In this document: positions 1 to 64,000 of the stretch, piece after piece
Layout of the letters: every line of letters starts with the position of its first letter
Position numbering within the stretch: position 1 is the first letter of the stretch
Source: Onthophagus taurus
Taxonomy: Eukaryota; Arthropoda; Insecta; Coleoptera; Scarabaeidae
Length of the DNA: 64,000 bases
Direction of reading: 5' to 3'
Assembly: GCF_036711975.1 (NCBI RefSeq)
Contig: NC_091976.1
Coordinates: forward strand, 9,424,001 to 9,488,000
Program-made: the position numbers and the translations under genes
Notes under the pieces: model-generated
Database searches by the model: none
Told to the model about the DNA's origin: nothing
What the model saw: only the letters and a program-made list of their open reading frames with translations

Positions 1-158
1 TGAGCAATGGAATAATTGACCTAAATGAAATGCTATACATATATATAATTAATATTAAGAAAGTAAAAAAAAATAATACAAATTATAAAATTTTTTAATG
101 CGTTTTCATTAACAAAAATGATGTAAGTGAAAAAAAAATACATTTAAATAAAAGAAGG

Positions 159-315
159 AAAAGGTTTCGGCGGCTCAGTGGTGATGTAAATTAACGAACT
201 ATATAATACAGACTTATTTAATTTAATTTAATTTTACGCGAATTGAACCGATAGCTGCAAGGTGAAATATAAATACTTTAAAGACAATAAACCACTGAAC
301 CACCGAAACCTTTTC
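159..315. repeat. Imperfect hairpin with pol III-like boxes (copy 1)
   Basis: The arms at 159-183 and 291-315 are inverted copies (ggtttcggcggctcagtggt against ggtttcggtggttcagtggt) about 110 nt apart. Read on the minus strand, the second arm contains a TGGTTCAGTGG stretch like a tRNA A box. GGTTCAATTCG at 237-250 (minus strand) matches a B box. The same arrangement recurs near 1638-1795 and, inverted, at 13960-14120. No acceptor stem or anticodon arm folds convincingly, so I do not call a tRNA. It may be a tRNA-derived or pol III-like internal promoter inside the terminal arm. Confidence 0.45.
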
Positions 316-573
316 AATTTAATATTAAAAGCCTAGCAGTTGAACGGAAATACAAACAAAAAAGATGCGTGTTTAAGAAATATATAAAACTTACTTATTT
401 AATTGAATTTAAGCGGATTGAATTGATGGCTGTAAGGTGAAATAGAAACAACAAAATGATGTGTTTAAGAAATACATTTGTTATTATTTAATTTTTAAGA
501 ATATATAATTTTTATAATACAATTACATTTATATTAATACAGATGAACATCAGGGTCATCGGTCGGAAAGTTT

Positions 574-879
574 TTACGTTTCAAGCTTCTTGACGAAATC
601 CAATAAATATACAGGGTGTGTTTTACCAATGTCTTTTGCACCCTTATAAATTATAGACATTTTGCTAAGTTCCATAATTTCTTCGTCGGTAATATCTTCT
701 GCGATGCGTCTTGGTAAATAAATTACGAATCCAGCCTCCAGTTCAAGTACCACGGACGGCCAAGAACACTTTTTAAGCCGTTTCGCACACTTAATCGGGT
801 ATGGAGTGTCTGTTTGAAGCGCAGAAATTGATTTTTTCGGTGGGAAATTGCACTGACCCAATTGACTTAGACGAGACAT
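574..879 (-). CDS. 101-aa conserved element A protein, copy 1
   Basis: This 101-residue frame runs from an ATG at 879 to a stop at 574. It is identical to copy 2 (2053-2358) and differs by one residue (His to Tyr) from copy 3 (13398-13703). It contains a Pro-Ile segment, then SWPSVVLELEAG, then YLPRR and a DEEI segment, and ends in a lysine-rich tail. The pattern suggests a small beta-rich domain followed by a helix. I do not recognise a family with certainty. Short proteins with a PSVVLEL...YLPRR pattern recur beside insect mobile elements and could bind nucleic acid. The gene lies in the repeat that forms the element's outer arm. A decayed paralogue is at 14455-14885. Confidence 0.6.
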   Translation of the reverse strand: MSRLSQLGQCNFPPKKSISALQTDTPYPIKCAKRLKKCSWPSVVLELEAGFVIYLPRRIAEDITDEEIMELSKMSIIYKGAKDIGKTHPVYLLDFVKKLET

Positions 880-1000
880 GATTTGTTTCGTAGATTAATA
901 ATAATAAAACGTAACCTGTTAGCTTGGAAATAGCTGTCATACTAAATAAATTATTTAGAACATGTAATTATATGTATGAAAATAATGGGGGTGGGGAAAT

Positions 1001-1161
1001 GTGTAATAGAAGTTTCTAGAAGGATGATGCAATTCGCACGTCAGGTGTTATTGTTATCTAAAATGCAAATCAAGCAGTTTTTGTGTAATAGAAGTTTCTA
1101 GAAGGATGATGCAATTCGCACGCAGGTGTTATTGTTATCTAAAATGCAAATTAAGCAGTTT
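1001..1161. repeat. Two-copy ~82-bp tandem repeat within the arm
   Basis: The unit beginning gtgtaatagaagtttctaga occurs at 1001 and again at 1083, with only small differences (cacgtcagg against cacgcagg). The same pair occurs in the other two arm copies (about 2480-2640 and 13110-13280). It lies upstream of the 101-aa gene start and could be a repeated promoter or replication element. Confidence 0.85.
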
Positions 1162-2052
1162 TTATTATTAAATCACCAAAGTTATGTAAAGTTCATTGAA
1201 CCTCACCAACACTTGTTTCAACATGTTTAAACTTGTTTAAATTAAAATAAATATAATTTTTTAACGCAAGTATTCGTCAACATTCTTAATAGTAGTAAGA
1301 CATTGCGCGCGGTTTACGTTTGACACGTTCGGTTTCTAAAGTAAAACTGATTATGAGTTACGCGATACAATGCTTTCCTCGCCGGGGCGGAAGTGTCAAC
1401 TTACGACAATCGGCGCGGCGCATCACCAAGTAAAGTGCAATGCACCTCGCCGGCGGGAGTGTCAAGTTACAATCAATGCTGAGCAATGGAATAATTGACC
1501 TAAATGAAATGCTATACATATATATAATTAATATTAAGAAAGTAAAAAAAAATAATACAAATTATAAAATTTTTTAATGCGTTTTCATTAACAAAAATGA
1601 TGTACGTGAAAAAAAAAACATTTAAATAAAAGAAGGAAAAGGTTTCGGCGGCTCAGTGGTGATGTAAATTAACGAACTATATAATACAGACTTATTTAAT
1701 TTAATTTAATTTTACGCGAATTGAACCGATAGCTGCAAGGTGAAATATAAATACTTTAAAGACAATAAACCACTGAACCACCGAAACCTTTTCAATTTAA
1801 TATTAAAAGCCTAGCAGTTGAACGGAAATACAAACAAAAAAGATGCGTGTTTAAGAAATATATAAAACTTACTTATTTAATTGAATTTAAGCGGATTGAA
1901 TTGATGGCTGTAAGGTGAAATAGAAACAACAAAATGATGTGTTTAAGAAATACATTTGTTATTATTTAATTTTTAAGAATATATAATTTTTTATAATACA
2001 ATTACATTTATATTAATACAGATGAACATCAGGGTCATCGGTCGGAAAGTTT

Positions 2053-2358
2053 TTACGTTTCAAGCTTCTTGACGAAATCCAATAAATATACAGGGTGTGT
2101 TTTACCAATGTCTTTTGCACCCTTATAAATTATAGACATTTTGCTAAGTTCCATAATTTCTTCGTCGGTAATATCTTCTGCGATGCGTCTTGGTAAATAA
2201 ATTACGAATCCAGCCTCCAGTTCAAGTACCACGGACGGCCAAGAACACTTTTTAAGCCGTTTCGCACACTTAATCGGGTATGGAGTGTCTGTTTGAAGCG
2301 CAGAAATTGATTTTTTCGGTGGGAAATTGCACTGACCCAATTGACTTAGACGAGACAT
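2053..2358 (-). CDS. 101-aa conserved element A protein, copy 2
   Basis: The protein is identical to copy 1 at 574-879, offset by 1,479 bp. This copy sits in the inner repeat unit next to the structural genes and is probably the original resident gene. It is transcribed on the same strand as the capsid block (2785-7483). Function unknown. An intact frame in all three copies suggests recent duplication rather than long neutral decay. Confidence 0.6.
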   Translation of the reverse strand: MSRLSQLGQCNFPPKKSISALQTDTPYPIKCAKRLKKCSWPSVVLELEAGFVIYLPRRIAEDITDEEIMELSKMSIIYKGAKDIGKTHPVYLLDFVKKLET

Positions 2359-2784
2359 GATTTGTTTCGTAGATTAATAATAATAAAACGTAACCTGTTA
2401 GCTTGGAAATAGCTGTCATACTAAATAAATTATTTAGAACATGTAATTATATGTATGAAAATAATGGGGGTGGGGAAATGTGTAATAGAAGTTTCTAGAA
2501 GGATGATGCAATTCGCACGTCAGGTGTTATTGTTATCTAAAATGCAAATCAAGCAGTTTTTGTGTAATAGAAGTTTCTAGAAGGATGATGCAATTCGCAC
2601 GCAGGTGTTATTGTTATCTAAAATGCAAATTAAGCAGTTTTTATTATTAAATCACCAAAGTTATGTAAAGTTCATTGAACCTCACCAACACTTGTTTCAA
2701 CATGTTTAAACTTGTTTAAATTAAAATAAATATAATTTTTAACGCAAGTATTCGTCAACATTCTTAATAGTAGTAAGTTTAAAC

Positions 2785-3426
2785 TCATGAAATCATATCA
2801 ATATATTCCATTAAGTAATAATTTATTTCAGATAAATTTTGCAAGCAAAATTCTCGAATTAATTTTAACTTATCCTTCGAAAATTGAGTGTTCATAATAA
2901 AATCAATGTAATCATTAAAATGCAAATTGTCTAATACTTTTAATTTGTATGAAATTAAAAATTCCTTAGATAAAATGTCTTGAACTTCCATCAAGGTTAA
3001 TATAATCGGAATAAAAAAATTATTTTCAGGGTCCATATCTTCATATGTGATGCACACACAATTCTCAACGTCTGCAGTAACTCTAAGAATTCCATCCGCT
3101 AACGGTATAATTTGGTCAGAAAAGTTCATTTTAAAACGAATGATTTTAAATACATTAATCAATTGTTCCCAATCTTCACGTAGAAAAGAGAGTATATGTG
3201 ATTTCGATTCTACATCATTCCAAGATTTAAAAATCAATTTCACACATGTTATAAAACCTCTCGCCACACTAATACCAACTTTTATGTTAAATCTATCGAT
3301 CGAATATAAGGTTTCACCAATAAATTTATTTTCTTTCTCTATATCATCACGAAACTTCTTCCATTGTTTATTAATTGATACCCAGTAAGGGCTTTCAGAA
3401 ATTTCACACCCAGTGTTAACATCCAT
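2785..3426 (-). CDS. 213-aa conserved unknown protein of element A
   Basis: The frame runs from an ATG at 3426 to 2785. The middle has a beta-rich stretch (KVGISVARGF...VKLIF) followed by a helix with REDWEQLINVF. The accessory protein at 43281-44179 in element B shows the same layout (WISVGMS...F...VIRL, then TEDEWKNVIN), so I infer distant homology. The strand-then-(D/E)W-helix order resembles PC4-type single-stranded DNA-binding coactivators, but that is only a pattern match. The C-terminus is helical and acidic. It is the promoter-distal gene of the minus-strand block. A copy broken by a 32-bp deletion lies at 12361-12970. Confidence 0.55.
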   Translation of the reverse strand: MDVNTGCEISESPYWVSINKQWKKFRDDIEKENKFIGETLYSIDRFNIKVGISVARGFITCVKLIFKSWNDVESKSHILSFLREDWEQLINVFKIIRFKMNFSDQIIPLADGILRVTADVENCVCITYEDMDPENNFFIPIILTLMEVQDILSKEFLISYKLKVLDNLHFNDYIDFIMNTQFSKDKLKLIREFCLQNLSEINYYLMEYIDMIS

Positions 3427-3576
3427 ATTTCATCAAATTTAGTTGTAAACTGAATACATTAATTTTTTAATTATATGATATAACTCACACCCCCACCCTC
3501 TCCCAATAAATTTTACAACTATTATAATAATAAAACTACAATCAATTTTTTATTTAAAAATTATTATATTTACAAC

Positions 3577-4089
3577 TTAAATACAAGTAACATTATTGTG
3601 ATTATATAAAAATTTTTGTAAAATTAATACATTGTTTTGTGAACATACTGCTGGAGAGCCGGTGTGGAACCAACATTGATTGTTGGATGAATTTAATTTA
3701 GTCTCATCCTCTTCCGCAAATTCTAACGCAATATCCGTTAGTATTGAATTGCTGTTACGTGTTTTCAAAAACTGCTTCTTTTGATTTCCCTTAACAAATA
3801 TTTGATCGTAGGAGGAAATTAAGGTATCAATTACATTTAGACCTTCTGATTGATTTATCCACCCATCGCTATATAGCAACCTGTGATGGTTGCGTTCCAA
3901 ATATCTCACTGATCTTCGATCTCGAACGTTTAACTGTTGGAATGGTATACTAGCTTTTAAGTGTAAATGTATTATGTAGTCGGTGGTGATATCCACAAGA
4001 GTAAATTCTTTAACTTCGAATTTAGAATTGATGTAAAACCCCTGAACGTCTACAACCGCGATTTTGAACTTCATATTGTAAACTAACAT
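3577..4089 (-). CDS. 170-aa DVQGF-family protein, conserved in both Polintons
   Basis: The frame runs from 4089 (a second Met five codons in is also possible) to 3577, directly downstream of the major capsid gene. Features are an N-terminal hydrophobic strand ending DVQGF, a central NHH motif, and a C-terminal Cys/His cluster (CWFHTGSPAVCSQNNV) followed by a hydrophobic helix. The element B protein at 48234-48713 shares DIQGF, a HHH motif and CPYHKKRPSMCSLSNV in the same order and in the same place after the capsid gene. An acidic residue after a strand, plus a C-terminal metal-like cluster, could fit a ribonuclease H-like nuclease. That is speculation. A full second copy is at 11698-12210. 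Confidence 0.6.
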   Translation of the reverse strand: MLVYNMKFKIAVVDVQGFYINSKFEVKEFTLVDITTDYIIHLHLKASIPFQQLNVRDRRSVRYLERNHHRLLYSDGWINQSEGLNVIDTLISSYDQIFVKGNQKKQFLKTRNSNSILTDIALEFAEEDETKLNSSNNQCWFHTGSPAVCSQNNVLILQKFLYNHNNVTCI

Positions 4090-4106
4090 ATGACCTCATG
4101 TGTAAT

Positions 4107-5339
4107 TTAATTTATAATTACAGATACCTCCCCACTCAAAGGTTTGTATGTATACATCGATTCTTGGAGTAGTATACAGTATGCTTTTGTATCAGGCGGA
4201 AAATCTTTACCGCTTTGAATTTCGATACGCACCTCACATGATGCGGATGGGGCGGCTTCTTCATCGTTATTCTTAGTGGTATCCACCACGAATAAAGGTC
4301 TTTTTTTAAAGCTTGCGAAATCCATAATCGGTTGTTTTCGAGATGTTTCCCAAATATATGGTTGAAATTCGGTATACATTTTATAGAGTTCAACATAATT
4401 TTCTTTCGCAAACTCCAAATTCATCGACTCGAATGGATAGCAGTATGAGTTTAGATATACTTTAAGATCTATAATGTTCAAGTGATCGAAAAGTGTACAA
4501 TCTGAATTCGGCTGATCCTTTCGATTGGTTTGGAATGCAACTATAACGTATTGAGGTCTACCTCTGTTAGTTGTTGACGTGACCGACCAAATCTCTTTAT
4601 TTCCCTTTCTCATTGAAGGTAGCTCATAAAAAGACCACTTCCGAAACGGTACGGGAATGTTTGCGTTTTTATTTAAACCATCTAACAGCTTCATCTTTAT
4701 AGATGGGCTTGGGTACACATGTTTCGCCAACAATGTAACCGTTTTTACAGTAAACTCTGCGGTGCTAGAATCGGCTTTTGATGTAGATTTATAACAATTG
4801 GAGTCAGTACGACTTCTAACAAATCTAAATTTGAAGCGACCTCTCATAACGTGATTATAGTCCCTAAATAATCCGAAAGTATGACTTAATGGGATTTGAA
4901 ACGTGAAATCCTTGTTCGCACTAACTGTAGGCAAATTTCCTTCGGGTGGCCATTTTAAACCAGCTATTTCTAAAGATTTGCATTCCACTTCGTTTTGTTG
5001 AAGTAGGGTTCGAATCAATGATGTTAAACCGGGTTCACGTACCCGTTCGATTTCAGTACCGTTATGCTCAAATGCGATATACTCAAATAGATATGTTGGT
5101 AAGTTGTGCGTTAGCTGGATAGTATCAGTTGGATCGTTTAATTTTTCTTTGTAATCTCCCTCAATACGTATATAACTTTCGAAGAACGAAAATAAAACAT
5201 CTTCTTGGTTTAGTTCAATGGTGAATATATCGTTATTTTGAAAAGAATTTGTGGAAGGATGGTAACTATGCACTTCTTCTCTAGCGATCGAATTATCCAC
5301 GATGGGTTCGCGGTATATATTTAACTTTTGTGTAGACAT
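4107..5339 (-). CDS. Major capsid protein (double jelly-roll) of element A
   Basis: I place the start at the ATG at 5339 (MSTQKLNIYREP), because the open frame extending to 5423 overlaps the preceding basic-protein gene. The ~410-residue product aligns in order with the element B capsid at 46901-48160: an N-terminal FQNNDIFTIEL-like strand, FRDYNHVMRG against FRKIMMNVRQ, a central VPFRKWSFYELP against VPFRSWEIHEYP, FQTNRK in both, and YPFESMNLEF against FPYDNLNVDF. Polinton/adintovirus capsids are double jelly-roll proteins that form hexon-like trimers in the nucleus. An inverted fragment of its 3' end lies at 11306-11680. Confidence 0.8.
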   Translation of the reverse strand: MSTQKLNIYREPIVDNSIAREEVHSYHPSTNSFQNNDIFTIELNQEDVLFSFFESYIRIEGDYKEKLNDPTDTIQLTHNLPTYLFEYIAFEHNGTEIERVREPGLTSLIRTLLQQNEVECKSLEIAGLKWPPEGNLPTVSANKDFTFQIPLSHTFGLFRDYNHVMRGRFKFRFVRSRTDSNCYKSTSKADSSTAEFTVKTVTLLAKHVYPSPSIKMKLLDGLNKNANIPVPFRKWSFYELPSMRKGNKEIWSVTSTTNRGRPQYVIVAFQTNRKDQPNSDCTLFDHLNIIDLKVYLNSYCYPFESMNLEFAKENYVELYKMYTEFQPYIWETSRKQPIMDFASFKKRPLFVVDTTKNNDEEAAPSASCEVRIEIQSGKDFPPDTKAYCILLQESMYTYKPLSGEVSVIIN

Positions 5340-5499
5340 GATAACCCAACTGCTCGAGAAAACGTCTGTTGTCCGCTCGCAATGAAGTCTTTCTTTTAAC
5401 TGATCTAGATGTTCTCTTTCCACCTGAGTTATAATGTTTTCTTTTGATAGATGAACGCTGTTGAGGATCGGTGGCTTTTAATTGGAACAACAGCCCCAT
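5293..5499 (-). CDS. 68-aa small basic protein
   Basis: A short Arg/Lys-rich protein encoded between the penton-like and capsid genes, overlapping the capsid start by about 47 nt in another frame. Its middle ends in NRRFLEQLGYHV, which matches NRRYLVQLGYEV in the element B protein at 46710-46901, in the same position. The basic composition and location suggest a core or packaging protein, analogous in role to small adenovirus core proteins. No sequence homology to those is claimed. Confidence 0.6.
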   Translation of the reverse strand: MGLLFQLKATDPQQRSSIKRKHYNSGGKRTSRSVKRKTSLRADNRRFLEQLGYHVYTKVKYIPRTHRG

Positions 5500-6278
5500 T
5501 ATGAAGTTCGTTTTAATTCTAATCTAATAACAATTTCTTCTCCACGAAAGTTTACCAATTTACCACGCTGATCAAGTAATCTTAGTGTAATGTTCGATAT
5601 CGGACGATCGGTGTCCACTGGCAAATAAATGGGGTTCCTTGGCTCTATATTTATACTGAAACCAGGATCCACAGTTGGAGCGAATTCATATAGCGTGTGA
5701 GATAATTTGTTATTGTAATACGAGCCGGAAATTATATTACATTCCACTCGAACGGATGTCACACGTATTATATTTACCGGAAGATCTGATTTATGCTTTA
5801 TCGATACATCTAGTTTACGATTGGAAAACCCCAATATAGAAGCTATCGTATTTGGTTGAGAGAAATCTATCTCAAAATAATCGCTTTTTATTTCACACTG
5901 CAAGGTGTTATTGTTAGCCTTGAGTGAAAAAAATTTTTCAGGATCATCAACCGTATTCAATCCGATACGACGTAAAATCTCTTTTTGTAAAAATTTCTCA
6001 ATGTCCGTTATTTCATATGCACCAGTAGGAATTTTGATTTCCTGTGGTAATGCCCCCTCGTCTATAGTTGATTGTCGGCTTTTATTAATGGGCAATTTTT
6101 CGGTAAAGTAAAATTTATCGTTTACTCCTTGTTCAATGTTTGGTATACTGTTATACGTATAGAATCCAATAAGACCAAGCGAGTAACTCGAGTTAGGGTC
6201 TAATTCTATAGGCGGATAATAGTCTTCGGAGATTTCGCTTTTTGTACTGACCAGTGTGAACGTCTGTGACATTTTCAC
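5499..6278 (-). CDS. Minor capsid (penton-like, single jelly-roll) protein of element A
   Basis: The frame runs from an ATG at 6278 (or 6272, MSQTFTL) to 5499, about 259 residues. It matches the element B protein at 45955-46686 across its length: TFTLVS against TFTLTG, SSYSLGLIGFYTYNSIPNI against GSYELALLNFETFNSLANV, a shared GTYDI/GAYEI-D-I motif, and a C-terminal IYLPV...IRLLDQ-G-LV-FR-EE. Penton-like single jelly-roll proteins of Polintons form the vertex capsomers. The protease stop at 6275 overlaps this start codon, so the block is tightly packed. Both ends look intact. Confidence 0.75.
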   Translation of the reverse strand: MKMSQTFTLVSTKSEISEDYYPPIELDPNSSYSLGLIGFYTYNSIPNIEQGVNDKFYFTEKLPINKSRQSTIDEGALPQEIKIPTGAYEITDIEKFLQKEILRRIGLNTVDDPEKFFSLKANNNTLQCEIKSDYFEIDFSQPNTIASILGFSNRKLDVSIKHKSDLPVNIIRVTSVRVECNIISGSYYNNKLSHTLYEFAPTVDPGFSINIEPRNPIYLPVDTDRPISNITLRLLDQRGKLVNFRGEEIVIRLELKRTS

Positions 6279-6657
6279 TCAAATGAGTTATTTCTTATGT
6301 TAAGTAGGAAATTTATACATAATTGACCGCAGTTATACGGGTTATCCTTTTGAAAATTATCGTGGTTATACACAATTTGACATTTTTTAAAGTATTTTAA
6401 AAGTTCTTTAGGTGGTTTTAGATCTCCATAACTGTCGAAATATAACACCCTATTGCCAATTTTTTTATAGGCTACCCAATGGGTTCCGCTACCTCGGTGA
6501 TCATCTAAATTTACAACAGCTGACTCATAATATTTAGGACCTTCTTTAGGCAATCCATTTCGCATATACACTCCGCGAAAATTTGGAATTTTAAGTGTTT
6601 TAGCGTATTTTATTATATCGAGATTTGTTAGAGGTGTATTAGGTAGCCTAGTTACAA
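6275..6657 (-). CDS. Adenain-like cysteine protease, no initiator ATG
   Basis: Catalytic residues are visible: His in GTHWVAY, Asp in YFDSYGD, and Cys in NPYNCGQLC, in the order typical of adenovirus-type maturation proteases. The homologous region begins well upstream of the first Met (at 6571): conserved residues (LVTRLPNTPLTN, then KTLKIPNFRGVYMR) extend back to about 6655 without an ATG. The frame therefore seems to be entered from the preceding PLA2 gene. An A AAA AAC heptamer lies at 6664-6658 on this strand. In the current sequence a TAA at 6676-6674 separates the tracked PLA2 frame from this one, with a 14-A homopolymer between. See the finding on frameshifting. Confidence 0.8.
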
Positions 6658-6673
6658 GTTTTTTTGTTGCTTT

Positions 6674-7483
6674 TTACTTAAATATAAACCCAATCCTTTT
6701 TTTTTTTTTTAATATAAAGTCAATCGCGATAGCTTCCATCGCCTTATTGTGTCGTTCAGCTTCTTTCAACTTCTCTTTAGCCTCTTGACCACTCTTCACC
6801 GCGCGATACACACCAGCCGCGCTGCCTGATAACGCTCCGAGAGCTGATAGTCCGGCAAATATGGCTGGTAATATCGGTAGTATACCACCACTTGTAATAG
6901 GTAACGGGATTGTACGCGGAATTTTAACTTTTTTCTTTCCACCCGCGGATTTAACAGCTATACGAGCACTTTTCAAAGCTAATCTAGCCGCTTCCCGTAA
7001 ATTATCTGTTGTTTTGGGTAAATCTTTAGCGATTTGCTTTACCAACACGCTTTTAAATGCTATCGGTTTATTTTTTTTATCTTTTAATCTTTTAATTATT
7101 TTTTGTCCCTTATGACCCATTCCCAATTTTCGTTTCACTTTCATAGCGTTTGTAACTAACCAAGCTGATGCTTTTTCCCCCAATGTCGAATCTTTCGCTT
7201 TCACTCTCTCCCAAGCGTTTTCCTCCAAACGTCTATCGGCCATGCGACGTTGTTCTAAAGAATTATTGTCCGAATACGCTATATCGTGTTCTCTACAAGC
7301 CCGATCTAATGGATTTATTCCTTTATCGCCTCTAGCCAAACGTTTCTTCAATTTTGTTCCTGGTCCACAAAATTGATAGCCTGGAACGTGTAACTCAACG
7401 GGTAGTTTATTGATAAGTGTATTAAGTATTCCGCTTCCCCCCGCCGTCGCAGATGTACTATCTCGAGTAAACAGCATACTCAA
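6674..7483 (-). CDS. PLA2-domain minor virion protein of element A
   Basis: This 269-residue protein carries a parvovirus-type phospholipase A2 core near the N-terminus: a calcium-loop segment PGYQFCGPG at about 34-42 and the catalytic HD with following Tyr (REHDIAY) at about 64-70. A lysine-rich middle follows, then a Gly/Ala/Leu-rich hydrophobic segment (about 195-225) that could be membrane-active. A 14-A run near the 3' end (6697-6710) has probably shifted the last ~12 codons: another frame continues with residues like the GLGLYL end seen in relatives. The enzyme is expected to help virions breach endosomal membranes. It is the first gene of the minus-strand block. Confidence 0.8.
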   Translation of the reverse strand: MSMLFTRDSTSATAGGSGILNTLINKLPVELHVPGYQFCGPGTKLKKRLARGDKGINPLDRACREHDIAYSDNNSLEQRRMADRRLEENAWERVKAKDSTLGEKASAWLVTNAMKVKRKLGMGHKGQKIIKRLKDKKNKPIAFKSVLVKQIAKDLPKTTDNLREAARLALKSARIAVKSAGGKKKVKIPRTIPLPITSGGILPILPAIFAGLSALGALSGSAAGVYRAVKSGQEAKEKLKEAERHNKAMEAIAIDFILKKKKRIGFIFK

Positions 7484-7584
7484 CTGATGCGGTTTACGCT
7501 TTCACATCCCTTATATACCCGCACATGAAGATTAAAACTCATTTTAGTTTTATAATGCGTGTAGTGCAACACCCATCTCTCACA
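7484..7584. promoter_or_regulatory. Divergent promoter region between the PLA2 and ATPase genes
   Basis: This 101-bp gap separates the minus-strand capsid block from the plus-strand ATPase block. On the minus strand, gggtatataa (7520-7511) is a good TATA box about 30 nt before the PLA2 ATG, implying a very short leader. On the plus strand, tttataat near 7549 could serve the ATPase gene. Transcription start sites are not determinable from sequence alone. Confidence 0.5.
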
Positions 7585-8255
7585 ATGTCATTAACCGATC
7601 TCGATCGGTTAACGATGATGAAACCGATAACCAGTCGTAGGCATGGCGATCTCATACCGAACAGTATAGAGCAATAGTATGCGGTCCGAGCGGATGTGGG
7701 AAAACCAACTTGATGTTAAATCTCATTTTCGATAAAAATGGTTTAAATTTTGAAAATATTTATATATACTCAAAATCCTTACATCAACCGAAATATGAAT
7801 TTTTAGAAATGATTATGAAACAGTTACCCGAAATAGGACTTTATAGATTCATCGATAATGATGCCGTTATAGATCCGTCTGAAGCTAAACAAAACTCAAT
7901 TTTCATATTTGACGATGTAGCATGCGATAAACAGGATAAGATTCGATCATTTTTCTGTATGGGACGACATAATAATATTGATTCGTTCTACCTTACGCAA
8001 ACCTATACGCGGATACCTAAACACCTAATACGAGACAATGCAAACGTCTTAATTCTATTCAAACAAGATGAGGTTAATTTAAAACATGTGTATGATGAAC
8101 ACGTTAACACCGACATGAAGTTTGATGTTTTCAAGGACGCTTGTAAACGGTGTTGGAATGATGATAAATATAACCCTATGATTATTATGAAAGATTTTGA
8201 AGTAAAGGATGGAAGGTATCGTATAGGAATGGATAAATTTATTTACCCGGACTAA
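7585..8255 (+). pseudogene. Packaging ATPase (FtsK/HerA-type) of element A, frameshifted
   Basis: The Walker A motif (GPSGCGKT, about 7683-7706) and Walker B (IFIFDDV, about 7900-7920) are present, followed by conserved RFPKHLIRDNANVLILFKQD-like and C-terminal KGRYR-like segments matching element B (51242-51946). An ATG at 7585 opens a frame resembling a normal N-terminus, but it reaches TAG at 7674-7676. The Walker A frame is open only from a TAG at 7638-7640 and has no ATG before the motif. A frame change in roughly 7640-7676 has therefore broken the gene. The family pumps the genome into capsids. Without it, element A cannot encode a packaging motor. Confidence 0.8.
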
Positions 8256-8292
8256 ATTATTGCATTGTTATCTGGTATTTGTGAGAGTAAGC

Positions 8293-9243
8293 ATGTCACA
8301 TAACGATGAAATGACTAAGCGTTCCATACGTGAGAGGGATAAAGCTATAATTAACATAACAAATACTATTAAGAAAAAATATTTAGCGCTTAAACTCGGT
8401 CGAGAAAACGATGACCGTCTTATCGCTAAACTACATCAGCCTTTAAGCGATTCATTAAAAGATATGACTAATAAATTAAGTGAAGTGAAACCTTCTTCTT
8501 CTGTACATTACCATCACCACTATCAACCTACTGATGATGTCGGTGTTGACGTTAAAACGAAATTTGATGAAACCGATTTTAAAACTCCGGCATTTAGGAA
8601 AAAATTAACTTTTCCTGAAAGTGATGATGAATTTAAAACGCCGCCGGATGCAAAACAAAAATTGAAGGCGGAGGATTTACCTATAGAAAATCTACCGAAT
8701 CAAATTCGGGATTTATATTATACGTTTGGTAAAAGAGGAGAAATTGATGAGAGAATGGGTATACGTTATGATCCTGATGAAAACGATTGGATGATTGGAT
8801 CGAAGACTGTCCAGTTTAAACCTTCTCATATTGTTCTCGGAGGCGAAAAACGTATACAAGCCTCTACGGGGTTATATGAACTTATACAGTTAAAACGACC
8901 TACGAACTATACCGAAGAGGATCTACAACGTTACAAATCTGTTCTAGCGTATACGGGTGCGCATAAGCGAAATTTTACGGGTCCTATAGTTGGAAATAAA
9001 TCGTACAAGTATACTAAAATTATTAAACCTTTATTTACATTTAATAAGTCGGGGGATGGATTAATACCCGGACGACATCTTGAAGTGAACTCGAAAATCG
9101 TTGAGTATAAATATTGGGATGATGTTAACGAATTGGTAGATCGATTGAAATTGTTGTACGCTTCACATGCGGCAGGAAACAATTCCCATATTAATGAAAT
9201 CACATCCATTATAGAAGAACTGAAGGAGAGCGGCGTTATATAA
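8293..9243 (+). CDS. DUF8207-like conserved Polinton protein
   Basis: I choose the ATG at 8293 (MSHNDEMTKRS). The N-terminal half is charged and low in order, with a His-rich patch (HYHHHY). The C-terminal half (from about 8690) is the conserved part: a LIQLKRPTNYTEEDL segment, NKSYKYTKIIKPLF, then EYKYWDDVNELVDRLKLL and an ASHAAGNNSHINEI-type end. These match the element B protein at 51998-53161 (EYEYWDDPNELVDRLRLL). The pattern is what I recall for the arthropod DUF8207 domain. Function unknown. Its fixed position between ATPase and fibre genes in both elements suggests a structural or assembly role. Confidence 0.65.
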   Translation: MSHNDEMTKRSIRERDKAIINITNTIKKKYLALKLGRENDDRLIAKLHQPLSDSLKDMTNKLSEVKPSSSVHYHHHYQPTDDVGVDVKTKFDETDFKTPAFRKKLTFPESDDEFKTPPDAKQKLKAEDLPIENLPNQIRDLYYTFGKRGEIDERMGIRYDPDENDWMIGSKTVQFKPSHIVLGGEKRIQASTGLYELIQLKRPTNYTEEDLQRYKSVLAYTGAHKRNFTGPIVGNKSYKYTKIIKPLFTFNKSGDGLIPGRHLEVNSKIVEYKYWDDVNELVDRLKLLYASHAAGNNSHINEITSIIEELKESGVI

Positions 9244-9271
9244 TAATAATAATAATAATTTATGCGTACCA

Positions 9272-9898
9272 ATGAACGGTGGATCAAGCGTGAGTGGTGT
9301 GAGCATTGATAAGTTTGGTCGTACATTACGTTCTGCGCGGAATAAAGTATTGAATGATGAGAATTTAACTACATCTCAACGCCATATTGGATTCCCTTTA
9401 ACCGTAGATGGAGATTATGATATCCAGGGGCGTAAACTATCTAACGTTCAACAACCGACGGATGAAAATGATTGTGCGATAAAAATTTATGTAGACGAAA
9501 TATGTGAAACATTGAAAGCTACAATCTTAAACGAAATTAAGGTCATAATAGCGGACGTTCAAAGAATTATTGGAGATCATAGTAAACGTATACATCAGGT
9601 GTCAACAAAAATTGATATTAAAAACTCTACACTCTTACGCGACATTAAAAAAATTAACGCGGAAATCCTATTAAATGGTCAGCAAATTACAACTCTAACA
9701 AAATCATTCAACACTAATTTAAATGCATTTGATATACTCACAACAAATCTACGAAATGGGATACAGGGTGTTGCAGATCGTCTACTTGATATGGAAAGCA
9801 CTATAAATTCACGACTAGATATATTGGAGAAAAAAAAGTTGGACCTAATCCATGAGCGTAAGAATGCAGGTATCGAAAGCGAAACAAACTATAGTTGA
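9272..9898 (+). CDS. Trimeric fibre-like protein of element A
   Basis: A 208-residue protein starting with a short tail containing SIDKFGR. A conserved fibre-type segment follows (DIQGRKLSNVQQP...DCAIKIYVD), resembling the G-x-I-x-N-x-x-P...DA-x-K-x-YVD repeats of many viral fibres. The rest is a long heptad-like coiled coil (about 95-205) with no obvious globular knob. The element B gene in the same position (53231-53656) shares only the (S/T)IDKFG(R/K) tail peptide. I infer an N-terminal virion anchor with exchangeable distal modules. The 3' end overlaps the integrase start by 47 nt. Confidence 0.6.
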   Translation: MNGGSSVSGVSIDKFGRTLRSARNKVLNDENLTTSQRHIGFPLTVDGDYDIQGRKLSNVQQPTDENDCAIKIYVDEICETLKATILNEIKVIIADVQRIIGDHSKRIHQVSTKIDIKNSTLLRDIKKINAEILLNGQQITTLTKSFNTNLNAFDILTTNLRNGIQGVADRLLDMESTINSRLDILEKKKLDLIHERKNAGIESETNYS

Positions 9899-10796
9899 AG
9901 AACTTCATCGTCCCGCTAGACGTTTATTTCCTAGACGCAGAACTATATTGAAGGGGATCGATGATTTATGGCAAGCTGATCTTATTGAAATGATTGAATT
10001 TGGTAAAATCAATGTTGGACATAAATACATCTTAGTGGTTATCGATTGTTTTTCAAAGTATCTCTGGATGCGGCCGTTAAAAAATAAATCCTCAACAGAT
10101 GTAATACACGCGTTACGTTCAATTCTCTCTGAAGGTCGTGTACCTAAAAATCTACAAACTGATCAGGGAAAGGAATTTTACAATACACACTTCAAAAAGT
10201 TGATGATGGAATTTAAAATTAATCATTATTCAACGTATAGCGTAATGAAGGCTGCAATAGCTGAACGCGTAATTAGAACCATAAAACAAAAGTTGTATAA
10301 AATGTTTAGTCTTTACGGAAATCATAAATGGTTACACTTATTGGATGCTATTACAACTCAATATAATAATTCAAAGCATTCAACCACGAAAATGAAACCA
10401 TCTCAAATAAATTCGAAATCTGTAGAAAATAAACTTCTCAATACGGTGTACAATCTTATTAAAATTGCCGGTAAGGGAAACTTTAATGTTGGAGATGTAG
10501 TTCGCATTAGCAAGCATAAGCATGTCTTCGATAAGGGATATTTACCCAACTGGACCACTGAGTTATTTAAAATAGTTAAAACACAAATTACGAATCCAAT
10601 TTCTTATTTATTAGAAGATATGAGTGGACAACCAATTAAAGGAGCTTTTTATGAATTCGAACTTCAAAGATCCAAACAACCTGATGTGTATGTTGTTGAA
10701 AAAGTGTTAAACAGAAGAAAGAATCAAGTGTTCGTTAAGTGGTTAGGATTCGATTCATCCCATAACAGTTGGATACCGAAAGACAATATCGTTTAG
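9852..10796 (+). CDS. Retroviral-type integrase with chromodomain, element A
   Basis: A 314-residue DDE integrase. The catalytic acids are in QADLIEM (about D43), QTDQGKEF (about D106) and AAIAERVIRT (about E140). The C-terminus is a chromodomain: DVYVVEKVLNRRKNQVFVKWLGF followed by SHNSWIPKDNI. This is the standard Polinton integrase, which inserts the linear genome into chromatin with a 6-bp target duplication. It overlaps the end of the fibre gene. The frame is intact although other parts of the element are broken. Confidence 0.9.
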   Translation: MSVRMQVSKAKQTIVEELHRPARRLFPRRRTILKGIDDLWQADLIEMIEFGKINVGHKYILVVIDCFSKYLWMRPLKNKSSTDVIHALRSILSEGRVPKNLQTDQGKEFYNTHFKKLMMEFKINHYSTYSVMKAAIAERVIRTIKQKLYKMFSLYGNHKWLHLLDAITTQYNNSKHSTTKMKPSQINSKSVENKLLNTVYNLIKIAGKGNFNVGDVVRISKHKHVFDKGYLPNWTTELFKIVKTQITNPISYLLEDMSGQPIKGAFYEFELQRSKQPDVYVVEKVLNRRKNQVFVKWLGFDSSHNSWIPKDNIV

Positions 10797-10969
10797 GTTT
10801 AAATGTTTTTTTCTAAGTAAAACGTATATTTACTTTACATTATTGTCAACTTAAATATTAATAAATCCTATTATTTATTTAAAAACTTTTAATTTATTAC
10901 ATCCTTATAATTAATTAGCGTTTTAAATTTCTATTTATCCGTATTTCATTTACACCAATAATTCTATTG

Positions 10970-11140
10970 CTCAGCATTATTGTAACCACAATGTAATTTA
11001 ACACTTCCACTGACGTGGTGCATTGAACTTTACTGAACCTCGACGATTTAATAAAAACTGCTTAGTTTGCATTTTTATCTAATATAAATACCTATTATTT
11101 CTAGAAACTTTTTACTTCACAGTCATCTGTGGTACTCGCA
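10970..11140 (+). repeat. Diverged terminal-arm-like segment
   Basis: ttctattgctcagcattatt resembles the arm sequence at 14268-14287. gtggtgcattgaactttact and aataaaaactgcttagtttg then echo arm segments near 14310 and 13105, ending with a tctagaaacttttta motif. The polymerase zinc-finger start (11217) follows in the orientation expected just inside a Polinton terminus. I read this as the end of a related element joined behind the integrase gene. Confidence 0.5.
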
Positions 11141-11216
11141 ACATCAGCAGTTTTAATAAGCGGTTGCTCTCGTTAAAGTTTATATTTGACACTGTCAATT
11201 TCAAATCTCTTTAAAG

Positions 11217-11309
11217 ATGTTCGCGTGCGATAAGTGTCAAAAGTCGTTCACTGCCAAAAGGAACCTCGATCGGCATACGCGACTTTCGCATACTAATAAC
11301 GTTAATTGA
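11217..11309 (+). pseudogene. Remnant of DNA polymerase exon 1 (C2H2 zinc finger)
   Basis: From ATG 11217 the frame encodes a C2H2 finger (CDKCQKSF...LDRHTRLSH) matching the start of the element B polymerase exon 1 (CEDCGKSF...LKRHQRLSC at 58484). Homology ends at 11305/11306, where sequence inverted from the capsid gene begins and quickly supplies a stop. The rest of the polymerase is absent from the window, so element A cannot encode its own replication enzyme. Confidence 0.75.
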
Positions 11310-11680
11310 ACATTATAGATCTTAAAGTATATCTAAACTCATACTGCTATCCATTCGAGTCGATGAATTTGGAGTTTGCGAAAGAAAATTATGTTGAACT
11401 CTATAAAATGTATACCGAATTTCAACCATATATTTGGGAAACATCTCGAAAACAACCGATTATGGATTTCGCAAGCTTTAAAAAAAGACCTTTATTCGTG
11501 GTGGATACCACTAAGAATAACGATGAAGAAGCCGCCCCATCCGCATCATGTGAGGTGCGTATCGAAATTCAAAGCGGTAAAGATTTTCCGCCTGATACAA
11601 AAGCATACTGTATACTACTCCAAGAATCGATGTATACATACAAACCTTTGAGTGGGGAGGTATCTGTAATTATAAATTAA
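11306..11680 (+). pseudogene. Capsid gene 3' fragment in the inverted copy
   Basis: This contains the last ~124 codons of the element A major capsid gene (copy of 4107-4481), truncated at 11306 by the rearrangement. The remaining frame is uninterrupted to its normal stop, but it lacks most of both jelly-roll domains and cannot make a capsid. Confidence 0.9.
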
Positions 11681-11697
11681 ATTACACATGAGGTCAT

Positions 11698-12210
11698 ATG
11701 TTAGTTTACAATATGAAGTTCAAAATCGCGGTTGTAGACGTTCAGGGGTTTTACATCAATTCTAAATTCGAAGTTAAAGAATTTACTCTTGTGGATATCA
11801 CCACCGACTACATAATACATTTACACTTAAAAGCTAGTATACCATTCCAACAGTTAAACGTTCGAGATCGAAGATCAGTGAGATATTTGGAACGCAACCA
11901 TCACAGGTTGCTATATAGCGATGGGTGGATAAATCAATCAGAAGGTCTAAATGTAATTGATACCTTAATTTCCTCCTACGATCAAATATTTGTTAAGGGA
12001 AATCAAAAGAAGCAGTTTTTGAAAACACGTAACAGCAATTCAATACTAACGGATATTGCGTTAGAATTTGCGGAAGAGGATGAGACTAAATTAAATTCAT
12101 CCAACAATCAATGTTGGTTCCACACCGGCTCTCCAGCAGTATGTTCACAAAACAATGTATTAATTTTACAAAAATTTTTATATAATCACAATAATGTTAC
12201 TTGTATTTAA
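11698..12210 (+). CDS. 170-aa DVQGF-family protein, second copy
   Basis: The protein is identical to that at 3577-4089, inverted. The frame is complete, with the same DVQGF, NHH and C-terminal Cys/His features. Its usual upstream neighbour is truncated here, so a promoter is uncertain. Confidence 0.6.
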   Translation: MLVYNMKFKIAVVDVQGFYINSKFEVKEFTLVDITTDYIIHLHLKASIPFQQLNVRDRRSVRYLERNHHRLLYSDGWINQSEGLNVIDTLISSYDQIFVKGNQKKQFLKTRNSNSILTDIALEFAEEDETKLNSSNNQCWFHTGSPAVCSQNNVLILQKFLYNHNNVTCI

Positions 12211-12360
12211 GTTGTAAATATAATAATTTTTAAATAAAAAATTGATTGTAGTTTTATTATTATAATAGTTGTAAAATTTATTGGGAGAGGGTGGGGGTGT
12301 GAGTTATATCATATAATTAAAAAATTAATGTATTCAGTTTACAACTAAATTTGATGAAAT

Positions 12361-12970
12361 ATGGATGTTAACACTGGGTGTGAAATTTCTGAAAGCCCTT
12401 ACTGGGTATCAATTAATAAACAATGGAAGAAGTTTCGTGATGATATAGAGAAAGAAAATAAATTTATTGGTGAAACCTTATATTCGATCGATAGATTTAA
12501 CATAAAAGTTGGTATTAGTGTGGCGAGAGGTTTTATAACATGTGTGAAATTGATTTTTAAATCTTGGAATGATGTAGAATCGAAATCACATATACTCTCT
12601 TTTCTACGTGAAGATTGGGAACAATTGATTAATGTATTTAAAATCATTCGTTTTAAAATGAACTTTTTTGACCAAATTATACCGTTAGCGGATGGAATTC
12701 TTAGAGTTACTGCAGACGTTGAGAATTGTGTGTGCATCACATATGAAGATATGGACCCTGAAAATAATTTTTTTATTCCGATTATCTAAGGAATTTTTAA
12801 TTTCATACAAATTAAAAGTATTAGACAATTTGCATTTTAATGATTACATTGATTTTATTATGAACACTAAATTTTCGAAGGATAAGTTAAAATTAATTCG
12901 AGAATTTTGCTTGCAAAATTTATCTGAAATAAATTATTACTTAATGGAATATATTGATATGATTTCATGA
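12361..12970 (+). pseudogene. 213-aa gene, second copy, broken by a 32-bp deletion
   Basis: A copy of 2785-3426. After codon ~141 a 32-bp segment present in the left copy is missing at about 12786, flanked by a short attat/ttat microhomology. This shifts the frame, and a stop follows at once. The rest of the gene is still readable in another frame up to 12970. One further substitution changes Ser to Phe near 12666. The break postdates the inverted duplication. Confidence 0.9.
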
Positions 12971-13397
12971 GTTTAAACTTACTACTATTAAGAATGTTGA
13001 CGAATACTTGCGTTAAAAAATTATATTTATTTTAATTTAAACAAGTTTAAACATGTTGAAACAAGTGTTGGTGAGGTTCAATGAACTTTACATAACTTTG
13101 GTGATTTAATAATAAAAACTGCTTAATTTGCATTTTAGATAACAATAACACCTGCGTGCGAATTGCATCATCCTTCTAGAAACTTCTATTACACAAAAAC
13201 TGCTTGATTTGCATTTTAGATAACAATAACACCTGACGTGCGAATTGCATCATCCTTCTAGAAACTTCTATTACACATTTCCCCACCCCCATTATTTTCA
13301 TACATATAATTACATGTTCTAAATAATTTATTTAGTATGACAGCTATTTCCAAGCTAACAGGTTACGTTTTATTATTATTAATCTACGAAACAAATC

Positions 13398-13703
13398 ATG
13401 TCTCGTCTAAGTCAATTGGGTCAGTGCAATTTCCCACCGAAAAAATCAATTTCTGCGCTTCAAACAGACACTCCATACCCGATTAAGTGTGCGAAACGGC
13501 TTAAAAAGTGTTCTTGGCCGTCCGTGGTACTTGAACTGGAGGCTGGATTCGTAATTTATTTACCAAGACGCATCGCAGAAGATATTACCGACGAAGAAAT
13601 TATGGAACTTAGCAAAATGTCTATAATTTATAAGGGTGCAAAAGACATTGGTAAAACATACCCTGTATATTTATTGGATTTCGTCAAGAAGCTTGAAACG
13701 TAA
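13398..13703 (+). CDS. 101-aa conserved element A protein, copy 3
   Basis: The inverted copy of the frame at 2053-2358, with one amino-acid change near the C-terminus (THPVYLL to TYPVYLL). All else is as for copies 1 and 2. Function unknown. Confidence 0.6.
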   Translation: MSRLSQLGQCNFPPKKSISALQTDTPYPIKCAKRLKKCSWPSVVLELEAGFVIYLPRRIAEDITDEEIMELSKMSIIYKGAKDIGKTYPVYLLDFVKKLET

Positions 13704-14432
13704 AAACTTTCCGACCGATGACCCTGATGTTCATCTGTATTAATATAAATGTAATTGTATTATAAAAATTATATATTCTTAAAAATTAAATAATAACAAA
13801 TGTATTTCTTAAACACATCATTTTGTTGTTTCTATTTCACCTTACAGCCATCAATTCAATCCGCTTAAATTCAATTAAATAAGTAAGTTTTATATATTTC
13901 TTAAACACGCATCTTTTTTGTTTGTATTTCCGTTCAACTGCTAGGCTTTTAATATTAAATTGAAAAGGTTTCGGTGGTTCAGTGGTTTATTGTCTTTAAA
14001 GTATTTATATTTCACCTTGCAGCTATCGGTTCAATTCGCGTAAAATTAAATTAAATTAAATAAGTCTGTATTATATAGTTCGTTAATTTACATCACCACT
14101 GAGCCGCCGAAACCTTTTCCTTCTTTTATTTAAATGTATTTTTTTTTTCACTTACATCATTTTTGTTAATGAAAACGCATTAAAAAATTTTATAATTTGT
14201 ATTATTTTTTTTTACTTTCTTAATATTAATTATATATATGTATAGCATTTCATTTAGGTCAATTATTCCATTGCTCAGCATTGATTGTAACTTGACACTC
14301 CCGCCGGCGAGGTGCATTGCACTTTACTTGGTGATGCGCCGCGCCGATTGTCGTAAGTTGACACTTCCGCCCCGGCGAGGAAAGCATTGTATCGCGTAAC
14401 TCATAATCAGTTTTACTTTAGAAACCGAACGT

Positions 14433-14657
14433 GTCAAACGTAAACCGCGCGCAATGTCTCGTAGTCGTCTCTGTGTTTTTCTTTTTTTCGGTCTCTGTGA
14501 GTTTAAACCAAAGAAAAAATTTATTCGAAGTTGAGTTGGATTTACCCGTCAAACGTAAACCGCGCGCAATGTCTCATAGTCGTCTCTGTGTTTTTTTTTT
14601 CAGTCTTTGTGAGTTTAAACCAAAGAAAAAATTCATTCGAAGTTGAGTTGGATTTAC
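14433..14657. repeat. 115-bp tandem duplication over a gene start
   Basis: gtcaaacgtaaaccgcgcgc and the following ATGTCTC-G/A-TAGTCG region occur at 14433 and again at 14548, with near-identity through gagttggatttaccc. The duplication repeats the promoter-proximal sequence and first ~30 codons of the decayed paralogue described next. Confidence 0.85.
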
Positions 14658-14885
14658 CCCTTTTACCATATTTATTGTTAATGGAAAACGTCTTACGAGC
14701 TGCGCATGGTCGTCACCTTCCGTTGTGGTGGAGTTAGAAGCGGGCTTGCTTCTCAACGTTTCTTTTTTACCTACCGATCAAGAAATTTTTTGGAGTTACA
14801 AGATCAATGTATCGTGTATAATAATAAAGGATGGTGGTAAACCGAAGCCCGCTCATATAATTGAATTTGTAAAAAAAGTACCATA
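14455..14885 (+). pseudogene. Decayed paralogue of the 101-aa protein
   Basis: The two tandem starts encode SRLC/CEFKPKKKFI-like residues, comparable to SRLSQLGQCNFPPKKSI in the intact protein. After frame changes, the downstream sequence reads SPSVVVELEAG and ends in IIEFVKKVP, comparable to WPSVVLELEAG and LLDFVKKLE. The order and spacing match the 101-aa family, but several frameshifts separate the parts. It shows that the family had at least two members side by side in this element. Confidence 0.6.
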
Positions 14886-15100
14886 ACATTAAGGTTTTTA
14901 TTATTTTTTTGTAACTATTTATTATGTAATGTTTATTATTATAAAAATGTTTATTAATACTTTTATTGGGTTGATTGCGGGGGGGAATTAAATTGTGTTA
15001 AATTGTGTTATTATTATTTTCCGGAATATTCCCAAGTTCCTGCGCACGCGCATTCAAGAGTTGTGAGGCGCGCCTTTATGCGTTCAACGCGCCATCTTTC

Positions 15101-15478
15101 AGAAACGCCGATTCTAGACAGGAAGTTGTTGCTCCTCCGCTCCTCCGTGACGTCATCCGCCCGATGTAAAAGGATAGGGAGGGGTGCCAACCAAACGCTT
15201 GAGGGAAAAAATAGGTTGGTAACAAGATCTGGTGACTTTTTAAAAAAGTAGCAGTCTACCTGGTTGGTAGTGGTTTAGTTCCACTACCAGCCACTAGGTG
15301 GCGCGTTACTTTTTTTAAAAGTCACCAGATCTAGTTACTTTTCCAATACCAACCTATTTTTGTTTTCTCCACAGCCATAGGTTGGTACCCTTCCCTATCC
15401 TTTTACATTGGGTTGATGACGTCATGTGGAGCGGATGTGGAGCTGTGGAGCAACTTCCTATCTAGAATCGGCGTTTCT
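15101..15478. mobile_element. 378-bp foldback MITE
   Basis: The ends are inverted repeats: agaaacgccgattctagaca at 15101 against its complement ending at 15478. The arms continue inward through gttgctcc, tgacgtcat, the accaacc/ggttggt pair and gatctggtgactttt, almost to the centre (about 15265-15310). The whole element could fold into one long hairpin. It has no coding capacity, and I could not find a clear target duplication. Confidence 0.75.
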
Positions 15479-15603
15479 ATACTACTTAAGTGCTCTAATA
15501 TCCGTAAATATTTCTATTTATAGTAACATAGTACTTTTTATGTTTTCTATGGGCAAAAATTAGTTTTTTTCAAAACAATATATGCGAAGAAACTATTATA
15601 GAA

Positions 15604-17527
15604 AATGGTTATATTAAGATGCTTAAAACGTGAAGTAGCTCTCGCTTACATTGCGGATCGAAAAAATCTTTCGGGCTTAATTAAATTTTTACGTGAACAG
15701 TATCTCCTTTCAGACAATAACACAGTTAATAATTAATCACTTCAAAAGAAATCTGAATACTGCGATAAACTCGCGTTGGACAGAAGCATCACGTACAAAG
15801 AAGATTTTTTTTGCGAAAAACCATGATTGGTTAAACCAGAAGTAAATCTGTATCTTTATCTGTTCTAAATGAAGAATGCGACAAATCTGTTGGTTCCATA
15901 TCATCTACCTTATGAAGATTTGCAACATTGCAAAATGAATATGGATTTGATCGCATATATAGTGCGTATATTCAGGGATTACGTCAATGGGAGAAAGTGA
16001 TGAAGCAAATTTAGTGGAGACTATAAGAGATTTGCAGTGATGAAAAGAAAGCAATTTTAAAACAGATCCACCATAATAAATCACAACCATTGACTGCAGA
16101 TGAAGCATTAAGCGTTTACATTGATTTAGATTTGACTAAAGCACAATATTTATACCTTAGAAATCTAACCAATGAGAAAAGCTGCTTTTTATTGCCACCT
16201 TATCACAACATCCAGGAAAGTAAAAATCTGTTATCCACCTGCTTCTAGCATAGAAATCAGCAATACATATGCAAAGGTAACATCTTTACAAGATTTATTA
16301 AATCACACGATTAATAGAATTTTATTAATTGAGTCAGTATATAAGTCTGGATTACAAAAGTTAGTTTTATACAGTAAGTGGGGGTGTGATGGCTCATCTG
16401 GACAAAGCGAATACAAGCAAGTACTACCTGAAGAGTCTAATGTGGTATGTGATGCTAATTTGTTCATAGCTTCATTTGTACCTATTAGATTAATTGACGA
16501 AGAAACTGGTAAGGTAGTGTGGTAAAATCCTGTTCCCTCTTCTGTGCGGTTCTGTCGACCAATTTCAATTGAGTTTTCTATAGAGACTCCCGAGAAAACG
16601 AAATCCGTTGTGGATGGTATACAAAGTCAAATTGATAGTTTGAGTCCATCGGTAATTACAAAGCAAGGAAAAGCAATACAAATCAAACATGACATGTTTC
16701 TCACTATGATAGATGGAAAAGTTGCCCAAACAATAACATGTACACCTTCATGTTCCACGTGCACTATTTTCGGTGCTAATCCACGGCAAATGAATAATTT
16801 AGAAAAGGTGGCAGCACGACCAGAAAATGATAATGCATTTCGCTATGGATTATCAACGCTACATGCCTGGATACGTTGCATGGAGATGATTTTACACATA
16901 TCATATAATCTACCCTTCTGAAAGCGGTCAGCTACTACCGAAGAAAATAAACAATTAAAAAAAGATAAGAAAGCTTTGGTCAAGGCCCGATTCCGCAAAG
17001 AGCTTGGTTTGATTATTGATAAGCCAAAGCAAATAAGTGGTAATACAAACGATGGAAATACTGCTAGAAGATTTTTTTGTAATGCTTCTTCTTCGGCTGA
17101 AATTACCGGTGTCGACGAAATATTGATTAAGCGATTTTATATAATTCTTCAGGCGTTGACATCGGGTGTTATGGTAGATCCAGATAAGTTTGGAGAATAT
17201 GCGACGGAAACGGCAAAAATATACATTAAAAATTATGACTGGTATTACATGCCATCTTCAGTACATAAAATATTAATTCATGGTGAACGTATCATACGAC
17301 ATTTTGCAATTTTACCTATTGGACAGCTATCAGAAGATGCACAGGAATCTCGAAATAAAGATTACAAAGAATTTAGGCTACATCACGCACGAAAATGTTC
17401 TAGATATGCTACAAACGAAGATGTATTTTATACACTCCTTTATACATCAGATCCATACATAACGAATATTAGAAAGCAGTGCATTAAAAATGTAAAGAAA
17501 CTGGATGAAGAAACCCTAGCACTTTAA
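15604..17527 (+). pseudogene. Decayed RAG1/Transib-like DDE transposase
   Basis: Pieces in several frames, separated by stops at about 15734, 16526 and 16922, read in order as one protein. Recognisable parts are KWGCDGSSG (about 16376, candidate first acidic residue), NPVPSSVRFCRP, MIDGKVAQTIT with a C..C pair, LHAWIRCME, GNTARRFF, and a C-terminal block MPSSVHKILIHG...QLSEDAQESRNKDYKEFR...ARKCSRYAT. The final block parallels the RAG1 core in the order HK.L.H...II...E...ES.NK.++.FR..+AR, including a candidate catalytic Glu. The assignment rests on my pattern memory. A Chapaev-type relative is the alternative. No terminal repeats were located. Confidence 0.5.
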
Positions 17528-18665
17528 CACAGTATCACCTGGTTTCTGAAAACACAGCGTCAGGCAATGATGGAATAGTGGACGAGTTAAACATTATTAT
17601 AGGTATATTGTACATTGTATTATAATATTTATATCTCAGATAGACTGTTAGGGTTTTGTTAAAAAATAATATTACTCTGCAATATCAGTAACATTCATAA
17701 AAAAATAATAAAATATACATATAATTGTGTATACCTATAATTATGTACATATAAAATTGTTTAACATATTTTAATCCTGTTTTTAAGAGGTGACATTAAA
17801 TGAAAAATATAAAAGATACATTCTATCAACGAATAATGCAGTTTTTGTATATTTTTTCTTAAATTGCATAATAATAATAAAACTACAATGCTCTACATTC
17901 GACTTTCTCACATTTTTATACGATTGAAAAATAAATGTTTGGAAAAATACTTTTAAAAAAGGCACTAAATTCAAAATAATTGTAGAATTTTCTTTATTTT
18001 AACTCCTATATGTAAAATTGCATGTGAAGGTGATTTGTTAAGTAAAATACTACTTCCGGTTTCATGATTTCAATGTAATTTTTTATCTATACATTTTTCA
18101 TATAAAGGCTTATACAAAATTTTAATTTTTTTTTTTACTTAGTACCAGTTTATATGAAACAAATGGGTACAGGTTCAGGTAAAGTACTACTTCCGGTTAT
18201 GTGAGGTGGTAGGAATTTTGTATCTGAAAGTTACTCATTCTTATTCATATTTCTACAATATTTTATCTGATAATCTTTATTTAAAGTGCAAGTTGTATGA
18301 AAATTTATATGAAATAGTTTCTAAATCTGTTAAAGTAAACTGCTACTTCCGGTCGACAGATTTGTCGCAAAAGTTGGTAGAGATCAACTGTCTCAATTTA
18401 ATAGCCGTATTCCAAATTTCATCGAAGTAGATGGTCTTTGAGTTATCGTGTTTACAAACGCACGTATATAGTACATACTGTATACTAACACATACATACA
18501 GATGTAATGCTAAAATGGTCAACATAGATTCTAGGACCATCAAATGTAAAGATTTATCAAAACCTCGAAGCGGATTTTTCGTGATTACAATAGTTTGTCT
18601 TCGTATAGTTCGTATATACGAGGAAATAAAAATAATAATAAATATAGACGTTAGAAATACGTAAA
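17528..18665. other. AT-rich intergenic stretch with a three-copy motif
   Basis: No convincing gene is present. The motif actacttccggt (once as gctacttccggt) recurs near 18049, 18187 and 18343, each preceded by a gtaaa-type stretch, at intervals of about 140-155 bp. This suggests a degenerate tandem repeat or the tail of an unidentified element. Short open frames here lack recognisable features. Confidence 0.5.
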
Positions 18666-19208
18666 GTTGATGGGACCCATGGTTTGGGATTTATGTGATG
18701 ACTTTTGGGATTAGTTAGTGACGGATGTTATCTTCTGACCCCGCCTTAAGAAGGTTTTTGCACCCCTCCAACACCTGAGGTTACTTAAGAGCTTGTAAGA
18801 CCTTTTTCAGGACAATCACAATCAATTAGAATCACAACGAACCTAAGAGATTTTTGAGTCGAAACGTCGTCAGCGCTCCGTTAGATAGCAACTTAGAATT
18901 CGCTTTAACGCCAACTCTAAGTTTTGTCGCATATCAAGAACTGTGACTTAGTTTCAATTGTAAACATTTTTTGCACTTCGGGCATCCGGGTCGTGTCGGT
19001 AATTTGTGTTTTTATTGGGGATTTGGTGTAAGTTTGGTATTGAAACCTTCACCTTTGCCAGTTTGCGTTATCACCTATCTGTCAACGAGAATTAGCTGTC
19101 GGGGTTAGATTCAGAGATATCTCTTTTTAAGTAACGTCTGGTCGTAAATAAACGTAGGTAGATTTTAAGGTTCATTTTGTTCATTGTCAATTATTTCTTG
19201 TTATTTTG
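18666..19208. other. Unassigned sequence before a minus-strand LINE
   Basis: I see no gene, repeat array or RNA here. It directly abuts the truncated 3' end of the minus-strand LINE at 19209 and may include its downstream flank. Confidence 0.4.
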
Positions 19209-20859
19209 TTAATATAGTTTAAGTGTGGTTAGAACACTTGTCTTTTGATTTTCCCTTTTCCCCTTTTCCTGACAGAGCCTTAGTGCAAGAACCCACGGGT
19301 CTGAAATAGTGACCGCGCGCTTGTCATTTAGTTTTGATTGCAAAATGTAATTAGTATATTCGAGAAGATTGGTCTCTACCGAACGACCAGCAAAAAAACC
19401 GTGTAGTCGAGGGTCTAAAATATTTTTTATAGTGTAAAAGATAGGCTTGTAAATGAAGCTCTCACGGACCTTGCCGAAAATGGGCAACAAAGAAATTGGT
19501 TTCTGACTAAGCTTCTACAGCCAGATTTAAAAATAAGCACCACAGAGGCCTGCTTCCAGATTAGCGGGAAGATACAGTCTTTCAGAGATCTATTGATAAC
19601 GGTTCACTAAGAGATTCACAACAATTTATTATAATAAGAGGTATACCGTCACCACGTGACCCTCCGGAAGGATTAACGGCTCTAATAGCTTTCTTCTAGC
19701 TTTCAAGATCTCAACCTGCTCAAATTGTAGAGGCAGGTCGCAAAAACGCGGGCCATCACAACGGGAGCCATTGCTGCTGCTCGAGGTCCGCGAAGCATTA
19801 AATACTGAGCCGAAGTAACGAGAAAAAAGGTCGCAAATATGCGCACCATCGGTAGCAGTGACACCGGCAAACGTAACTTCTGCAGGCAAGTCACTTGTCG
19901 CGCGCTTAGCTCTAACAAATGACCAAAACCTTTTGGGATCATGCCGTATAGTGCTCTCAGCACTGACAATAAAATTGCGGTAATCACGATCAATAAGGAA
20001 CTTTGAGCGACCCCTCAAAAGGGAAAAAGTTAAATAGTCGAATCGATTTCTATACCGCTTCCACTTCTTGTGCATCTTACGTTTGTCAAGAATTACTTTT
20101 ATAGTATCTATTGAGAACCAGTACGGAAAACCGAATCCGAAGACTCGTTTGCGCGGTACGAATAGTTTAAAAGCGTCGGATAGCACTTCGTGAAAATAAG
20201 TAACAGCCTCATCCACGGTTCCACCGCTCAGACAATCCCGCCAGGGCAGTGATTTGATCAAATAATGCCTTTTTAAACTTATATATTGGTTCACTACAGT
20301 GGGATAAATTTCTAGGAATTAAGAATTTGCATGATATATCTAGCGTAGTATGAGCACGGTCCTCCGACACCAAAGCATGATCACCCAAATCCACCTCGCA
20401 ATGAAATACATTACAGGAAAAAACAAGATCAAGAATGTTACCAAAGTCATTACAATGATGATTTAATTGGGATAAACCAGCCAAGGTGACGGAGTCCAAG
20501 AACTCTGTAGCTCTTGCAGAAGTTGCCCTGGACGGGACACAGTAACGGCGAACGGGGTCAAAAGAGCACCTGATTTTCGGGATATTGAAACCACCACAAA
20601 TGAGAAAACCATCATTGGGGTGTCGCTCAATTACATCAACTAAGGACCGGGAAAATCGCGAGAGTGCAACATTGTCACACGGCGGAATATAAACACAGCA
20701 TATGTTAGGCACTGAAGAGCCATTAGATAACGCAACATACATTGCTTCAACGTCCGCGAACAAACCCGGTCGTTCCGCACTGGAGATCATTTTCGACACA
20801 CCACCTCGACGCCGAGCACCCGAATCATCATTCATGTGTCGGTCACGTCTGTAAGTCAC
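19209..20859 (-). pseudogene. Jockey/CR1-like LINE ORF2 fragment (endonuclease to early RT)
   Basis: Reading leftward on the minus strand: the C-terminal half of an AP-type endonuclease (CVYIPP..., GGFNIPKIRC where GDFNLP is usual, then LDLVFS and DHALV), an endonuclease-RT linker rich in basic residues (RDYRNFI...DPKRFWSFVRAKR), and an RT start with LHGFFAGRSVETNLL. Frame changes lie at about 20250 and 19500-19640. Replacement of the endonuclease Asp by Gly also argues for inactivity. It is the same family as the LINE at 39964-60477, which carries GRSVETNLI and DFNLPNIVW. Confidence 0.75.
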
Positions 20860-21071
20860 AATGAATCGGGAAAATACTCTGCAGATTCAATTCCGGGACA
20901 AAGCCAGGTCTTCGTGAGACAGACAACATCCAAATCCGCACTTAGTAGGTTTGTTTAGAAAATAGTACCTTTACTGCGTAAGCCGCGTATGTTTTGATAG
21001 TAGAGGGAAATGAATTTAGTTGACGCCATTGCGAGTTAGAAAATATCTAAGTTGTTTATACATGAAGAGAG

Positions 21072-21284
21072 TTACTGTAGTTTGCGCAAGTCTCCGTCGG
21101 AATTAATCTGGATAACACGGCTACTGTCGTTTTTACGGACTAGAATTTTACAATTGCGCGTCCAGACATATTTATAACCATTTTCTTTAGCCGTGGCCCT
21201 AGCGGCGCCGAACAGTTTTTTATTCGCTACAGTAAGGTTGTAATAATCTAGCACCTGATTTTCGGGATATTGAAACCACCACAA
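21072..21284 (-). pseudogene. LINE ORF1 C-terminal fragment
   Basis: The frame ends with YKYVWTRNCKILVRKN and a DGDLRKL-like tail, comparable to YKFVWFKGDVIRVRKS...RDLNKL at the end of the ORF1 at 39964-40830. This is the nucleic-acid-binding C-terminal domain of a LINE ORF1 protein, 5' of the ORF2 fragment above and in the same orientation. The N-terminal part is missing. Confidence 0.65.
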
Positions 21285-21475
21285 ATGAGAAAACCATCAT
21301 TGGGGTGTCGCTCAATTACATCAACTAAGGACCGGGAAAATCGCGAGAGTGCAACATTGTCACACGGCGGAATATAAACACAGCATATGTTAGGCACTGA
21401 AGAGCCATTAGATAACGCAACATACATTGCTTCAACGTCCGCGAACAAACCCGGTCGTTCCGCACTGGAGATCAT
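21248..21475 (-). repeat. Direct duplicate of a LINE endonuclease segment
   Basis: Bases 21252-21475 repeat about 20567-20790 almost exactly (MISSAERPGLFADVEAMYVAL through GGFNIPKIRC) in the same orientation. It is fused to the ORF1 tail at about 21252. This is a rearranged LINE copy rather than a second gene. Confidence 0.8.
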
Positions 21476-21542
21476 TTATATATTTTAGACCATCTGTGGT
21501 TTCCACTTCTCCTGCTTAATTAATGAAAATTCTTTTCGTAAG

Positions 21543-22423
21543 TTGAAAGTTGCTTGGAAGTGCTACTTATGCCTGGGAACACGTTCAAAACAAAATAATA
21601 CACCTACGAACTCCCTCACTTCCGATACCGCTTTGCCTGCAACAATAGCAGATGTAAACGAAGTGAAGAACTTCATTTGCAATTTATCTACGCGTTTCAA
21701 CAAAATAGAAAACCTCGATCATCTACTTAGCGATTTCCATACGCGTTTTGAAGAAATCAATAAACAGTACAACAATATACTAAATCAAATTATTGCAACA
21801 AATGAGGACAACAATAACTTAAAAGAGAAGCTTTCTGAAATTACAAATGATAACATAAAGAAAAATGAACAAATATCTCGCCTACAGGATAAAATAAATC
21901 TACAGGATCAATACAGCAGAAATAAGAATATTGAACTTCATGGTGTCACTCATGTTCGCGATGAAGATTGTCATGGGATAGTGATGAAAATTGCGGAAGA
22001 GTTAAAAGTAAGCTTATCCCCGGTCGATGTTGACATTACCCATCGTTTGTCTAGAAAAGGATTGAAATCGGCTCCTATCATTGTCCAGTTTACAACTAGA
22101 AAAATGAGAGATTTATTTTTATCAAAAAAGAGATTATAACTCAGGCCAATTCTACTAAATTTGCTAAGCAAAGGATTGGAGACGTTGTATACATAGATGA
22201 GAATTTAAATCGTGAAATAAAGGATTTATTTTGGAAAACAAAGTCTCGTGCTAGAGAAGTAGGTTACAAGTTTGTATAGTTTCGTAACTCCAAAATTAAT
22301 GTGAGGAAAAACGAAGACTCCCCCGTTATAAGAATTTTCAACAGAGAAGATTTAGATAGGAAATTGTTTTCTCCTGGCTATGATGATCACGTGGACGGAG
22401 GATATGAAGAACCGACTCGATAG
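21543..22423 (+). pseudogene. LINE ORF1 protein gene, degenerate
   Basis: The frame to 22139 has a long coiled coil (residues ~45-125) followed by NIELHGV and VDITHRLSRKG, typical of a LINE ORF1 RRM-like domain (FP/Transposase_22 type). A frameshift near 22137 and an internal TAG at about 22278 separate it from the matching C-terminal piece (NLNREIKDLFWKTK, AREVGYKF, INVRKNEDSPVI). It is followed by ORF2 of the same element. The translated RNA-binding protein would coat LINE RNA. This copy is dead. Confidence 0.7.
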
Positions 22424-22574
22424 GCTATGCTGGGAGTGTGGTAAAAGCTTAACAAGGAATAAAATATTTTCGTTTGTTTTTTATTAACTTTTAAAATATT
22501 TTGCTTACGCTTAGAATTGAATTGATTTTTTTTTGTTTAATTATTGATATTTTGTTTTTTTTTCTTTTTATCAT

Positions 22575-25071
22575 ATGGCTCAAAATTATCTATCTAATTT
22601 AGATAGCTTAAATGTGCAGACACTAATAGCCAATGATTTACATGATCTGAATTTATTGTATTTCCAATACGGGTAGGGAATTTAATGTAATTCATACTAA
22701 CATTCGTAGTTTGGAAAAAAATATTGATGAGGCAGAACACAAATTTCATGTAGTGATATGTTCCGAAACCTGGCAGATTGATTGTCCGGAGCTGTTGGGG
22801 GTCAATGGATACACCACTCATTACAACGGCTCACATTATAATCAAAATGACGGAGTTATTATGCTGGTATTGTCACCAAGTACGAATTGAGCGCCGTTCG
22901 ATCTGCTTGGCCATTGGTCGTCAACCCTACCTACGGATCGGACGGTAGCCAACCAACCACAACGCCCGGTTGATAGGGTTTTACCCAAGGGCGCCTATTT
23001 AAGGCGGCCGGGTTTCCATCAGCGGGCAATTCCAACCGAACTCCGAAGCGACAACAACAGCGACAACGATAACAGCGACAACAGCAGCGACAACAAGCCA
23101 GCACTTCAACCGCCAATTCGAAGACGACCCCTTTCGTCTTAAAAAAACCTTTGAGGGTTTTTTTTTGTACATATTTTTGTAAATAAATTATTTCGTTTTA
23201 TTCAACAACTGTTGTTTCTTCTTCGGCGCAATCCATCCCCCGTAACAGTATCTGACGATCTTCCACATAATGTATCGATACATAGATATAATAATTTTTG
23301 CTTTATTAGAGTTGTGGTAGTTTTTAACTCTGTTGGAATAGGTTTAACGGGCGTCTATAGATCCCCTAATTTTCCTAATGAACAATTTGTTTCTGCTCTG
23401 GACCTTTATATTGATGAGATCTGTAACGCAAAAGTTGAGATGGTAGTTGGGGACATGAATATTGATGTCCTTAAGTGTAGTAGAGATTCGTGCGACTATC
23501 TTAACACTTTTCATTCTAAAGGGTTTAACTCATTTATAAATCTTCCCACGAGGGTTTTTAACGGCTCCTCCAGTTGTTTGGAACATATTTTGGTGAGAAC
23601 CAGCAGTAGCGTCGATCAGATTCAATATGTTGTATTATGCTCTAAAGTAACTGATTATTATCCCACCTTAGCCAGCATCGTCTTCCCTGGGGAAGATTTT
23701 CGTCAGGCGATTTCTGTAGAAATTAAAAAAAAGACCGACTCTATAATTAATTTCAAGAACTTGAAGAATATTCTAGGGTCGGTTGTCTGGGAAGATATTA
23801 TTAAGACACTTCTGACGTTGATGCATGTATGGAGGACTTCCGGAAATACATTAACTTATCTATAAAGCAATCCTCTATCTATAGGAAAACCAATAGCAAA
23901 AACAAGAAACGATCTCCATGGATAACCAATGGTATAATAAAATCAATATCCATAAGAGATAAATTGTACAAAATGACAAAATTAGAACCTGATAACGTTG
24001 ACTTATACAATACATATAATCATTATAAAAAATACATACCTAAACTCGTAAAAATTACAAAAACTCAATACTATATCAATTTATTCAATAAAAGTACTAA
24101 AATACAACATACCTGGAACACGGCTAATTCATACATAGGGAGGCAAAGAAAACTTACTAATATAACTCAGATGACAAGAGGTGTAACAACAATTAGTGAA
24201 CCTATTGAAATTGCTAATCATTTTAATGATTTTTTTACTGACACCATTCAGAATGACATTCACTGTGATTTGCCGGTAACAACTAACAATTCAAACTCTC
24301 TATTTCTACTGCCTGTCACTGAGGATTAAATTACTAACGCTATCAAAACTTTAAAAAATAAATCATCTGCCTCAATTAATGATATCCAGCGGTTTCTTTC
24401 AAGACAATGCTAGTCTTGAAAGAAACCGCGCAATTTATTAAAAAAACCCTTATGTTGTATTTTTAATAGATGCTTTTTGGAGGGTCGCTTTCCGCGAGCC
24501 CTAAAAAAGGCATTAATGGTCCCGATATACCAAGATGGATGTAAACTTGAACCGACCAACTATAGACCCATATCGTTACTAAGCAATTTGTCCAAAATAT
24601 TTGAAAAAATAATTAAATCTCGTTTTATTGCATTTCCTGAAGAAAATAACTTCTTAAATAAAAATGAATATGGTTTTAGGGCTGGGCGGTCTACAAATCA
24701 TGCAGTTTCGCGCTTAACACAACTCATTCTTGACTCTTTGGATAGAAGAAGGCCCTGCATAGCTATCTTTCTAGATCTGTCTAAAGCTTTCGGATCCAGT
24801 CATTTTGTTAAATAAATTAGAGATATGTGGATGTAGAGGTAGCACTCTTGAGTTGTTTAGGGACTACTTAAGCAAGAGATATCAACAAGTTATTATAAAC
24901 GGTGTTGCTAGCTCTGATAAACTTGTGACATTTGGTGTCCCGCAGGGCACCGTCCTGGGACCTCTACTCTTCCTAGTTTACATAAATGATATATTTGGTA
25001 TTCATCTTAACGCAGAGGTGATTGCATATGCTGATGACACTGTGTTGAGGGCGAATCATGGGAGTGTGTGA
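22575..25071 (+). pseudogene. LINE ORF2 (endonuclease-RT), interrupted and truncated
   Basis: From MAQNYLSNLDSL (22575) a frameshift leads into an AP endonuclease (HTNIRSLEKN, CSETWQ). It is interrupted by the solo LTR at 22871-23247 and resumes (GLTGVYRSPNF, VVGDMNIDVL, YPTLASI with the usual His lost). The linker (23829-24329) and RT follow: NYRPISLLSNLSKIFEKI, GFRAGRSTNHAV, FLDLSKAF, GVPQGTVLGPLLFLVYINDI, AYADDT. Frame breaks lie at about 23830, 24330-24450 and 24800. Homology stops just after the YADD motif near 25071, so the thumb and 3' end are missing. Confidence 0.8.
22871..23247 (+). mobile_element. 377-bp solo LTR with 4-bp target duplication
   Basis: The segment begins TGTCACC and ends GTAACA, and is flanked on both sides by GTAT (22867-22870 and 23248-23251). 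Inside are a TATTTAA promoter-like box near 22997, a (CAA)-rich stretch and an AATAAA signal near 23180. It splits the LINE endonuclease frame cleanly. The 4-bp duplication fits a Gypsy-type LTR. No internal region remains. Confidence 0.8.
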
Positions 25072-25914
25072 TTGCACAAACCTCATTCGATTTACGAATA
25101 ATAAAATAAAATAAAGCTTAGTTAAATAGAAATAAATTATCACTTAACATTAAGAAGTCTCATTTCATTATATTCTCTTCGTATTTTGCTAACTTACCAA
25201 ATATAAATGAAATAACATTTCACTCAGATAAATGCTAACCAGAAGCATGCATCTGCTCAAATAAAATAAACCGGGTCAGGTCAACCATCATCATTTGTCA
25301 TCGGTAACCCCTTAATAAGATGGAATGGTTCTCCGGATAATGAGATCATCAAATATTGATATTTGACCACATCAGAGAACAAAGGATTTTCATGTACCAT
25401 GGTACGAAATAAATCGTAAAAGCTTGGCCACATTTTAAAATCACCAGTGAAAGTTGGTTATGTTATTTTATTTAATCTGAGAGATACAGGGGTATGAGAT
25501 GGTTCATGGGAGATAGTACTATATTTGGAATCATTTATTTCCGTGTAAATAGCCTTTATAGGGAAATACGCTGTATCAGCCTTTTTACGAATATCATCGT
25601 GTTATGAAAAAGTGTCGTCCAGAATTAAACCAATCACTTGGTTATGAAGGGCTTGCAATTGCCGGTAGGGAGTTGCTATGCCGCTAGTGCGAGTAATAAA
25701 AATCTTTGCTTCTTCAGGAGCGTTAGCAAGGTTACAATCTTACAAGGATCTGGCGGATGGATCTGGCGGCGGGTTAAATGCGAGAATTGCAGATTAATTG
25801 CGTGCGGTCTGCATGCGATCGAAAATATTAATAATGTTGGTTAAAATCAACAAGCGTACCTAAGGTAACGAAAAGTACAAAAACCCGACTACCTAAAAAT
25901 AATAATTAAATAAC
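25072..25914. other. No recognisable gene
   Basis: The stretch between the truncated LINE and a minus-strand Gag-like fragment. I found no motif, terminal repeat or conserved frame. Confidence 0.4.
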
Positions 25915-26523
25915 AGTGCGGAGCGAACACCTTGTTTCAGCAATTAATACATACAGGTGCGTTTTGTTTCTTCCTGCAATTCTTATAGTCGTGTACCGTC
26001 TTTGCACAATGCCCATACACCACGTAGGACTTGCAGAACCTCTTCAAGTGGCTGTACCCCTAACACTTAAAACACCTTTAAAATCAACAAACTGTACTAC
26101 ACGACGCGTCTGTAGTTTAACGAATACTCTCCCGAATCTAAGCAACTCCTTTCGCACCCGATCAAAGACCTCCAACACTAGATTCGTCACCTCTCTGTCC
26201 CTCCTCCCAGTATTCTCGCCTCGTTATCCACGTTCTTTACCCATAATTGTTGCAGCACCGTACCCTCTTCATTCGTCCTGTCCAAATCATACACAATTAC
26301 ATTAGGGTGCACGGTTGTGGGGGCTCGGATGGTGACTCCCGATCGGTTCATCTTTTCCTCTATAAACGGAACAACGACCTCCATCAGTACTCTCTTGCCT
26401 TTTAGCTTCGCAACTCTCCGAAACTTTACCTCTTTCCAATCTTCTCCATTCTCCAAAGTCTTGACAATAGTATCCTTCAGCTCCCCACTGCCCGACACCT
26501 CTCTACCACCCGTGGCACAATGA
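25915..26523 (-). pseudogene. Gag-like LINE ORF1 fragment with zinc knuckles
   Basis: On the minus strand the frame 26498-26187 reads as the middle of a Gag-like ORF1: KEVKFRRVAKLKGKRVLMEV, HPNVIVYDLDR, LQQLWVKN. Further downstream (26180-25930), in shifted frames, are FGRVFVKLQTRR and a cysteine/histidine series like a CCHC knuckle block. This layout occurs in ORF1 of R1/Jockey-type retroposons. Frameshifts make it non-functional. Confidence 0.55.
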
Positions 26524-27379
26524 AAAGTTTAACATAGAGCGAAGCTAGGAACTCCCAGAAGTAAGCCGACAAAAAAACGTCAGTTTCTATATTTTATCAG
26601 CACAAATATTTTCGTATGGAAAATTTTGCTATCACTTTCAGTTTTTCGGGAAAATGGATCAACAAAGTTGATATAAATTATTATAAATGTTTTTAAATAT
26701 AACACCCAGTATATTATGGTATCTTCCGAAAGATGAAAACAATACGAATCCAACGGTACCTCACAATCAAATATCGGTTTATTAAATGACACAACCAGAA
26801 GGTGGGATATTACCATTATACGTTAAGGCTGTTCAACCGCTAAGAATTTTTATATGTAATCTTTCAAACAATATGTCTCGGTTAATATTAGAGCAAAATG
26901 CATGACTTTTCTTTTTCTGCTTTGCAATCAGGAAACAGTACTCTAGTGGGCATGCATGCCCATTTATTTATTTAAAAAAAAAATACAACAATTAAATTAT
27001 TTAAATACGCATAAATTGTATCATTAGCGAAAAAATAATATCCGTGCCCTCTAGAGAAGGTTTCACATACTATCTATGCAAAATTAAAAAAAAAGTTAGT
27101 GTAGTTTAGTTATAGCAACTCAGTGACGATTTTTATAATTATAAATTATTTATTTGTATAAACTTTTTCTTATTTATTTATGAACCATATTTTTAGTTAT
27201 AAACGAAAGTAATTTAGTATACTGTAGTTATAGTAACTGAGTGATTACTGTTCTTATAAACACTTACGGTATTTTTGTTCGATTACTACGTCACGTAAAC
27301 GGTAATTAATTTGAAATCTTTGTATACCGATATCCCTTGAATCAATTAGATATATGTTTTTTTTTTACTTGCAGTCTTG
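26524..27379. other. AT-rich stretch, no gene seen
   Basis: A near-repeat of gtagttatagtaactgagtga type occurs at about 27105 and 27225, each followed by an AT-rich tail ending in ttataa. Nothing else is identifiable. Confidence 0.4.
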
Positions 27380-29137
27380 GTAAGTTGCGGTGGACGAACC
27401 GCGCTTCTCGCACTGAAGATGATAGTAATGTTAACAATTTTGATTGGTAATTATTTTTTAGAAAATCTTTACTACAGGTGTCCTATAACATATGGGCATC
27501 CTTTTGATAACAGAAACATTATGTAAAAATAACATCATATATAATATACAACAACACTTTTTTGACACGATTGATACCGAGATCTAATGATGTATTAATA
27601 CAGATAATAAGATAAAATGTTGTACAATGTTGTACTAAATTAAATTACTAACTATTCTTAATTTACTGTTGCAATTTACAAAATTGTATCAAACTAGTTT
27701 GAATAATAACAGAGATATGATCAAAAAATACTTCTCGTATTAAAATATAATTTATTTTCTGTTTATTTTTACATACCTAACTAGATTACTCCTAAATGCT
27801 GCATATTCTGGGACACCTGTATATTTACTAGATATAATAATATAAATAATATTTATAACACTATGATATATTATTTTGCAGCGAACTAGATACAGTCACT
27901 TTACCAAATTTAGAAATAGACCAACCCAATTGCGATGCCAATGTTAGTAACAATCATAACATTAGCGAAAAAAGAATTGTAGATATTACATCATTTTGGA
28001 ATCAAATTAAAGAAATACAACATGTAGCATCATTCAAATGTATTATAGATATATACGACATTGTAGAAGAAAGGCAAATCGGCTGTGAATCTATATTCAC
28101 TGTTAAATGTAAAATGTGTGGAATGACATCTAAAATAGAAATGAACGGCAATAAAAATGAATTAGATGTCAATACTTCAGCAATGATTGGTGAGACTACT
28201 TGCATAATTCAAATAAATATGCATTTAAATACTACTGTAAATATGTTTATATTTTGATGTATTTTAACAGGAATAGTTTCCATTGATGCTGGATACTCTC
28301 AGCTAAGAGAACTATGTGCCACATTAAATTTATCACACATGACGCAACGTCGATTCACGACAATCCAAACTAAATTACAGGAGGTTGTTGAAGATGTTCT
28401 TTCAAATAAATTAAAGGAAGCTGGGAAAGAAGAAGCTGCTATAGCAAAAGCAACAATTTACCAAACAACCTTTTGTACCTTATAAATGTTTTAAAAATTG
28501 GATTGGTCCATCCACTGGCATAGAATCCGATATAATTGTTGACGGATTCAAAAATAGTGTGTCTGTACATGGTTTGAAGTACATCAAATTAATTAGAGAC
28601 GGTGACAGTAGTGTTACCAAAAAATTTAATTCCTCAAAGCCATACGGCACGCTTCTAATAGAAAAAGTTGAGTGCATCAACCACTTATTACGCAATTTTA
28701 GTACTAAATTACCTGAGCTGTCTAGAAAAGTGCGCAGCTCTACCGGAAAATATGTACCACTGCACGTTCGGAGGCAGCTCCACAGCAACATCTTGAGATT
28801 TCGAGTAGCTGTAAGAAAATCTGCCGAGTACAGAAGTAAGCAAGATATTACATACGCACAAAAGCTTATATTTTTTAAAGAAGACATATTAAATATACCA
28901 CCTCATATATTTGGAGACCATGATAAATGTGCGAATTGTTTTTGTAATAATGTCACAGAAAACCAAAATATATTTACAGACGTAAAATCATGTGGTTTGG
29001 ATACTGACATAAATATCTGTCTGCAAAGAATTATTACAAATGCTTCGTCTTGCTTACTTTTGAAAAATAATAACAGCGGCGAACAATATAATAGCTTAGT
29101 AAATAAATTTATTGGTGGAAAACGAGTATATAACTAA
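27380..29137 (+). pseudogene. 5' part of a MULE-YqaJ transposase gene, internally deleted
   Basis: Exon-like blocks with splice-type borders: 27882-28189 (after tttgcag; NISEKRIVDITSFWNQI, VKCKMCGM, ending NTSAMIG|gtgaga) and from 28271 (after taacag; IVSIDAGYSQLRELCATLNLSHM...AGKEEAAIAKA). Then, after a jump, 28480-29137 (CFKNWIGPSTGIESDIIVDGF, IRDGDSSVTKKFN, VECINHLLRN). The part between AGKEEA and CFKNW that normally holds the VDGGWSKRSY-type core is missing, so the copy is defective. The matching YqaJ nuclease half lies beyond the BEL insertion at 36186-37021. Confidence 0.7.
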
Positions 29138-29192
29138 GATGTGTTAGTTATATACTCGTAGTTATAAGATGTGTTATAACTAAGCCAGAAAA

Positions 29193-29459
29193 TGTTAAGA
29201 TTATGAAAGTTTCACGACAATCGGAAAATAGTTTCCCGAAAAATTCAACGAAAACTAAAGTGAAATTGGAATGAACGCTTGGAACAGGTTTTTGAAATGA
29301 CACGCACGAAATTTCGACGACAAAAGAGACACATTTATTTTAGAACAAGACTTTTATACATCCCAAACAGGAACGAGAAAAACGACACGAAGAAAAAATA
29401 AAACTAAACGTGGAAATAAAATTAATTGTAAAAAAAAATAATAATGAACTTTTTTAACA
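29193..29459 (-). mobile_element. Extra BEL LTR in inverted (head-to-head) orientation
   Basis: This segment is the reverse complement of the BEL LTRs at 29467-29733 and 35733-35998, running from TGTTAAGATTATG to GAACTTTTTTAACA. Only about 7 bp separate it from the 5' LTR, giving a palindrome of roughly 540 bp. It may be a remnant of a second inverted insertion or a product of self-integration near the LTR end. Confidence 0.9.
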
Positions 29460-29466
29460 TTCAACA

Positions 29467-32400
29467 TTTTAACAAAAGTTCATTATTATTTTTTTTACAA
29501 TTAATTTTATTTCCACGTTTAGTTTTATTTTTTCTTCGTGTCGTTTTTCTCGTTCCTGTTTGGGATGTATAAAAGTCCTGTTCTAAAATAAATGTCTCTT
29601 TTTTGTCGTCGAAATTTCGTGCGTGTCATTTCAAAAACCTGTTCCAAGCGTTCATTCCAATTTCACTTTAGTTTTCGTTGAATTTTTCGGGAAACTATTT
29701 TCCGATTGTCGTGAAACTTTCATAATCTTAACATTTTCTGGTCCTTCGAGCCGGATTCAGTTTACGATCGGTAAAATAATTTTCGAATAGTGTTACGCGA
29801 GTGTTCACCATCTTTCATTTCGGAAACGTGTTTCTTCAAATTTAAGTGTTCTTCATACGGTGAACTTAAATTGGAACTTCGTCTCTTCATTTCAAATTGG
29901 AAAAAAGGGGAGAAAGAAAGAAAAAATTAAATTGAATTCAACTTCGTATATTTTTTTTATTCTTCATTCCTCGGCGCTCCAAGGCCCCCGAAGAGCCCCT
30001 TCACGCCGAGTCTTCAAGGAGATTACATCCGTCCAGCGTCCTGGTTGGTGTCTTCGTCAGCACCAGGAGCATCGCCGTGCATACGTCGAGTGGATCCTCT
30101 AGGTTCTACGGATTGACAAAAAAAACGGTGACAATTTTCAATTTATTTAATTTCATTTCGCGTCGGAGTGTTAAAAATTAATTTTTTTTAAAAAAAAAAA
30201 ATACCTTTACAATTTCTTTGATTGACATTTTCGTTCGTTTATTTTTTTGTTAAAATGGCTCAACCAAGTAAAGACTTAGAATACATTTTCGAACGACAAA
30301 ATGAACTTTTCAGTTTCATTGCAAAGTCCGAGGATAATCTTCGAGAATTGCCGCATGCGCGTCGTACGGTCGGTTCAATTAATACGCGAGTTGAGCGTAT
30401 CATCGATAATTGGAATGAGTTCAAACAGAACCATTTATTACTAAATCAACACCGATCGGATTATTCGGAAACCATCTATTTTTCGGATGATTTATTCAGT
30501 TCGTGCGAGGAAAATTACACCAACGCGAAAGGTCTAATGTTGGACATGCTGAGCGACATCAGTAAAGCGGCAACTCGTTCGGAACCGGTTCAGGCAGCAC
30601 CAGAGGTCGTGATTCCTCATCAGCGACAGCTTCCGCGTATCAACTTACCTAAATTTAGCGGTCGTTGTGTTGATTGGACCCAGTTCCGCGATTTATTCGT
30701 TACCATGATAAAAAACGACACTTCATTAACTGACGTCGAGAAGTTCCAGTACTTGAAAATGAGTCTGGAAAAAGAACCGGCTAGATTAATTAAAAATTTA
30801 TCGGTAACACATGACAACTTCGATGTTGCATGGCAAATTTTGGAGGATCGGTATGATAATTTACGGGTGATAGTTGAAGCGCAACTTACCATTTTATTGT
30901 CTTCGAAATCTCTTCGCACGGATTCGTCTGAAGAGTTGAACAGCTTCATCGGCGAAATTAACGAATCCATCGGCGCGTTGGAAGCTCTGCAATGTCCGGT
31001 CGAACATTGGGATCTTGTCCTCATACACATCCTCGTTCGTAAACTCGACAGCGAGACGAGTAAAGAGTGGGAACGATCGATAAACAATCGAAAAATTTCA
31101 TCGACATTTAAAGAGTTTATGGATTTTCTTAACAACCGCGTATTGACACTTGAAGCGATCGAAAGACTTTCCACCAAAAAGAAAAGCTTTTCAGTTTCGT
31201 CTGGGTCTGCTCAAAAACCCAGCTCGTTTAAATCCCATAACGTGTCGGTGGCGGTACAGAAATGTTTTATTTGTAATGGTGACCATTCAATATTTCGATG
31301 CGATAATTTTCTTACAAAATCTCCGAAACAAAGGAGCGAATTCGTAATTCAAAATAAGCGGTGTTTTAATTGTCTCGGGAATCACTATCTTCCTGACTGT
31401 CGTGTAGCAACTCGATGCAAAACTTGTTCAAAACGTCATCACACCATTTTGCACGAATTTCCTCCTGAAAAATTAAATAAAAGTTGCAACTCAAATTCTA
31501 ACAAAAACAACGAATTTGTCGAAAGTAAAGTAAGCGTCCCTGGTACCTCAACGAGTCACCAGGTCAACACATTTCATCTCAGTTCCTCGGTTCTCCTAGC
31601 TACAGCTTTGGTGCGGGTAAAATCGGTTCGAGGTGATTCCCTTTTGGTTCGCGCCTTGATCGATCAAGGGTCGGAAGTTTCTTTCGTGAGCGAGGCTCTT
31701 GTGCAGCGTCTGTCGTTACCGCGCAAAGCCACATGCGTACCAATAAACGGCGTTGGATCAACACAAACGTGCGTTTCAAACGGTACAACGTCGGTTAATA
31801 TCATTTCCAAAAGTGACAACAACGTTTCCATCGTCGAAGAGACTCTCATATTACCAAAATTGACTTCCTACATACCGAAACAAGAACCAAAAACCATTCC
31901 GGTTGAAGTAAATTCTTTGGATTTAGCCGATCCAGAATTCTATTCGAATCGTCGAATTGATTTGATTCTCGGGGTGAAGTTTTATTCGCGAATTATTTTG
32001 AATAATATTCGGAAATTTAACAACGGTTTTTTGGTAGCTCAAGAGACTCTTTTCGGATGGATTCTTTTCGGTCACGTTTCTTTTCCAAGTGCAAATTCGG
32101 AACGGTTCGGTTTCCAATGTTCCGTTGATCGGGAGTTGTTAACCGCAATTCAAAAATTTTGGAAAATCGAGGACGACACTAATTCAACTCAAAAACTTGC
32201 CTCAGACGATCTTGAGTGCGAGAACCATTTTATAAACACTCATTCGCGAGACGTAAACGGACGTTTTGTAGTGCGGCTTCCGTTTAGACGACCTTCATCG
32301 GATCTCGGTTCATCGCGTCACGTCGCGGTTCGTTCTTTCGGTCGTATGGAGCAACGTTTCGCCGTTAACGAAAAACTTTTTCTAGCCTACCGTGATTTTA

Positions 32401-35400
32401 TGCACGAGTATTTGACACTAGGGCACATGAGTTTGGTGTCGTTAAACCCAAACAATACGAATTATTACCTTCCGCATCACGGTGTAGTACGCGAATCAAG
32501 TTCCACGACAAAACTCCGCGTAGTTTTCAACGGTTCAGCTGTTACGTCATCGGGCCTTTCCCTTAATGACTGCTTACACGTCGGGCCAAAACTGCAAGCC
32601 GAGCTAGTTGACGTTCTCCTCCGATGGAGACGTCATAAAATCGTGTTTTCGTGCGACATTGAAAAGATGTACCGTCAAATAAACGTTCATCCGAATGATC
32701 GATCTTTTCAAAGAATTGTTTGGCGCGATAGTTCGGATAAAGTAATAGAAAATTATGAACTTAACACTGTTACTTATGGGTTATCGTGTGCTCCGTTCTT
32801 GGCTATCCGGTGCCTGCACCATTTGGCTGATCAGCACTCCACAATTCAACCTTCCGGATCAGTGGCTCTGAAAAAAGACACGTACGTAGATGATATTTTG
32901 TCGGGCGCAGAGACCATTGAAGAAGTTAAAACTCTCATTAATCAAACAAACAGTATACTTACGGCGGGCGGTTTCCACGCGCGGAAATGGATTTCGAATC
33001 AAGCTTCTACGCTTGAAAATCTACCGCGCGATGACGTTTCCATGAACGATACCATAAAATTTGAAGACGAATCCGAATTTCCACGCGCATTGGGACTTCT
33101 GTGGAATAATAAAAAAGACGAGTTTTTATTTAATTTAAGTGTTACTCATACCGATGAAAATCTTACCAAGCGATCTGTTCTTTCATTCATCGCGAAACTT
33201 TTCGATCCCCTCGGTCTTCTTTCTCCGTTCATAATAACGGCAAAAATCTTCATGCAAGAATTGTGGGTGCTTGGTCTTGATTGGGACGATGAATTACCGG
33301 AAGATCTCGCGAAACGGTGGCAAAATTTTCAAAAAGACCTTCTAAACGTTACTACCATCAGCATTCCTCGATGGTTTGGCATCGATAACAATAAATCCAA
33401 CATTCAAATCCACGGTTTTTCTGATGCATCAACAAACGCATACGCGGCGGTTGCGTATATTCGGGTTGAAACCTTAGCGGAGGTGTTGATAAGTTCTAAA
33501 ACAAAAGTGGCTCCGTTAAAAGTTGTTTCGATTCCGCGCTTAGAACTGTGCGCGGCGGTAGTTCTATCTCGGTTGGTACATCGGATTCGATCTACGCTAG
33601 AATTCGAAAACTTTTCAACTTATCTGTGGACTGATTCCACTGTCGCTTTGTCATGGATACGCAGCCATCCCAACAGATGGAAAGATTTCGTGCGTAACCG
33701 TGTCATAGAGATTCAAGAACTATCACAAGCAAAGTGGTCTTACGTGCCTGGTTCCGATAATCCAGCTGACTTAGCTTCCCGTGGTGTGCCAATAAATAAA
33801 CTTCAACAGCAATCGATATGGTGGTCCGGTCCATCATGGCTTCAACTTCCCTCATCAGATTGGCCTTCGTTAAAAATTGCTGACTCAGTCGAAGCCGATC
33901 GTGAAATTAAAAGGACATCTTCTTCTCATCACATTGCGATTCAAACCTGGAATTTAAAAGAAAAATATTCTACATTAAACAAGCTTATTCGGGTCACTTC
34001 ATGGTGTTTCCGTTTTATAAATAAATCAAAAAATTCAAATGTTTCAGGTAATTTAACTCCAGAAGAACTCGAAAAATCTTTGTTGTTTTGGGTTAAAGAG
34101 GTTCAAAAAACCAGTTTTAGAGAAGAAATTCAAATTCTATTAACCGGAAAATCTATTTCAAAAAGTAGTTCGATCTATCGACTTACCCCTTTCATAGACG
34201 GCCATGGACTTCTACGAATTACAGGACGTCTACAATTTTCCGTTTTGAATTGGGACGAGAAACATCCTATGATTCTTCCCAAGGACGATCCCTTCACAAA
34301 ACTAATCATTGATGCTCATCATCGTCGAGTTCTTCATGGTGGAACTCAGCTTACATTATCTTCCATTCGTCGACGATTTTGGATTGTTGGTGGAAGATCT
34401 CCAGTCAGATCCTTCATACATCAATGCATCGTTTGTGCTCGTCAACGTGCAAAAACCAGTCAACAGATGATGGGTCAACTACCTCCGTCACGAGTAACCC
34501 CATCGAGACCGTTTCTCCACTCTGGGGTCGACTATGCTGGGCCATTTATTCTGAAAACACACAAAGGACGAGGTCACAAAACATATAAATCTTATTTAAT
34601 TCTATTTGTATGTCTAGTTTCATCAGCAATACATTTAGAGATTTCCACTGACTACACGACGAATGGATTCATTGCCGCATACAAACGATTCACCGGACGT
34701 CGTGGTCTTTGCCAGTGTTTGTATTCGGATTGTGGTACCAACCTTATTGGGGCAGATAGGGAACTACGATCCCTCTTCAGCTCCGCCTCCAAGGAGTGGA
34801 ATCATTTAATCAACGTCCTCAGCAACGATGGAACCCGTTGGAGATTCAACCCCCCTTCAGCACCCCATTTTGGAGGGAAGTGGGAAGCTGGAGTTCGCTC
34901 CGTAAAAACACATCTTCGGAAAATTATGGGTTCCACCGTTCTCACTTACGAGGAATTCACCACTGTCCTCATACAAATAGAAGCCGTCCTAAACTCCCGT
35001 CCTCTCTGTCCTGTTTCCAATGACCCTACTAATTTTGAATTTTTATGTCCAGCTCATTTCTTGATTGGGTCGTCGTTATCTGTGGTTCCAGAACCATCTC
35101 TATTGGATGAAACCATCTCACGTCTCAACCGTTACCAGTTCCTCCGACGTTTGATAGAAGAATTCTGGAAGCATTGGAAAGTATTTTATCTCCAATCTCT
35201 CCAAAACCGAAACAAGTGGCATCAAGAAAAGAACTTACCTAAAGTTGGTAGTCTCGTTCTTATCAAGGACGAACGGCTTCCCCCGTCCAAGTGGACCACT
35301 GCACGTGTCTTGGAACTTCACCCTGGGGCTGATAATCGTGTTAGAGTGGCTACAATAAAGACACCGACTACTACTCTAGTTCGACCAATAGTAAAATTAT

Positions 35401-35998
35401 GTTCATTACCTGGCTAAGATAATTTCCGAATTCATTTTTTTTTTTTTTTCTTCTTCTTCCAATTATTACTGTGTTTAATTTCATTGTATTTAATGCATTT
35501 ACATACAAAATATTGTTTTTTTTTTTTTTTTTGTGTTGACATCTTGAGCGTCTTCGTGAAGTTAGCTGTTTAGCCTGTTTAGCGTTGTCATGCTTTAGGA
35601 TACGTTCAGATATTCCGTTTTATTTTATTTTATTTTCAATTATTATACTTTTTTTTCGTTCATATTGAAATTTCTGTTTATTTCGTCCCGTCGTTGTTAG
35701 TGTTCATTGCCGTTACGGCAAGGCGGGCGGAATGTTAAAAAAGTTCATTATTATTTTTTTTACAATTAATTTTATTTCCACGTTTAGTTTTATTTTTTCT
35801 TCGTGTCGTTTTTCTCGTTCCTGTTTGGGATGTATAAAAGTCCTGTTCTAAAATAAATGTCTCTTTTTTGTCGTCGAAATTTCGTGCGTGTCATTTCAAA
35901 AACCTGTTCCAAGCGTTCATTCCAATTTCACTTTAGTTTTCGTTGAATTTTTCGGGAATCTATTTTCCGATTGTCGTGAAACTTTCATAATCTTAACA
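29467..35998 (+). mobile_element. BEL/Pao LTR retrotransposon, apparently intact
   Basis: The 5' LTR (29467-29733) and 3' LTR (35733-35998) differ at very few positions. Each has a TATAAAAG promoter box (gggatgtataaaagtcctg) and AATAAA signal, and ends in CTTAACA. The first bases of the 5' LTR are altered (TTTTAACA for TGTTAAAA) next to the inverted LTR. A primer-binding-type sequence, tggtccttcgagccggattc, starts near 29740. A purine-rich tract (aaggcgggcggaa) precedes the 3' LTR. A single long gag-pol frame lies between. It inserted into the MULE-YqaJ gene. No target duplication is evident. Confidence 0.9.
30255..35417 (+). CDS. BEL/Pao Gag-Pol polyprotein
   Basis: I place the start at ATG 30255 (MAQPSKDLEYI), giving ~1,720 residues without a break. 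Domains in order: Gag DUF1759-type region (about 130-290), two to three zinc knuckles (from about residue 335, CFICNGDHSIFRC and CFNCLGNHYLPDC), aspartic protease with DQGSEVSFV (about 470), RT with VVFNGSA and YVDDIL (about 877), RNase H/A17-type region (GFSDASTNAYAA, about 1055), HHCC integrase zinc finger (HGGTQL...CIVCAR, about 1360-1395), integrase core (VDYAGPF, SDCGTNL, PHFGGKWEAGVR) and a DUF5641-type C-terminus (VGSLVLIKDERLPPSKW). No env gene follows. Confidence 0.95.
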   Translation: MAQPSKDLEYIFERQNELFSFIAKSEDNLRELPHARRTVGSINTRVERIIDNWNEFKQNHLLLNQHRSDYSETIYFSDDLFSSCEENYTNAKGLMLDMLSDISKAATRSEPVQAAPEVVIPHQRQLPRINLPKFSGRCVDWTQFRDLFVTMIKNDTSLTDVEKFQYLKMSLEKEPARLIKNLSVTHDNFDVAWQILEDRYDNLRVIVEAQLTILLSSKSLRTDSSEELNSFIGEINESIGALEALQCPVEHWDLVLIHILVRKLDSETSKEWERSINNRKISSTFKEFMDFLNNRVLTLEAIERLSTKKKSFSVSSGSAQKPSSFKSHNVSVAVQKCFICNGDHSIFRCDNFLTKSPKQRSEFVIQNKRCFNCLGNHYLPDCRVATRCKTCSKRHHTILHEFPPEKLNKSCNSNSNKNNEFVESKVSVPGTSTSHQVNTFHLSSSVLLATALVRVKSVRGDSLLVRALIDQGSEVSFVSEALVQRLSLPRKATCVPINGVGSTQTCVSNGTTSVNIISKSDNNVSIVEETLILPKLTSYIPKQEPKTIPVEVNSLDLADPEFYSNRRIDLILGVKFYSRIILNNIRKFNNGFLVAQETLFGWILFGHVSFPSANSERFGFQCSVDRELLTAIQKFWKIEDDTNSTQKLASDDLECENHFINTHSRDVNGRFVVRLPFRRPSSDLGSSRHVAVRSFGRMEQRFAVNEKLFLAYRDFMHEYLTLGHMSLVSLNPNNTNYYLPHHGVVRESSSTTKLRVVFNGSAVTSSGLSLNDCLHVGPKLQAELVDVLLRWRRHKIVFSCDIEKMYRQINVHPNDRSFQRIVWRDSSDKVIENYELNTVTYGLSCAPFLAIRCLHHLADQHSTIQPSGSVALKKDTYVDDILSGAETIEEVKTLINQTNSILTAGGFHARKWISNQASTLENLPRDDVSMNDTIKFEDESEFPRALGLLWNNKKDEFLFNLSVTHTDENLTKRSVLSFIAKLFDPLGLLSPFIITAKIFMQELWVLGLDWDDELPEDLAKRWQNFQKDLLNVTTISIPRWFGIDNNKSNIQIHGFSDASTNAYAAVAYIRVETLAEVLISSKTKVAPLKVVSIPRLELCAAVVLSRLVHRIRSTLEFENFSTYLWTDSTVALSWIRSHPNRWKDFVRNRVIEIQELSQAKWSYVPGSDNPADLASRGVPINKLQQQSIWWSGPSWLQLPSSDWPSLKIADSVEADREIKRTSSSHHIAIQTWNLKEKYSTLNKLIRVTSWCFRFINKSKNSNVSGNLTPEELEKSLLFWVKEVQKTSFREEIQILLTGKSISKSSSIYRLTPFIDGHGLLRITGRLQFSVLNWDEKHPMILPKDDPFTKLIIDAHHRRVLHGGTQLTLSSIRRRFWIVGGRSPVRSFIHQCIVCARQRAKTSQQMMGQLPPSRVTPSRPFLHSGVDYAGPFILKTHKGRGHKTYKSYLILFVCLVSSAIHLEISTDYTTNGFIAAYKRFTGRRGLCQCLYSDCGTNLIGADRELRSLFSSASKEWNHLINVLSNDGTRWRFNPPSAPHFGGKWEAGVRSVKTHLRKIMGSTVLTYEEFTTVLIQIEAVLNSRPLCPVSNDPTNFEFLCPAHFLIGSSLSVVPEPSLLDETISRLNRYQFLRRLIEEFWKHWKVFYLQSLQNRNKWHQEKNLPKVGSLVLIKDERLPPSKWTTARVLELHPGADNRVRVATIKTPTTTLVRPIVKLCSLPG

Positions 35999-36185
35999 AT
36001 GTTTCTTTTTTTAATTGAGTACCCACTTTTCAGGTAAATTTCACCATAGAAGGATCCTATCAACTTAGGTGCAAACTTGCCGTAATTGTTTTTAATTATC
36101 GTGAACATTATATGAAGGATATAGTTGAAGGGATGGGGAAAAAATCGGTTATTATACAGCACAAAATTGTAAGAACAGGTATAAA

Positions 36186-37021
36186 ATGTTGGTAAATCGG
36201 CAAAACCAAAATACAAAAAGAAATAAGAGAAGAAGACCAGTTCCACAACAAGCAGACGCAGACTACGGAAATGTTGAAGAAATATCACAAGAAAAATTAG
36301 TTAGAAGACGAAAGGTGGTATTTAGATTGTTAAACAAAACAAGGGATGAAGTCAGGACAATTGAGGAAGATACCAGAGGCCAGCATACTAATCCAAATTG
36401 GAAATAACATAGATTATTTAGAATAATAGCTTCTAATTTTGGATTAGTTTGCAAGCGAAGGGTATCTACATCACCAAAGAACTTACTTAAAATTTTATTA
36501 GAAAATCCTTTTCGTGGGAACAAAGCGACTCGCTACGGTTGTCAATACGAAAATACCGCACTAAAAAATTTGAAGCTGTTACTGGTTTACATGTAGACAT
36601 TTGTGGTTTATATGTTGGTCAAGGGGGGTTCTTCTTTTTGGGTGTGAGTCCAGATAGTATAATCCACAGTAGGAATGCTATACTGGAAATAAAATGCCCG
36701 TATAATCTAAGAGATATGTCAGTAGAAGACGGGGTACAAGCCAAGAAAATTGATATGTTAGAATTAAGAAATGGTCAATTAAAATTAATAACACTACATA
36801 AGTATTACTACCAAATACAAGGGCAATTTCATGTTACAGAAAAGAAGAAATGTTGTTTTATGGTATGGAGCCCAGTAGAACCGCCGCACATAGAAGAAAT
36901 TGACAAAGATGATGATTTTTGGAATAGAAAAATGAAAGGTCATCTAGCAACTTTTTTTTCCAAACACTTCCTAGAGGAAGTAATAAAACAAACCCATATA
37001 AAATGCCAATACATTATGTAA
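36186..37021 (+). pseudogene. 3' part of the MULE-YqaJ gene (YqaJ nuclease domain)
   Basis: The frame from 36186 (basic N-terminal stretch, EISQEKLVRRRKVVFRLL) stops at about 36405. Homology resumes with FRIIASNFGLVCKRR and FRGNKATRYGCQYE, then shifts frame near 36540 into 36539-37021. The latter has the YqaJ exonuclease signature: GVSPDSII, ILEIKCPYN and YYYQIQGQFHVT (a D...E-x-K nuclease core with a glutamine). It continues the interrupted transposon gene from 27380-29137. Confidence 0.75.
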
Positions 37022-38093
37022 CCATAAAATTTGTTTCTAAGTGTTTTGTGTGAAACGGGCCGGAAAACTGAATTTTACGACCTCTCCAGCGGTTGGGAAA
37101 CCGACGTAGGCCGGCAAAATCTTTTTAATTACAACAATAACATTATAATGGTTGTTTAATAATTTTATTTAACTTTAATTTTTAAATAACGAACTGATTT
37201 TTCATTTTTAAGTTTCAAAAATTGTGTTACTATCGTCTCGCCGATGTAATTTTTCTCGATTTCTTTAACTATATCTGAATATTTATGACATTTTTCACCA
37301 ATAAAATTTTATGATCTTGAAAAACATGTGTGTATTGGTTATCATTTTTGATTATAGCAATATTATTGAATGAGTATTTAGTTGTAGGAATTATATGATT
37401 GATAGAGATAATAAGTTTTAGAAAAAATGTTTCTTATGATTATCTTTTTCGTATAATATATTAAAAACAAAAGTAAGAGAATAAAAGTACATATACATTT
37501 TTAATCGTAGTCGTATAATTATCAAATTATTCAAATTTTTAATACAAGAGAATGTAAAGGTTTAAAAAAAAATTTTTTTAGTTCAGGTGCATTGGATTAC
37601 GCGATAAAAACATTTAATATAATTATAGTAGACATTTCTTATGTGCTATCCTTTTTTGAACTTTCGTTTCTCTTTCAACGAATTTATTCCCACGAAACGG
37701 TCGAACAACCTTAAAGGACATGAATAGAAAGATTGCAATATGGAAATTGCAATATTGGTGGACGGTAAGTTAACGGTCAGTATACTCGAGCTAAGACGGA
37801 TTTAAAATTACTAGTTCAATTAGCAATTTGCAATTTGCAACCGATTCGTTGGCGCGTCAGTTCTACTACATACTAGTTATTGCTTATGCACGTGTTGTTT
37901 TTCGCTCCGTTTATATACGTATGCATGTGAATTTTATTAATTAATTTATTACACGTCTCAAAACGTTTCTATAATAGTGCGTGTTTTATTTATACAAGGT
38001 AAGAAGTTACTGTTTTTGTATAAAATTTGTAGATGCTCATGAATGTTTTCGTATAGTTTAGGCTCTGTGCTAAACTAAAGTACACTACCAAAA
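37022..38093. other. AT-rich flank of the Tigger-like gene
   Basis: I see no gene here. I looked for a left terminal repeat matching cagtggaacctcgattatcc and did not find one. Short palindromic AT tracts only. Confidence 0.45.
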
Positions 38094-39614
38094 ATGGATG
38101 CAAAGAGAAAGAAAATTGTTCTAACCATCGGAACAAAACTAAAGTTGATTGAACGTCACGAGAAAGGGGATACTGTTTCAAAGTTAGCTAAAGAATACAA
38201 TATTGGATTGCAAACTGTTCGAGATATTGTACGACAAAAAGAAAATCTCTTAAAATTCACTTCGCGGACCGATTCACTAAAAGGAACAGCACATCGTAAA
38301 TCAACAACACCCTCTACACTAGAAGAGTTAGACAATGCGGTATACCATTGGTTCAAACAAAAACGCACAGAAGGCCATCCAGTTAGAGGACCACTGTTAT
38401 TAAAGAAAGCACAATGGTTTCATCAAAAGATGAACATTCAAAAACCTTTTCAAGCATCACAGGGATGGTTACATCGATTCAAATTACGTCATGGAATACG
38501 GCAGCTTAATATTCAAGGTGAAAAATTAAGTTCCGATAAAAGCGCTGCAGAATCATATCTTATAGAATTTAAAAATTTAAATTTTTTAAATGAAAAAAAT
38601 GCTCCAAGTCACAAATCTAGTAAGGAACGTATAACATTAATGCCCTGTGCCAATGCTAGTGGAAGCCATAAATTACCACTGTTGTGCATAGGTAAATCAA
38701 AAAACCCAAGATCATTCAAGGAAACCGAAATGAAACATTTTCCTGTTTGTTATAAATATCAAACAAAGGCTTGGGTGAATCAAGACATTTTTAAAGCTTG
38801 GTTTTTTGAAGAATTTGTTCCTTCAGTTAAGAAACATTTGAAATCAAAACACTTACTCGAAAGAGCAATGCTCTTATTGGATAATGCTCCCTTACATCCA
38901 GAAGAACGTACATTACAAACGGCTGATGGTCAAATTTTTGTGCAGTATTTGCCTCCAAATGTTACGGCTTTATTACAGCCGATGGATCAAGGGGTAATAG
39001 AAGCTTGCAAGCGCCGCTTTAGAAAAATAATATTGCGGCTTCTTTTAGAAGCAGATTGCTCACTGAAAGAATTTTGGAAGAAATGGAACATCAAAGATGC
39101 CATATATGCGGCAGCAGAGAGTTGGGGTGATGTTCCAAATGTAACAATACAAAAATCTTGGTTCAAAGTTTGGCCACAACTTACAGAAAATTTCAGTTCC
39201 TCCAAAAATGAAGAATCTACTGTAGTGACGTCTAGGCAACTCTTGAATGGCATACAAAATGTTGTAGAATTTGAATTTGTAGACATAACCGACATTGAGG
39301 AATGGTTACACTGCGATAAAAACGAACCGGGTTATGAAGTTTTAAATGACACACAAATTGCAACAATTTCGGAACCTACAGCAACGGATGCCACCGATGA
39401 GGAGGATGAAGACGAAAACGTTTCTACACCTGAAAAAAAAGTTCCACCAGAAGCTGCACTCTCACATGTAGACGGGCCATTAAGTTTTTTAGATCAACAA
39501 AATGATACAGATCACATAGATGTTTTGAACTTGCGGAAAATTCGTTCCAACATATGTTTAAAACTTTACAATAAGAAGAAACAGCTCCAAATAACTGATT
39601 TCTTTAACCAATAA
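38094..39614 (+). CDS. pogo/Tigger-type transposase lacking the first catalytic Asp region
   Basis: A 506-residue frame. An N-terminal CENP-B/psq-type helix-turn-helix (KLIERHEKGDTVSKLAKEYNIGLQTV) and a second DNA-binding domain (LKKAQWFHQK, QGWLHRFKLRHGI) precede a DDE domain with SKERITLMPCANASG, LLLDNAPLHP (second Asp) and LLQPMDQGVIEACK (third Asp). Between LIEFKNLN and FLNEKNAPSHKSSKERI the usual NADETGLYW segment carrying the first Asp is absent, an in-frame loss of roughly 25 residues. The protein probably binds DNA but cannot catalyse transposition. It could be a dead copy or a domesticated factor. Confidence 0.8.
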   Translation: MDAKRKKIVLTIGTKLKLIERHEKGDTVSKLAKEYNIGLQTVRDIVRQKENLLKFTSRTDSLKGTAHRKSTTPSTLEELDNAVYHWFKQKRTEGHPVRGPLLLKKAQWFHQKMNIQKPFQASQGWLHRFKLRHGIRQLNIQGEKLSSDKSAAESYLIEFKNLNFLNEKNAPSHKSSKERITLMPCANASGSHKLPLLCIGKSKNPRSFKETEMKHFPVCYKYQTKAWVNQDIFKAWFFEEFVPSVKKHLKSKHLLERAMLLLDNAPLHPEERTLQTADGQIFVQYLPPNVTALLQPMDQGVIEACKRRFRKIILRLLLEADCSLKEFWKKWNIKDAIYAAAESWGDVPNVTIQKSWFKVWPQLTENFSSSKNEESTVVTSRQLLNGIQNVVEFEFVDITDIEEWLHCDKNEPGYEVLNDTQIATISEPTATDATDEEDEDENVSTPEKKVPPEAALSHVDGPLSFLDQQNDTDHIDVLNLRKIRSNICLKLYNKKKQLQITDFFNQ

Positions 39615-39768
39615 ATAAATTTGAAACATGTTGTTCAATTTATATTGTCTGTATATATGTACTCTATAGTTCCTGTTATTTTCATAATAAAGATTTAAAC
39701 ACTATTATATGCCTTTCATTTATCCGTGCATTTCAATTATCCAGCAACCCTCAACCGGTCATTAGACC

Positions 39769-39788
39769 GGATAATCGAGGTTCCACTG
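39769..39788 (-). repeat. Right terminal inverted repeat of the Tigger-like element
   Basis: The sequence ggataatcgaggttccactg is followed by TA, matching the pogo/Tigger terminus (cagtggaacctcgattatcc as reverse complement) and its TA target. The left partner was not found, so the element looks truncated on the left. Confidence 0.7.
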
Positions 39789-39963
39789 TATACGTAACGG
39801 TTAAAACATTGGCTTAGTGTTGTTATTGAATAATAAAAGAATTTTTTATTTATTAAGAACAAACTCTTAAGTAACTTGTTCGGTATGATTACCCTCAACT
39901 TCTTGGCAGTGGTACCATATTTGTAGTGTTTTCTCTCACACACGGCTTAACATGTGATGATCA

Positions 39964-40830
39964 ATGTTTTGGCAGAGGTCAATAATTTTTTGTTTTAAAT
40001 CCTCAATACTGTCCAGCGGTGGCTCCTCACAGCAAAGTTCCTTACAAAAATCTTGTCAGCATTCCGAAATAAGGTCACTTGAGGGAATGTTTGAAATTCT
40101 AAAGAATATTCAGGCTGAGATGAAAGGGTTGTCCAATAAATATGAGGAAGTTCTCCGTGCTGTTACCTTTTACGGTGAGAAGATTTCCGACTTCGAAATG
40201 AAAATTATCGATCTGGACAAAAAATTAAGGGAGTTGGATTCTGTGAGGGCTGAAAATATCGCCCTTAAATCTAGCTTGGGGGAGGTTTCAATGCGGCTTA
40301 AGCGGTTGGAGCAATATTCCAGGCGCAATAATTGAATTATCTCTGGCGTCCCAGAGGATGCCTCAGAATCGCTCACTGATGTTATCGGCTTGATTGGGGA
40401 TGCCGCCGGCTCTCCAGTTTCTTCCAGTGATATTGATGCCGTTCACCGTCTTCCTGCTGGAGGCACTCCGGCCCACAACTCTGCTTAATCTAAAGATCGT
40501 CAGCCCAATAACATTGTTGTCAGGTTCTTGTCGAGAATGATTCGTGGTCGTTTCTTGGGGGCTGCAAAAATTAAACAACGTGTCGGTTCGGATGGCGCTG
40601 ATGGTTCAAAAGCGTTGAGGGGTATTGCGATGGCGAGTTTGGGGAGCGGTATTTATGTTAACGAGCATTTAACTTCGGAAAATGCTAAACTTCTTCGCGA
40701 GGTGAAATTGGTGGCGGCGGAGAAACAGTACAAATTTGTGTGGTTCAAGGGTGACGTTATTCGAGTGCGTAAGTCCGAGCGATCTCATGCTGTGATCATC
40801 CGATCACTGCGCGATCTAAATAAACTGTAG
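39964..40830 (+). pseudogene. LINE ORF1 gene (host element of the Polinton insertion)
   Basis: The N-terminal frame (39964-40335) has a coiled coil (about residues 40-120, ending RLKRLEQYSRRN). A TGA, then IISGVPEDASESLTD and DIDAVHRLPAGG, another stop, and a C-terminal frame (40528-40830) with VVRFLSRMIRGRFL, GIYVNEHLT and YKFVWFKGDVIRVRKS follow. The order is that of a Jockey/CR1-type ORF1 RNA-binding protein. Two in-frame stops (about 40335 and 40485) disable it. ORF2 follows directly. Confidence 0.75.
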
Positions 40831-40861
40831 CTCCGTTTCTTTACGGTGTAGCGCTTTACAG

Positions 40862-42345
40862 TTTATTATCAGAATGTAAATGGTTTGCGGTCAGAGACTG
40901 CAACATCACTCATTAACTCCTCTACTCTTGGCCACGATATCATCTGCCTTACCGAAACTTCTCTTAATCCGTCGATTGCGGATGGTGAGTTTTTCTGTTC
41001 GAACTATACACTCTTTCGGAGAGATAGATGTTCGACGATGTCACGCAAGACGGACGGTGGCGGTGTTCTGATTGAAGTAAGAAAATGTCTTCGATCGTCG
41101 CCGGCTCCTGTTTTAACTCCTACGCGGAAGATGTGTGGGTGAGCGTTGAGTGCGCGATTGGTCGTGTTTTTGTTTGCTGTGTCTACTTGCCCCCCGGGGA
41201 TCCGGAATCTATTTCGGTCGTTTTACGTAAAGTGTCATCGATTCGCGATGCGTACCCTGATAATTTAATCTTAATTGTTGGTGATTTTAATTTACCCAAT
41301 ATCGTATGGTAACGTTCGGACGATGGGTATTTGGTACCATCTGGTGATCTACGCTCCGGAGAGTTTTTGGCAACGTATCGATATTGTAATTTATTGCAAT
41401 TTAATGATATTAATAATGATAATCTCAAAATTTTAGATCTGATTCTTAGTAGCACAACCTGTATACAGGAAGTTAAATCGTGTCCAGATCCTCTCGTCGG
41501 CCTGGATCGCCATCACCCCGCTGTCGAGTTTCTTATTATCGGCGCTCGACCCAAGGAATTGCGCGATGACCCCACTCTTAAATATTTCTTTAATCGTGTA
41601 GATTACGAGGCATTTAACAACGTCCTTCTAGATCTTAACTGGTCTGATCGACTGGTGGGTCGTAGTGTAGATGATGCAGTTAATGTACTTTATAGTACTA
41701 TTTCCGACCTGGTGATAGGGCTGATTATCTTACATTCATGATTTTACGTAACCGTACCAAAACCTTCATTAAATCGGATTACGATAACTGCATTAAGTCA
41801 ATTCAATCTCAGCTGATTGAGTGTCCGGATCGCTTGTGGTCCTTCGTTAAATATCGGAGGGGCGAATGCGCCGGTATTCCAGCTAGCATGAAGTTCCGTG
41901 GTGTTCATGCCGACAATTCTTAGGATATTTGTTCTTTATTCCCCCTGTATTTTAATTCTGTTTTTTTTATGGTAACCCCTCCGTTCCTTAGTCCCTTTGT
42001 TATGCCCATTGGTGGTTTTGCGCCCTGGTTTGGTGAGGAGGGTGTTTTGCGTGCTTTTAATGAAGTAGATGCGAAGACTGGAGCTATTCCGGATTAACTG
42101 ACTGGTTGTTTTATTAAAAACTGTGCTACCGGTTTAGCAAAGCCCCTATTTCTTTTATTCTCCTTATCCTTACGCTCCGGTGCATTCCCTAGTGAATGGC
42201 GGAGAGCATTTGTATTCCCTGTATTCAAGTCTGGTAACCGTTGCGACGTATCCCAGTATCGCCCTATTTCATGTTTGTCTGTATCTTCAAAAATTTTTGA
42301 AAAAATAATTTACCCTAAATTGTTATATATTCTGAAGCCCTTCAT
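40862..42345 (+). pseudogene. LINE ORF2, 5' part (endonuclease to early RT)
   Basis: QNVNGLRSETATSL, CLTETSLN, DGGGVLIEV, then VGDFNLPNIVW identify an AP-type endonuclease, with frame changes near 41080-41140 and 41310. The linker (41331-41923) includes LDRHHPAVEF and CPDRLWSFVKYRRGE. RT homology begins about 42190 (FPSEWRRAFVFPVFKSG, YRPISCLS, SKIFEKII) and is cut at 42345 by the Polinton. It resumes at 59263. Several stops and frameshifts show that the LINE was dead or has decayed since. Confidence 0.8.
42340..42345. repeat. Polinton 6-bp target duplication, left copy (CTTCAT)
   Basis: CTTCAT stands immediately before the terminal AGTAGTATAG and is repeated immediately after the other terminus at 59263-59268. 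A 6-bp duplication is diagnostic of Polinton integrases. Confidence 0.95.
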
Positions 42346-42947
42346 AGTAGTATAGATTCGCCGATTCAAGAACCTCCTCCTCGAACCTGCGTTCTAGGAG
42401 GAGGTTCTTGAATCGGCAAATTTTTTGGGGGTCAGAGGAGGTTCGATGAGGAGAGGAGGTTCTTGAATCGGCGATTCTTTTGAGGGTCGGAGGAGATTCG
42501 ATGAAGAGAGGAGGAGGTCAATTAACTTGAGAAGGTCATGTTATTTTGACGAAATTATTAAAAATTTATCTTTATTAAAAATGTATCTTTATTTAGGTTA
42601 TGTTATTAAAAATTTATCTTTATATGTAACCTGTTTACCTAGATGAAAACAATTACTATGTTTATCCTTCGACGCTTCTCAATGAACTGTTAATGTTTTC
42701 GATATATCTCTTAATTTATTATTATACACAAAGGTATACGGTTTTGAGATATGTAGGTATACAAATAAGTGAGTCATAACTTACCTGCGAGATATTTTTT
42801 ATTTTATTATGTAAAGGTGTACGGGTATTTAAGAATATGCGAGGAGGTTCTTGAATCGACAAATTTTTTGGGAGGACAGGTTTGAGGAGGAGGTCAACTA
42901 ACTTGTTAGTAGATGAGTCATGATCCACCTGCGAGATATTTTTTAAG
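42346..42947 (+). repeat. Left terminal inverted repeat of element B
   Basis: It matches the reverse complement of 58661-59262. The outer ~340 bp are essentially identical, while the inner part has small indels. Inside, a unit containing gaggaggttcttgaatcggc, aattttttggg, a gaggaggtcaa segment and tgagtcatgatccacctgcg recurs two to three times, so the arm is itself built of tandem modules. Confidence 0.95.
42360..42417. repeat. Near-terminal perfect hairpin, left
   Basis: Two 22-nt arms (42360-42381 and 42396-42417) pair perfectly (gccgattcaagaacctcctc... with its complement) around a 14-nt loop. The same hairpin occurs 14 bp from the other terminus at 59191-59248. Confidence 0.95.
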
Positions 42948-43079
42948 AGCTTCTTAATAAATTTGTCATGCGTTTTGTCTGACGTCTCACGATATAATGA
43001 CATGTTAGAACATGTATAATAGATATATTCGGTAATGATGTAAAATATTACTCCCCCCACCAGCAACCTTATGTATTGC

Positions 43080-43087
43080 TATAAATA
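43080..43087 (+). promoter_or_regulatory. TATA box for the first plus-strand gene
   Basis: TATAAATA lies about 135 bp upstream of the splice donor at 43216. A start site near 43110 would give a leader with no ATG before the donor, consistent with the spliced start codon of the next gene. Confidence 0.6.
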
Positions 43088-43214
43088 CAAACGTTGGTCG
43101 AAGTTGTACCGCAGAGTGTTGTGCTTCAGAGTAAGGTTTTTGTGTATTTAGTACATATTAAAAATATCGTGTAGATTTTTGGTGCATTTAGTACAGAGGA
43201 TTTTTAACGTAACG

Positions 43215-44179
43215 AGTAAGTAATTCAAATGTAATACAAGTAGATAATGTACTAATGTAAACAATAATATTGATGTTTAGTGGCAACCAGACCGAACCCC
43301 AAATGTCCAACTAAGAGAGCTGCTGTAAATTCATTTGAAAAGGGTGAAAATAAAAAACCTGCCCGAAACATCAAAATGGAGGGTAATTGTAATGAGACAA
43401 CTGCAACAAATGTGTCGCTAGGAAGTGATAATCAAAGAAAAAAGGATGTGGTATTCGATGGAATTAATTTGTTGCCTTCCGACTTAGCGGAGTACGTATT
43501 TCCTAGCAATCAACAACATTATGTAGAAAATTGTGGAAAGTTACCTTTCACAAGTAACGTAGTATTAAATGAAGCAGTGAAAAATAATCTCCAAAAAGGT
43601 AATCAAGCGCCATTATTCTCCGAGAGTACATATTATTTAAATAAAAGTCGAACGAAATGGATATCGGTTGGCATGTCTGCCAATCTACATTTTGATCCGG
43701 TTATAAGATTAATGGGAAAAGGACAATGCATAACTTTTACCGAAGACGAATGGAAAAATGTGATTAATAGCAGACAATTGATTATGAATAGTTTTGTTGG
43801 TGATTTATCGACACCACCACATTTCGTTGTAAGCGGCGTGACCTGCAGCAGCCAATGGATAGAAAATGTACGAAAAGTGTTGAAAATGGAAAGGGGGTCA
43901 GAAATATTTTACCTGGCTTACGACTCGTTACACGAATTGTGGAAACTTAGCGATTTAGTTTCGAGTAGGGTAGAAGTATTAAAGTGTATGGAATATAAAA
44001 ATTATTACGATAGCGTGATCGATGTGGTATCAACAATGCAAGGTGATATAAAATCGAATATATTGGTTGCTTCAAACGGTGCACCAAGTGAACATTTGTG
44101 CGTAACTAAAGAACTGCTCGTATACGGTATGGATAAGATATTACTGGATTTAGATTTGCACGCATTAATGAAGATGTGA
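43215..44179 (+). CDS. 299-aa accessory protein with splice-created start codon
   Basis: The frame 43281-44179 has no ATG at its natural start. A 65-nt intron (43216-43280: GTAAGT, branch-like TACTAAT at 43250, TTTAG) joins an A at 43215 to TG at 43281 and so creates the initiator, followed by ATRPNPK. The product has a basic N-terminal tail (residues 1-35), then LLPSDLAEYVFPSN, and a strand-helix unit WISVGMS...VIRL...TEDEWKNVIN resembling the 213-aa protein of element A (2785-3426). The pattern is compatible with a PC4-like DNA-binding fold, but I would not assign a function. An internal ATG at 43375 is the fallback start. Confidence 0.65.
43216..43280 (+). other. 65-nt spliceosomal intron
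   Basis: It has a consensus GTAAGT donor, TACTAAT branch-type sequence 24 nt before the acceptor, and a TTTAG end. Several short ATG frames occur inside it (for example at 43229 and 43272), so unspliced RNA would not translate the main frame well. Confidence 0.7.
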
Positions 44180-44189
44180 AGTGAATAAA

Positions 44190-44414
44190 ATGGAAAAAAA
44201 AGTGACGTTTTGCGAATCGAAAAATAGAGTGTACCGAATGCACACTTGGACGTTTGCTTACAGACAATCAAGGATAAGTGACTGGGAAGAAAAGATGTTG
44301 GACGGAATTAGATTTAAGACTAGGATAAGAAACGTAAATAAGTTATTAGAAAAATATTTAGATGTAGATTATAGATTAAATATATATCAAGAACGTTTTA
44401 GCATTGTAGAGTAA
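44190..44414 (+). CDS. PPP1R15-like eIF2alpha phosphatase recruiter
   Basis: I choose ATG 44190, giving 74 residues. An RVxF PP1-docking motif (KVTF, residues 4-7) is followed by a VY pair, an Arg and W20, in the order of the RVxF-phi-phi-R-W string of PPP1R15 proteins. Then comes AYRQSRISDWEEKMLDGIRF with KTRI, matching the family's W-E-E-x3-D-x2-R-F-x2-R-I helix that contacts eIF2alpha and G-actin. Cellular PPP1R15 and some viral homologues bring PP1 to phosphorylated eIF2alpha and relieve translational arrest. A comparable anti-shutoff role is inferred here. There is no counterpart in element A. It lies 10 nt after the preceding gene. Confidence 0.75.
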   Translation: MEKKVTFCESKNRVYRMHTWTFAYRQSRISDWEEKMLDGIRFKTRIRNVNKLLEKYLDVDYRLNIYQERFSIVE

Positions 44415-44629
44415 TCGAAATGTTTTTAACTGAGTAACAATTAATTTTTAGGATATTAGTAGATTTAAGTGTAGCTGAATAATAATAATATTAATAGATT
44501 TAAGTATAAATTAAGAGCAAAACTGTTTTTGTAAAATATTTAAAAGGAATAAAAGCTTAAAGCACAACAGCAGAGCTTCATTTCTAGTTTTTAACTGTGA
44601 AGAAAAGGAAGAAGGAGTGAAATTATAAA

Positions 44630-45547
44630 ATGAATTTGTTAGAACCTAATCGTAACAGTTATCGTTTGACAGGCAAACGAATTGGTCGAGGATTTTTTAA
44701 CAAGTTGATAGATAAACTTCCGATAGAACTTCATTTGCCAGGATATAATTTTTGTGGACCGGGTACCAAGTTGGAAAAGAGATTATCGAGAGGAGATCGA
44801 GGCGTGAATCCATTAGACGAAGCGTGTAAGAAACACGATATAGCATATACGGTCAGTTCAAATTTAAAATTTAGACACGACGCAGACAGAGCATTATATA
44901 AAGCAGCGAAAGAACGAATACGAAATAAAGAGTCTACTCTTGGAGAAAAAGTGGCATCGTCCGCAGTTGCCGCCTTAATGAAAGCAAAAGTAGCGGTCGG
45001 TATGGGCGTAGGTAGAAAAAGAAATCGTACGGGTCGACGACCTTTAAAAAAAGTCCGAACGCGTGTAAAGCGTGGTGGAGCTATATCTTTTGTAGATGCA
45101 CTTCGATTCGCTCGCAACGCAATATCAAGATCAGGTGCTAAGAATTTGTTGACAAACGTTAAAGCGGCGTACGGAGCTTTGAAAAAGATAAGAAAAAGAA
45201 TTTCCGAACCTAGAGGTCGAGTTATTCGAATTCCGAAAACGGGAGGATTTTTACCTTTAATTCCCCTGTTCGCAGCTTTAGGTGCCCTAGGTAGTATCGG
45301 CGGTGGTGCTGCCGCTATTGCAAGAACTATAAACAACGCGAAAACAGCTAGAGAGCAATTAGATGAAGAACGAAGACATAACAAGGCTATGGAAGCAAAG
45401 GCCGTAGGTAGCGGATTTTATATAAAACCATATAAGAAAGGTTGCGGTTTGTTTATTGAAGGAAAGGGGAATAATGTTGGCGGCACAGGTTACTTCAATA
45501 AGCCCTATAAGAAAGGTTGCGGTATAACCACTAGTTCAAAAAACTAG
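44630..45547 (+). CDS. PLA2-domain minor virion protein of element B
   Basis: A 305-residue protein. The parvovirus-type phospholipase A2 core is at residues 35-75: YNFCGPG calcium loop and CKKHDIAY with the catalytic His-Asp. A basic linker follows, then a Gly/Ala-rich hydrophobic segment (about 203-230) that could insert in membranes, and two copies of a KPYKKGCG motif at the C-terminus. It is expected to assist endosomal escape. A TATA-like tatttaaaagg lies near 44535. The last codons are AAA AAC TAG, forming an A AAA AAC slippery site that gives access to the downstream protease frame. Confidence 0.85.
   Translation: MNLLEPNRNSYRLTGKRIGRGFFNKLIDKLPIELHLPGYNFCGPGTKLEKRLSRGDRGVNPLDEACKKHDIAYTVSSNLKFRHDADRALYKAAKERIRNKESTLGEKVASSAVAALMKAKVAVGMGVGRKRNRTGRRPLKKVRTRVKRGGAISFVDALRFARNAISRSGAKNLLTNVKAAYGALKKIRKRISEPRGRVIRIPKTGGFLPLIPLFAALGALGSIGGGAAAIARTINNAKTAREQLDEERRHNKAMEAKAVGSGFYIKPYKKGCGLFIEGKGNNVGGTGYFNKPYKKGCGITTSSKN
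45538..45544 (+). promoter_or_regulatory. Candidate -1 ribosomal frameshift heptamer A AAA AAC
   Basis: The heptamer is in the correct phase (AAA AAC in the PLA2 frame) and directly precedes TAG at 45545-45547. A -1 shift enters the protease frame. An imperfect stem (ctcg 45557-45560 with cgag 45579-45582, and cgtt/aacg inside) begins 12 nt downstream. The same heptamer occurs at the matching place in element A (6664-6658). Confidence 0.7.
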
Positions 45548-45924
45548 TTCGAATACCTCGTCGTGCGTTAACTAACGTCGAGTTGGAAAAGTTTGCGAAA
45601 GTACTAAAAATTCCACATTTTCGGGGTATATTTATGAGAGACAATCTCCCGAGTAAGATTAAAAAGAAGGAAAGAGGTATTGTTAACTTGGATAACTTGA
45701 AAGGACGAGGGACTCATTGGGTCGCCTATAAGAAAGACGACAAAGACATATACTATTTCGACAGTTACGGTGATTTAAGACCGCCATTAGAAATTGAACA
45801 ATATTTGCTGTCAGACGGTAGGGGTGGTCAAGTAAAGTATAATTACTGTCGATATCAAAGAGAAATAGATCAAAATTGCGGACAGTTGTGTCTGAAGTTT
45901 CTAAGTAATAAAAGAACCTATTAG
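45544..45924 (+). CDS. Adenain-like cysteine protease of element B
   Basis: The triad is visible as GTHWVAY (His), YFDSYGD (Asp) and QNCGQLC (Cys), with an upstream LKIPHFRGIFMRD segment typical of the family's N-terminus. Conserved residues (LVRIPRRALTN) extend to within a few codons of the PLA2 stop, with no ATG before the internal Met at about 45633, which would cut into the domain. I therefore infer production as a PLA2-protease fusion by -1 frameshifting, perhaps followed by self-cleavage. Adenovirus-type proteases mature capsid precursors in the nucleus. Confidence 0.8.
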   Translation, partial: LVRIPRRALTNVELEKFAKVLKIPHFRGIFMRDNLPSKIKKKERGIVNLDNLKGRGTHWVAYKKDDKDIYYFDSYGDLRPPLEIEQYLLSDGRGGQVKYNYCRYQREIDQNCGQLCLKFLSNKRTY

Positions 45925-45954
45925 AGTCTAGAGAAGTTTAGACGTTCAGAAGTA

Positions 45955-46686
45955 ATGGAGAAAGAAGCAATACACACGACATATACATTTACGTTGACTG
46001 GAAAGTCATCTGAATTGACTTGTAATTTTAATCCTCCGATCTATTTGAACGAATTTGGTAGTTACGAGTTGGCTCTTTTGAATTTCGAAACGTTTAATAG
46101 TTTAGCAAACGTTAATAAAAACAACAACGTAATCCAATACGAAGATAAGACAGGACATTTTAAAAACAATATAATAGTACCTGTTGGAACGTACGATATT
46201 GATGATATTGCCGAGTTCGTGAATGAACAGCTAGACAAAAGACACGCTAAAAGTGTCGTAATAAGGATTAAGGGGAATAATAACACACAACATTCTTTAA
46301 TAAAAAGTACCCGTCGAATTAATTTTGCATGCGATAATTCTATAGGGCCGTTACTTGGCTTCAAGCCTCAAATATTACCTAGAGATACGGAAGTGGAATC
46401 CGATTTCGTAGTAAACATAAATAAAACGAACGCCTTACAAATTTATTGTAATTTAGTGACGGGATCGTATAATAACGGAGTTCCCGTGCACGTTTTATAT
46501 CATTTTTTCCCAAACGTTCCGGCAGGTTTTAAAATAATCGAATCACCACAACTACCTATTTATTTACCGGTTTTAACGAACGTGATTAGTAGCTTAACAG
46601 TACGTATACTTGATCAGGACGGAAACTTGGTAGACTTCAGAGAAGAAGAAATAACAGTGAGAGTTCACCTGAGATCGATAAATTGA
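45955..46686 (+). CDS. Minor capsid (penton-like, single jelly-roll) protein of element B
   Basis: A 243-residue protein from ATG 45955. It shares with element A (5499-6278) the N-terminal TFTLTG, GSYELALLNFETFNSL, the VPVGTYDIDDI motif, a central GPLLGF/SILGF motif and a C-terminal IYLPV...VRILDQDGNLVDFREEE. Length and position next to the major capsid gene fit the Polinton penton protein. It starts 31 nt after the protease stop. Confidence 0.8.
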   Translation: MEKEAIHTTYTFTLTGKSSELTCNFNPPIYLNEFGSYELALLNFETFNSLANVNKNNNVIQYEDKTGHFKNNIIVPVGTYDIDDIAEFVNEQLDKRHAKSVVIRIKGNNNTQHSLIKSTRRINFACDNSIGPLLGFKPQILPRDTEVESDFVVNINKTNALQIYCNLVTGSYNNGVPVHVLYHFFPNVPAGFKIIESPQLPIYLPVLTNVISSLTVRILDQDGNLVDFREEEITVRVHLRSIN

Positions 46687-46709
46687 ATTATTTAAATTTG
46701 ACTAACGTT

Positions 46710-46901
46710 ATGACAGTGTTATATCAAAACAAAAGAACGCGGTGGTCAAGAAGAGACAGAGCGAGAAAATTGTTTAATGGAGAAAACTATAAAGCGCGCG
46801 TCATCAGTCAACGTAGCGGCAGTAGAAGACGATCCATTCATCGATTATCACCAGTCAATCGAAGGTATTTAGTTCAGTTAGGATACGAAGTGTTAAAGTA
46901 A
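46710..46901 (+). CDS. Small basic protein of element B
   Basis: Start at ATG 46710 (MTVLYQNKRTRW), ~63 residues, highly rich in Arg. It ends NRRYLVQLGYEVLK, matching the element A homologue at 5293-5499. Its TAA overlaps the capsid ATG (46899-46903, TAATG). A DNA-binding core or packaging role is inferred from charge and position only. Confidence 0.65.
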   Translation: MTVLYQNKRTRWSRRDRARKLFNGENYKARVISQRSGSRRRSIHRLSPVNRRYLVQLGYEVLK

Positions 46902-48160
46902 TGGACATTTTAAAAGTAACGGATAAGATAAAAACAGATCACTCTATCGTAAGTTATGAATTCCATTCGCATCAACCGTTTGGATCGACCACGTTCGATA
47001 ACAATGACGAAATTAGAATTTCAATTCCGGAAATAGATAATTATACTTTACCGAGCGAGAGTTACCTATACGTCGAGGGTAGCGTTCGTAAGTTAGCCGC
47101 GGACGGAAGTATAACAAAAGATGCCAGCGCAACGGGGCAATTGGTTAACAATCCCGTTGCATTTATGTTTAGCGATATTCGATATCTTATTAACGGAGTA
47201 CATGTTGATGGTGTGCGGAACGTCGGTATAAGCTCATGCATGAAGGGTTATTTCTCATCTACGCAGAACGAGGTGGTGAAATTAGAGAACGCCGGTTGGC
47301 ACATAAAACCTTGGAAAGATGATATAGCGGGTGTTTCAAAGGCTTTAGATAAAAATGGAAATTTCGGTCTTAGCGTTCCGCTAAAAACGTTGCTAGGATT
47401 CGCAGAAGATTTCAGAAAGATCATGATGAACGTTCGACAGGAACTTGTGCTAATTCGCGGACACGATGATACGGACGTCATCTTTCAACCAGCAGCCGCT
47501 CCGAACGACGAAAAATTGAAATTGATCATTAATAAAATTATATGGAGAGTTCCTCACGTTGCGGTGGGATTACGCGAACAGTTGGCATTAACAAAACTAT
47601 CAGAAAGAAACGTAGACATTCACGTTCCTTTTCGATCGTGGGAAATACACGAGTACCCTCAATTACCTCAAACTACGAAGCAATCTTGGGCCGTCAAAAC
47701 TGCTCCACAATTGGAAACGCCTAGATTTATAATCATCGGATTTCAAACAAATCGAAAGGGTATATTTAAAGGAAACATGGCATTATTTGATAATATAAAC
47801 TTAACGAACGTAACGGTTTTCTTGAATGGAGAACGTTTTCCGTACGATAATTTGAATGTGGATTTTGATAACAATCACTATGCGATTTTGTATGATATGT
47901 ATTCAAGATTTCAGCAAGCATACTACTATCAAGAAAGCGAACCTTTGTTTTCACCGGAAGAATTTAAAACTTACGCGCCGTTAATTGGAATCGATTGCAC
48001 GTATCAACAGGAAGCAATACATAAAAGCGGAGTAGAAATAAAAATCGAGTATTCAACGAAAAATCCAATTCCGGAAGGTACGACAGCTTACGCATTAATT
48101 CTGCATGACAGAGCATTTGTGTATTCGCCTCTTACGAAAATGGTTAAGCAATTAATATAG
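46901..48160 (+). CDS. Major capsid protein (double jelly-roll) of element B
   Basis: A 419-residue protein starting at the ATG that overlaps the previous stop. Segments shared with element A include VPFRSWEIHEYPQL, FQTNRKG, LFDNINL, FPYDNLNVDF and a C-terminal AYALILHDRAFVYSPL. In the adintovirus/Polinton group this is the hexon-like trimeric double jelly-roll capsomer. No frame break is visible. Confidence 0.85.
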   Translation: MDILKVTDKIKTDHSIVSYEFHSHQPFGSTTFDNNDEIRISIPEIDNYTLPSESYLYVEGSVRKLAADGSITKDASATGQLVNNPVAFMFSDIRYLINGVHVDGVRNVGISSCMKGYFSSTQNEVVKLENAGWHIKPWKDDIAGVSKALDKNGNFGLSVPLKTLLGFAEDFRKIMMNVRQELVLIRGHDDTDVIFQPAAAPNDEKLKLIINKIIWRVPHVAVGLREQLALTKLSERNVDIHVPFRSWEIHEYPQLPQTTKQSWAVKTAPQLETPRFIIIGFQTNRKGIFKGNMALFDNINLTNVTVFLNGERFPYDNLNVDFDNNHYAILYDMYSRFQQAYYYQESEPLFSPEEFKTYAPLIGIDCTYQQEAIHKSGVEIKIEYSTKNPIPEGTTAYALILHDRAFVYSPLTKMVKQLI

Positions 48161-48233
48161 TGGTACTGTTGAAGCAACGTCATTTAGTGTATCTCTAAAC
48201 ATCGAAGGAAACGTTTGCATATAGTGGTATATT

Positions 48234-48713
48234 ATGGATATTATGGTTTTTCAAAGGGATTTTATTATTTTGGACATTCAAGGTTTCACGATAAACGATG
48301 AAGAATTTATCCCAAAGGAACTGGCTTCTTACGACAGTAATCATTGTATAAGTCATTACGTGTTTCAACCTAGTCGAAGCTTTTCTTCACTATCTACCAA
48401 ATTTCGCAATACGGCGAATTGGTTAATGAGTCATCATCATTGTATTGATTGGAACGACGGGTTTGTTCCTGCGTCTCGTTTCGATGAGATCGTTTATTAT
48501 TTGTGTCGTTCGACAAAAGTAGCGTACGTAAAAGGACGTGAGAAAGCTACATTTTTAAGAAGAATTTTAACAATACCGGTAAAAGAATTGCCGGAAAATG
48601 AATGCAAATTGGAGGTTGGTGCGCCGATGTGTCCCTATCATAAAAAGAGACCAAGTATGTGCTCCTTATCGAATGTTTTTTATTTATTTTCATACGTATT
48701 CAGACATCTATAA
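48234..48713 (+). CDS. 159-aa DIQGF-family protein
   Basis: The counterpart of the element A protein at 3577-4089, in the same place after the major capsid gene. Shared features in order: an ILDIQGF strand, FxPKEL/FEVKEF, a SRSFSSL/ASIPFQQL segment, HHH, a KVAYVKGREKATFL/QIFVKGNQKKQFL block, and a C-terminal CPYHKKRPSMCSLSNV Cys/His cluster before a hydrophobic tail. The family is unassigned. Conservation across two very divergent elements argues for a core function. Confidence 0.65.
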   Translation: MDIMVFQRDFIILDIQGFTINDEEFIPKELASYDSNHCISHYVFQPSRSFSSLSTKFRNTANWLMSHHHCIDWNDGFVPASRFDEIVYYLCRSTKVAYVKGREKATFLRRILTIPVKELPENECKLEVGAPMCPYHKKRPSMCSLSNVFYLFSYVFRHL

Positions 48714-48769
48714 CTATATGTAAACGAATTGAGAAAGGCAGACGGGTAGTAGCGGTAGAGCAGTTCAAG

Positions 48770-49102
48770 ATGGAACGTCTTTGGCGGTTAGTTACCAGAT
48801 TGGGACTTTCAACTTTTATAATTAATAAAGTGTGGGATATTATGGAAAGATACGAATCTGATTTATCTTTTGCGAATATTAAAAACTACGAATTATGTTA
48901 TTTACCAATCGATTATTATATCAATAAAGTAAAGCCATTAGATTTGGCGGCGGTTTGGTTTAAATTACCGTTGAAGTATAGAAACGATGAGCGATTACAA
49001 AGCAAGCTGCCCTGTTTTGAACATTATAATTTGCCTCATTGGGAAACGCATATTGATGGTCCACCATCGGCAAGAAAGGATTGTTCTTTATGTATGGTTT
49101 AG
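48770..49102 (+). CDS. 111-aa unknown protein of element B
   Basis: I prefer ATG 48770 (MERLWRLVTRLGL) because residues before it run over the end of the preceding gene. It is mostly helical by composition, with LDLAAVWFKLPLKY in the middle and a C-terminal KDCSLCMV CxxC. No counterpart was found in element A, and I recognise no family. Confidence 0.5.
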   Translation: MERLWRLVTRLGLSTFIINKVWDIMERYESDLSFANIKNYELCYLPIDYYINKVKPLDLAAVWFKLPLKYRNDERLQSKLPCFEHYNLPHWETHIDGPPSARKDCSLCMV

Positions 49103-49267
49103 TATATAAACATTGTCAGTTATAGATTGTAAATTAATAATAATAAAAGATTGTAAAAAGTGTAAAAAGTTGTTTTAATTTAAAAGAAAAAATAGTTAAT
49201 GTAAATGAATACATGGTATGTATACATTGGGTTGGGTTGGTATGACTTGGGTTGTACATTGAAAAAG

Positions 49268-49330
49268 TATTAAATTGGAAGAAAAAAAGGAAGAAAGAAA
49301 GGGGAAAAAAAGGAAGAAAAAAGGAAGAAA

Positions 49331-49361
<31 letters not shown>

Positions 49362-49385
49362 GAAAAGAAAAAGGGAAAAGGATTG
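49268..49385 (+). repeat. Purine-only low-complexity tract
   Basis: About 118 bases of A and G only, including a long A run (49326-49349). It marks the left edge of an accessory region with no counterpart in element A. Open frames across it are composition artefacts. Confidence 0.9.
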
Positions 49386-49488
49386 TTTATTGAAGCTCCT
49401 CCTATGCTCCTCCCATGCTCCTCCTCAGGCTCCTCCCAAAGTGGAGATGGAAGAGTGGGGATGGGAGTGGGGGAAATCTAAAATTCTG

Positions 49489-49761
49489 GTAAGTATAGTC
49501 TCCTTTCTTGACATATATTGTTTTTAATCTTGTGTTTTTCATTCCTATAGCTCCTTCTATTTTTTCAAGTTAACTTTTATTGGTAAGCATAACTTTATTT
49601 TTTCGAACGTTTTATCATTCATATCCTATCATTCAGCACTTTGTTGACAAGCACCCTCTGCAGTTAGATTTTAACGTGCAACTGTATTTTTCATCAAGCG
49701 ATGTAAGTATACATGTTTTTTTTATTAAAATAAAATTAATTAATTTTCTTTTCTTATCAAG
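49489..49761 (+). promoter_or_regulatory. Leader with up to three short candidate introns
   Basis: Candidate introns are 49489-49550 (GTAAGT...CCTATAG), 49583-49663 (GTAAGC...CTGCAG) and 49703-49761 (GTAAGT...TTATCAAG). The last acceptor lies immediately before the ATG of the 325-aa gene. The series suggests a multi-exon 5' leader. Which splices are used cannot be told from sequence. Confidence 0.5.
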
Positions 49762-50739
49762 ATGTCTCAAGACGGTTTTAGTCAAATTGATTTAACTGCT
49801 CCGGGTTTCGCCAGCCAGGAATCCTTTCTGTTAAACAGTTTTGACATAAACCTGTTGAACATGTCGACTGTTGAGAAGGCTCTGGATCCAAACGTGCAGC
49901 CTAATGAGCAGCCGATGGATCCAAACGTTGAATCTAATGTGCAGCAAGCTACGGCGCTTCCAAACATCGCAGGTTCCTCGAAAGTCGACGATAAGAATGT
50001 GAAACACCTTTCACTTTCACTTCGTCGAAAGTCGGGGAACCGTGAACACCGGAAGAAGGGTGCAGGTGTGTGGTTACCGCCAGATAAGTATAGAGAGCTT
50101 CGACGGGAGACCCGTGCTCGTTCGCGAAGTACCAAACACAAGCGTGTGTCAGTTGAACCTGCGACTCTGTCAAAGGTTGAAGTGACACACTCGGAAGTGG
50201 CTAGCGGCGATGAGTCCAACGACTCTCTTTCTTTAATGGCGGTATCCCAACACTGCACCGAAAACCGGACATACCTTAAAGCTATTAATGCAGCTTTTGT
50301 TTCTAAGGCTTCTTCTTCTAAAGCTTCGTCGATTCCCACTCCCCCTACTAACATAAACATTCCTACCATAGAAGTTCCCTCATTAAGCCCGAAAGTACAA
50401 ATCTTAAGGGTGGACACAATTCCCGCTACTTCAGTCATTTCCGATGTACCTGCCAGCCTTTTTTCAAATGCAATGTGTGCAGCAGTAGAAACAACCAAAG
50501 AGGAGATTTTGACCGAAATTAATATTTTGTATCAAAATTTTTATAAAGACCTTCATGCAAAGGTACTTCAATTGCAGACCTCTTTGAGAGAACTTGCACA
50601 GTTTAGGGAAGGGCTGGCGTCGAGTTCTAACCACTCTTTAACAACGTCACTCGACATCACCGTTGCAACATTAACCGTTGAAATGAAAAAAGCAGAATTC
50701 ATTTTGTCTTCTTTACATACTAATAACTTCCCTTCCTAG
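49762..50739 (+). CDS. 325-aa accessory protein, largely disordered with C-terminal coiled coil
   Basis: ATG 49762 follows a splice-acceptor-like TTATCAAG. The N-terminus repeats DPNVQPNEQPMDPNVE-type acidic/polar sequence. A basic, possibly nuclear-targeting segment (REHRKKGAGVWLPPDKYREL...RARSRSTKHKR) sits at about 92-130. A Ser/Pro-rich linker follows and the last ~90 residues are helical (TKEEILTEINILYQNF...LQTSLRELAQF). The layout recalls phosphoprotein-like or scaffold proteins, without a recognisable family. No homologue is seen in element A. Flanking low-complexity tracts suggest acquired cargo. Confidence 0.55.
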   Translation: MSQDGFSQIDLTAPGFASQESFLLNSFDINLLNMSTVEKALDPNVQPNEQPMDPNVESNVQQATALPNIAGSSKVDDKNVKHLSLSLRRKSGNREHRKKGAGVWLPPDKYRELRRETRARSRSTKHKRVSVEPATLSKVEVTHSEVASGDESNDSLSLMAVSQHCTENRTYLKAINAAFVSKASSSKASSIPTPPTNINIPTIEVPSLSPKVQILRVDTIPATSVISDVPASLFSNAMCAAVETTKEEILTEINILYQNFYKDLHAKVLQLQTSLRELAQFREGLASSSNHSLTTSLDITVATLTVEMKKAEFILSSLHTNNFPS

Positions 50740-50748
50740 CTAAAAAAG

Positions 50749-51060
50749 ATGTCCGGTAGCAACAACTTCGGGAGGGTGCTCACGTTGGAGCGAAGAGTTG
50801 CGTCTTTGGAGGTCAAAGTAGATACCCTGTTTCAGCTGGTAGGCTATATCTATAATCTTTTTTGCACGTTTTTAATTTCATAATCTTCTTAGGTAAACAG
50901 TATTGTCTCAGAGTCGGCAGTGGTGAGAGGGCAGGTGCATGTTCAAAACATGCACATACACCATTGTTCGACTGGGATAGAACCTCCGACACCGACACCT
51001 GCAGCGCCTCCGCCCCCGTATGAAGTGCGGGATGAACAGGAAGAGGAGGAGGAGTGGTAA
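50749..51060 (+). CDS. Spliced 85-aa coiled-coil protein with PPPPY late-domain motif
   Basis: Two exons, 50749-50838 and 50893-51060, separated by a 54-nt intron (GTAGGC...TTCTTAG). Unspliced reading stops 14 codons into the intron. Exon 1 encodes a short coiled coil (LERRVASLEVKVDTLFQL). Exon 2 continues it, then has a Pro-rich stretch ending PPPPYEV and an acidic tail EEEEEW. PPxY motifs recruit Nedd4-family ubiquitin ligases and ESCRT for budding or trafficking. Such a motif also occurs in some non-enveloped capsids. It starts 9 nt after the previous stop. Function inferred. Confidence 0.55.
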
Positions 51061-51079
51061 CCATTTTTCCTCCTCTTCC

Positions 51080-51102
51080 TTAGGTTAGGTTAGGTTAGGT
51101 TA
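51080..51102 (+). repeat. (TTAGG)4 insect-telomere-type tract
   Basis: Four perfect TTAGG units plus TTA, followed by a degenerate unit. They lie between the PPPPY gene and the ATPase gene and are followed by ATT/CTT microsatellites to about 51165. It marks the right edge of the accessory region. Confidence 0.9.
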
Positions 51103-51241
51103 TGTTAGGTTAAATGGTTAAGGTATTATACTTATTTTTATTATTATTATTATTATTATTCTTCTTCTTAAATATATGTATATATAGTTTCTTTTGCTAT
51201 ATTTTCATTCAGTCTTATCCAATTCATTTAGTACGAGAATC

Positions 51242-51946
51242 ATGATCGACGAGAAATTAAAATGTTTACCGCAACTTCTAACACTGCCTATAGTAAATTT
51301 TAGTAATGGTTCGGTCGAAGAACACTTTACAAGACACAGCAATTTATTTGGTGGAAAATGTAAGCGAGGTTTAATTGTAGGACCCTCAGGTGTCGGAAAA
51401 ACAAATGCTATGTTATCGCTTTTAGTTGCACGTAATGGGTTGCGCTTCCTAAACTTGTACTTATGCTCTAATTCGTTATACCAAAATAAGTACGATTTTT
51501 TAAGACGTTTAATTGAACCTATAAAAGATTGCGGTTACTATGAATTTTCTAATATAGACGAGTTCATTCGACCGGAAGATGCGAAAGAATATTCGGTAGT
51601 CGTATTTGACGATGTTTCCTGTACAGGTCAAAATGTCATTAAGGAATTTTTTTCGTATGGTCGACATAAAAACATTGATTGTTTTCTAATTTGTCAAAGT
51701 TATAGTGCAATTCCAAAACAATTAGTTCGCGATAATTGTAACTTTTTGGTGTTATTTAAACAAGACTTAACAAATTTAAAACACGTATTTGAAGATCACA
51801 TAATGAGCGATATGGAGTTTCATCGGCTAAAGGAAATTAGCGATGCTTGTTGGGAGAATAGACACGGCATCCTAGTTATTGATTTAGATTGTAGTGTATC
51901 TAAGGGACGTTACCGTAAGGGTTTTGATAAATTCATTGAAGTTTAA
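51242..51946 (+). CDS. Packaging ATPase (FtsK/HerA-type) of element B
   Basis: Start chosen at ATG 51242 (MIDEKLKCLPQ), 234 residues. Walker A GPSGVGKT at about 47-54, Walker B VVVFDDV at about 118-124, then a sensor-like CQSYSAIPKQLVRDNCNFLVLFKQD block. It matches the broken element A gene (7585-8255). It is the genome-packaging motor typical of Polintons and related double jelly-roll viruses. The frame is intact. Confidence 0.9.
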   Translation: MIDEKLKCLPQLLTLPIVNFSNGSVEEHFTRHSNLFGGKCKRGLIVGPSGVGKTNAMLSLLVARNGLRFLNLYLCSNSLYQNKYDFLRRLIEPIKDCGYYEFSNIDEFIRPEDAKEYSVVVFDDVSCTGQNVIKEFFSYGRHKNIDCFLICQSYSAIPKQLVRDNCNFLVLFKQDLTNLKHVFEDHIMSDMEFHRLKEISDACWENRHGILVIDLDCSVSKGRYRKGFDKFIEV

Positions 51947-51997
51947 AACTAACGACTTCAGCTGTACAGTTCGTAGTAACTTCACATACATCATACA

Positions 51998-53161
51998 ATG
52001 AACAAGACGATAGCTGCAGAACTTATCGCGGCACGAGAAGTCGTGAGAGACAAAATTCGTTCTTTAAAAGAAGACTTAGAGGAGTCAAGGATTCGGTCGG
52101 AAACCGCATATGCACCCATCGCAAGGCCCTTACAGGATATTGTCGCAAAACTTGACACTGCGCCTTTACTATCCATTCCAAAACGAAGTTTATCTCCAAA
52201 AGAAGAAAAATTGATATCTAAGATACAACGCTACTCGCCGGATATTTCTGACGTACCAGCTAAAACCGAGACCGAATATTTTATTCGAAAACCGAAAGTT
52301 CCATTAAAAGAACAACGACGAAAATTTGCTACATCGACTCCTGAAAAAAGGTTGGTATCTTCTCCCACGTCTTCTCCTCTTGGTCCATTAGCTCATGCAG
52401 AAGAAGAAGTATATGAAGTTCCGCCGGGCGAAGAAGAAGAACTCCTCGATTCTAGCGAGGATACCGGAGCTCTTATTTCGGACGCACATAATCGAATAGA
52501 ACGACTTAAAGATGAAATAGAAGAAAGATTGGAGTCTCCAGAGGTACAAGCCGCTTTGAGTCAGTTTCATCCTTTGCCCAGAACGTATATTGTTGGTTTA
52601 ACAACTGATTTAAAAGATGATTATGATCGTTTATACGGTGTTCGCGAAACTCCCGAAGGTTTCTACATTGGAGTCAGTCCTGTTCACTTTGAGGATCAGG
52701 ATATTCACGTTGGAAACTTCAAATATACGGGAACCGTTGGTTTATATGATTTACTATTTAAAAACGAACCGGGCAAATTTACAATTCAGGACATGCGCAA
52801 CTACAAAGATATCTTACTACGTTCAAATGCTCCGTACATTAATTACATTCCAGAGGCAGGTATGACTACTGAGGACGACAGTGGGAAATTTCAGAATATT
52901 ATCAAGCCTATCGTTGAAGGTAACAAACCCAAGGTGCATTGGGCTAAATACTGGCCGAATCCGAAGAAAAAAGTCGGTGGTGCATTACAAAAACAAGTCG
53001 TTCCTGGGGCTCTTATCGAATACGAGTATTGGGACGATCCCAACGAACTTGTCGACAGACTGCGTTTGTTGATGGCCTCGCAAACTGCAGGTCATTCTGC
53101 ACATGTCAATGAAATATCATCAATAATATCGGAGCTAACAGAGGCCGAGATTATACGTTAA
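51998..53161 (+). CDS. DUF8207-like conserved Polinton protein of element B
   Basis: A 387-residue protein. A coiled N-terminal region (KIRSLKEDLEESRIRSE) and an acidic middle (VPPGEEEELLDSSED) precede the conserved C-terminal half: YDRLYGVRETPEGFYIG, LYDLLFKNEPGKFT, IEYEYWDDPNELVDRLRLLMASQ and AHVNEISSIISEL. The latter matches element A (8293-9243). Function unknown. It is fixed between the ATPase and fibre genes. Confidence 0.7.
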   Translation: MNKTIAAELIAAREVVRDKIRSLKEDLEESRIRSETAYAPIARPLQDIVAKLDTAPLLSIPKRSLSPKEEKLISKIQRYSPDISDVPAKTETEYFIRKPKVPLKEQRRKFATSTPEKRLVSSPTSSPLGPLAHAEEEVYEVPPGEEEELLDSSEDTGALISDAHNRIERLKDEIEERLESPEVQAALSQFHPLPRTYIVGLTTDLKDDYDRLYGVRETPEGFYIGVSPVHFEDQDIHVGNFKYTGTVGLYDLLFKNEPGKFTIQDMRNYKDILLRSNAPYINYIPEAGMTTEDDSGKFQNIIKPIVEGNKPKVHWAKYWPNPKKKVGGALQKQVVPGALIEYEYWDDPNELVDRLRLLMASQTAGHSAHVNEISSIISELTEAEIIR

Positions 53162-53230
53162 AATATTATCATAAATATACGTCTCTCACATTTTTTGTTT
53201 TAAAACACCGACGTTTGTGAACTAGAGCAG

Positions 53231-53656
53231 ATGAGTTTAAGCAAGTTCGGAAAACATTCGTCTAGTATGACGATCGATAAGTTTGGTAAACACGTACACG
53301 GACACAACATTGCTGCTCATTTTAATAAACGTGAAAACTTACAACGATATTTCAAACAACCAACTATACTTACGTTTAGCGGAGATGGAACTACGGATAC
53401 AACGGATAATTATTACATTATTCAAAATTTAGGTTACGTAAGTAAATATATAAACTTTTTATATATTGGTGAAATAGTGAAATACCGATTTGAAGGAGAC
53501 GTTGAAATGATTATTAACGGGAGTATCTTCGATCCAAATAAAAAGTTAAATGTTCTCTTCTTTGGAGATAAAATAGTTTGCAAACCCACAACGAAGACCA
53601 CTTTACTCAAGAAACCATTTATGGTAGAACTGCTCATTGAAATATCCAGAAAATGA
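53231..53656 (+). CDS. Fibre-position protein with duplicated KFGKH tail peptide
   Basis: A 141-residue protein. The first 25 residues hold two copies of a short peptide (SKFGKH and TIDKFGKH), matching SIDKFGR at the N-terminus of the element A fibre (9272-9898). The rest differs completely: no coiled coil, but a beta-rich domain (YYIIQNLGYVSKYINFLYIG, VEMIINGSIFDP) that could be a compact head. Position between the DUF8207-like gene and integrase, and the shared tail, suggest a capsid-anchored receptor-binding protein with a different distal module. The stop overlaps the integrase ATG (ATGA). Confidence 0.55.
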   Translation: MSLSKFGKHSSSMTIDKFGKHVHGHNIAAHFNKRENLQRYFKQPTILTFSGDGTTDTTDNYYIIQNLGYVSKYINFLYIGEIVKYRFEGDVEMIINGSIFDPNKKLNVLFFGDKIVCKPTTKTTLLKKPFMVELLIEISRK

Positions 53657-54588
53657 GCGATATTAAAAGGTCCGTCGTAAACGAGTTGCACGCGTCCGCG
53701 AGGAAAAAGTATAAACGCAGACGTGTTATTATAAAAGGTTTAACGGACTTATTTCAAGCTGATTTAGTGGAGATGATACCTTATTCAAAAGCAAATGGTA
53801 ATTTTAAATATATTCTAACAGTTATTAATGCTTTCTCAAAGTATGGATGGGCTGTACCACTAAAAAACAAAACTGGCAAAGAAGTTACGCGAGCTATGGA
53901 AACAATTCTATCGGAAAAGCGGAAAAACATACCGAAGAATCTGCAAACGGATAACGGAAAAGAATTTTACAATGAGGATTTTAAAAAGCTCATGTCACGA
54001 TATCACATCAATCACTACAGTTCATTTTCCAATTTAAAGAGTTCTATTGTTGAACGGTTTAATAGAACAATAAAAGAAAAAATGTGGAAAGAATTTAGTA
54101 TGCAAGGTAACTATCGTTGGTTGGAATTGCTTCCCAAATTAATTCTGGATTATAACAACCAAGTTCACAGGACGATAGGAATGAAACCTAGCGAGGTAAA
54201 TAACAGAAACGCATCGACACTGTTAAAAACTGTATATAATTACATAAAAATTGTCGATCCTTATACCAAAAAATTTAATGTCGGTGATCACGTCAGAGTG
54301 AGCAAGCATCGACACGCCTTCACCAAAAACTATACTCCCAATTGGTCTAACGAAGTGTTTACAATACATTCTGTTCGTAATACTTTCCCAACAACATATC
54401 TGCTCAAAGATGCATCCAATGAAAAAATTATGGGTGGTTTTTATCGAGAGGAATTACAAAAAGTTAAATATCCTGACGTCTACTTGGTGGAAAAAGTGCT
54501 ACGGCGAAAAGGAAATCAAGTGTTTGTGAAATGGTTAGGATTAGGTCCGTCTCATAATTCTTGGATCTCAAAAACTAACGTTCTTTAA
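53653..54588 (+). CDS. Retroviral-type integrase with chromodomain, element B
   Basis: A 311-residue protein with catalytic D37 (QADLVEM), D100 (QTDNGKEF) and E134 (SSIVERFNRT). The region VHRTIGMKPSEVN and a beta-rich DNA-binding segment follow, then a C-terminal chromodomain (DVYLVEKVLRRKGNQVFVKW, SHNSWISKTNVL). Its product is consistent with the observed 6-bp CTTCAT duplication. It converges on PolB, with a ~100-bp gap. Confidence 0.95.
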   Translation: MSDIKRSVVNELHASARKKYKRRRVIIKGLTDLFQADLVEMIPYSKANGNFKYILTVINAFSKYGWAVPLKNKTGKEVTRAMETILSEKRKNIPKNLQTDNGKEFYNEDFKKLMSRYHINHYSSFSNLKSSIVERFNRTIKEKMWKEFSMQGNYRWLELLPKLILDYNNQVHRTIGMKPSEVNNRNASTLLKTVYNYIKIVDPYTKKFNVGDHVRVSKHRHAFTKNYTPNWSNEVFTIHSVRNTFPTTYLLKDASNEKIMGGFYREELQKVKYPDVYLVEKVLRRKGNQVFVKWLGLGPSHNSWISKTNVL

Positions 54589-54691
54589 AACGTATAAAGA
54601 CCTATTTAAAAGTTTACAAGACTTTATTAACAATCGAACATTACAAATACATTATTATTATTATTCTTTACAATTTTTTTTTAAATTAAAT

Positions 54692-57600
54692 TCATTTATT
54701 CGCATTCAATCTTTTTATCAACCAATGACCCCACGCCAAAGTATTACATCCGTTCGGTAATATGTATCGTTTATCATCGCACGATGAAAGAGCAATTTTA
54801 TTCTTTAATTCGGTATACATAGTATGAAATTCTGACTTAAAAATGTACATTTTTTTATGAACCGATCCGCCACATTCAACCACACGTTTATAATCGGTCA
54901 CGCTTAAATGTTTATCTATAACATATTTCTTTACTCCTTTAGCCTTCTTTACATTATCATTCAACAAGGTGATGCAGTACGCCTTAGCTCCTGTTCCAAC
55001 AAATGACGTTATGCACCTGTTTGGATATTCATCTTTCATTCTTCCCAACACAGATCGACCGCGAGGTATATTGTGTATATTCTCTAACGGATAATTGGAC
55101 GTGTCAAAAAATTCAATATTTTCTTTTATATCCTCATATACATTGGGAGTAGTAATTTCTAGGATTAGGGAATCAGTATCGGTGTATAAAAGTGTTATGT
55201 TATTTCCATATTTAAGTTTTAAGTAATCATAGAAGAAGCTGTACATTACGGTTTTCGAAAGCTCTAATATACTGAAACCCACATACAGCGGTTTGCAATA
55301 ACGAACTTCCGCGACGTTCAATTGAACGGCTATCAAATTATCGCAAAATATTTTCGAAGATTTAAAATTTGGTTTAGCTATTAGGGCTTCCACGCCCGGT
55401 TTCTTATGACGACATTCCCAGTGGGTAACTAGTCTTATATCCACTCGCTTTTCCACATTTTCCATTGTCTTACCGTATACGATGTTATTCATTGCTTTGT
55501 AATGATTTTTTTCAAATTCATTCTTAGCTTTCGCACGTTTATCGGAATTGAAATCGATGTAGCTCCGCATCCAGTTGGATTGTTTAAATTCTAATACTCT
55601 GTAAATCTTCGTTAGTTTCAATCCGAACTTGATACACTGCTTTAGATTCACGTAATGAATGATGTATTTTGTTTTATTTTCCAAATTTGCTATTAACTTT
55701 GCATTTTTTGAACCTGGGGGTACAATCCGTTCTGGACAAAATGGCAAATCGTTGTGTTCATCATGTATTGCTTCCGGATACTCTAAATCTACCTCGAACA
55801 CGTAACCCTTTTCGGAATCGTCTTCCGTATTGTAAATATCTAACTTTTGAATCTCTTCATCTGATAGCCATCGAAATCCCCCCGTCGGTAATTTTCGTCT
55901 CATTGCGTGTCCATACAAATTCGTAGCGTCGAGATACAAAATATAAGATGGGTCTTTGGTTTCATCAAATTCCATCATTAATTTATTGTTAGCCTTCGCA
56001 CTGCGTTTAGTGCACATACTTAATCCACCGCGAATACCATTTTTAAAGAAGTGTAACATGTCTATGTCCGTTAATAATTCTAATTTTACCCCTGTCATTC
56101 GTAATAATGCATCCCAACCGAAGCCCGGCGCTGTGAAGTAATGACATGGATCTAAAGAGTAATACTTCATCGAGATGGTTCGGAAATTCTCAAATACGTC
56201 CGCCAAAAGTAAAACGTCAGACGTTAAATAAATGTCGCTATATTCGCCTAAAGTGCGACAGTTAAATAAGTTCCACACCGTTTGTGCACGACAATAATTT
56301 TCTTCGGTTATACTATCGTCGCATAAAGTATTGTAAAAACTACTTCGATCTGGCAGAGCGGTAAGATTCAGCTTTTCGAATGAATCCACAAAGGAATACG
56401 GAAAAACTCCTTTCTGACGTATAAGTCGAAACTGTTCTTCGTTCCTAAAATATTTTCTGATTTGAACGCATTGGTTGTCTTCCAAAAATGAACCCAACTT
56501 CTCTAGCGATAAAGCCATAAACCTAAATGAATCCACAAATCTCAATTTCATATGAACCCGCCTTAGCTTTCCCTTGCTGTCAATGTTTTCTCCTACGATA
56601 ATTTTTTTCGAAAATGATATATACTTTTCTTTATTCTGTGCTATAACGTCCACGTCTTCTTCTTTTAATGCCATATCTTTCACAAACATATGACAATCGT
56701 AGTTCGAAAGATTGTGAAAGAATATCGGTATGAACTTTGGTAATTGATAATTGATGTTACATACAGCATGTGCGGGTCCTCTATACAACCCAGTTAGGTG
56801 ATCATGATCGCACACTTTATTACCTTCTTTTATTTTGTGCGAACAAATGTGACAGATATCCTGCATCTCATGTATTAATCTATCAATAGGTGGTAATGGG
56901 AGCATTTCTTTTGGTTGGCTTAAATAATTTTTGTATATATTCAGAACGTCATGTTCCAACTTGCTCATGAAAATTTGAGCAGCATTACATCCGCGATATA
57001 TTTCAAACTTCGACAATGATTCGTCATATGAACATTTTATATAATATGCAAATGCATAAGGTTCGTGTTTGAAACATTTGACGGAGTATGAATTATCATC
57101 GTTAAGTTCTGTTGCTTCCGCATCGGCGATCGGTTTCTGTAATGCTTCAAAATCTGCATACACCACGAACGGTATTTTTAATTGTCGTTCAAAATTTTCG
57201 AACTGTAGTATATTTTCCTTTTCTTCATTTCCATATTTATTTATTTTCAAATTTGTTGTTGGTAAAATTGCCCTTACCTTGCTGCAATCGTCACTTTGAT
57301 GACGGATAAGTTTATTTTCTGACGTAAAGAATACCAAGCATCCGTCGCAAATATACTTTTCATGACCATTCTGCGATGCTTGCGATGATAGTAATCGAGA
57401 CAGATTTTTTATCCAACAATAGTGACTATTCCCGGAATCATTTGTAACCAATAATAAATTTATATGTCTTTCTTCTTTTTGTCGACATATATACATTGTA
57501 ATTATGTCATAATTCATAACACCGTCTTTAAAATACTCATTTATTCCATATACATTAATAGATAGTTTGTTCTGCTTTTCAAATACAGGTATATCTCGTA

Positions 57601-58484
57601 ATTTAACTGGAAAAACAATATTTGAATAGTCTAAGCCGCAGTCTAGGTAATTCGGATACGAAGATGTCCTCTGTGGTAAACCGTTCGGTTCATGTAGTGC
57701 GGATGTTACAGCCCATGCAAAACATGCATCATCCGCGTTTTGTATATTTATCACAGCACGCTTTGCTTTTATTTGTGATGGTAGATCGATGTAATTAGAT
57801 GCTCTGATAGGATTATATTTGTTTAAATTTAACTCCATATAGAGAATTTGCATTAAAGTCCATCCTAAATAAAATATTGAAACATTTATTTTATAATATA
57901 TAGGTATATTATGTCACATTACGCTTACCTGAATCTCGTTCCTGGAATTCTGACATTTTTGATGAAATTTCATCAATAAATTCCTTATATATTTTATACA
58001 GATCCGACGCTAATGATACTACCTTATTTTTCGTATTGAATGATTTTATTTCACAGTCTTCCTTTGATTGTAAAAAATACAAACCAAAACATTCCATATT
58101 TAATTTTACATTTCGGTGAATATCGATTGCGCTTTGTATTAGATTTAGTATTTTTTCTCGAATTCTATGAGAAAATTCATCCAAATCCACAAAAAAACCT
58201 TCTTCACTTATTCGATAACTGACAATTTTGTCACCGAATGCTCCAGCTATTCTCTCCACTCCGTCATCGATTATAACAAAAGCGTTACGCTTGTGTGCGT
58301 TGCTTCGTAAATGTGCAGAGTAACATTGTCTATTTACATAATCATCGCAAGCCTCACATTTTACTGCTTTTGGAATTTGCGGTGCGTCAAGCTTGATTCT
58401 CTTGCCAATACAAGATAATCGTTGATGTCTTTTTAAATTGTCAACTCGAGTAAAACTTTTTCCACAATCCTCACACACGACCAT
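54692..58484 (-). CDS. polB: Protein-primed family B DNA polymerase, two exons
   Basis: Exon 1 (58484-57929) has a C2H2 finger (CEDCGKSF...LKRHQRLSC), a second Cys pair and an FNTKNKVV...EFQERDSG end. A 64-nt intron (57928-57865; GTAAGC...TTTAG) joins to exon 2 (57864-54692), giving ~1,242 residues. In exon 2 numbering: DDACFAWAV (about 41-49), a Cys/His cluster (about 168-190), ExoI VYADFEAL (D234/E236), ExoII HNLSNYDCHMF (about 380), ExoIII YLTSDVLLLAD (about 542), motif A YLDATNLYG (about 640), motif B MNNIVYGKTME (about 788) and motif C YTDTDSL (about 888). All catalytic acids are present. It replicates the linear genome by protein priming at the inverted repeats. Confidence 0.95.
57865..57928 (-). 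other. 64-nt intron in polB
   Basis: The donor GTAAGC follows ...GATTCAG and the acceptor ATTTAG precedes GATGG. Splicing keeps frame and produces the conserved junction region (EFQERDSG then W) seen in relatives. The intron contains an in-frame stop. Confidence 0.85.
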
Positions 58485-58660
58485 TTTACAATTTAATGTT
58501 GTACACTTCTACTTGTTATGAAAGAACTACGTCAATACCACATTTCGCAGGCGTTTATAAACCCTCACCGCTCCTGAAACTTATTGGGGAGGAGGAGGAT
58601 GCATCGAGTGCGTTTGTATACATGTATATTTATAACTCCGTATACCTCTGCATAATAAAT

Positions 58661-59262
58661 TAAAAAAATATCTCGCAGGTAGATCATGACTCACTTACTA
58701 GTATTAAGTTAATTGACCTCCTCCTCGAACGTATCCCCCCAAAAAATTTGCCGATTCAAGAACCTCCTCGCATATTTTAAAGCTCCGTATACCTTTACAC
58801 AATAAATTTTAAAAAATATCCCGCAGGTAGATCATGACTCACTTATTTGTATACCTACATGTCCCAAAACCGTATACCTTTGTGTACAATAAGTTAAGAG
58901 ATATATCGAAAACATTACCAGTTCATTGAGAAGCGTCGAAGGATAAACATAGTAATTGTTTTCATCTAGGTAAACAGGTTACATATAAAGATAAATTTTT
59001 AATAACATAACCTAAATAAAGATACATTTTTAATAAAGATAAATTTTTAATAATTTCGTCAAAATAACATGACCTTCTCAAGTTAATTGACCTCCTCCTC
59101 TCTTCATCGAATCTCCTCCGACCCTCAAAAGAATCGCCGATTCAAGAACCTCCTCTCCTCATCGAACCTCCTCTGACCCCCAAAAAATTTGCCGATTCAA
59201 GAACCTCCTCCTAGAACGCAGGTTCGAGGAGGAGGTTCTTGAATCGGCGAATCTATACTACT
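58661..59262 (-). repeat. Right terminal inverted repeat of element B
   Basis: The reverse complement of the left arm, ending ...CTATACTACT at 59262. It contains the same tandem modules as the left arm. The inner ~250 bp differ from the left arm by several indels and substitutions. Confidence 0.95.
59191..59248. repeat. Near-terminal perfect hairpin, right
   Basis: 22-nt arms 59191-59212 and 59227-59248 around a 14-nt loop, the mirror of the left-end hairpin at 42360-42417. Confidence 0.95.
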
Positions 59263-59268
59263 CTTCAT
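59263..59268. repeat. Polinton 6-bp target duplication, right copy (CTTCAT)
   Basis: Identical to 42340-42345. Removing the element and one copy restores continuity of the LINE RT region. Confidence 0.95.
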
Positions 59269-60477
59269 GATCGTTGAGCAGCATGACTTTCTGCCTGGTA
59301 GATCGGTTGAGACCAATTTAATAACCTATAACCAATTTTATTCATCGTGCTTTCGACCGATTTTGCCAGGTGGACGCTATCTACACCGATTTTAGTAAAG
59401 CCTTCGATAAAATCGATCACAACATCTTAATAAGAAAGTTGTCACTGCTTGACATTCCTCCGGGTCTTTTAGCGTGGTTGGATTCCTACGTCAGTGACCG
59501 TTACCAGGCTATTCGAATTGGCAATTGTGTGTCTGCTTATCAACGGGTCACTTCTGGGGTTCCCCAAGGAAGCCACCTCGACCCCATTGTTCTTGTGTTG
59601 CATTGATGTTCTGGCATGTTTCGAACATTCTAAATTTCTGCTTTATACTGACGATTGCAAAATTTTTTTGGATTTATCATCTAACTCCGACTGTATTAAA
59701 CTTCAGGCAGATCTGGACCGGTTCCACAAATATTGCGCTGATAACAACCTCTTCCTAAACTACGATAAATGTTATAAAATTACTTTCACTCACAATCGCT
59801 ACCCTCTGAATTTTCTCTACAGGCTGGGTGGTGCGGACATTCAATCGGTTGATCGCATCAGCGATCTGGGGGTTACTCTTGATAAGAAATTATCGTTTAA
59901 TTTACATGTAGAATCCATTATTTCCAAAGCTGTGAAGAGGTTGGGTTTCGTGATTCGAACCTGCCGCCCTTTCACAAATATTAATTGCATCAGATTGCTG
60001 TATTCAACGCACGTGGACAGTGTACTTAGCTATGCCTCCACCGTCTGGAATCCCCAATACCACGTTTACATTAACGGTATCGAATCAGTTCAACGTCGCT
60101 TTTTGCGCTAGCTATCTTATAAAACAAATTTACCTTATTGCGATTACTTTATGCGTTGCAAGGTGCTGGGTTTTCAGACACTGCAACAGAGGAGACTGTG
60201 TTACGATTTACTGTTTATTTTTAAACTTTGCAATGGCTTGATTAATTCGCCTTAATTGGTTGGTGGGTTACGTTTTTACGTTCCTCCCTACCGGACTAGG
60301 GATGGTCTGATGTTTAGACTTGATCGTTCGAATACAAATGCCTACTTCAATTCAGCTCTTCAGAGATTAATGCTTTCATTTCACTCTCACTGTGGAAATA
60401 TTGATATGTTGAACACCTCACTGACTGCGGTTAGGCGGTTTTTGCGCGACGTGGGCGTTAATGTCTCGGGTCATTAG
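59263..60477 (+). pseudogene. LINE ORF2, 3' part (RT to end)
   Basis: Continues from 42345: EQHDFLPGRSVETNLITY, then DFSKAFDKIDHNIL, VTSGVPQGSHLDP (normally GSxLGP), a frameshift near 59600, LLYTDDCKIF (YTDD in place of YADD), the thumb region (LGVTLDKKLSF, VLSYASTVWNP) and a C-terminal part to a TAG at 60477. A T-rich 3' UTR runs to about 60560. The family matches the minus-strand copy at 19209-20859. Confidence 0.8.
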
Positions 60478-60613
60478 AATTAATTTTTCTTGTTAGTACT
60501 ATATTTTTTTTTCTTGTTTTGTTTTATTTTGTTTTTTTTTTTCTTAAATCATTAATCTACAATTAAGTCCGGAAATCCGTCATTAATTTGTTTAGTGGAC
60601 GCTTCGCTGGGGG

Positions 60614-60835
60614 TTAACCCTGTTTGCCCCCATTTAAATAAAAAATAAAAAAATCACTGAAACAAATATGTTTCAAGTATGATGGATTTCGTTCAACTAT
60701 ATTTGTCATTAGCTCACAAAATTCTGTTCTTCTACCAGGGTTGTCTTCTGTTAATTCATGAAGCCTTTTAATTTTATATGGGTGATATTTATTCTTCTTT
60801 AAATATTTCCGCGCCGTTGTTGGACTCATAATCAC
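60614..60835 (-). pseudogene. Tc1/IS630-type transposase fragment
   Basis: SPTTARKYLKKNKYHPYKIKR (end of a helix-turn-helix region) is followed by NPGRRTEFCELM and ICFSDFFIFYLNG, where FSDE..F.LNG is usual, so the first catalytic region is present but altered. The frame ends at the sequence abutting the LINE. A matching C-terminal piece of this type lies at 63884-64000 on the opposite strand. Confidence 0.6.
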
Positions 60836-60889
60836 ACATTGATGCGATAGCAGCAGACGACAACTTGGTCAAACAAAGACAAAAAAGAA

Positions 60890-61733
60890 ATTGCTAGCAA
60901 TAGATTGTTAAATTTTCATAGCGACCACCCAAGGTCTCAAATTATTAATACCATGAACAATTACATAAAGAGAGCTATCTCAGTTACAGATAATGCCTTC
61001 TTAAGTGAAATAAAAAAACAGCTATATAATATTTTATTAGAAAACTTCTACCCTAAAAGATTAATTAATAATGCTTGGTATAGAATTATAAATTCTATGA
61101 TAAACAAGATAACAATAGAACTACTAACATAATATATCGAAACCCACAGAACAATGTAATAGAGAATATTTTTTGAGAAGTAAAACACAAGAAAAAATAG
61201 AAGTCCAATCATTAATTACAAAATATTTCGGTAAACATAATCAAAAGAATGAGATTGAACGAGATAGTAGAAATATAAATGATGAAACAAGTAAAGTAAC
61301 AAATTTGACCAAGTTTTGTAAGATTAAATACATACCGTCATTAACGAATAAAATAAGTTCAGTATTTAGAGATTATGATTTTGAAGAAATTAAATTTGCA
61401 AAATATAATGACAATAAAATTAACACATTGATTTCAAATATGAAAGACAGAAATAAAACGATAGATAAAATCGATACCGTTTACAAGTAAAATTGTACCA
61501 ACTGTGATAAAGTGTATATTGGAGAATCAAAACAACACCTAAAAAAGCGAATTCAACAACATCAATACGATTCAAAACAGATTAAAATTAATAATAAAAC
61601 AGCATTGTGTCATCATGCTGTATTATTAAACCATAAGTTTGACTTTGAAAACCCCAAAATACTTATTACAAATAATAATACCATGACAAGAAAAAATTTG
61701 GAATCAATTTATGTATATAACAAAAAATATTAA
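60890..61733 (+). pseudogene. Penelope-like element fragment (RT end plus GIY-YIG endonuclease)
   Basis: LNFHSDHPRSQIINTMNNYIKRA and DNAFLSEIKKQLYNILLENFYPKRLI are typical of the RT C-terminus of Penelope elements. After stops near 61130 and 61488 come YIPSLTNKIS, then NCDKVYIGESKQHLKKRIQQHQ, the GIY-YIG nuclease core (YIG and Arg), and an LESIYVYN end. Three frames are involved, so it is dead. Confidence 0.75.
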
Positions 61734-62288
61734 TCATGCAGTCAATGTCAAAACTGATGTTGGGAAGATTGGAGCGCATTACGCGAATATCTTTGATAAA
61801 TTAAATATATCAAGTGATGTCGTTGAAGTTAGCAACGGATTGAGAAACGAAATTCACATTTTCACAGCGGACCCTCTTAATATGTGAAAAATTCATATTT
61901 GTATTGACAAAGCTTGATGATCCATTAAGTTCACTCCAAATATCAAAATCACTATTTCGAATAACATATTTAAGCACCACCCGAAAATTCAGAGAATAAA
62001 GGGTCGAAATCACTCTCGAAATACTTAACAAATTCATAACTTTGTCCAAAAATTTTGTGACACCTCCAAATTCAGTCCAACGATCGAAAATAACGTTTCG
62101 AATAACATATATTATCTATGAGACACGCGGATATTACGTTGATAAAAGGGGTGTGTAATAATAATTGTAATTAAAATTGAATTTGATCTAATGTGTAGTG
62201 ATCTGGATAAACATGATACCTTTCCGTAATATCATAAAACGTTTTATATTGCTCAAACAAGCTTGCTTCGTCGTTCATTCCGTAATAT
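61734..62288. other. Unassigned AT-rich stretch
   Basis: I see no gene. A phrase like ttcgaataacatat...tcactccaaatatcaaaatc is loosely repeated near 61930-61960 and 62070-62110, suggesting a degenerate repeat. Confidence 0.35.
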
Positions 62289-62772
62289 TTATGTATAATT
62301 TTTTAATTCAGAAATCTTAGAAGAACATATTTCACAAATGCCTTGTCTGCTATATTGGTTGTTGACATTATAGACTGCTGCACTAAATGATATAAACGGA
62401 GTTAAGATATCCCATTTCAAATGGTACTCTGGTTTATCAACAGAACGGTACCGTTCACAAAAATCGTTTGTATCTCTTGTATTGTATATTTCTTGTAACT
62501 CGTTTTTATAATGAATAACAAAATATTTTAGAGATATATTATCCAACGCAACATTTTTAATTGTACTTGATGTCTTGAATAAACCTGCCACAAACCTGCT
62601 TTATAGTATTGACATGATGGACAACTATAAAGTTGCCAAGTTTAATGGTATCTATAGAAATTATATTAGATATGTTCGAGCAACGATCTATATGTAACCA
62701 TCTGTTATATAAGTTGCAGCCTACATAATTTTCTTCTGATCCTATACTACTTTTAAAACATTTATCATACAT
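62289..62772 (-). other. Two overlapping short frames of unknown origin
   Basis: On the minus strand, 62772-62557 encodes a Cys/His pattern (NYVGCNLYNRWLHIDRC) that resembles one half of a PHD-like zinc module. The next frame, 62591-62289, continues with CERYRSVDKP and CEICSSKISEL. They may be parts of one decayed gene separated by a frameshift at about 62580. I do not recognise the family. Confidence 0.35.
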
Positions 62773-63149
62773 AACGTGAGATGACAGTAATAAAATATTT
62801 TGTAAAGAAATTCTGAAAAGGTCAGGATTAAAATTACTTTGTAATAATGATGTTTATAAATATTGCAGTGTTTCATTTTTTTGTAAAACCATCATGTACC
62901 ATATAACATAGATTCCACAATTGATTGAATCCTCAGTCTCTTGGGTAGGATATGCTATTATTGTTAGTTTCCACTTCCTAGCATTTAGTTTGTCTTCGTG
63001 TAGGTGTAGACGGTCTCTAGTGGAAAATAGTCTTTTAACCCTTTTTATAATTTACCAGGATTCAAAATACAAATAGAGTTAGTAGTCAAATCTAATATAT
63101 GTGATAGAATCCATGTTGCAAGATTTATATATAATTAAGAAATAAAAGA

Positions 63150-63250
63150 AAAATAACTTCTTTCTTGCTTTTTTATTAAATTTCCTCGGTACCGGTTTCG
63201 ACTAAACAGTCATCCTGAGCCGAATCTACATATATGTTAAAAAATATTTT
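63150..63250 (+). repeat. Penelope-type terminal sequence
   Basis: cctcggtaccggtttcgact followed by aaacagtcatcctgag resembles the conserved ends of Penelope-like elements. It lies upstream of a further GIY-YIG remnant on the minus strand. Confidence 0.5.
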
Positions 63251-63439
63251 ACATAAAAAACTTATTTCTATAATCAATACACTTACGGTCAAATAAATCT
63301 AATTATGAAACATTGAGAACACCATATACTTAAAAAACATTACATAAAAAATGGGAATAATTTGTTAACTTCTATAGTTAGAGTATAAAATTCGTGCGAT
63401 TTAGTAGTTTGAACATATCCGACGAATTATTTATGCTGA

Positions 63440-63660
63440 GATAAGTTTGAAAAATGAGTAATAAAATTTTTTTTCCTCTTTGTAACTCGATCCGGGGACA
63501 TATTGTATAGCGTTACAATTAGAGCAACTGATCAAATAAATTCCAGTCTCATTCTCAATGTTGTAATCATTAAAATGGTAATTAGACAATAATTTATCAA
63601 TTGAACTATTATTGGAAAAAGAAAGGGCAATATTATAAGAAGCAAAGATTTTTTTAGTAG
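63440..63660 (-). pseudogene. Second Penelope GIY-YIG remnant
   Basis: On the minus strand FNDYNIENETGIYLISCSNCNAIQYV matches the start of a GIY-YIG domain (GIY followed by a C..C pair), with the second YIG half degraded. It ends near the Penelope-type terminus at 63150-63250, in the expected orientation. Confidence 0.5.
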
Positions 63661-63883
63661 AAAAAGCTAGGGGAGTGATGGTTTAAATACCCTTTATAAC
63701 CGAACAAAGGAATTTAACCATCCTTTTGAGTTAGCAAAGTACAATAAATTCCCAATTCATATCATTAAAAATTTAATAAGAAAAATTAATAAAACATTAG
63801 ATCCAGTTTATTCGAAAACACCCTATTCTAAAATATTCAAATCCATACTAAGAGAGGAGACCTCAAGTTAAGTTTGGATTTAA

Positions 63884-64000
63884 TGTTTGGTGCGGTGTCA
63901 TTTGTTCAAGAATTCTTGGTCCGTACATTTTTTTATGATACATTAAACGGAGATCGTTATCTTCACTTTCTACAGAACGAGTTCAGTAATATGTTGGATG
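63884..64000 (+). pseudogene. Tc1/IS630-type transposase C-terminal fragment (runs off window)
   Basis: The frame reads FGFNVWCGVICSRILGPYIF, then LNGDRYLHFLQNEFSNML, matching the second catalytic region of Tc1/IS630-type transposases (NVWAGI...GP.F..G.LNG..YL..L). It continues past the window end. It may be the other half of the fragment at 60614-60835, separated and inverted by rearrangement. Confidence 0.6.

Follow-up and report, generated by a model that had tools for sequence, protein, structure and literature searches.

The window analysed here, a stretch of 64,000 nucleotides of the Onthophagus taurus genome, contains a mobile element of 16,917 bp (42346..59262) of which both ends could be located. 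The left terminal inverted repeat (TIR; 42346..42720, plus strand) has a 375-nt core that is 99% complementary to the 375-nt core of the right one (58888..59262, minus strand). Weaker similarity continues to 42912 on the left and begins at 58698 on the right. The element is flanked by a perfect 6-bp target-site duplication, CTTCAT, with its left copy at 42340..42345 (plus strand) and its right copy at 59263-59268. On the plus strand, it encodes a double jelly-roll major capsid protein (46901..48160; DJR-like_dom, E 3.6e-101), a packaging-type ATPase (51194..51946; Pox_A32, E 1.1e-8) and a retroviral-type integrase with a chromodomain-like end (53653..54588; E 4.4e-12 for rve and, slightly under the cut-off, 3.9e-5 for Chromo). 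The integrase, ATPase, capsid gene, inverted repeats and target duplication are our grounds for naming the element a Polinton, and the gene described below lies inside it, as a preliminary description of this DNA had claimed.

Several further ORFs belong to the element. A 305-aa ORF (44630..45547, plus strand) has a phospholipase A2-like domain (Phospholip_A2_4, E 1.2e-12). It is followed by a possible adenovirus-type protease ORF (45583..45924, plus strand), whose Peptidase_C5 match is below the cut-off (E 0.15) and for which the PDB and PHROGs gave no support. A 243-aa ORF (45955..46686, plus strand) has relatives in elements B (69%) and D (37%) of the same genome and is presumably a minor capsid or penton protein. 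The minus strand carries a 1053-aa ORF (54692..57853) with an Endonuclease_7-like domain (E 2.3e-5) and zinc-finger-like matches. From a YTDTDSLIL-type motif we take it to be the protein-primed DNA polymerase B; searches of Pfam, PHROGs and the PDB returned no PolB match for it. Outside the Polinton, a 506-aa pogo/jerky-type transposase ORF (DDE_1, HTH_Tnp_Tc5, CENP-B_N) is located at 38094-39614.

Just downstream of a 299-aa ORF without a Pfam match (43280..44179, plus strand), the window contains an ORF of 74 residues at 44190..44414 on the plus strand, where the preliminary description had placed it, with its ATG at 44190 and its TAA at 44412-44414. The ORF starts 10 bases past the stop of the 299-aa ORF, and the two may perhaps be translated together. 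An AATAAA is found at 44548, between the 74-residue ORF and the phospholipase A2-like ORF. The 299-aa ORF itself shows 50-52% identity over about 200 residues among three related elements, A, B and C, of which A is the element of the window.

The 74-residue protein carries the motifs that had been claimed for it. KVTF, an RVxF-type protein phosphatase 1 (PP1)-docking motif, occupies residues 4-7 (codons 44199..44210, plus strand) and is followed by a V-Y pair at 14-15, Arg 16 and Trp 20. A second Arg/Trp pair, at residues 28 and 32, has the spacing of PPP1R15. The stretch R-x3-W-x9-F-x3-I from R28 to I46 (44271..44327, plus strand) is spaced as R658, W662, F672 and I676 of PPP1R15B, with R28 as the counterpart of R658, the Arg four residues ahead of the Trp (W-4). 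The helix pattern W-E-E-x3-D-x2-R-F-x2-R-I is likewise present, at residues 32-46. Further on, L53-EKY-L57 (44346..44360, plus strand) aligns without a gap to L57 and L61 of the LSAVL motif of DP71L from African swine fever virus (ASFV). V14, Y15 and M17 are candidate counterparts of the phi-phi residues (Y650 and I652 of PPP1R15B), whose identity is uncertain because the position of the gap differs between alignments. Since only three residues precede KVTF, the protein has no H1 helix upstream.

Taken singly, the window protein matches PPP1R15 at a borderline level. Its top Pfam match is PF10488 (PP1c_bdg; model positions 170-228), at 17.6 bits and E 0.0033 against a gathering score of 26.1 bits. 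In the PDB, it had three weak matches at E up to 10 (E 0.099-0.4), two to PPP1R15B and one to ASFV DP71L. A search of PHROGs gave no phage family, with matches at E 0.04-0.06 only. The same assembly encodes divergent relatives, which we group into types A to G, type A being that of the window, and PF10488 is the top Pfam match for all seven type cores. The E-values are 5.9e-5 for B, 2.4e-4 for C, 2.6e-6 for D, 6.7e-6 for E, 0.013 for F and 0.014 for the G core. Two of the seven types, D (27.7 bits) and E (26.4 bits), score above the cut-off, and the remaining ones score below it (A as given above, B 23.3, C 21.3, F 15.6 and G core 15.5 bits). The full-length G protein (250 aa) matches VirE1 first (E 0.045), ahead of PF10488 (E 0.12).

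Because types D and E had been found via PF10488, we made a separate profile from types A, B and C, whose members were gathered by similarity to A without use of PF10488. All five PDB matches of this profile at E up to 10 are PPP1R15 proteins, namely PPP1R15B (two), DP71L and PPP1R15A (two), with E-values between 2.7e-5 and 0.23, four of them below 0.01. The two top matches span the W-helix half only (profile positions 25-66 and 26-56), and a match over the whole core was obtained with PPP1R15A (E 0.0017). With a profile of types A to E, seven of eight PDB matches were PPP1R15 cores of known structure (best E 1.6e-11). With the D-G profile, the top six of 11 matches were PPP1R15B, DP71L or PPP1R15A (best E 1.7e-11, for DP71L), and the other five had E-values of at least 1.7. 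An hhalign comparison of the A-B-C alignment with an alignment of two D sequences and one E sequence gave a probability of 93.6 and an E-value of 2.2e-7. The D-G profile gave 32.5 bits for A, 28.0 bits for C and 23.0 bits for B; shuffled versions of A, B and C, 30,000 in all, reached 17.4 bits at most. Of the window's 595 stop-to-stop frames of at least 40 codons, this ORF alone reaches the top 20 entries for this profile.

The single sequence is thus borderline and the profiles of its relatives are significant, and we therefore consider the resemblance real. The match to a PPP1R15 profile that the preliminary description had called for is obtained once the relatives are included, and the single window protein stays under the Pfam cut-off. 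As judged by these comparisons, the window ORF is a true PPP1R15 homologue and not a chance look-alike.

The relatives in the host assembly (291 Mb) comprise the at least seven divergent types A to G and two further, damaged ones (H and I). The PF10488 search and searches with types D and E yielded types D, E, F and G. At least 47 full-length identical copies of the window protein are present, the window's included, along with further diverged copies, at least 63 rows of type B (50-53% identical to A) and at least one of type C (48%). Besides the window's copy, there are at least 46 protein-identical A copies; the 19 of them that were retrieved as loci share 97.9-99.7% identity with it over about 3.2 kb (one in two parts), and the expansion of A therefore looks young. 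The elements as such are clearly distinct, their capsid proteins being 70% identical between A and B, 70% between A and C, and 36% between A and D.

The PF10488 search of the assembly (E up to 1) returned 84 places, all of which were assigned to element sequence types by their coordinates and, for C15:5757491, by reading the locus, with a location inside an element established for the loci that were read. By hand count, these are 60 B, 12 E, 7 D (one damaged), 2 A and 1 C, together with one B frame joined to the preceding ORF (L037) and one 'I'. A cellular PPP1R15 gene was not found in the host assembly with PF10488, where introns or divergence could hide one. A 305-aa frame at C8:20676187 was considered as the host PPP1R15 gene and rejected, as it is a damaged copy of type D. 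The 44-Mb contig 1 also holds a COX1-type mitochondrial frame (L055, C1:21446788-21448128), which is a nuclear copy or an assembly artefact; its 527 codons are open under the invertebrate mitochondrial code, and its 13 AGA/AGG codons would be stops under the vertebrate code, which excludes the latter and agrees with an invertebrate host. Matches to telomere repeats, two overlapping ones at a single place, were uninformative about the host.

The gene is arranged differently among the types. In A, B and C, it has the 299-aa-type ORF on one side and the phospholipase ORF on the other. In D, it comes behind the capsid gene and an ORF of 271 aa, and the core is fused in frame to a domain of about 160 residues; the resulting 222-aa ORF is intact in six of the seven D loci read and damaged in the seventh (L044). 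Type G has the same fusion. In the window's element, a homologue of this domain (about 30%) is encoded at 48234..48713 on the plus strand. The domain, which is fused behind the core in D and G (L031:4989-5657, L053:492-1244) and free in the window (48234-48713), opens with an IQGF-like motif, carries C-x2-H-x6-C towards its end and has no Pfam match. Type E adjoins an ORF of the endonuclease VII/polymerase type and, in one of the loci read, an integrase. Type F adjoins an integrase and lies wholly within an inverted repeat of 955 nt and 99.5% identity (L048:774-1728, L049:448-1401), which gives two copies per element. The core is thus placed alone beside capsid genes (A-C), joined to a conserved domain of the element (D, G) or in a more terminal position (E, F), and these differing positions fit several captures or moves.

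The searches also yielded a number of side observations on these loci. Besides the type F gene in its inverted repeat, several more inverted pairs of matches, about 8.6 kb apart, were seen in the searches with types D and E. For type E, a stretch of the initial ~26 residues is repeated in inverted orientation about 14.4 kb off (for example C10:2907707 and C10:2893337), as though the gene extended at one end into a terminal repeat. A further PPP1R15-like type is located behind a capsid gene on the minus strand (L046, about 4890-5080; C15:5757491), with a stop codon just ahead of the conserved Trp region.

We then compared the residues of the seven types, using one representative per type. The Trp, the Asp six residues past it, the RF pair and the Arg and Ile are kept in all seven representatives, as is the pattern W-x9-F-x3-I. 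The Val of RVxF is also present in 7/7 and the Phe in 6/7, the exception being type B with KVRI. The persistence of the RVxF and helix residues in related elements, on which the preliminary description had staked its reading, is thus seen for W, RF, RI and the RVxF Val and fails for the Phe in type B. KVRI is found in all type B copies read (L030, L037, L038) and in P0003, and since 58 of the 63 listed type B rows have one common score, most of them probably carry KVRI too. In type G, neither of the two positions preceding the RVxF Val is basic. Types A, B and C alone have an Arg at W-4, where D, E, F and G carry E, N, S and D, respectively. Across the sequences compared, the putative actin/eIF2α half of the core is the best kept, and the PP1-docking half varies among types. 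This variation is the main point against the simple reading for B and D-G, and less so for the window protein. The missing upstream H1 helix is a second such point, and it applies to the window protein as well.

Within groups, pN/pS was 0.31/0.76 for A-B, 0.33/0.74 for A-C 0.30/0.63 for B-C, 0.35/0.73 for D-G and 0.33/0.69 for E-F, pN being about half of pS. Between-group values are uninformative (C-E 0.49/0.57, B-E 0.56/0.67), with many dS saturated. Two near-identical D copies gave a dN/dS of 1.28 from very few changes.

Outside the host assembly, a viral contig collection yielded no confirmed relative for P0001, for the window capsid protein or for alignments A1, A5 and A6, the last of which is made of capsid proteins. 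A protein collection gave one match for A, three for alignment A1 (P0003, which is type B, P0002, which is part of A, and P0004) and none for alignment A5. P0004 (45 aa) shares no more than 49-50% identity with any sequence listed from this genome and therefore probably comes from another organism; its longest contig has 1180 bases, and it has no Pfam match at E up to 1. PPP1R15-like cores in other species are thereby hinted at.

The window protein shares with PPP1R15A (GADD34) and PPP1R15B (CReP) a core of about 70 residues in which the RVxF motif, the Trp and the D-x2-R-F-x2-R-I helix follow in the same order. The distance from the RVxF Val to the Trp is 27 residues in the window protein, 26 in PPP1R15A (V556, W582) and 21 in PPP1R15B, so that the window protein has six residues more than PPP1R15B between the two. 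Unlike these cellular proteins, it is encoded in a mobile element and lacks the long N-terminal region, and hence the upstream substrate-binding helices. An eIF2α-binding motif of GADD34 and its viral orthologues was reportedly described by Rojas et al. in 2015.

According to passages of PMC5429092, the RVxF mutation V556E abolished measurable PP1 binding of human PPP1R15A, F592A weakened actin binding, and W582A removed the selectivity for eIF2α-P. Mutation of R658, W662, F672 and I676 of PPP1R15B, or of their PPP1R15A counterparts, is described in sections of PMC4394352 as weakening the actin-stimulated dephosphorylation of eIF2α-P in vitro; in cells, changes of the R and W of PPP1R15A were harmful, whereas the F and I mutants behaved like wild type. 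The same sections report that the 70-residue C-terminal core of PPP1R15A or PPP1R15B alone sufficed to damp the stress response. Helix H1 of PPP1R15B (424-429) is reported in part of PMC7615683 to be essential for substrate capture and conserved in viral members. We did not take H1 as defining, because it is outside the matched PF10488 stretch and core-only fragments are active.

Among viral proteins, ASFV DP71L (PDB 9nb9) is similar in being nearly core only, its short form having 70-72 aa, and in having the RVxF motif, R-x3-W, RF and the two LSAVL leucines at the same spacing as the window protein. In contrast, it comes from a large cytoplasmic virus, has low identity to the window protein, and has a shorter link past RVxF and more residues ahead of it. 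Excerpts of PMC5346070 state that F18 of DP71L, the equivalent of the RVxF Phe, is critical for PP1 binding, and that L57 and L61 matter most in the LSAVL motif, where mutation lowered function. PPP1R15-type genes have also been described in insect dsDNA viruses, namely baculoviruses (for example granulovirus coGV-gp036) and entomopoxviruses (portions of PMC4394352, PMC4411684 and PMC5704228). They differ in their reported lepidopteran origin and are likened to the window gene by description alone; none of them was among the matches of our sequence searches. ICP34.5 of herpes simplex virus 1 (HSV-1) is a viral PPP1R15 orthologue whose gene reportedly maps in inverted repeats, as does type F. 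It belongs to a herpesvirus and is likewise compared with the window protein by description alone. HSV-1 ICP34.5 has further domains.

The homology of the core, its position inside a two-ended element and the occurrence of at least seven divergent types of it in one genome are features of the sequences themselves. From them, we consider it quite probable that the window gene is a minimal PPP1R15 (GADD34/CReP) core used by the Polinton as an accessory gene, which would recruit PP1 to eIF2α. The most likely function of the window protein would be to recruit PP1, together with G-actin, for dephosphorylation of eIF2α. We then propose a mechanistic model, in which the N-terminal strand with KVTF would dock on host PP1, the stretch up to R28 and W32 would run along the PP1 surface and line PP1 up, and the helix W32-L57 would bind G-actin and eIF2. 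PP1 would then strip the phosphate from eIF2α, and translation could continue while the element makes its capsids. The benefit would arise in a virus-like phase during which eIF2α kinases are active. In invertebrates, these kinases are PERK and GCN2.

It is unlikely, though it deserves some weight, that the protein is a PP1 adaptor derived from PPP1R15 and now aimed at another substrate, such as a viral structural protein, a host antiviral factor or a chromatin factor. Types D-G lack the Arg that forms a salt bridge with PP1, D and G are fused to a domain that is a separate protein in the window's element, and type A has no counterpart of H1 upstream of the core, all of which would suit such an adaptor. 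On the other hand, the Trp and Phe, which in passages of PMC5429092 serve eIF2α selectivity and actin binding, are kept in 7/7 types, and it is the docking residues that vary more. In yet another reading, the protein would bind actin or eIF2α and little PP1, and would serve either as a decoy or in assembly linked to actin. This reading draws on the KVRI of the type B copies read and on the W-F-I helix as the best-kept part, but the RVxF Phe is present in six of the seven representatives, the window's included, and we regard it as improbable.

If a short basic ORF merely happened to look like a PP1 cofactor, the weak scores of the single sequence would be accounted for. However, the best shuffle reached 17.4 bits against 32.5 bits for the window protein, seven divergent types agree with one another, and the profile built without PF10488 matches PPP1R15 proteins only. 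Chance resemblance is contradicted by the matches of the A-B-C profile and by the shuffle test and was rejected; we give it hardly any credence. Recruitment of PP1 to eIF2α by a minimal PPP1R15 core remains our preferred reading.

Viral PPP1R15 proteins are already known, including those of insect viruses, and their occurrence in a Polinton appears unreported. The authors of the preliminary description knew of no such report, and our searches of open-licence PubMed Central full text turned up none on a PPP1R15-type gene in Polintons. Searches there for Polinton, adintovirus or Maverick together with PPP1R15, GADD34 or eIF2 found no report; the adintovirus description of Starrett et al. is outside this scope. 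The word 'phosphatase' is absent from PMC11071296, PMC8363768 and PMC11071308, and the protein phosphatase 1 passages of PMC5704228 deal with genes of baculoviruses and with a bracovirus.

It has long been asked if the Polintons of animals are viruses or mere transposons, and Maverick particles have not been observed, according to the abstract of PMC8097293. A gene family that undoes translational arrest suits something that needs a burst of protein synthesis against the defences of the cell. By analogy, a GADD34-like gene suggests that such elements live, or have lived, as infectious viruses, and the presence of one in a Polinton makes the virus-or-transposon question testable. We hold it evenly balanced whether PPP1R15 cores form a recurrent class of accessory genes in invertebrate Polintons, acquired through several captures or moves, in which case translational arrest would have imposed strong and repeated selection and the elements would have an infectious phase. 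Herpesviruses and ASFV carry GADD34-related proteins that sustain protein synthesis in the host. If our reading is true, a mobile element would join the carriers of PPP1R15 cores, alongside herpesviruses, ASFV, baculoviruses and entomopoxviruses.
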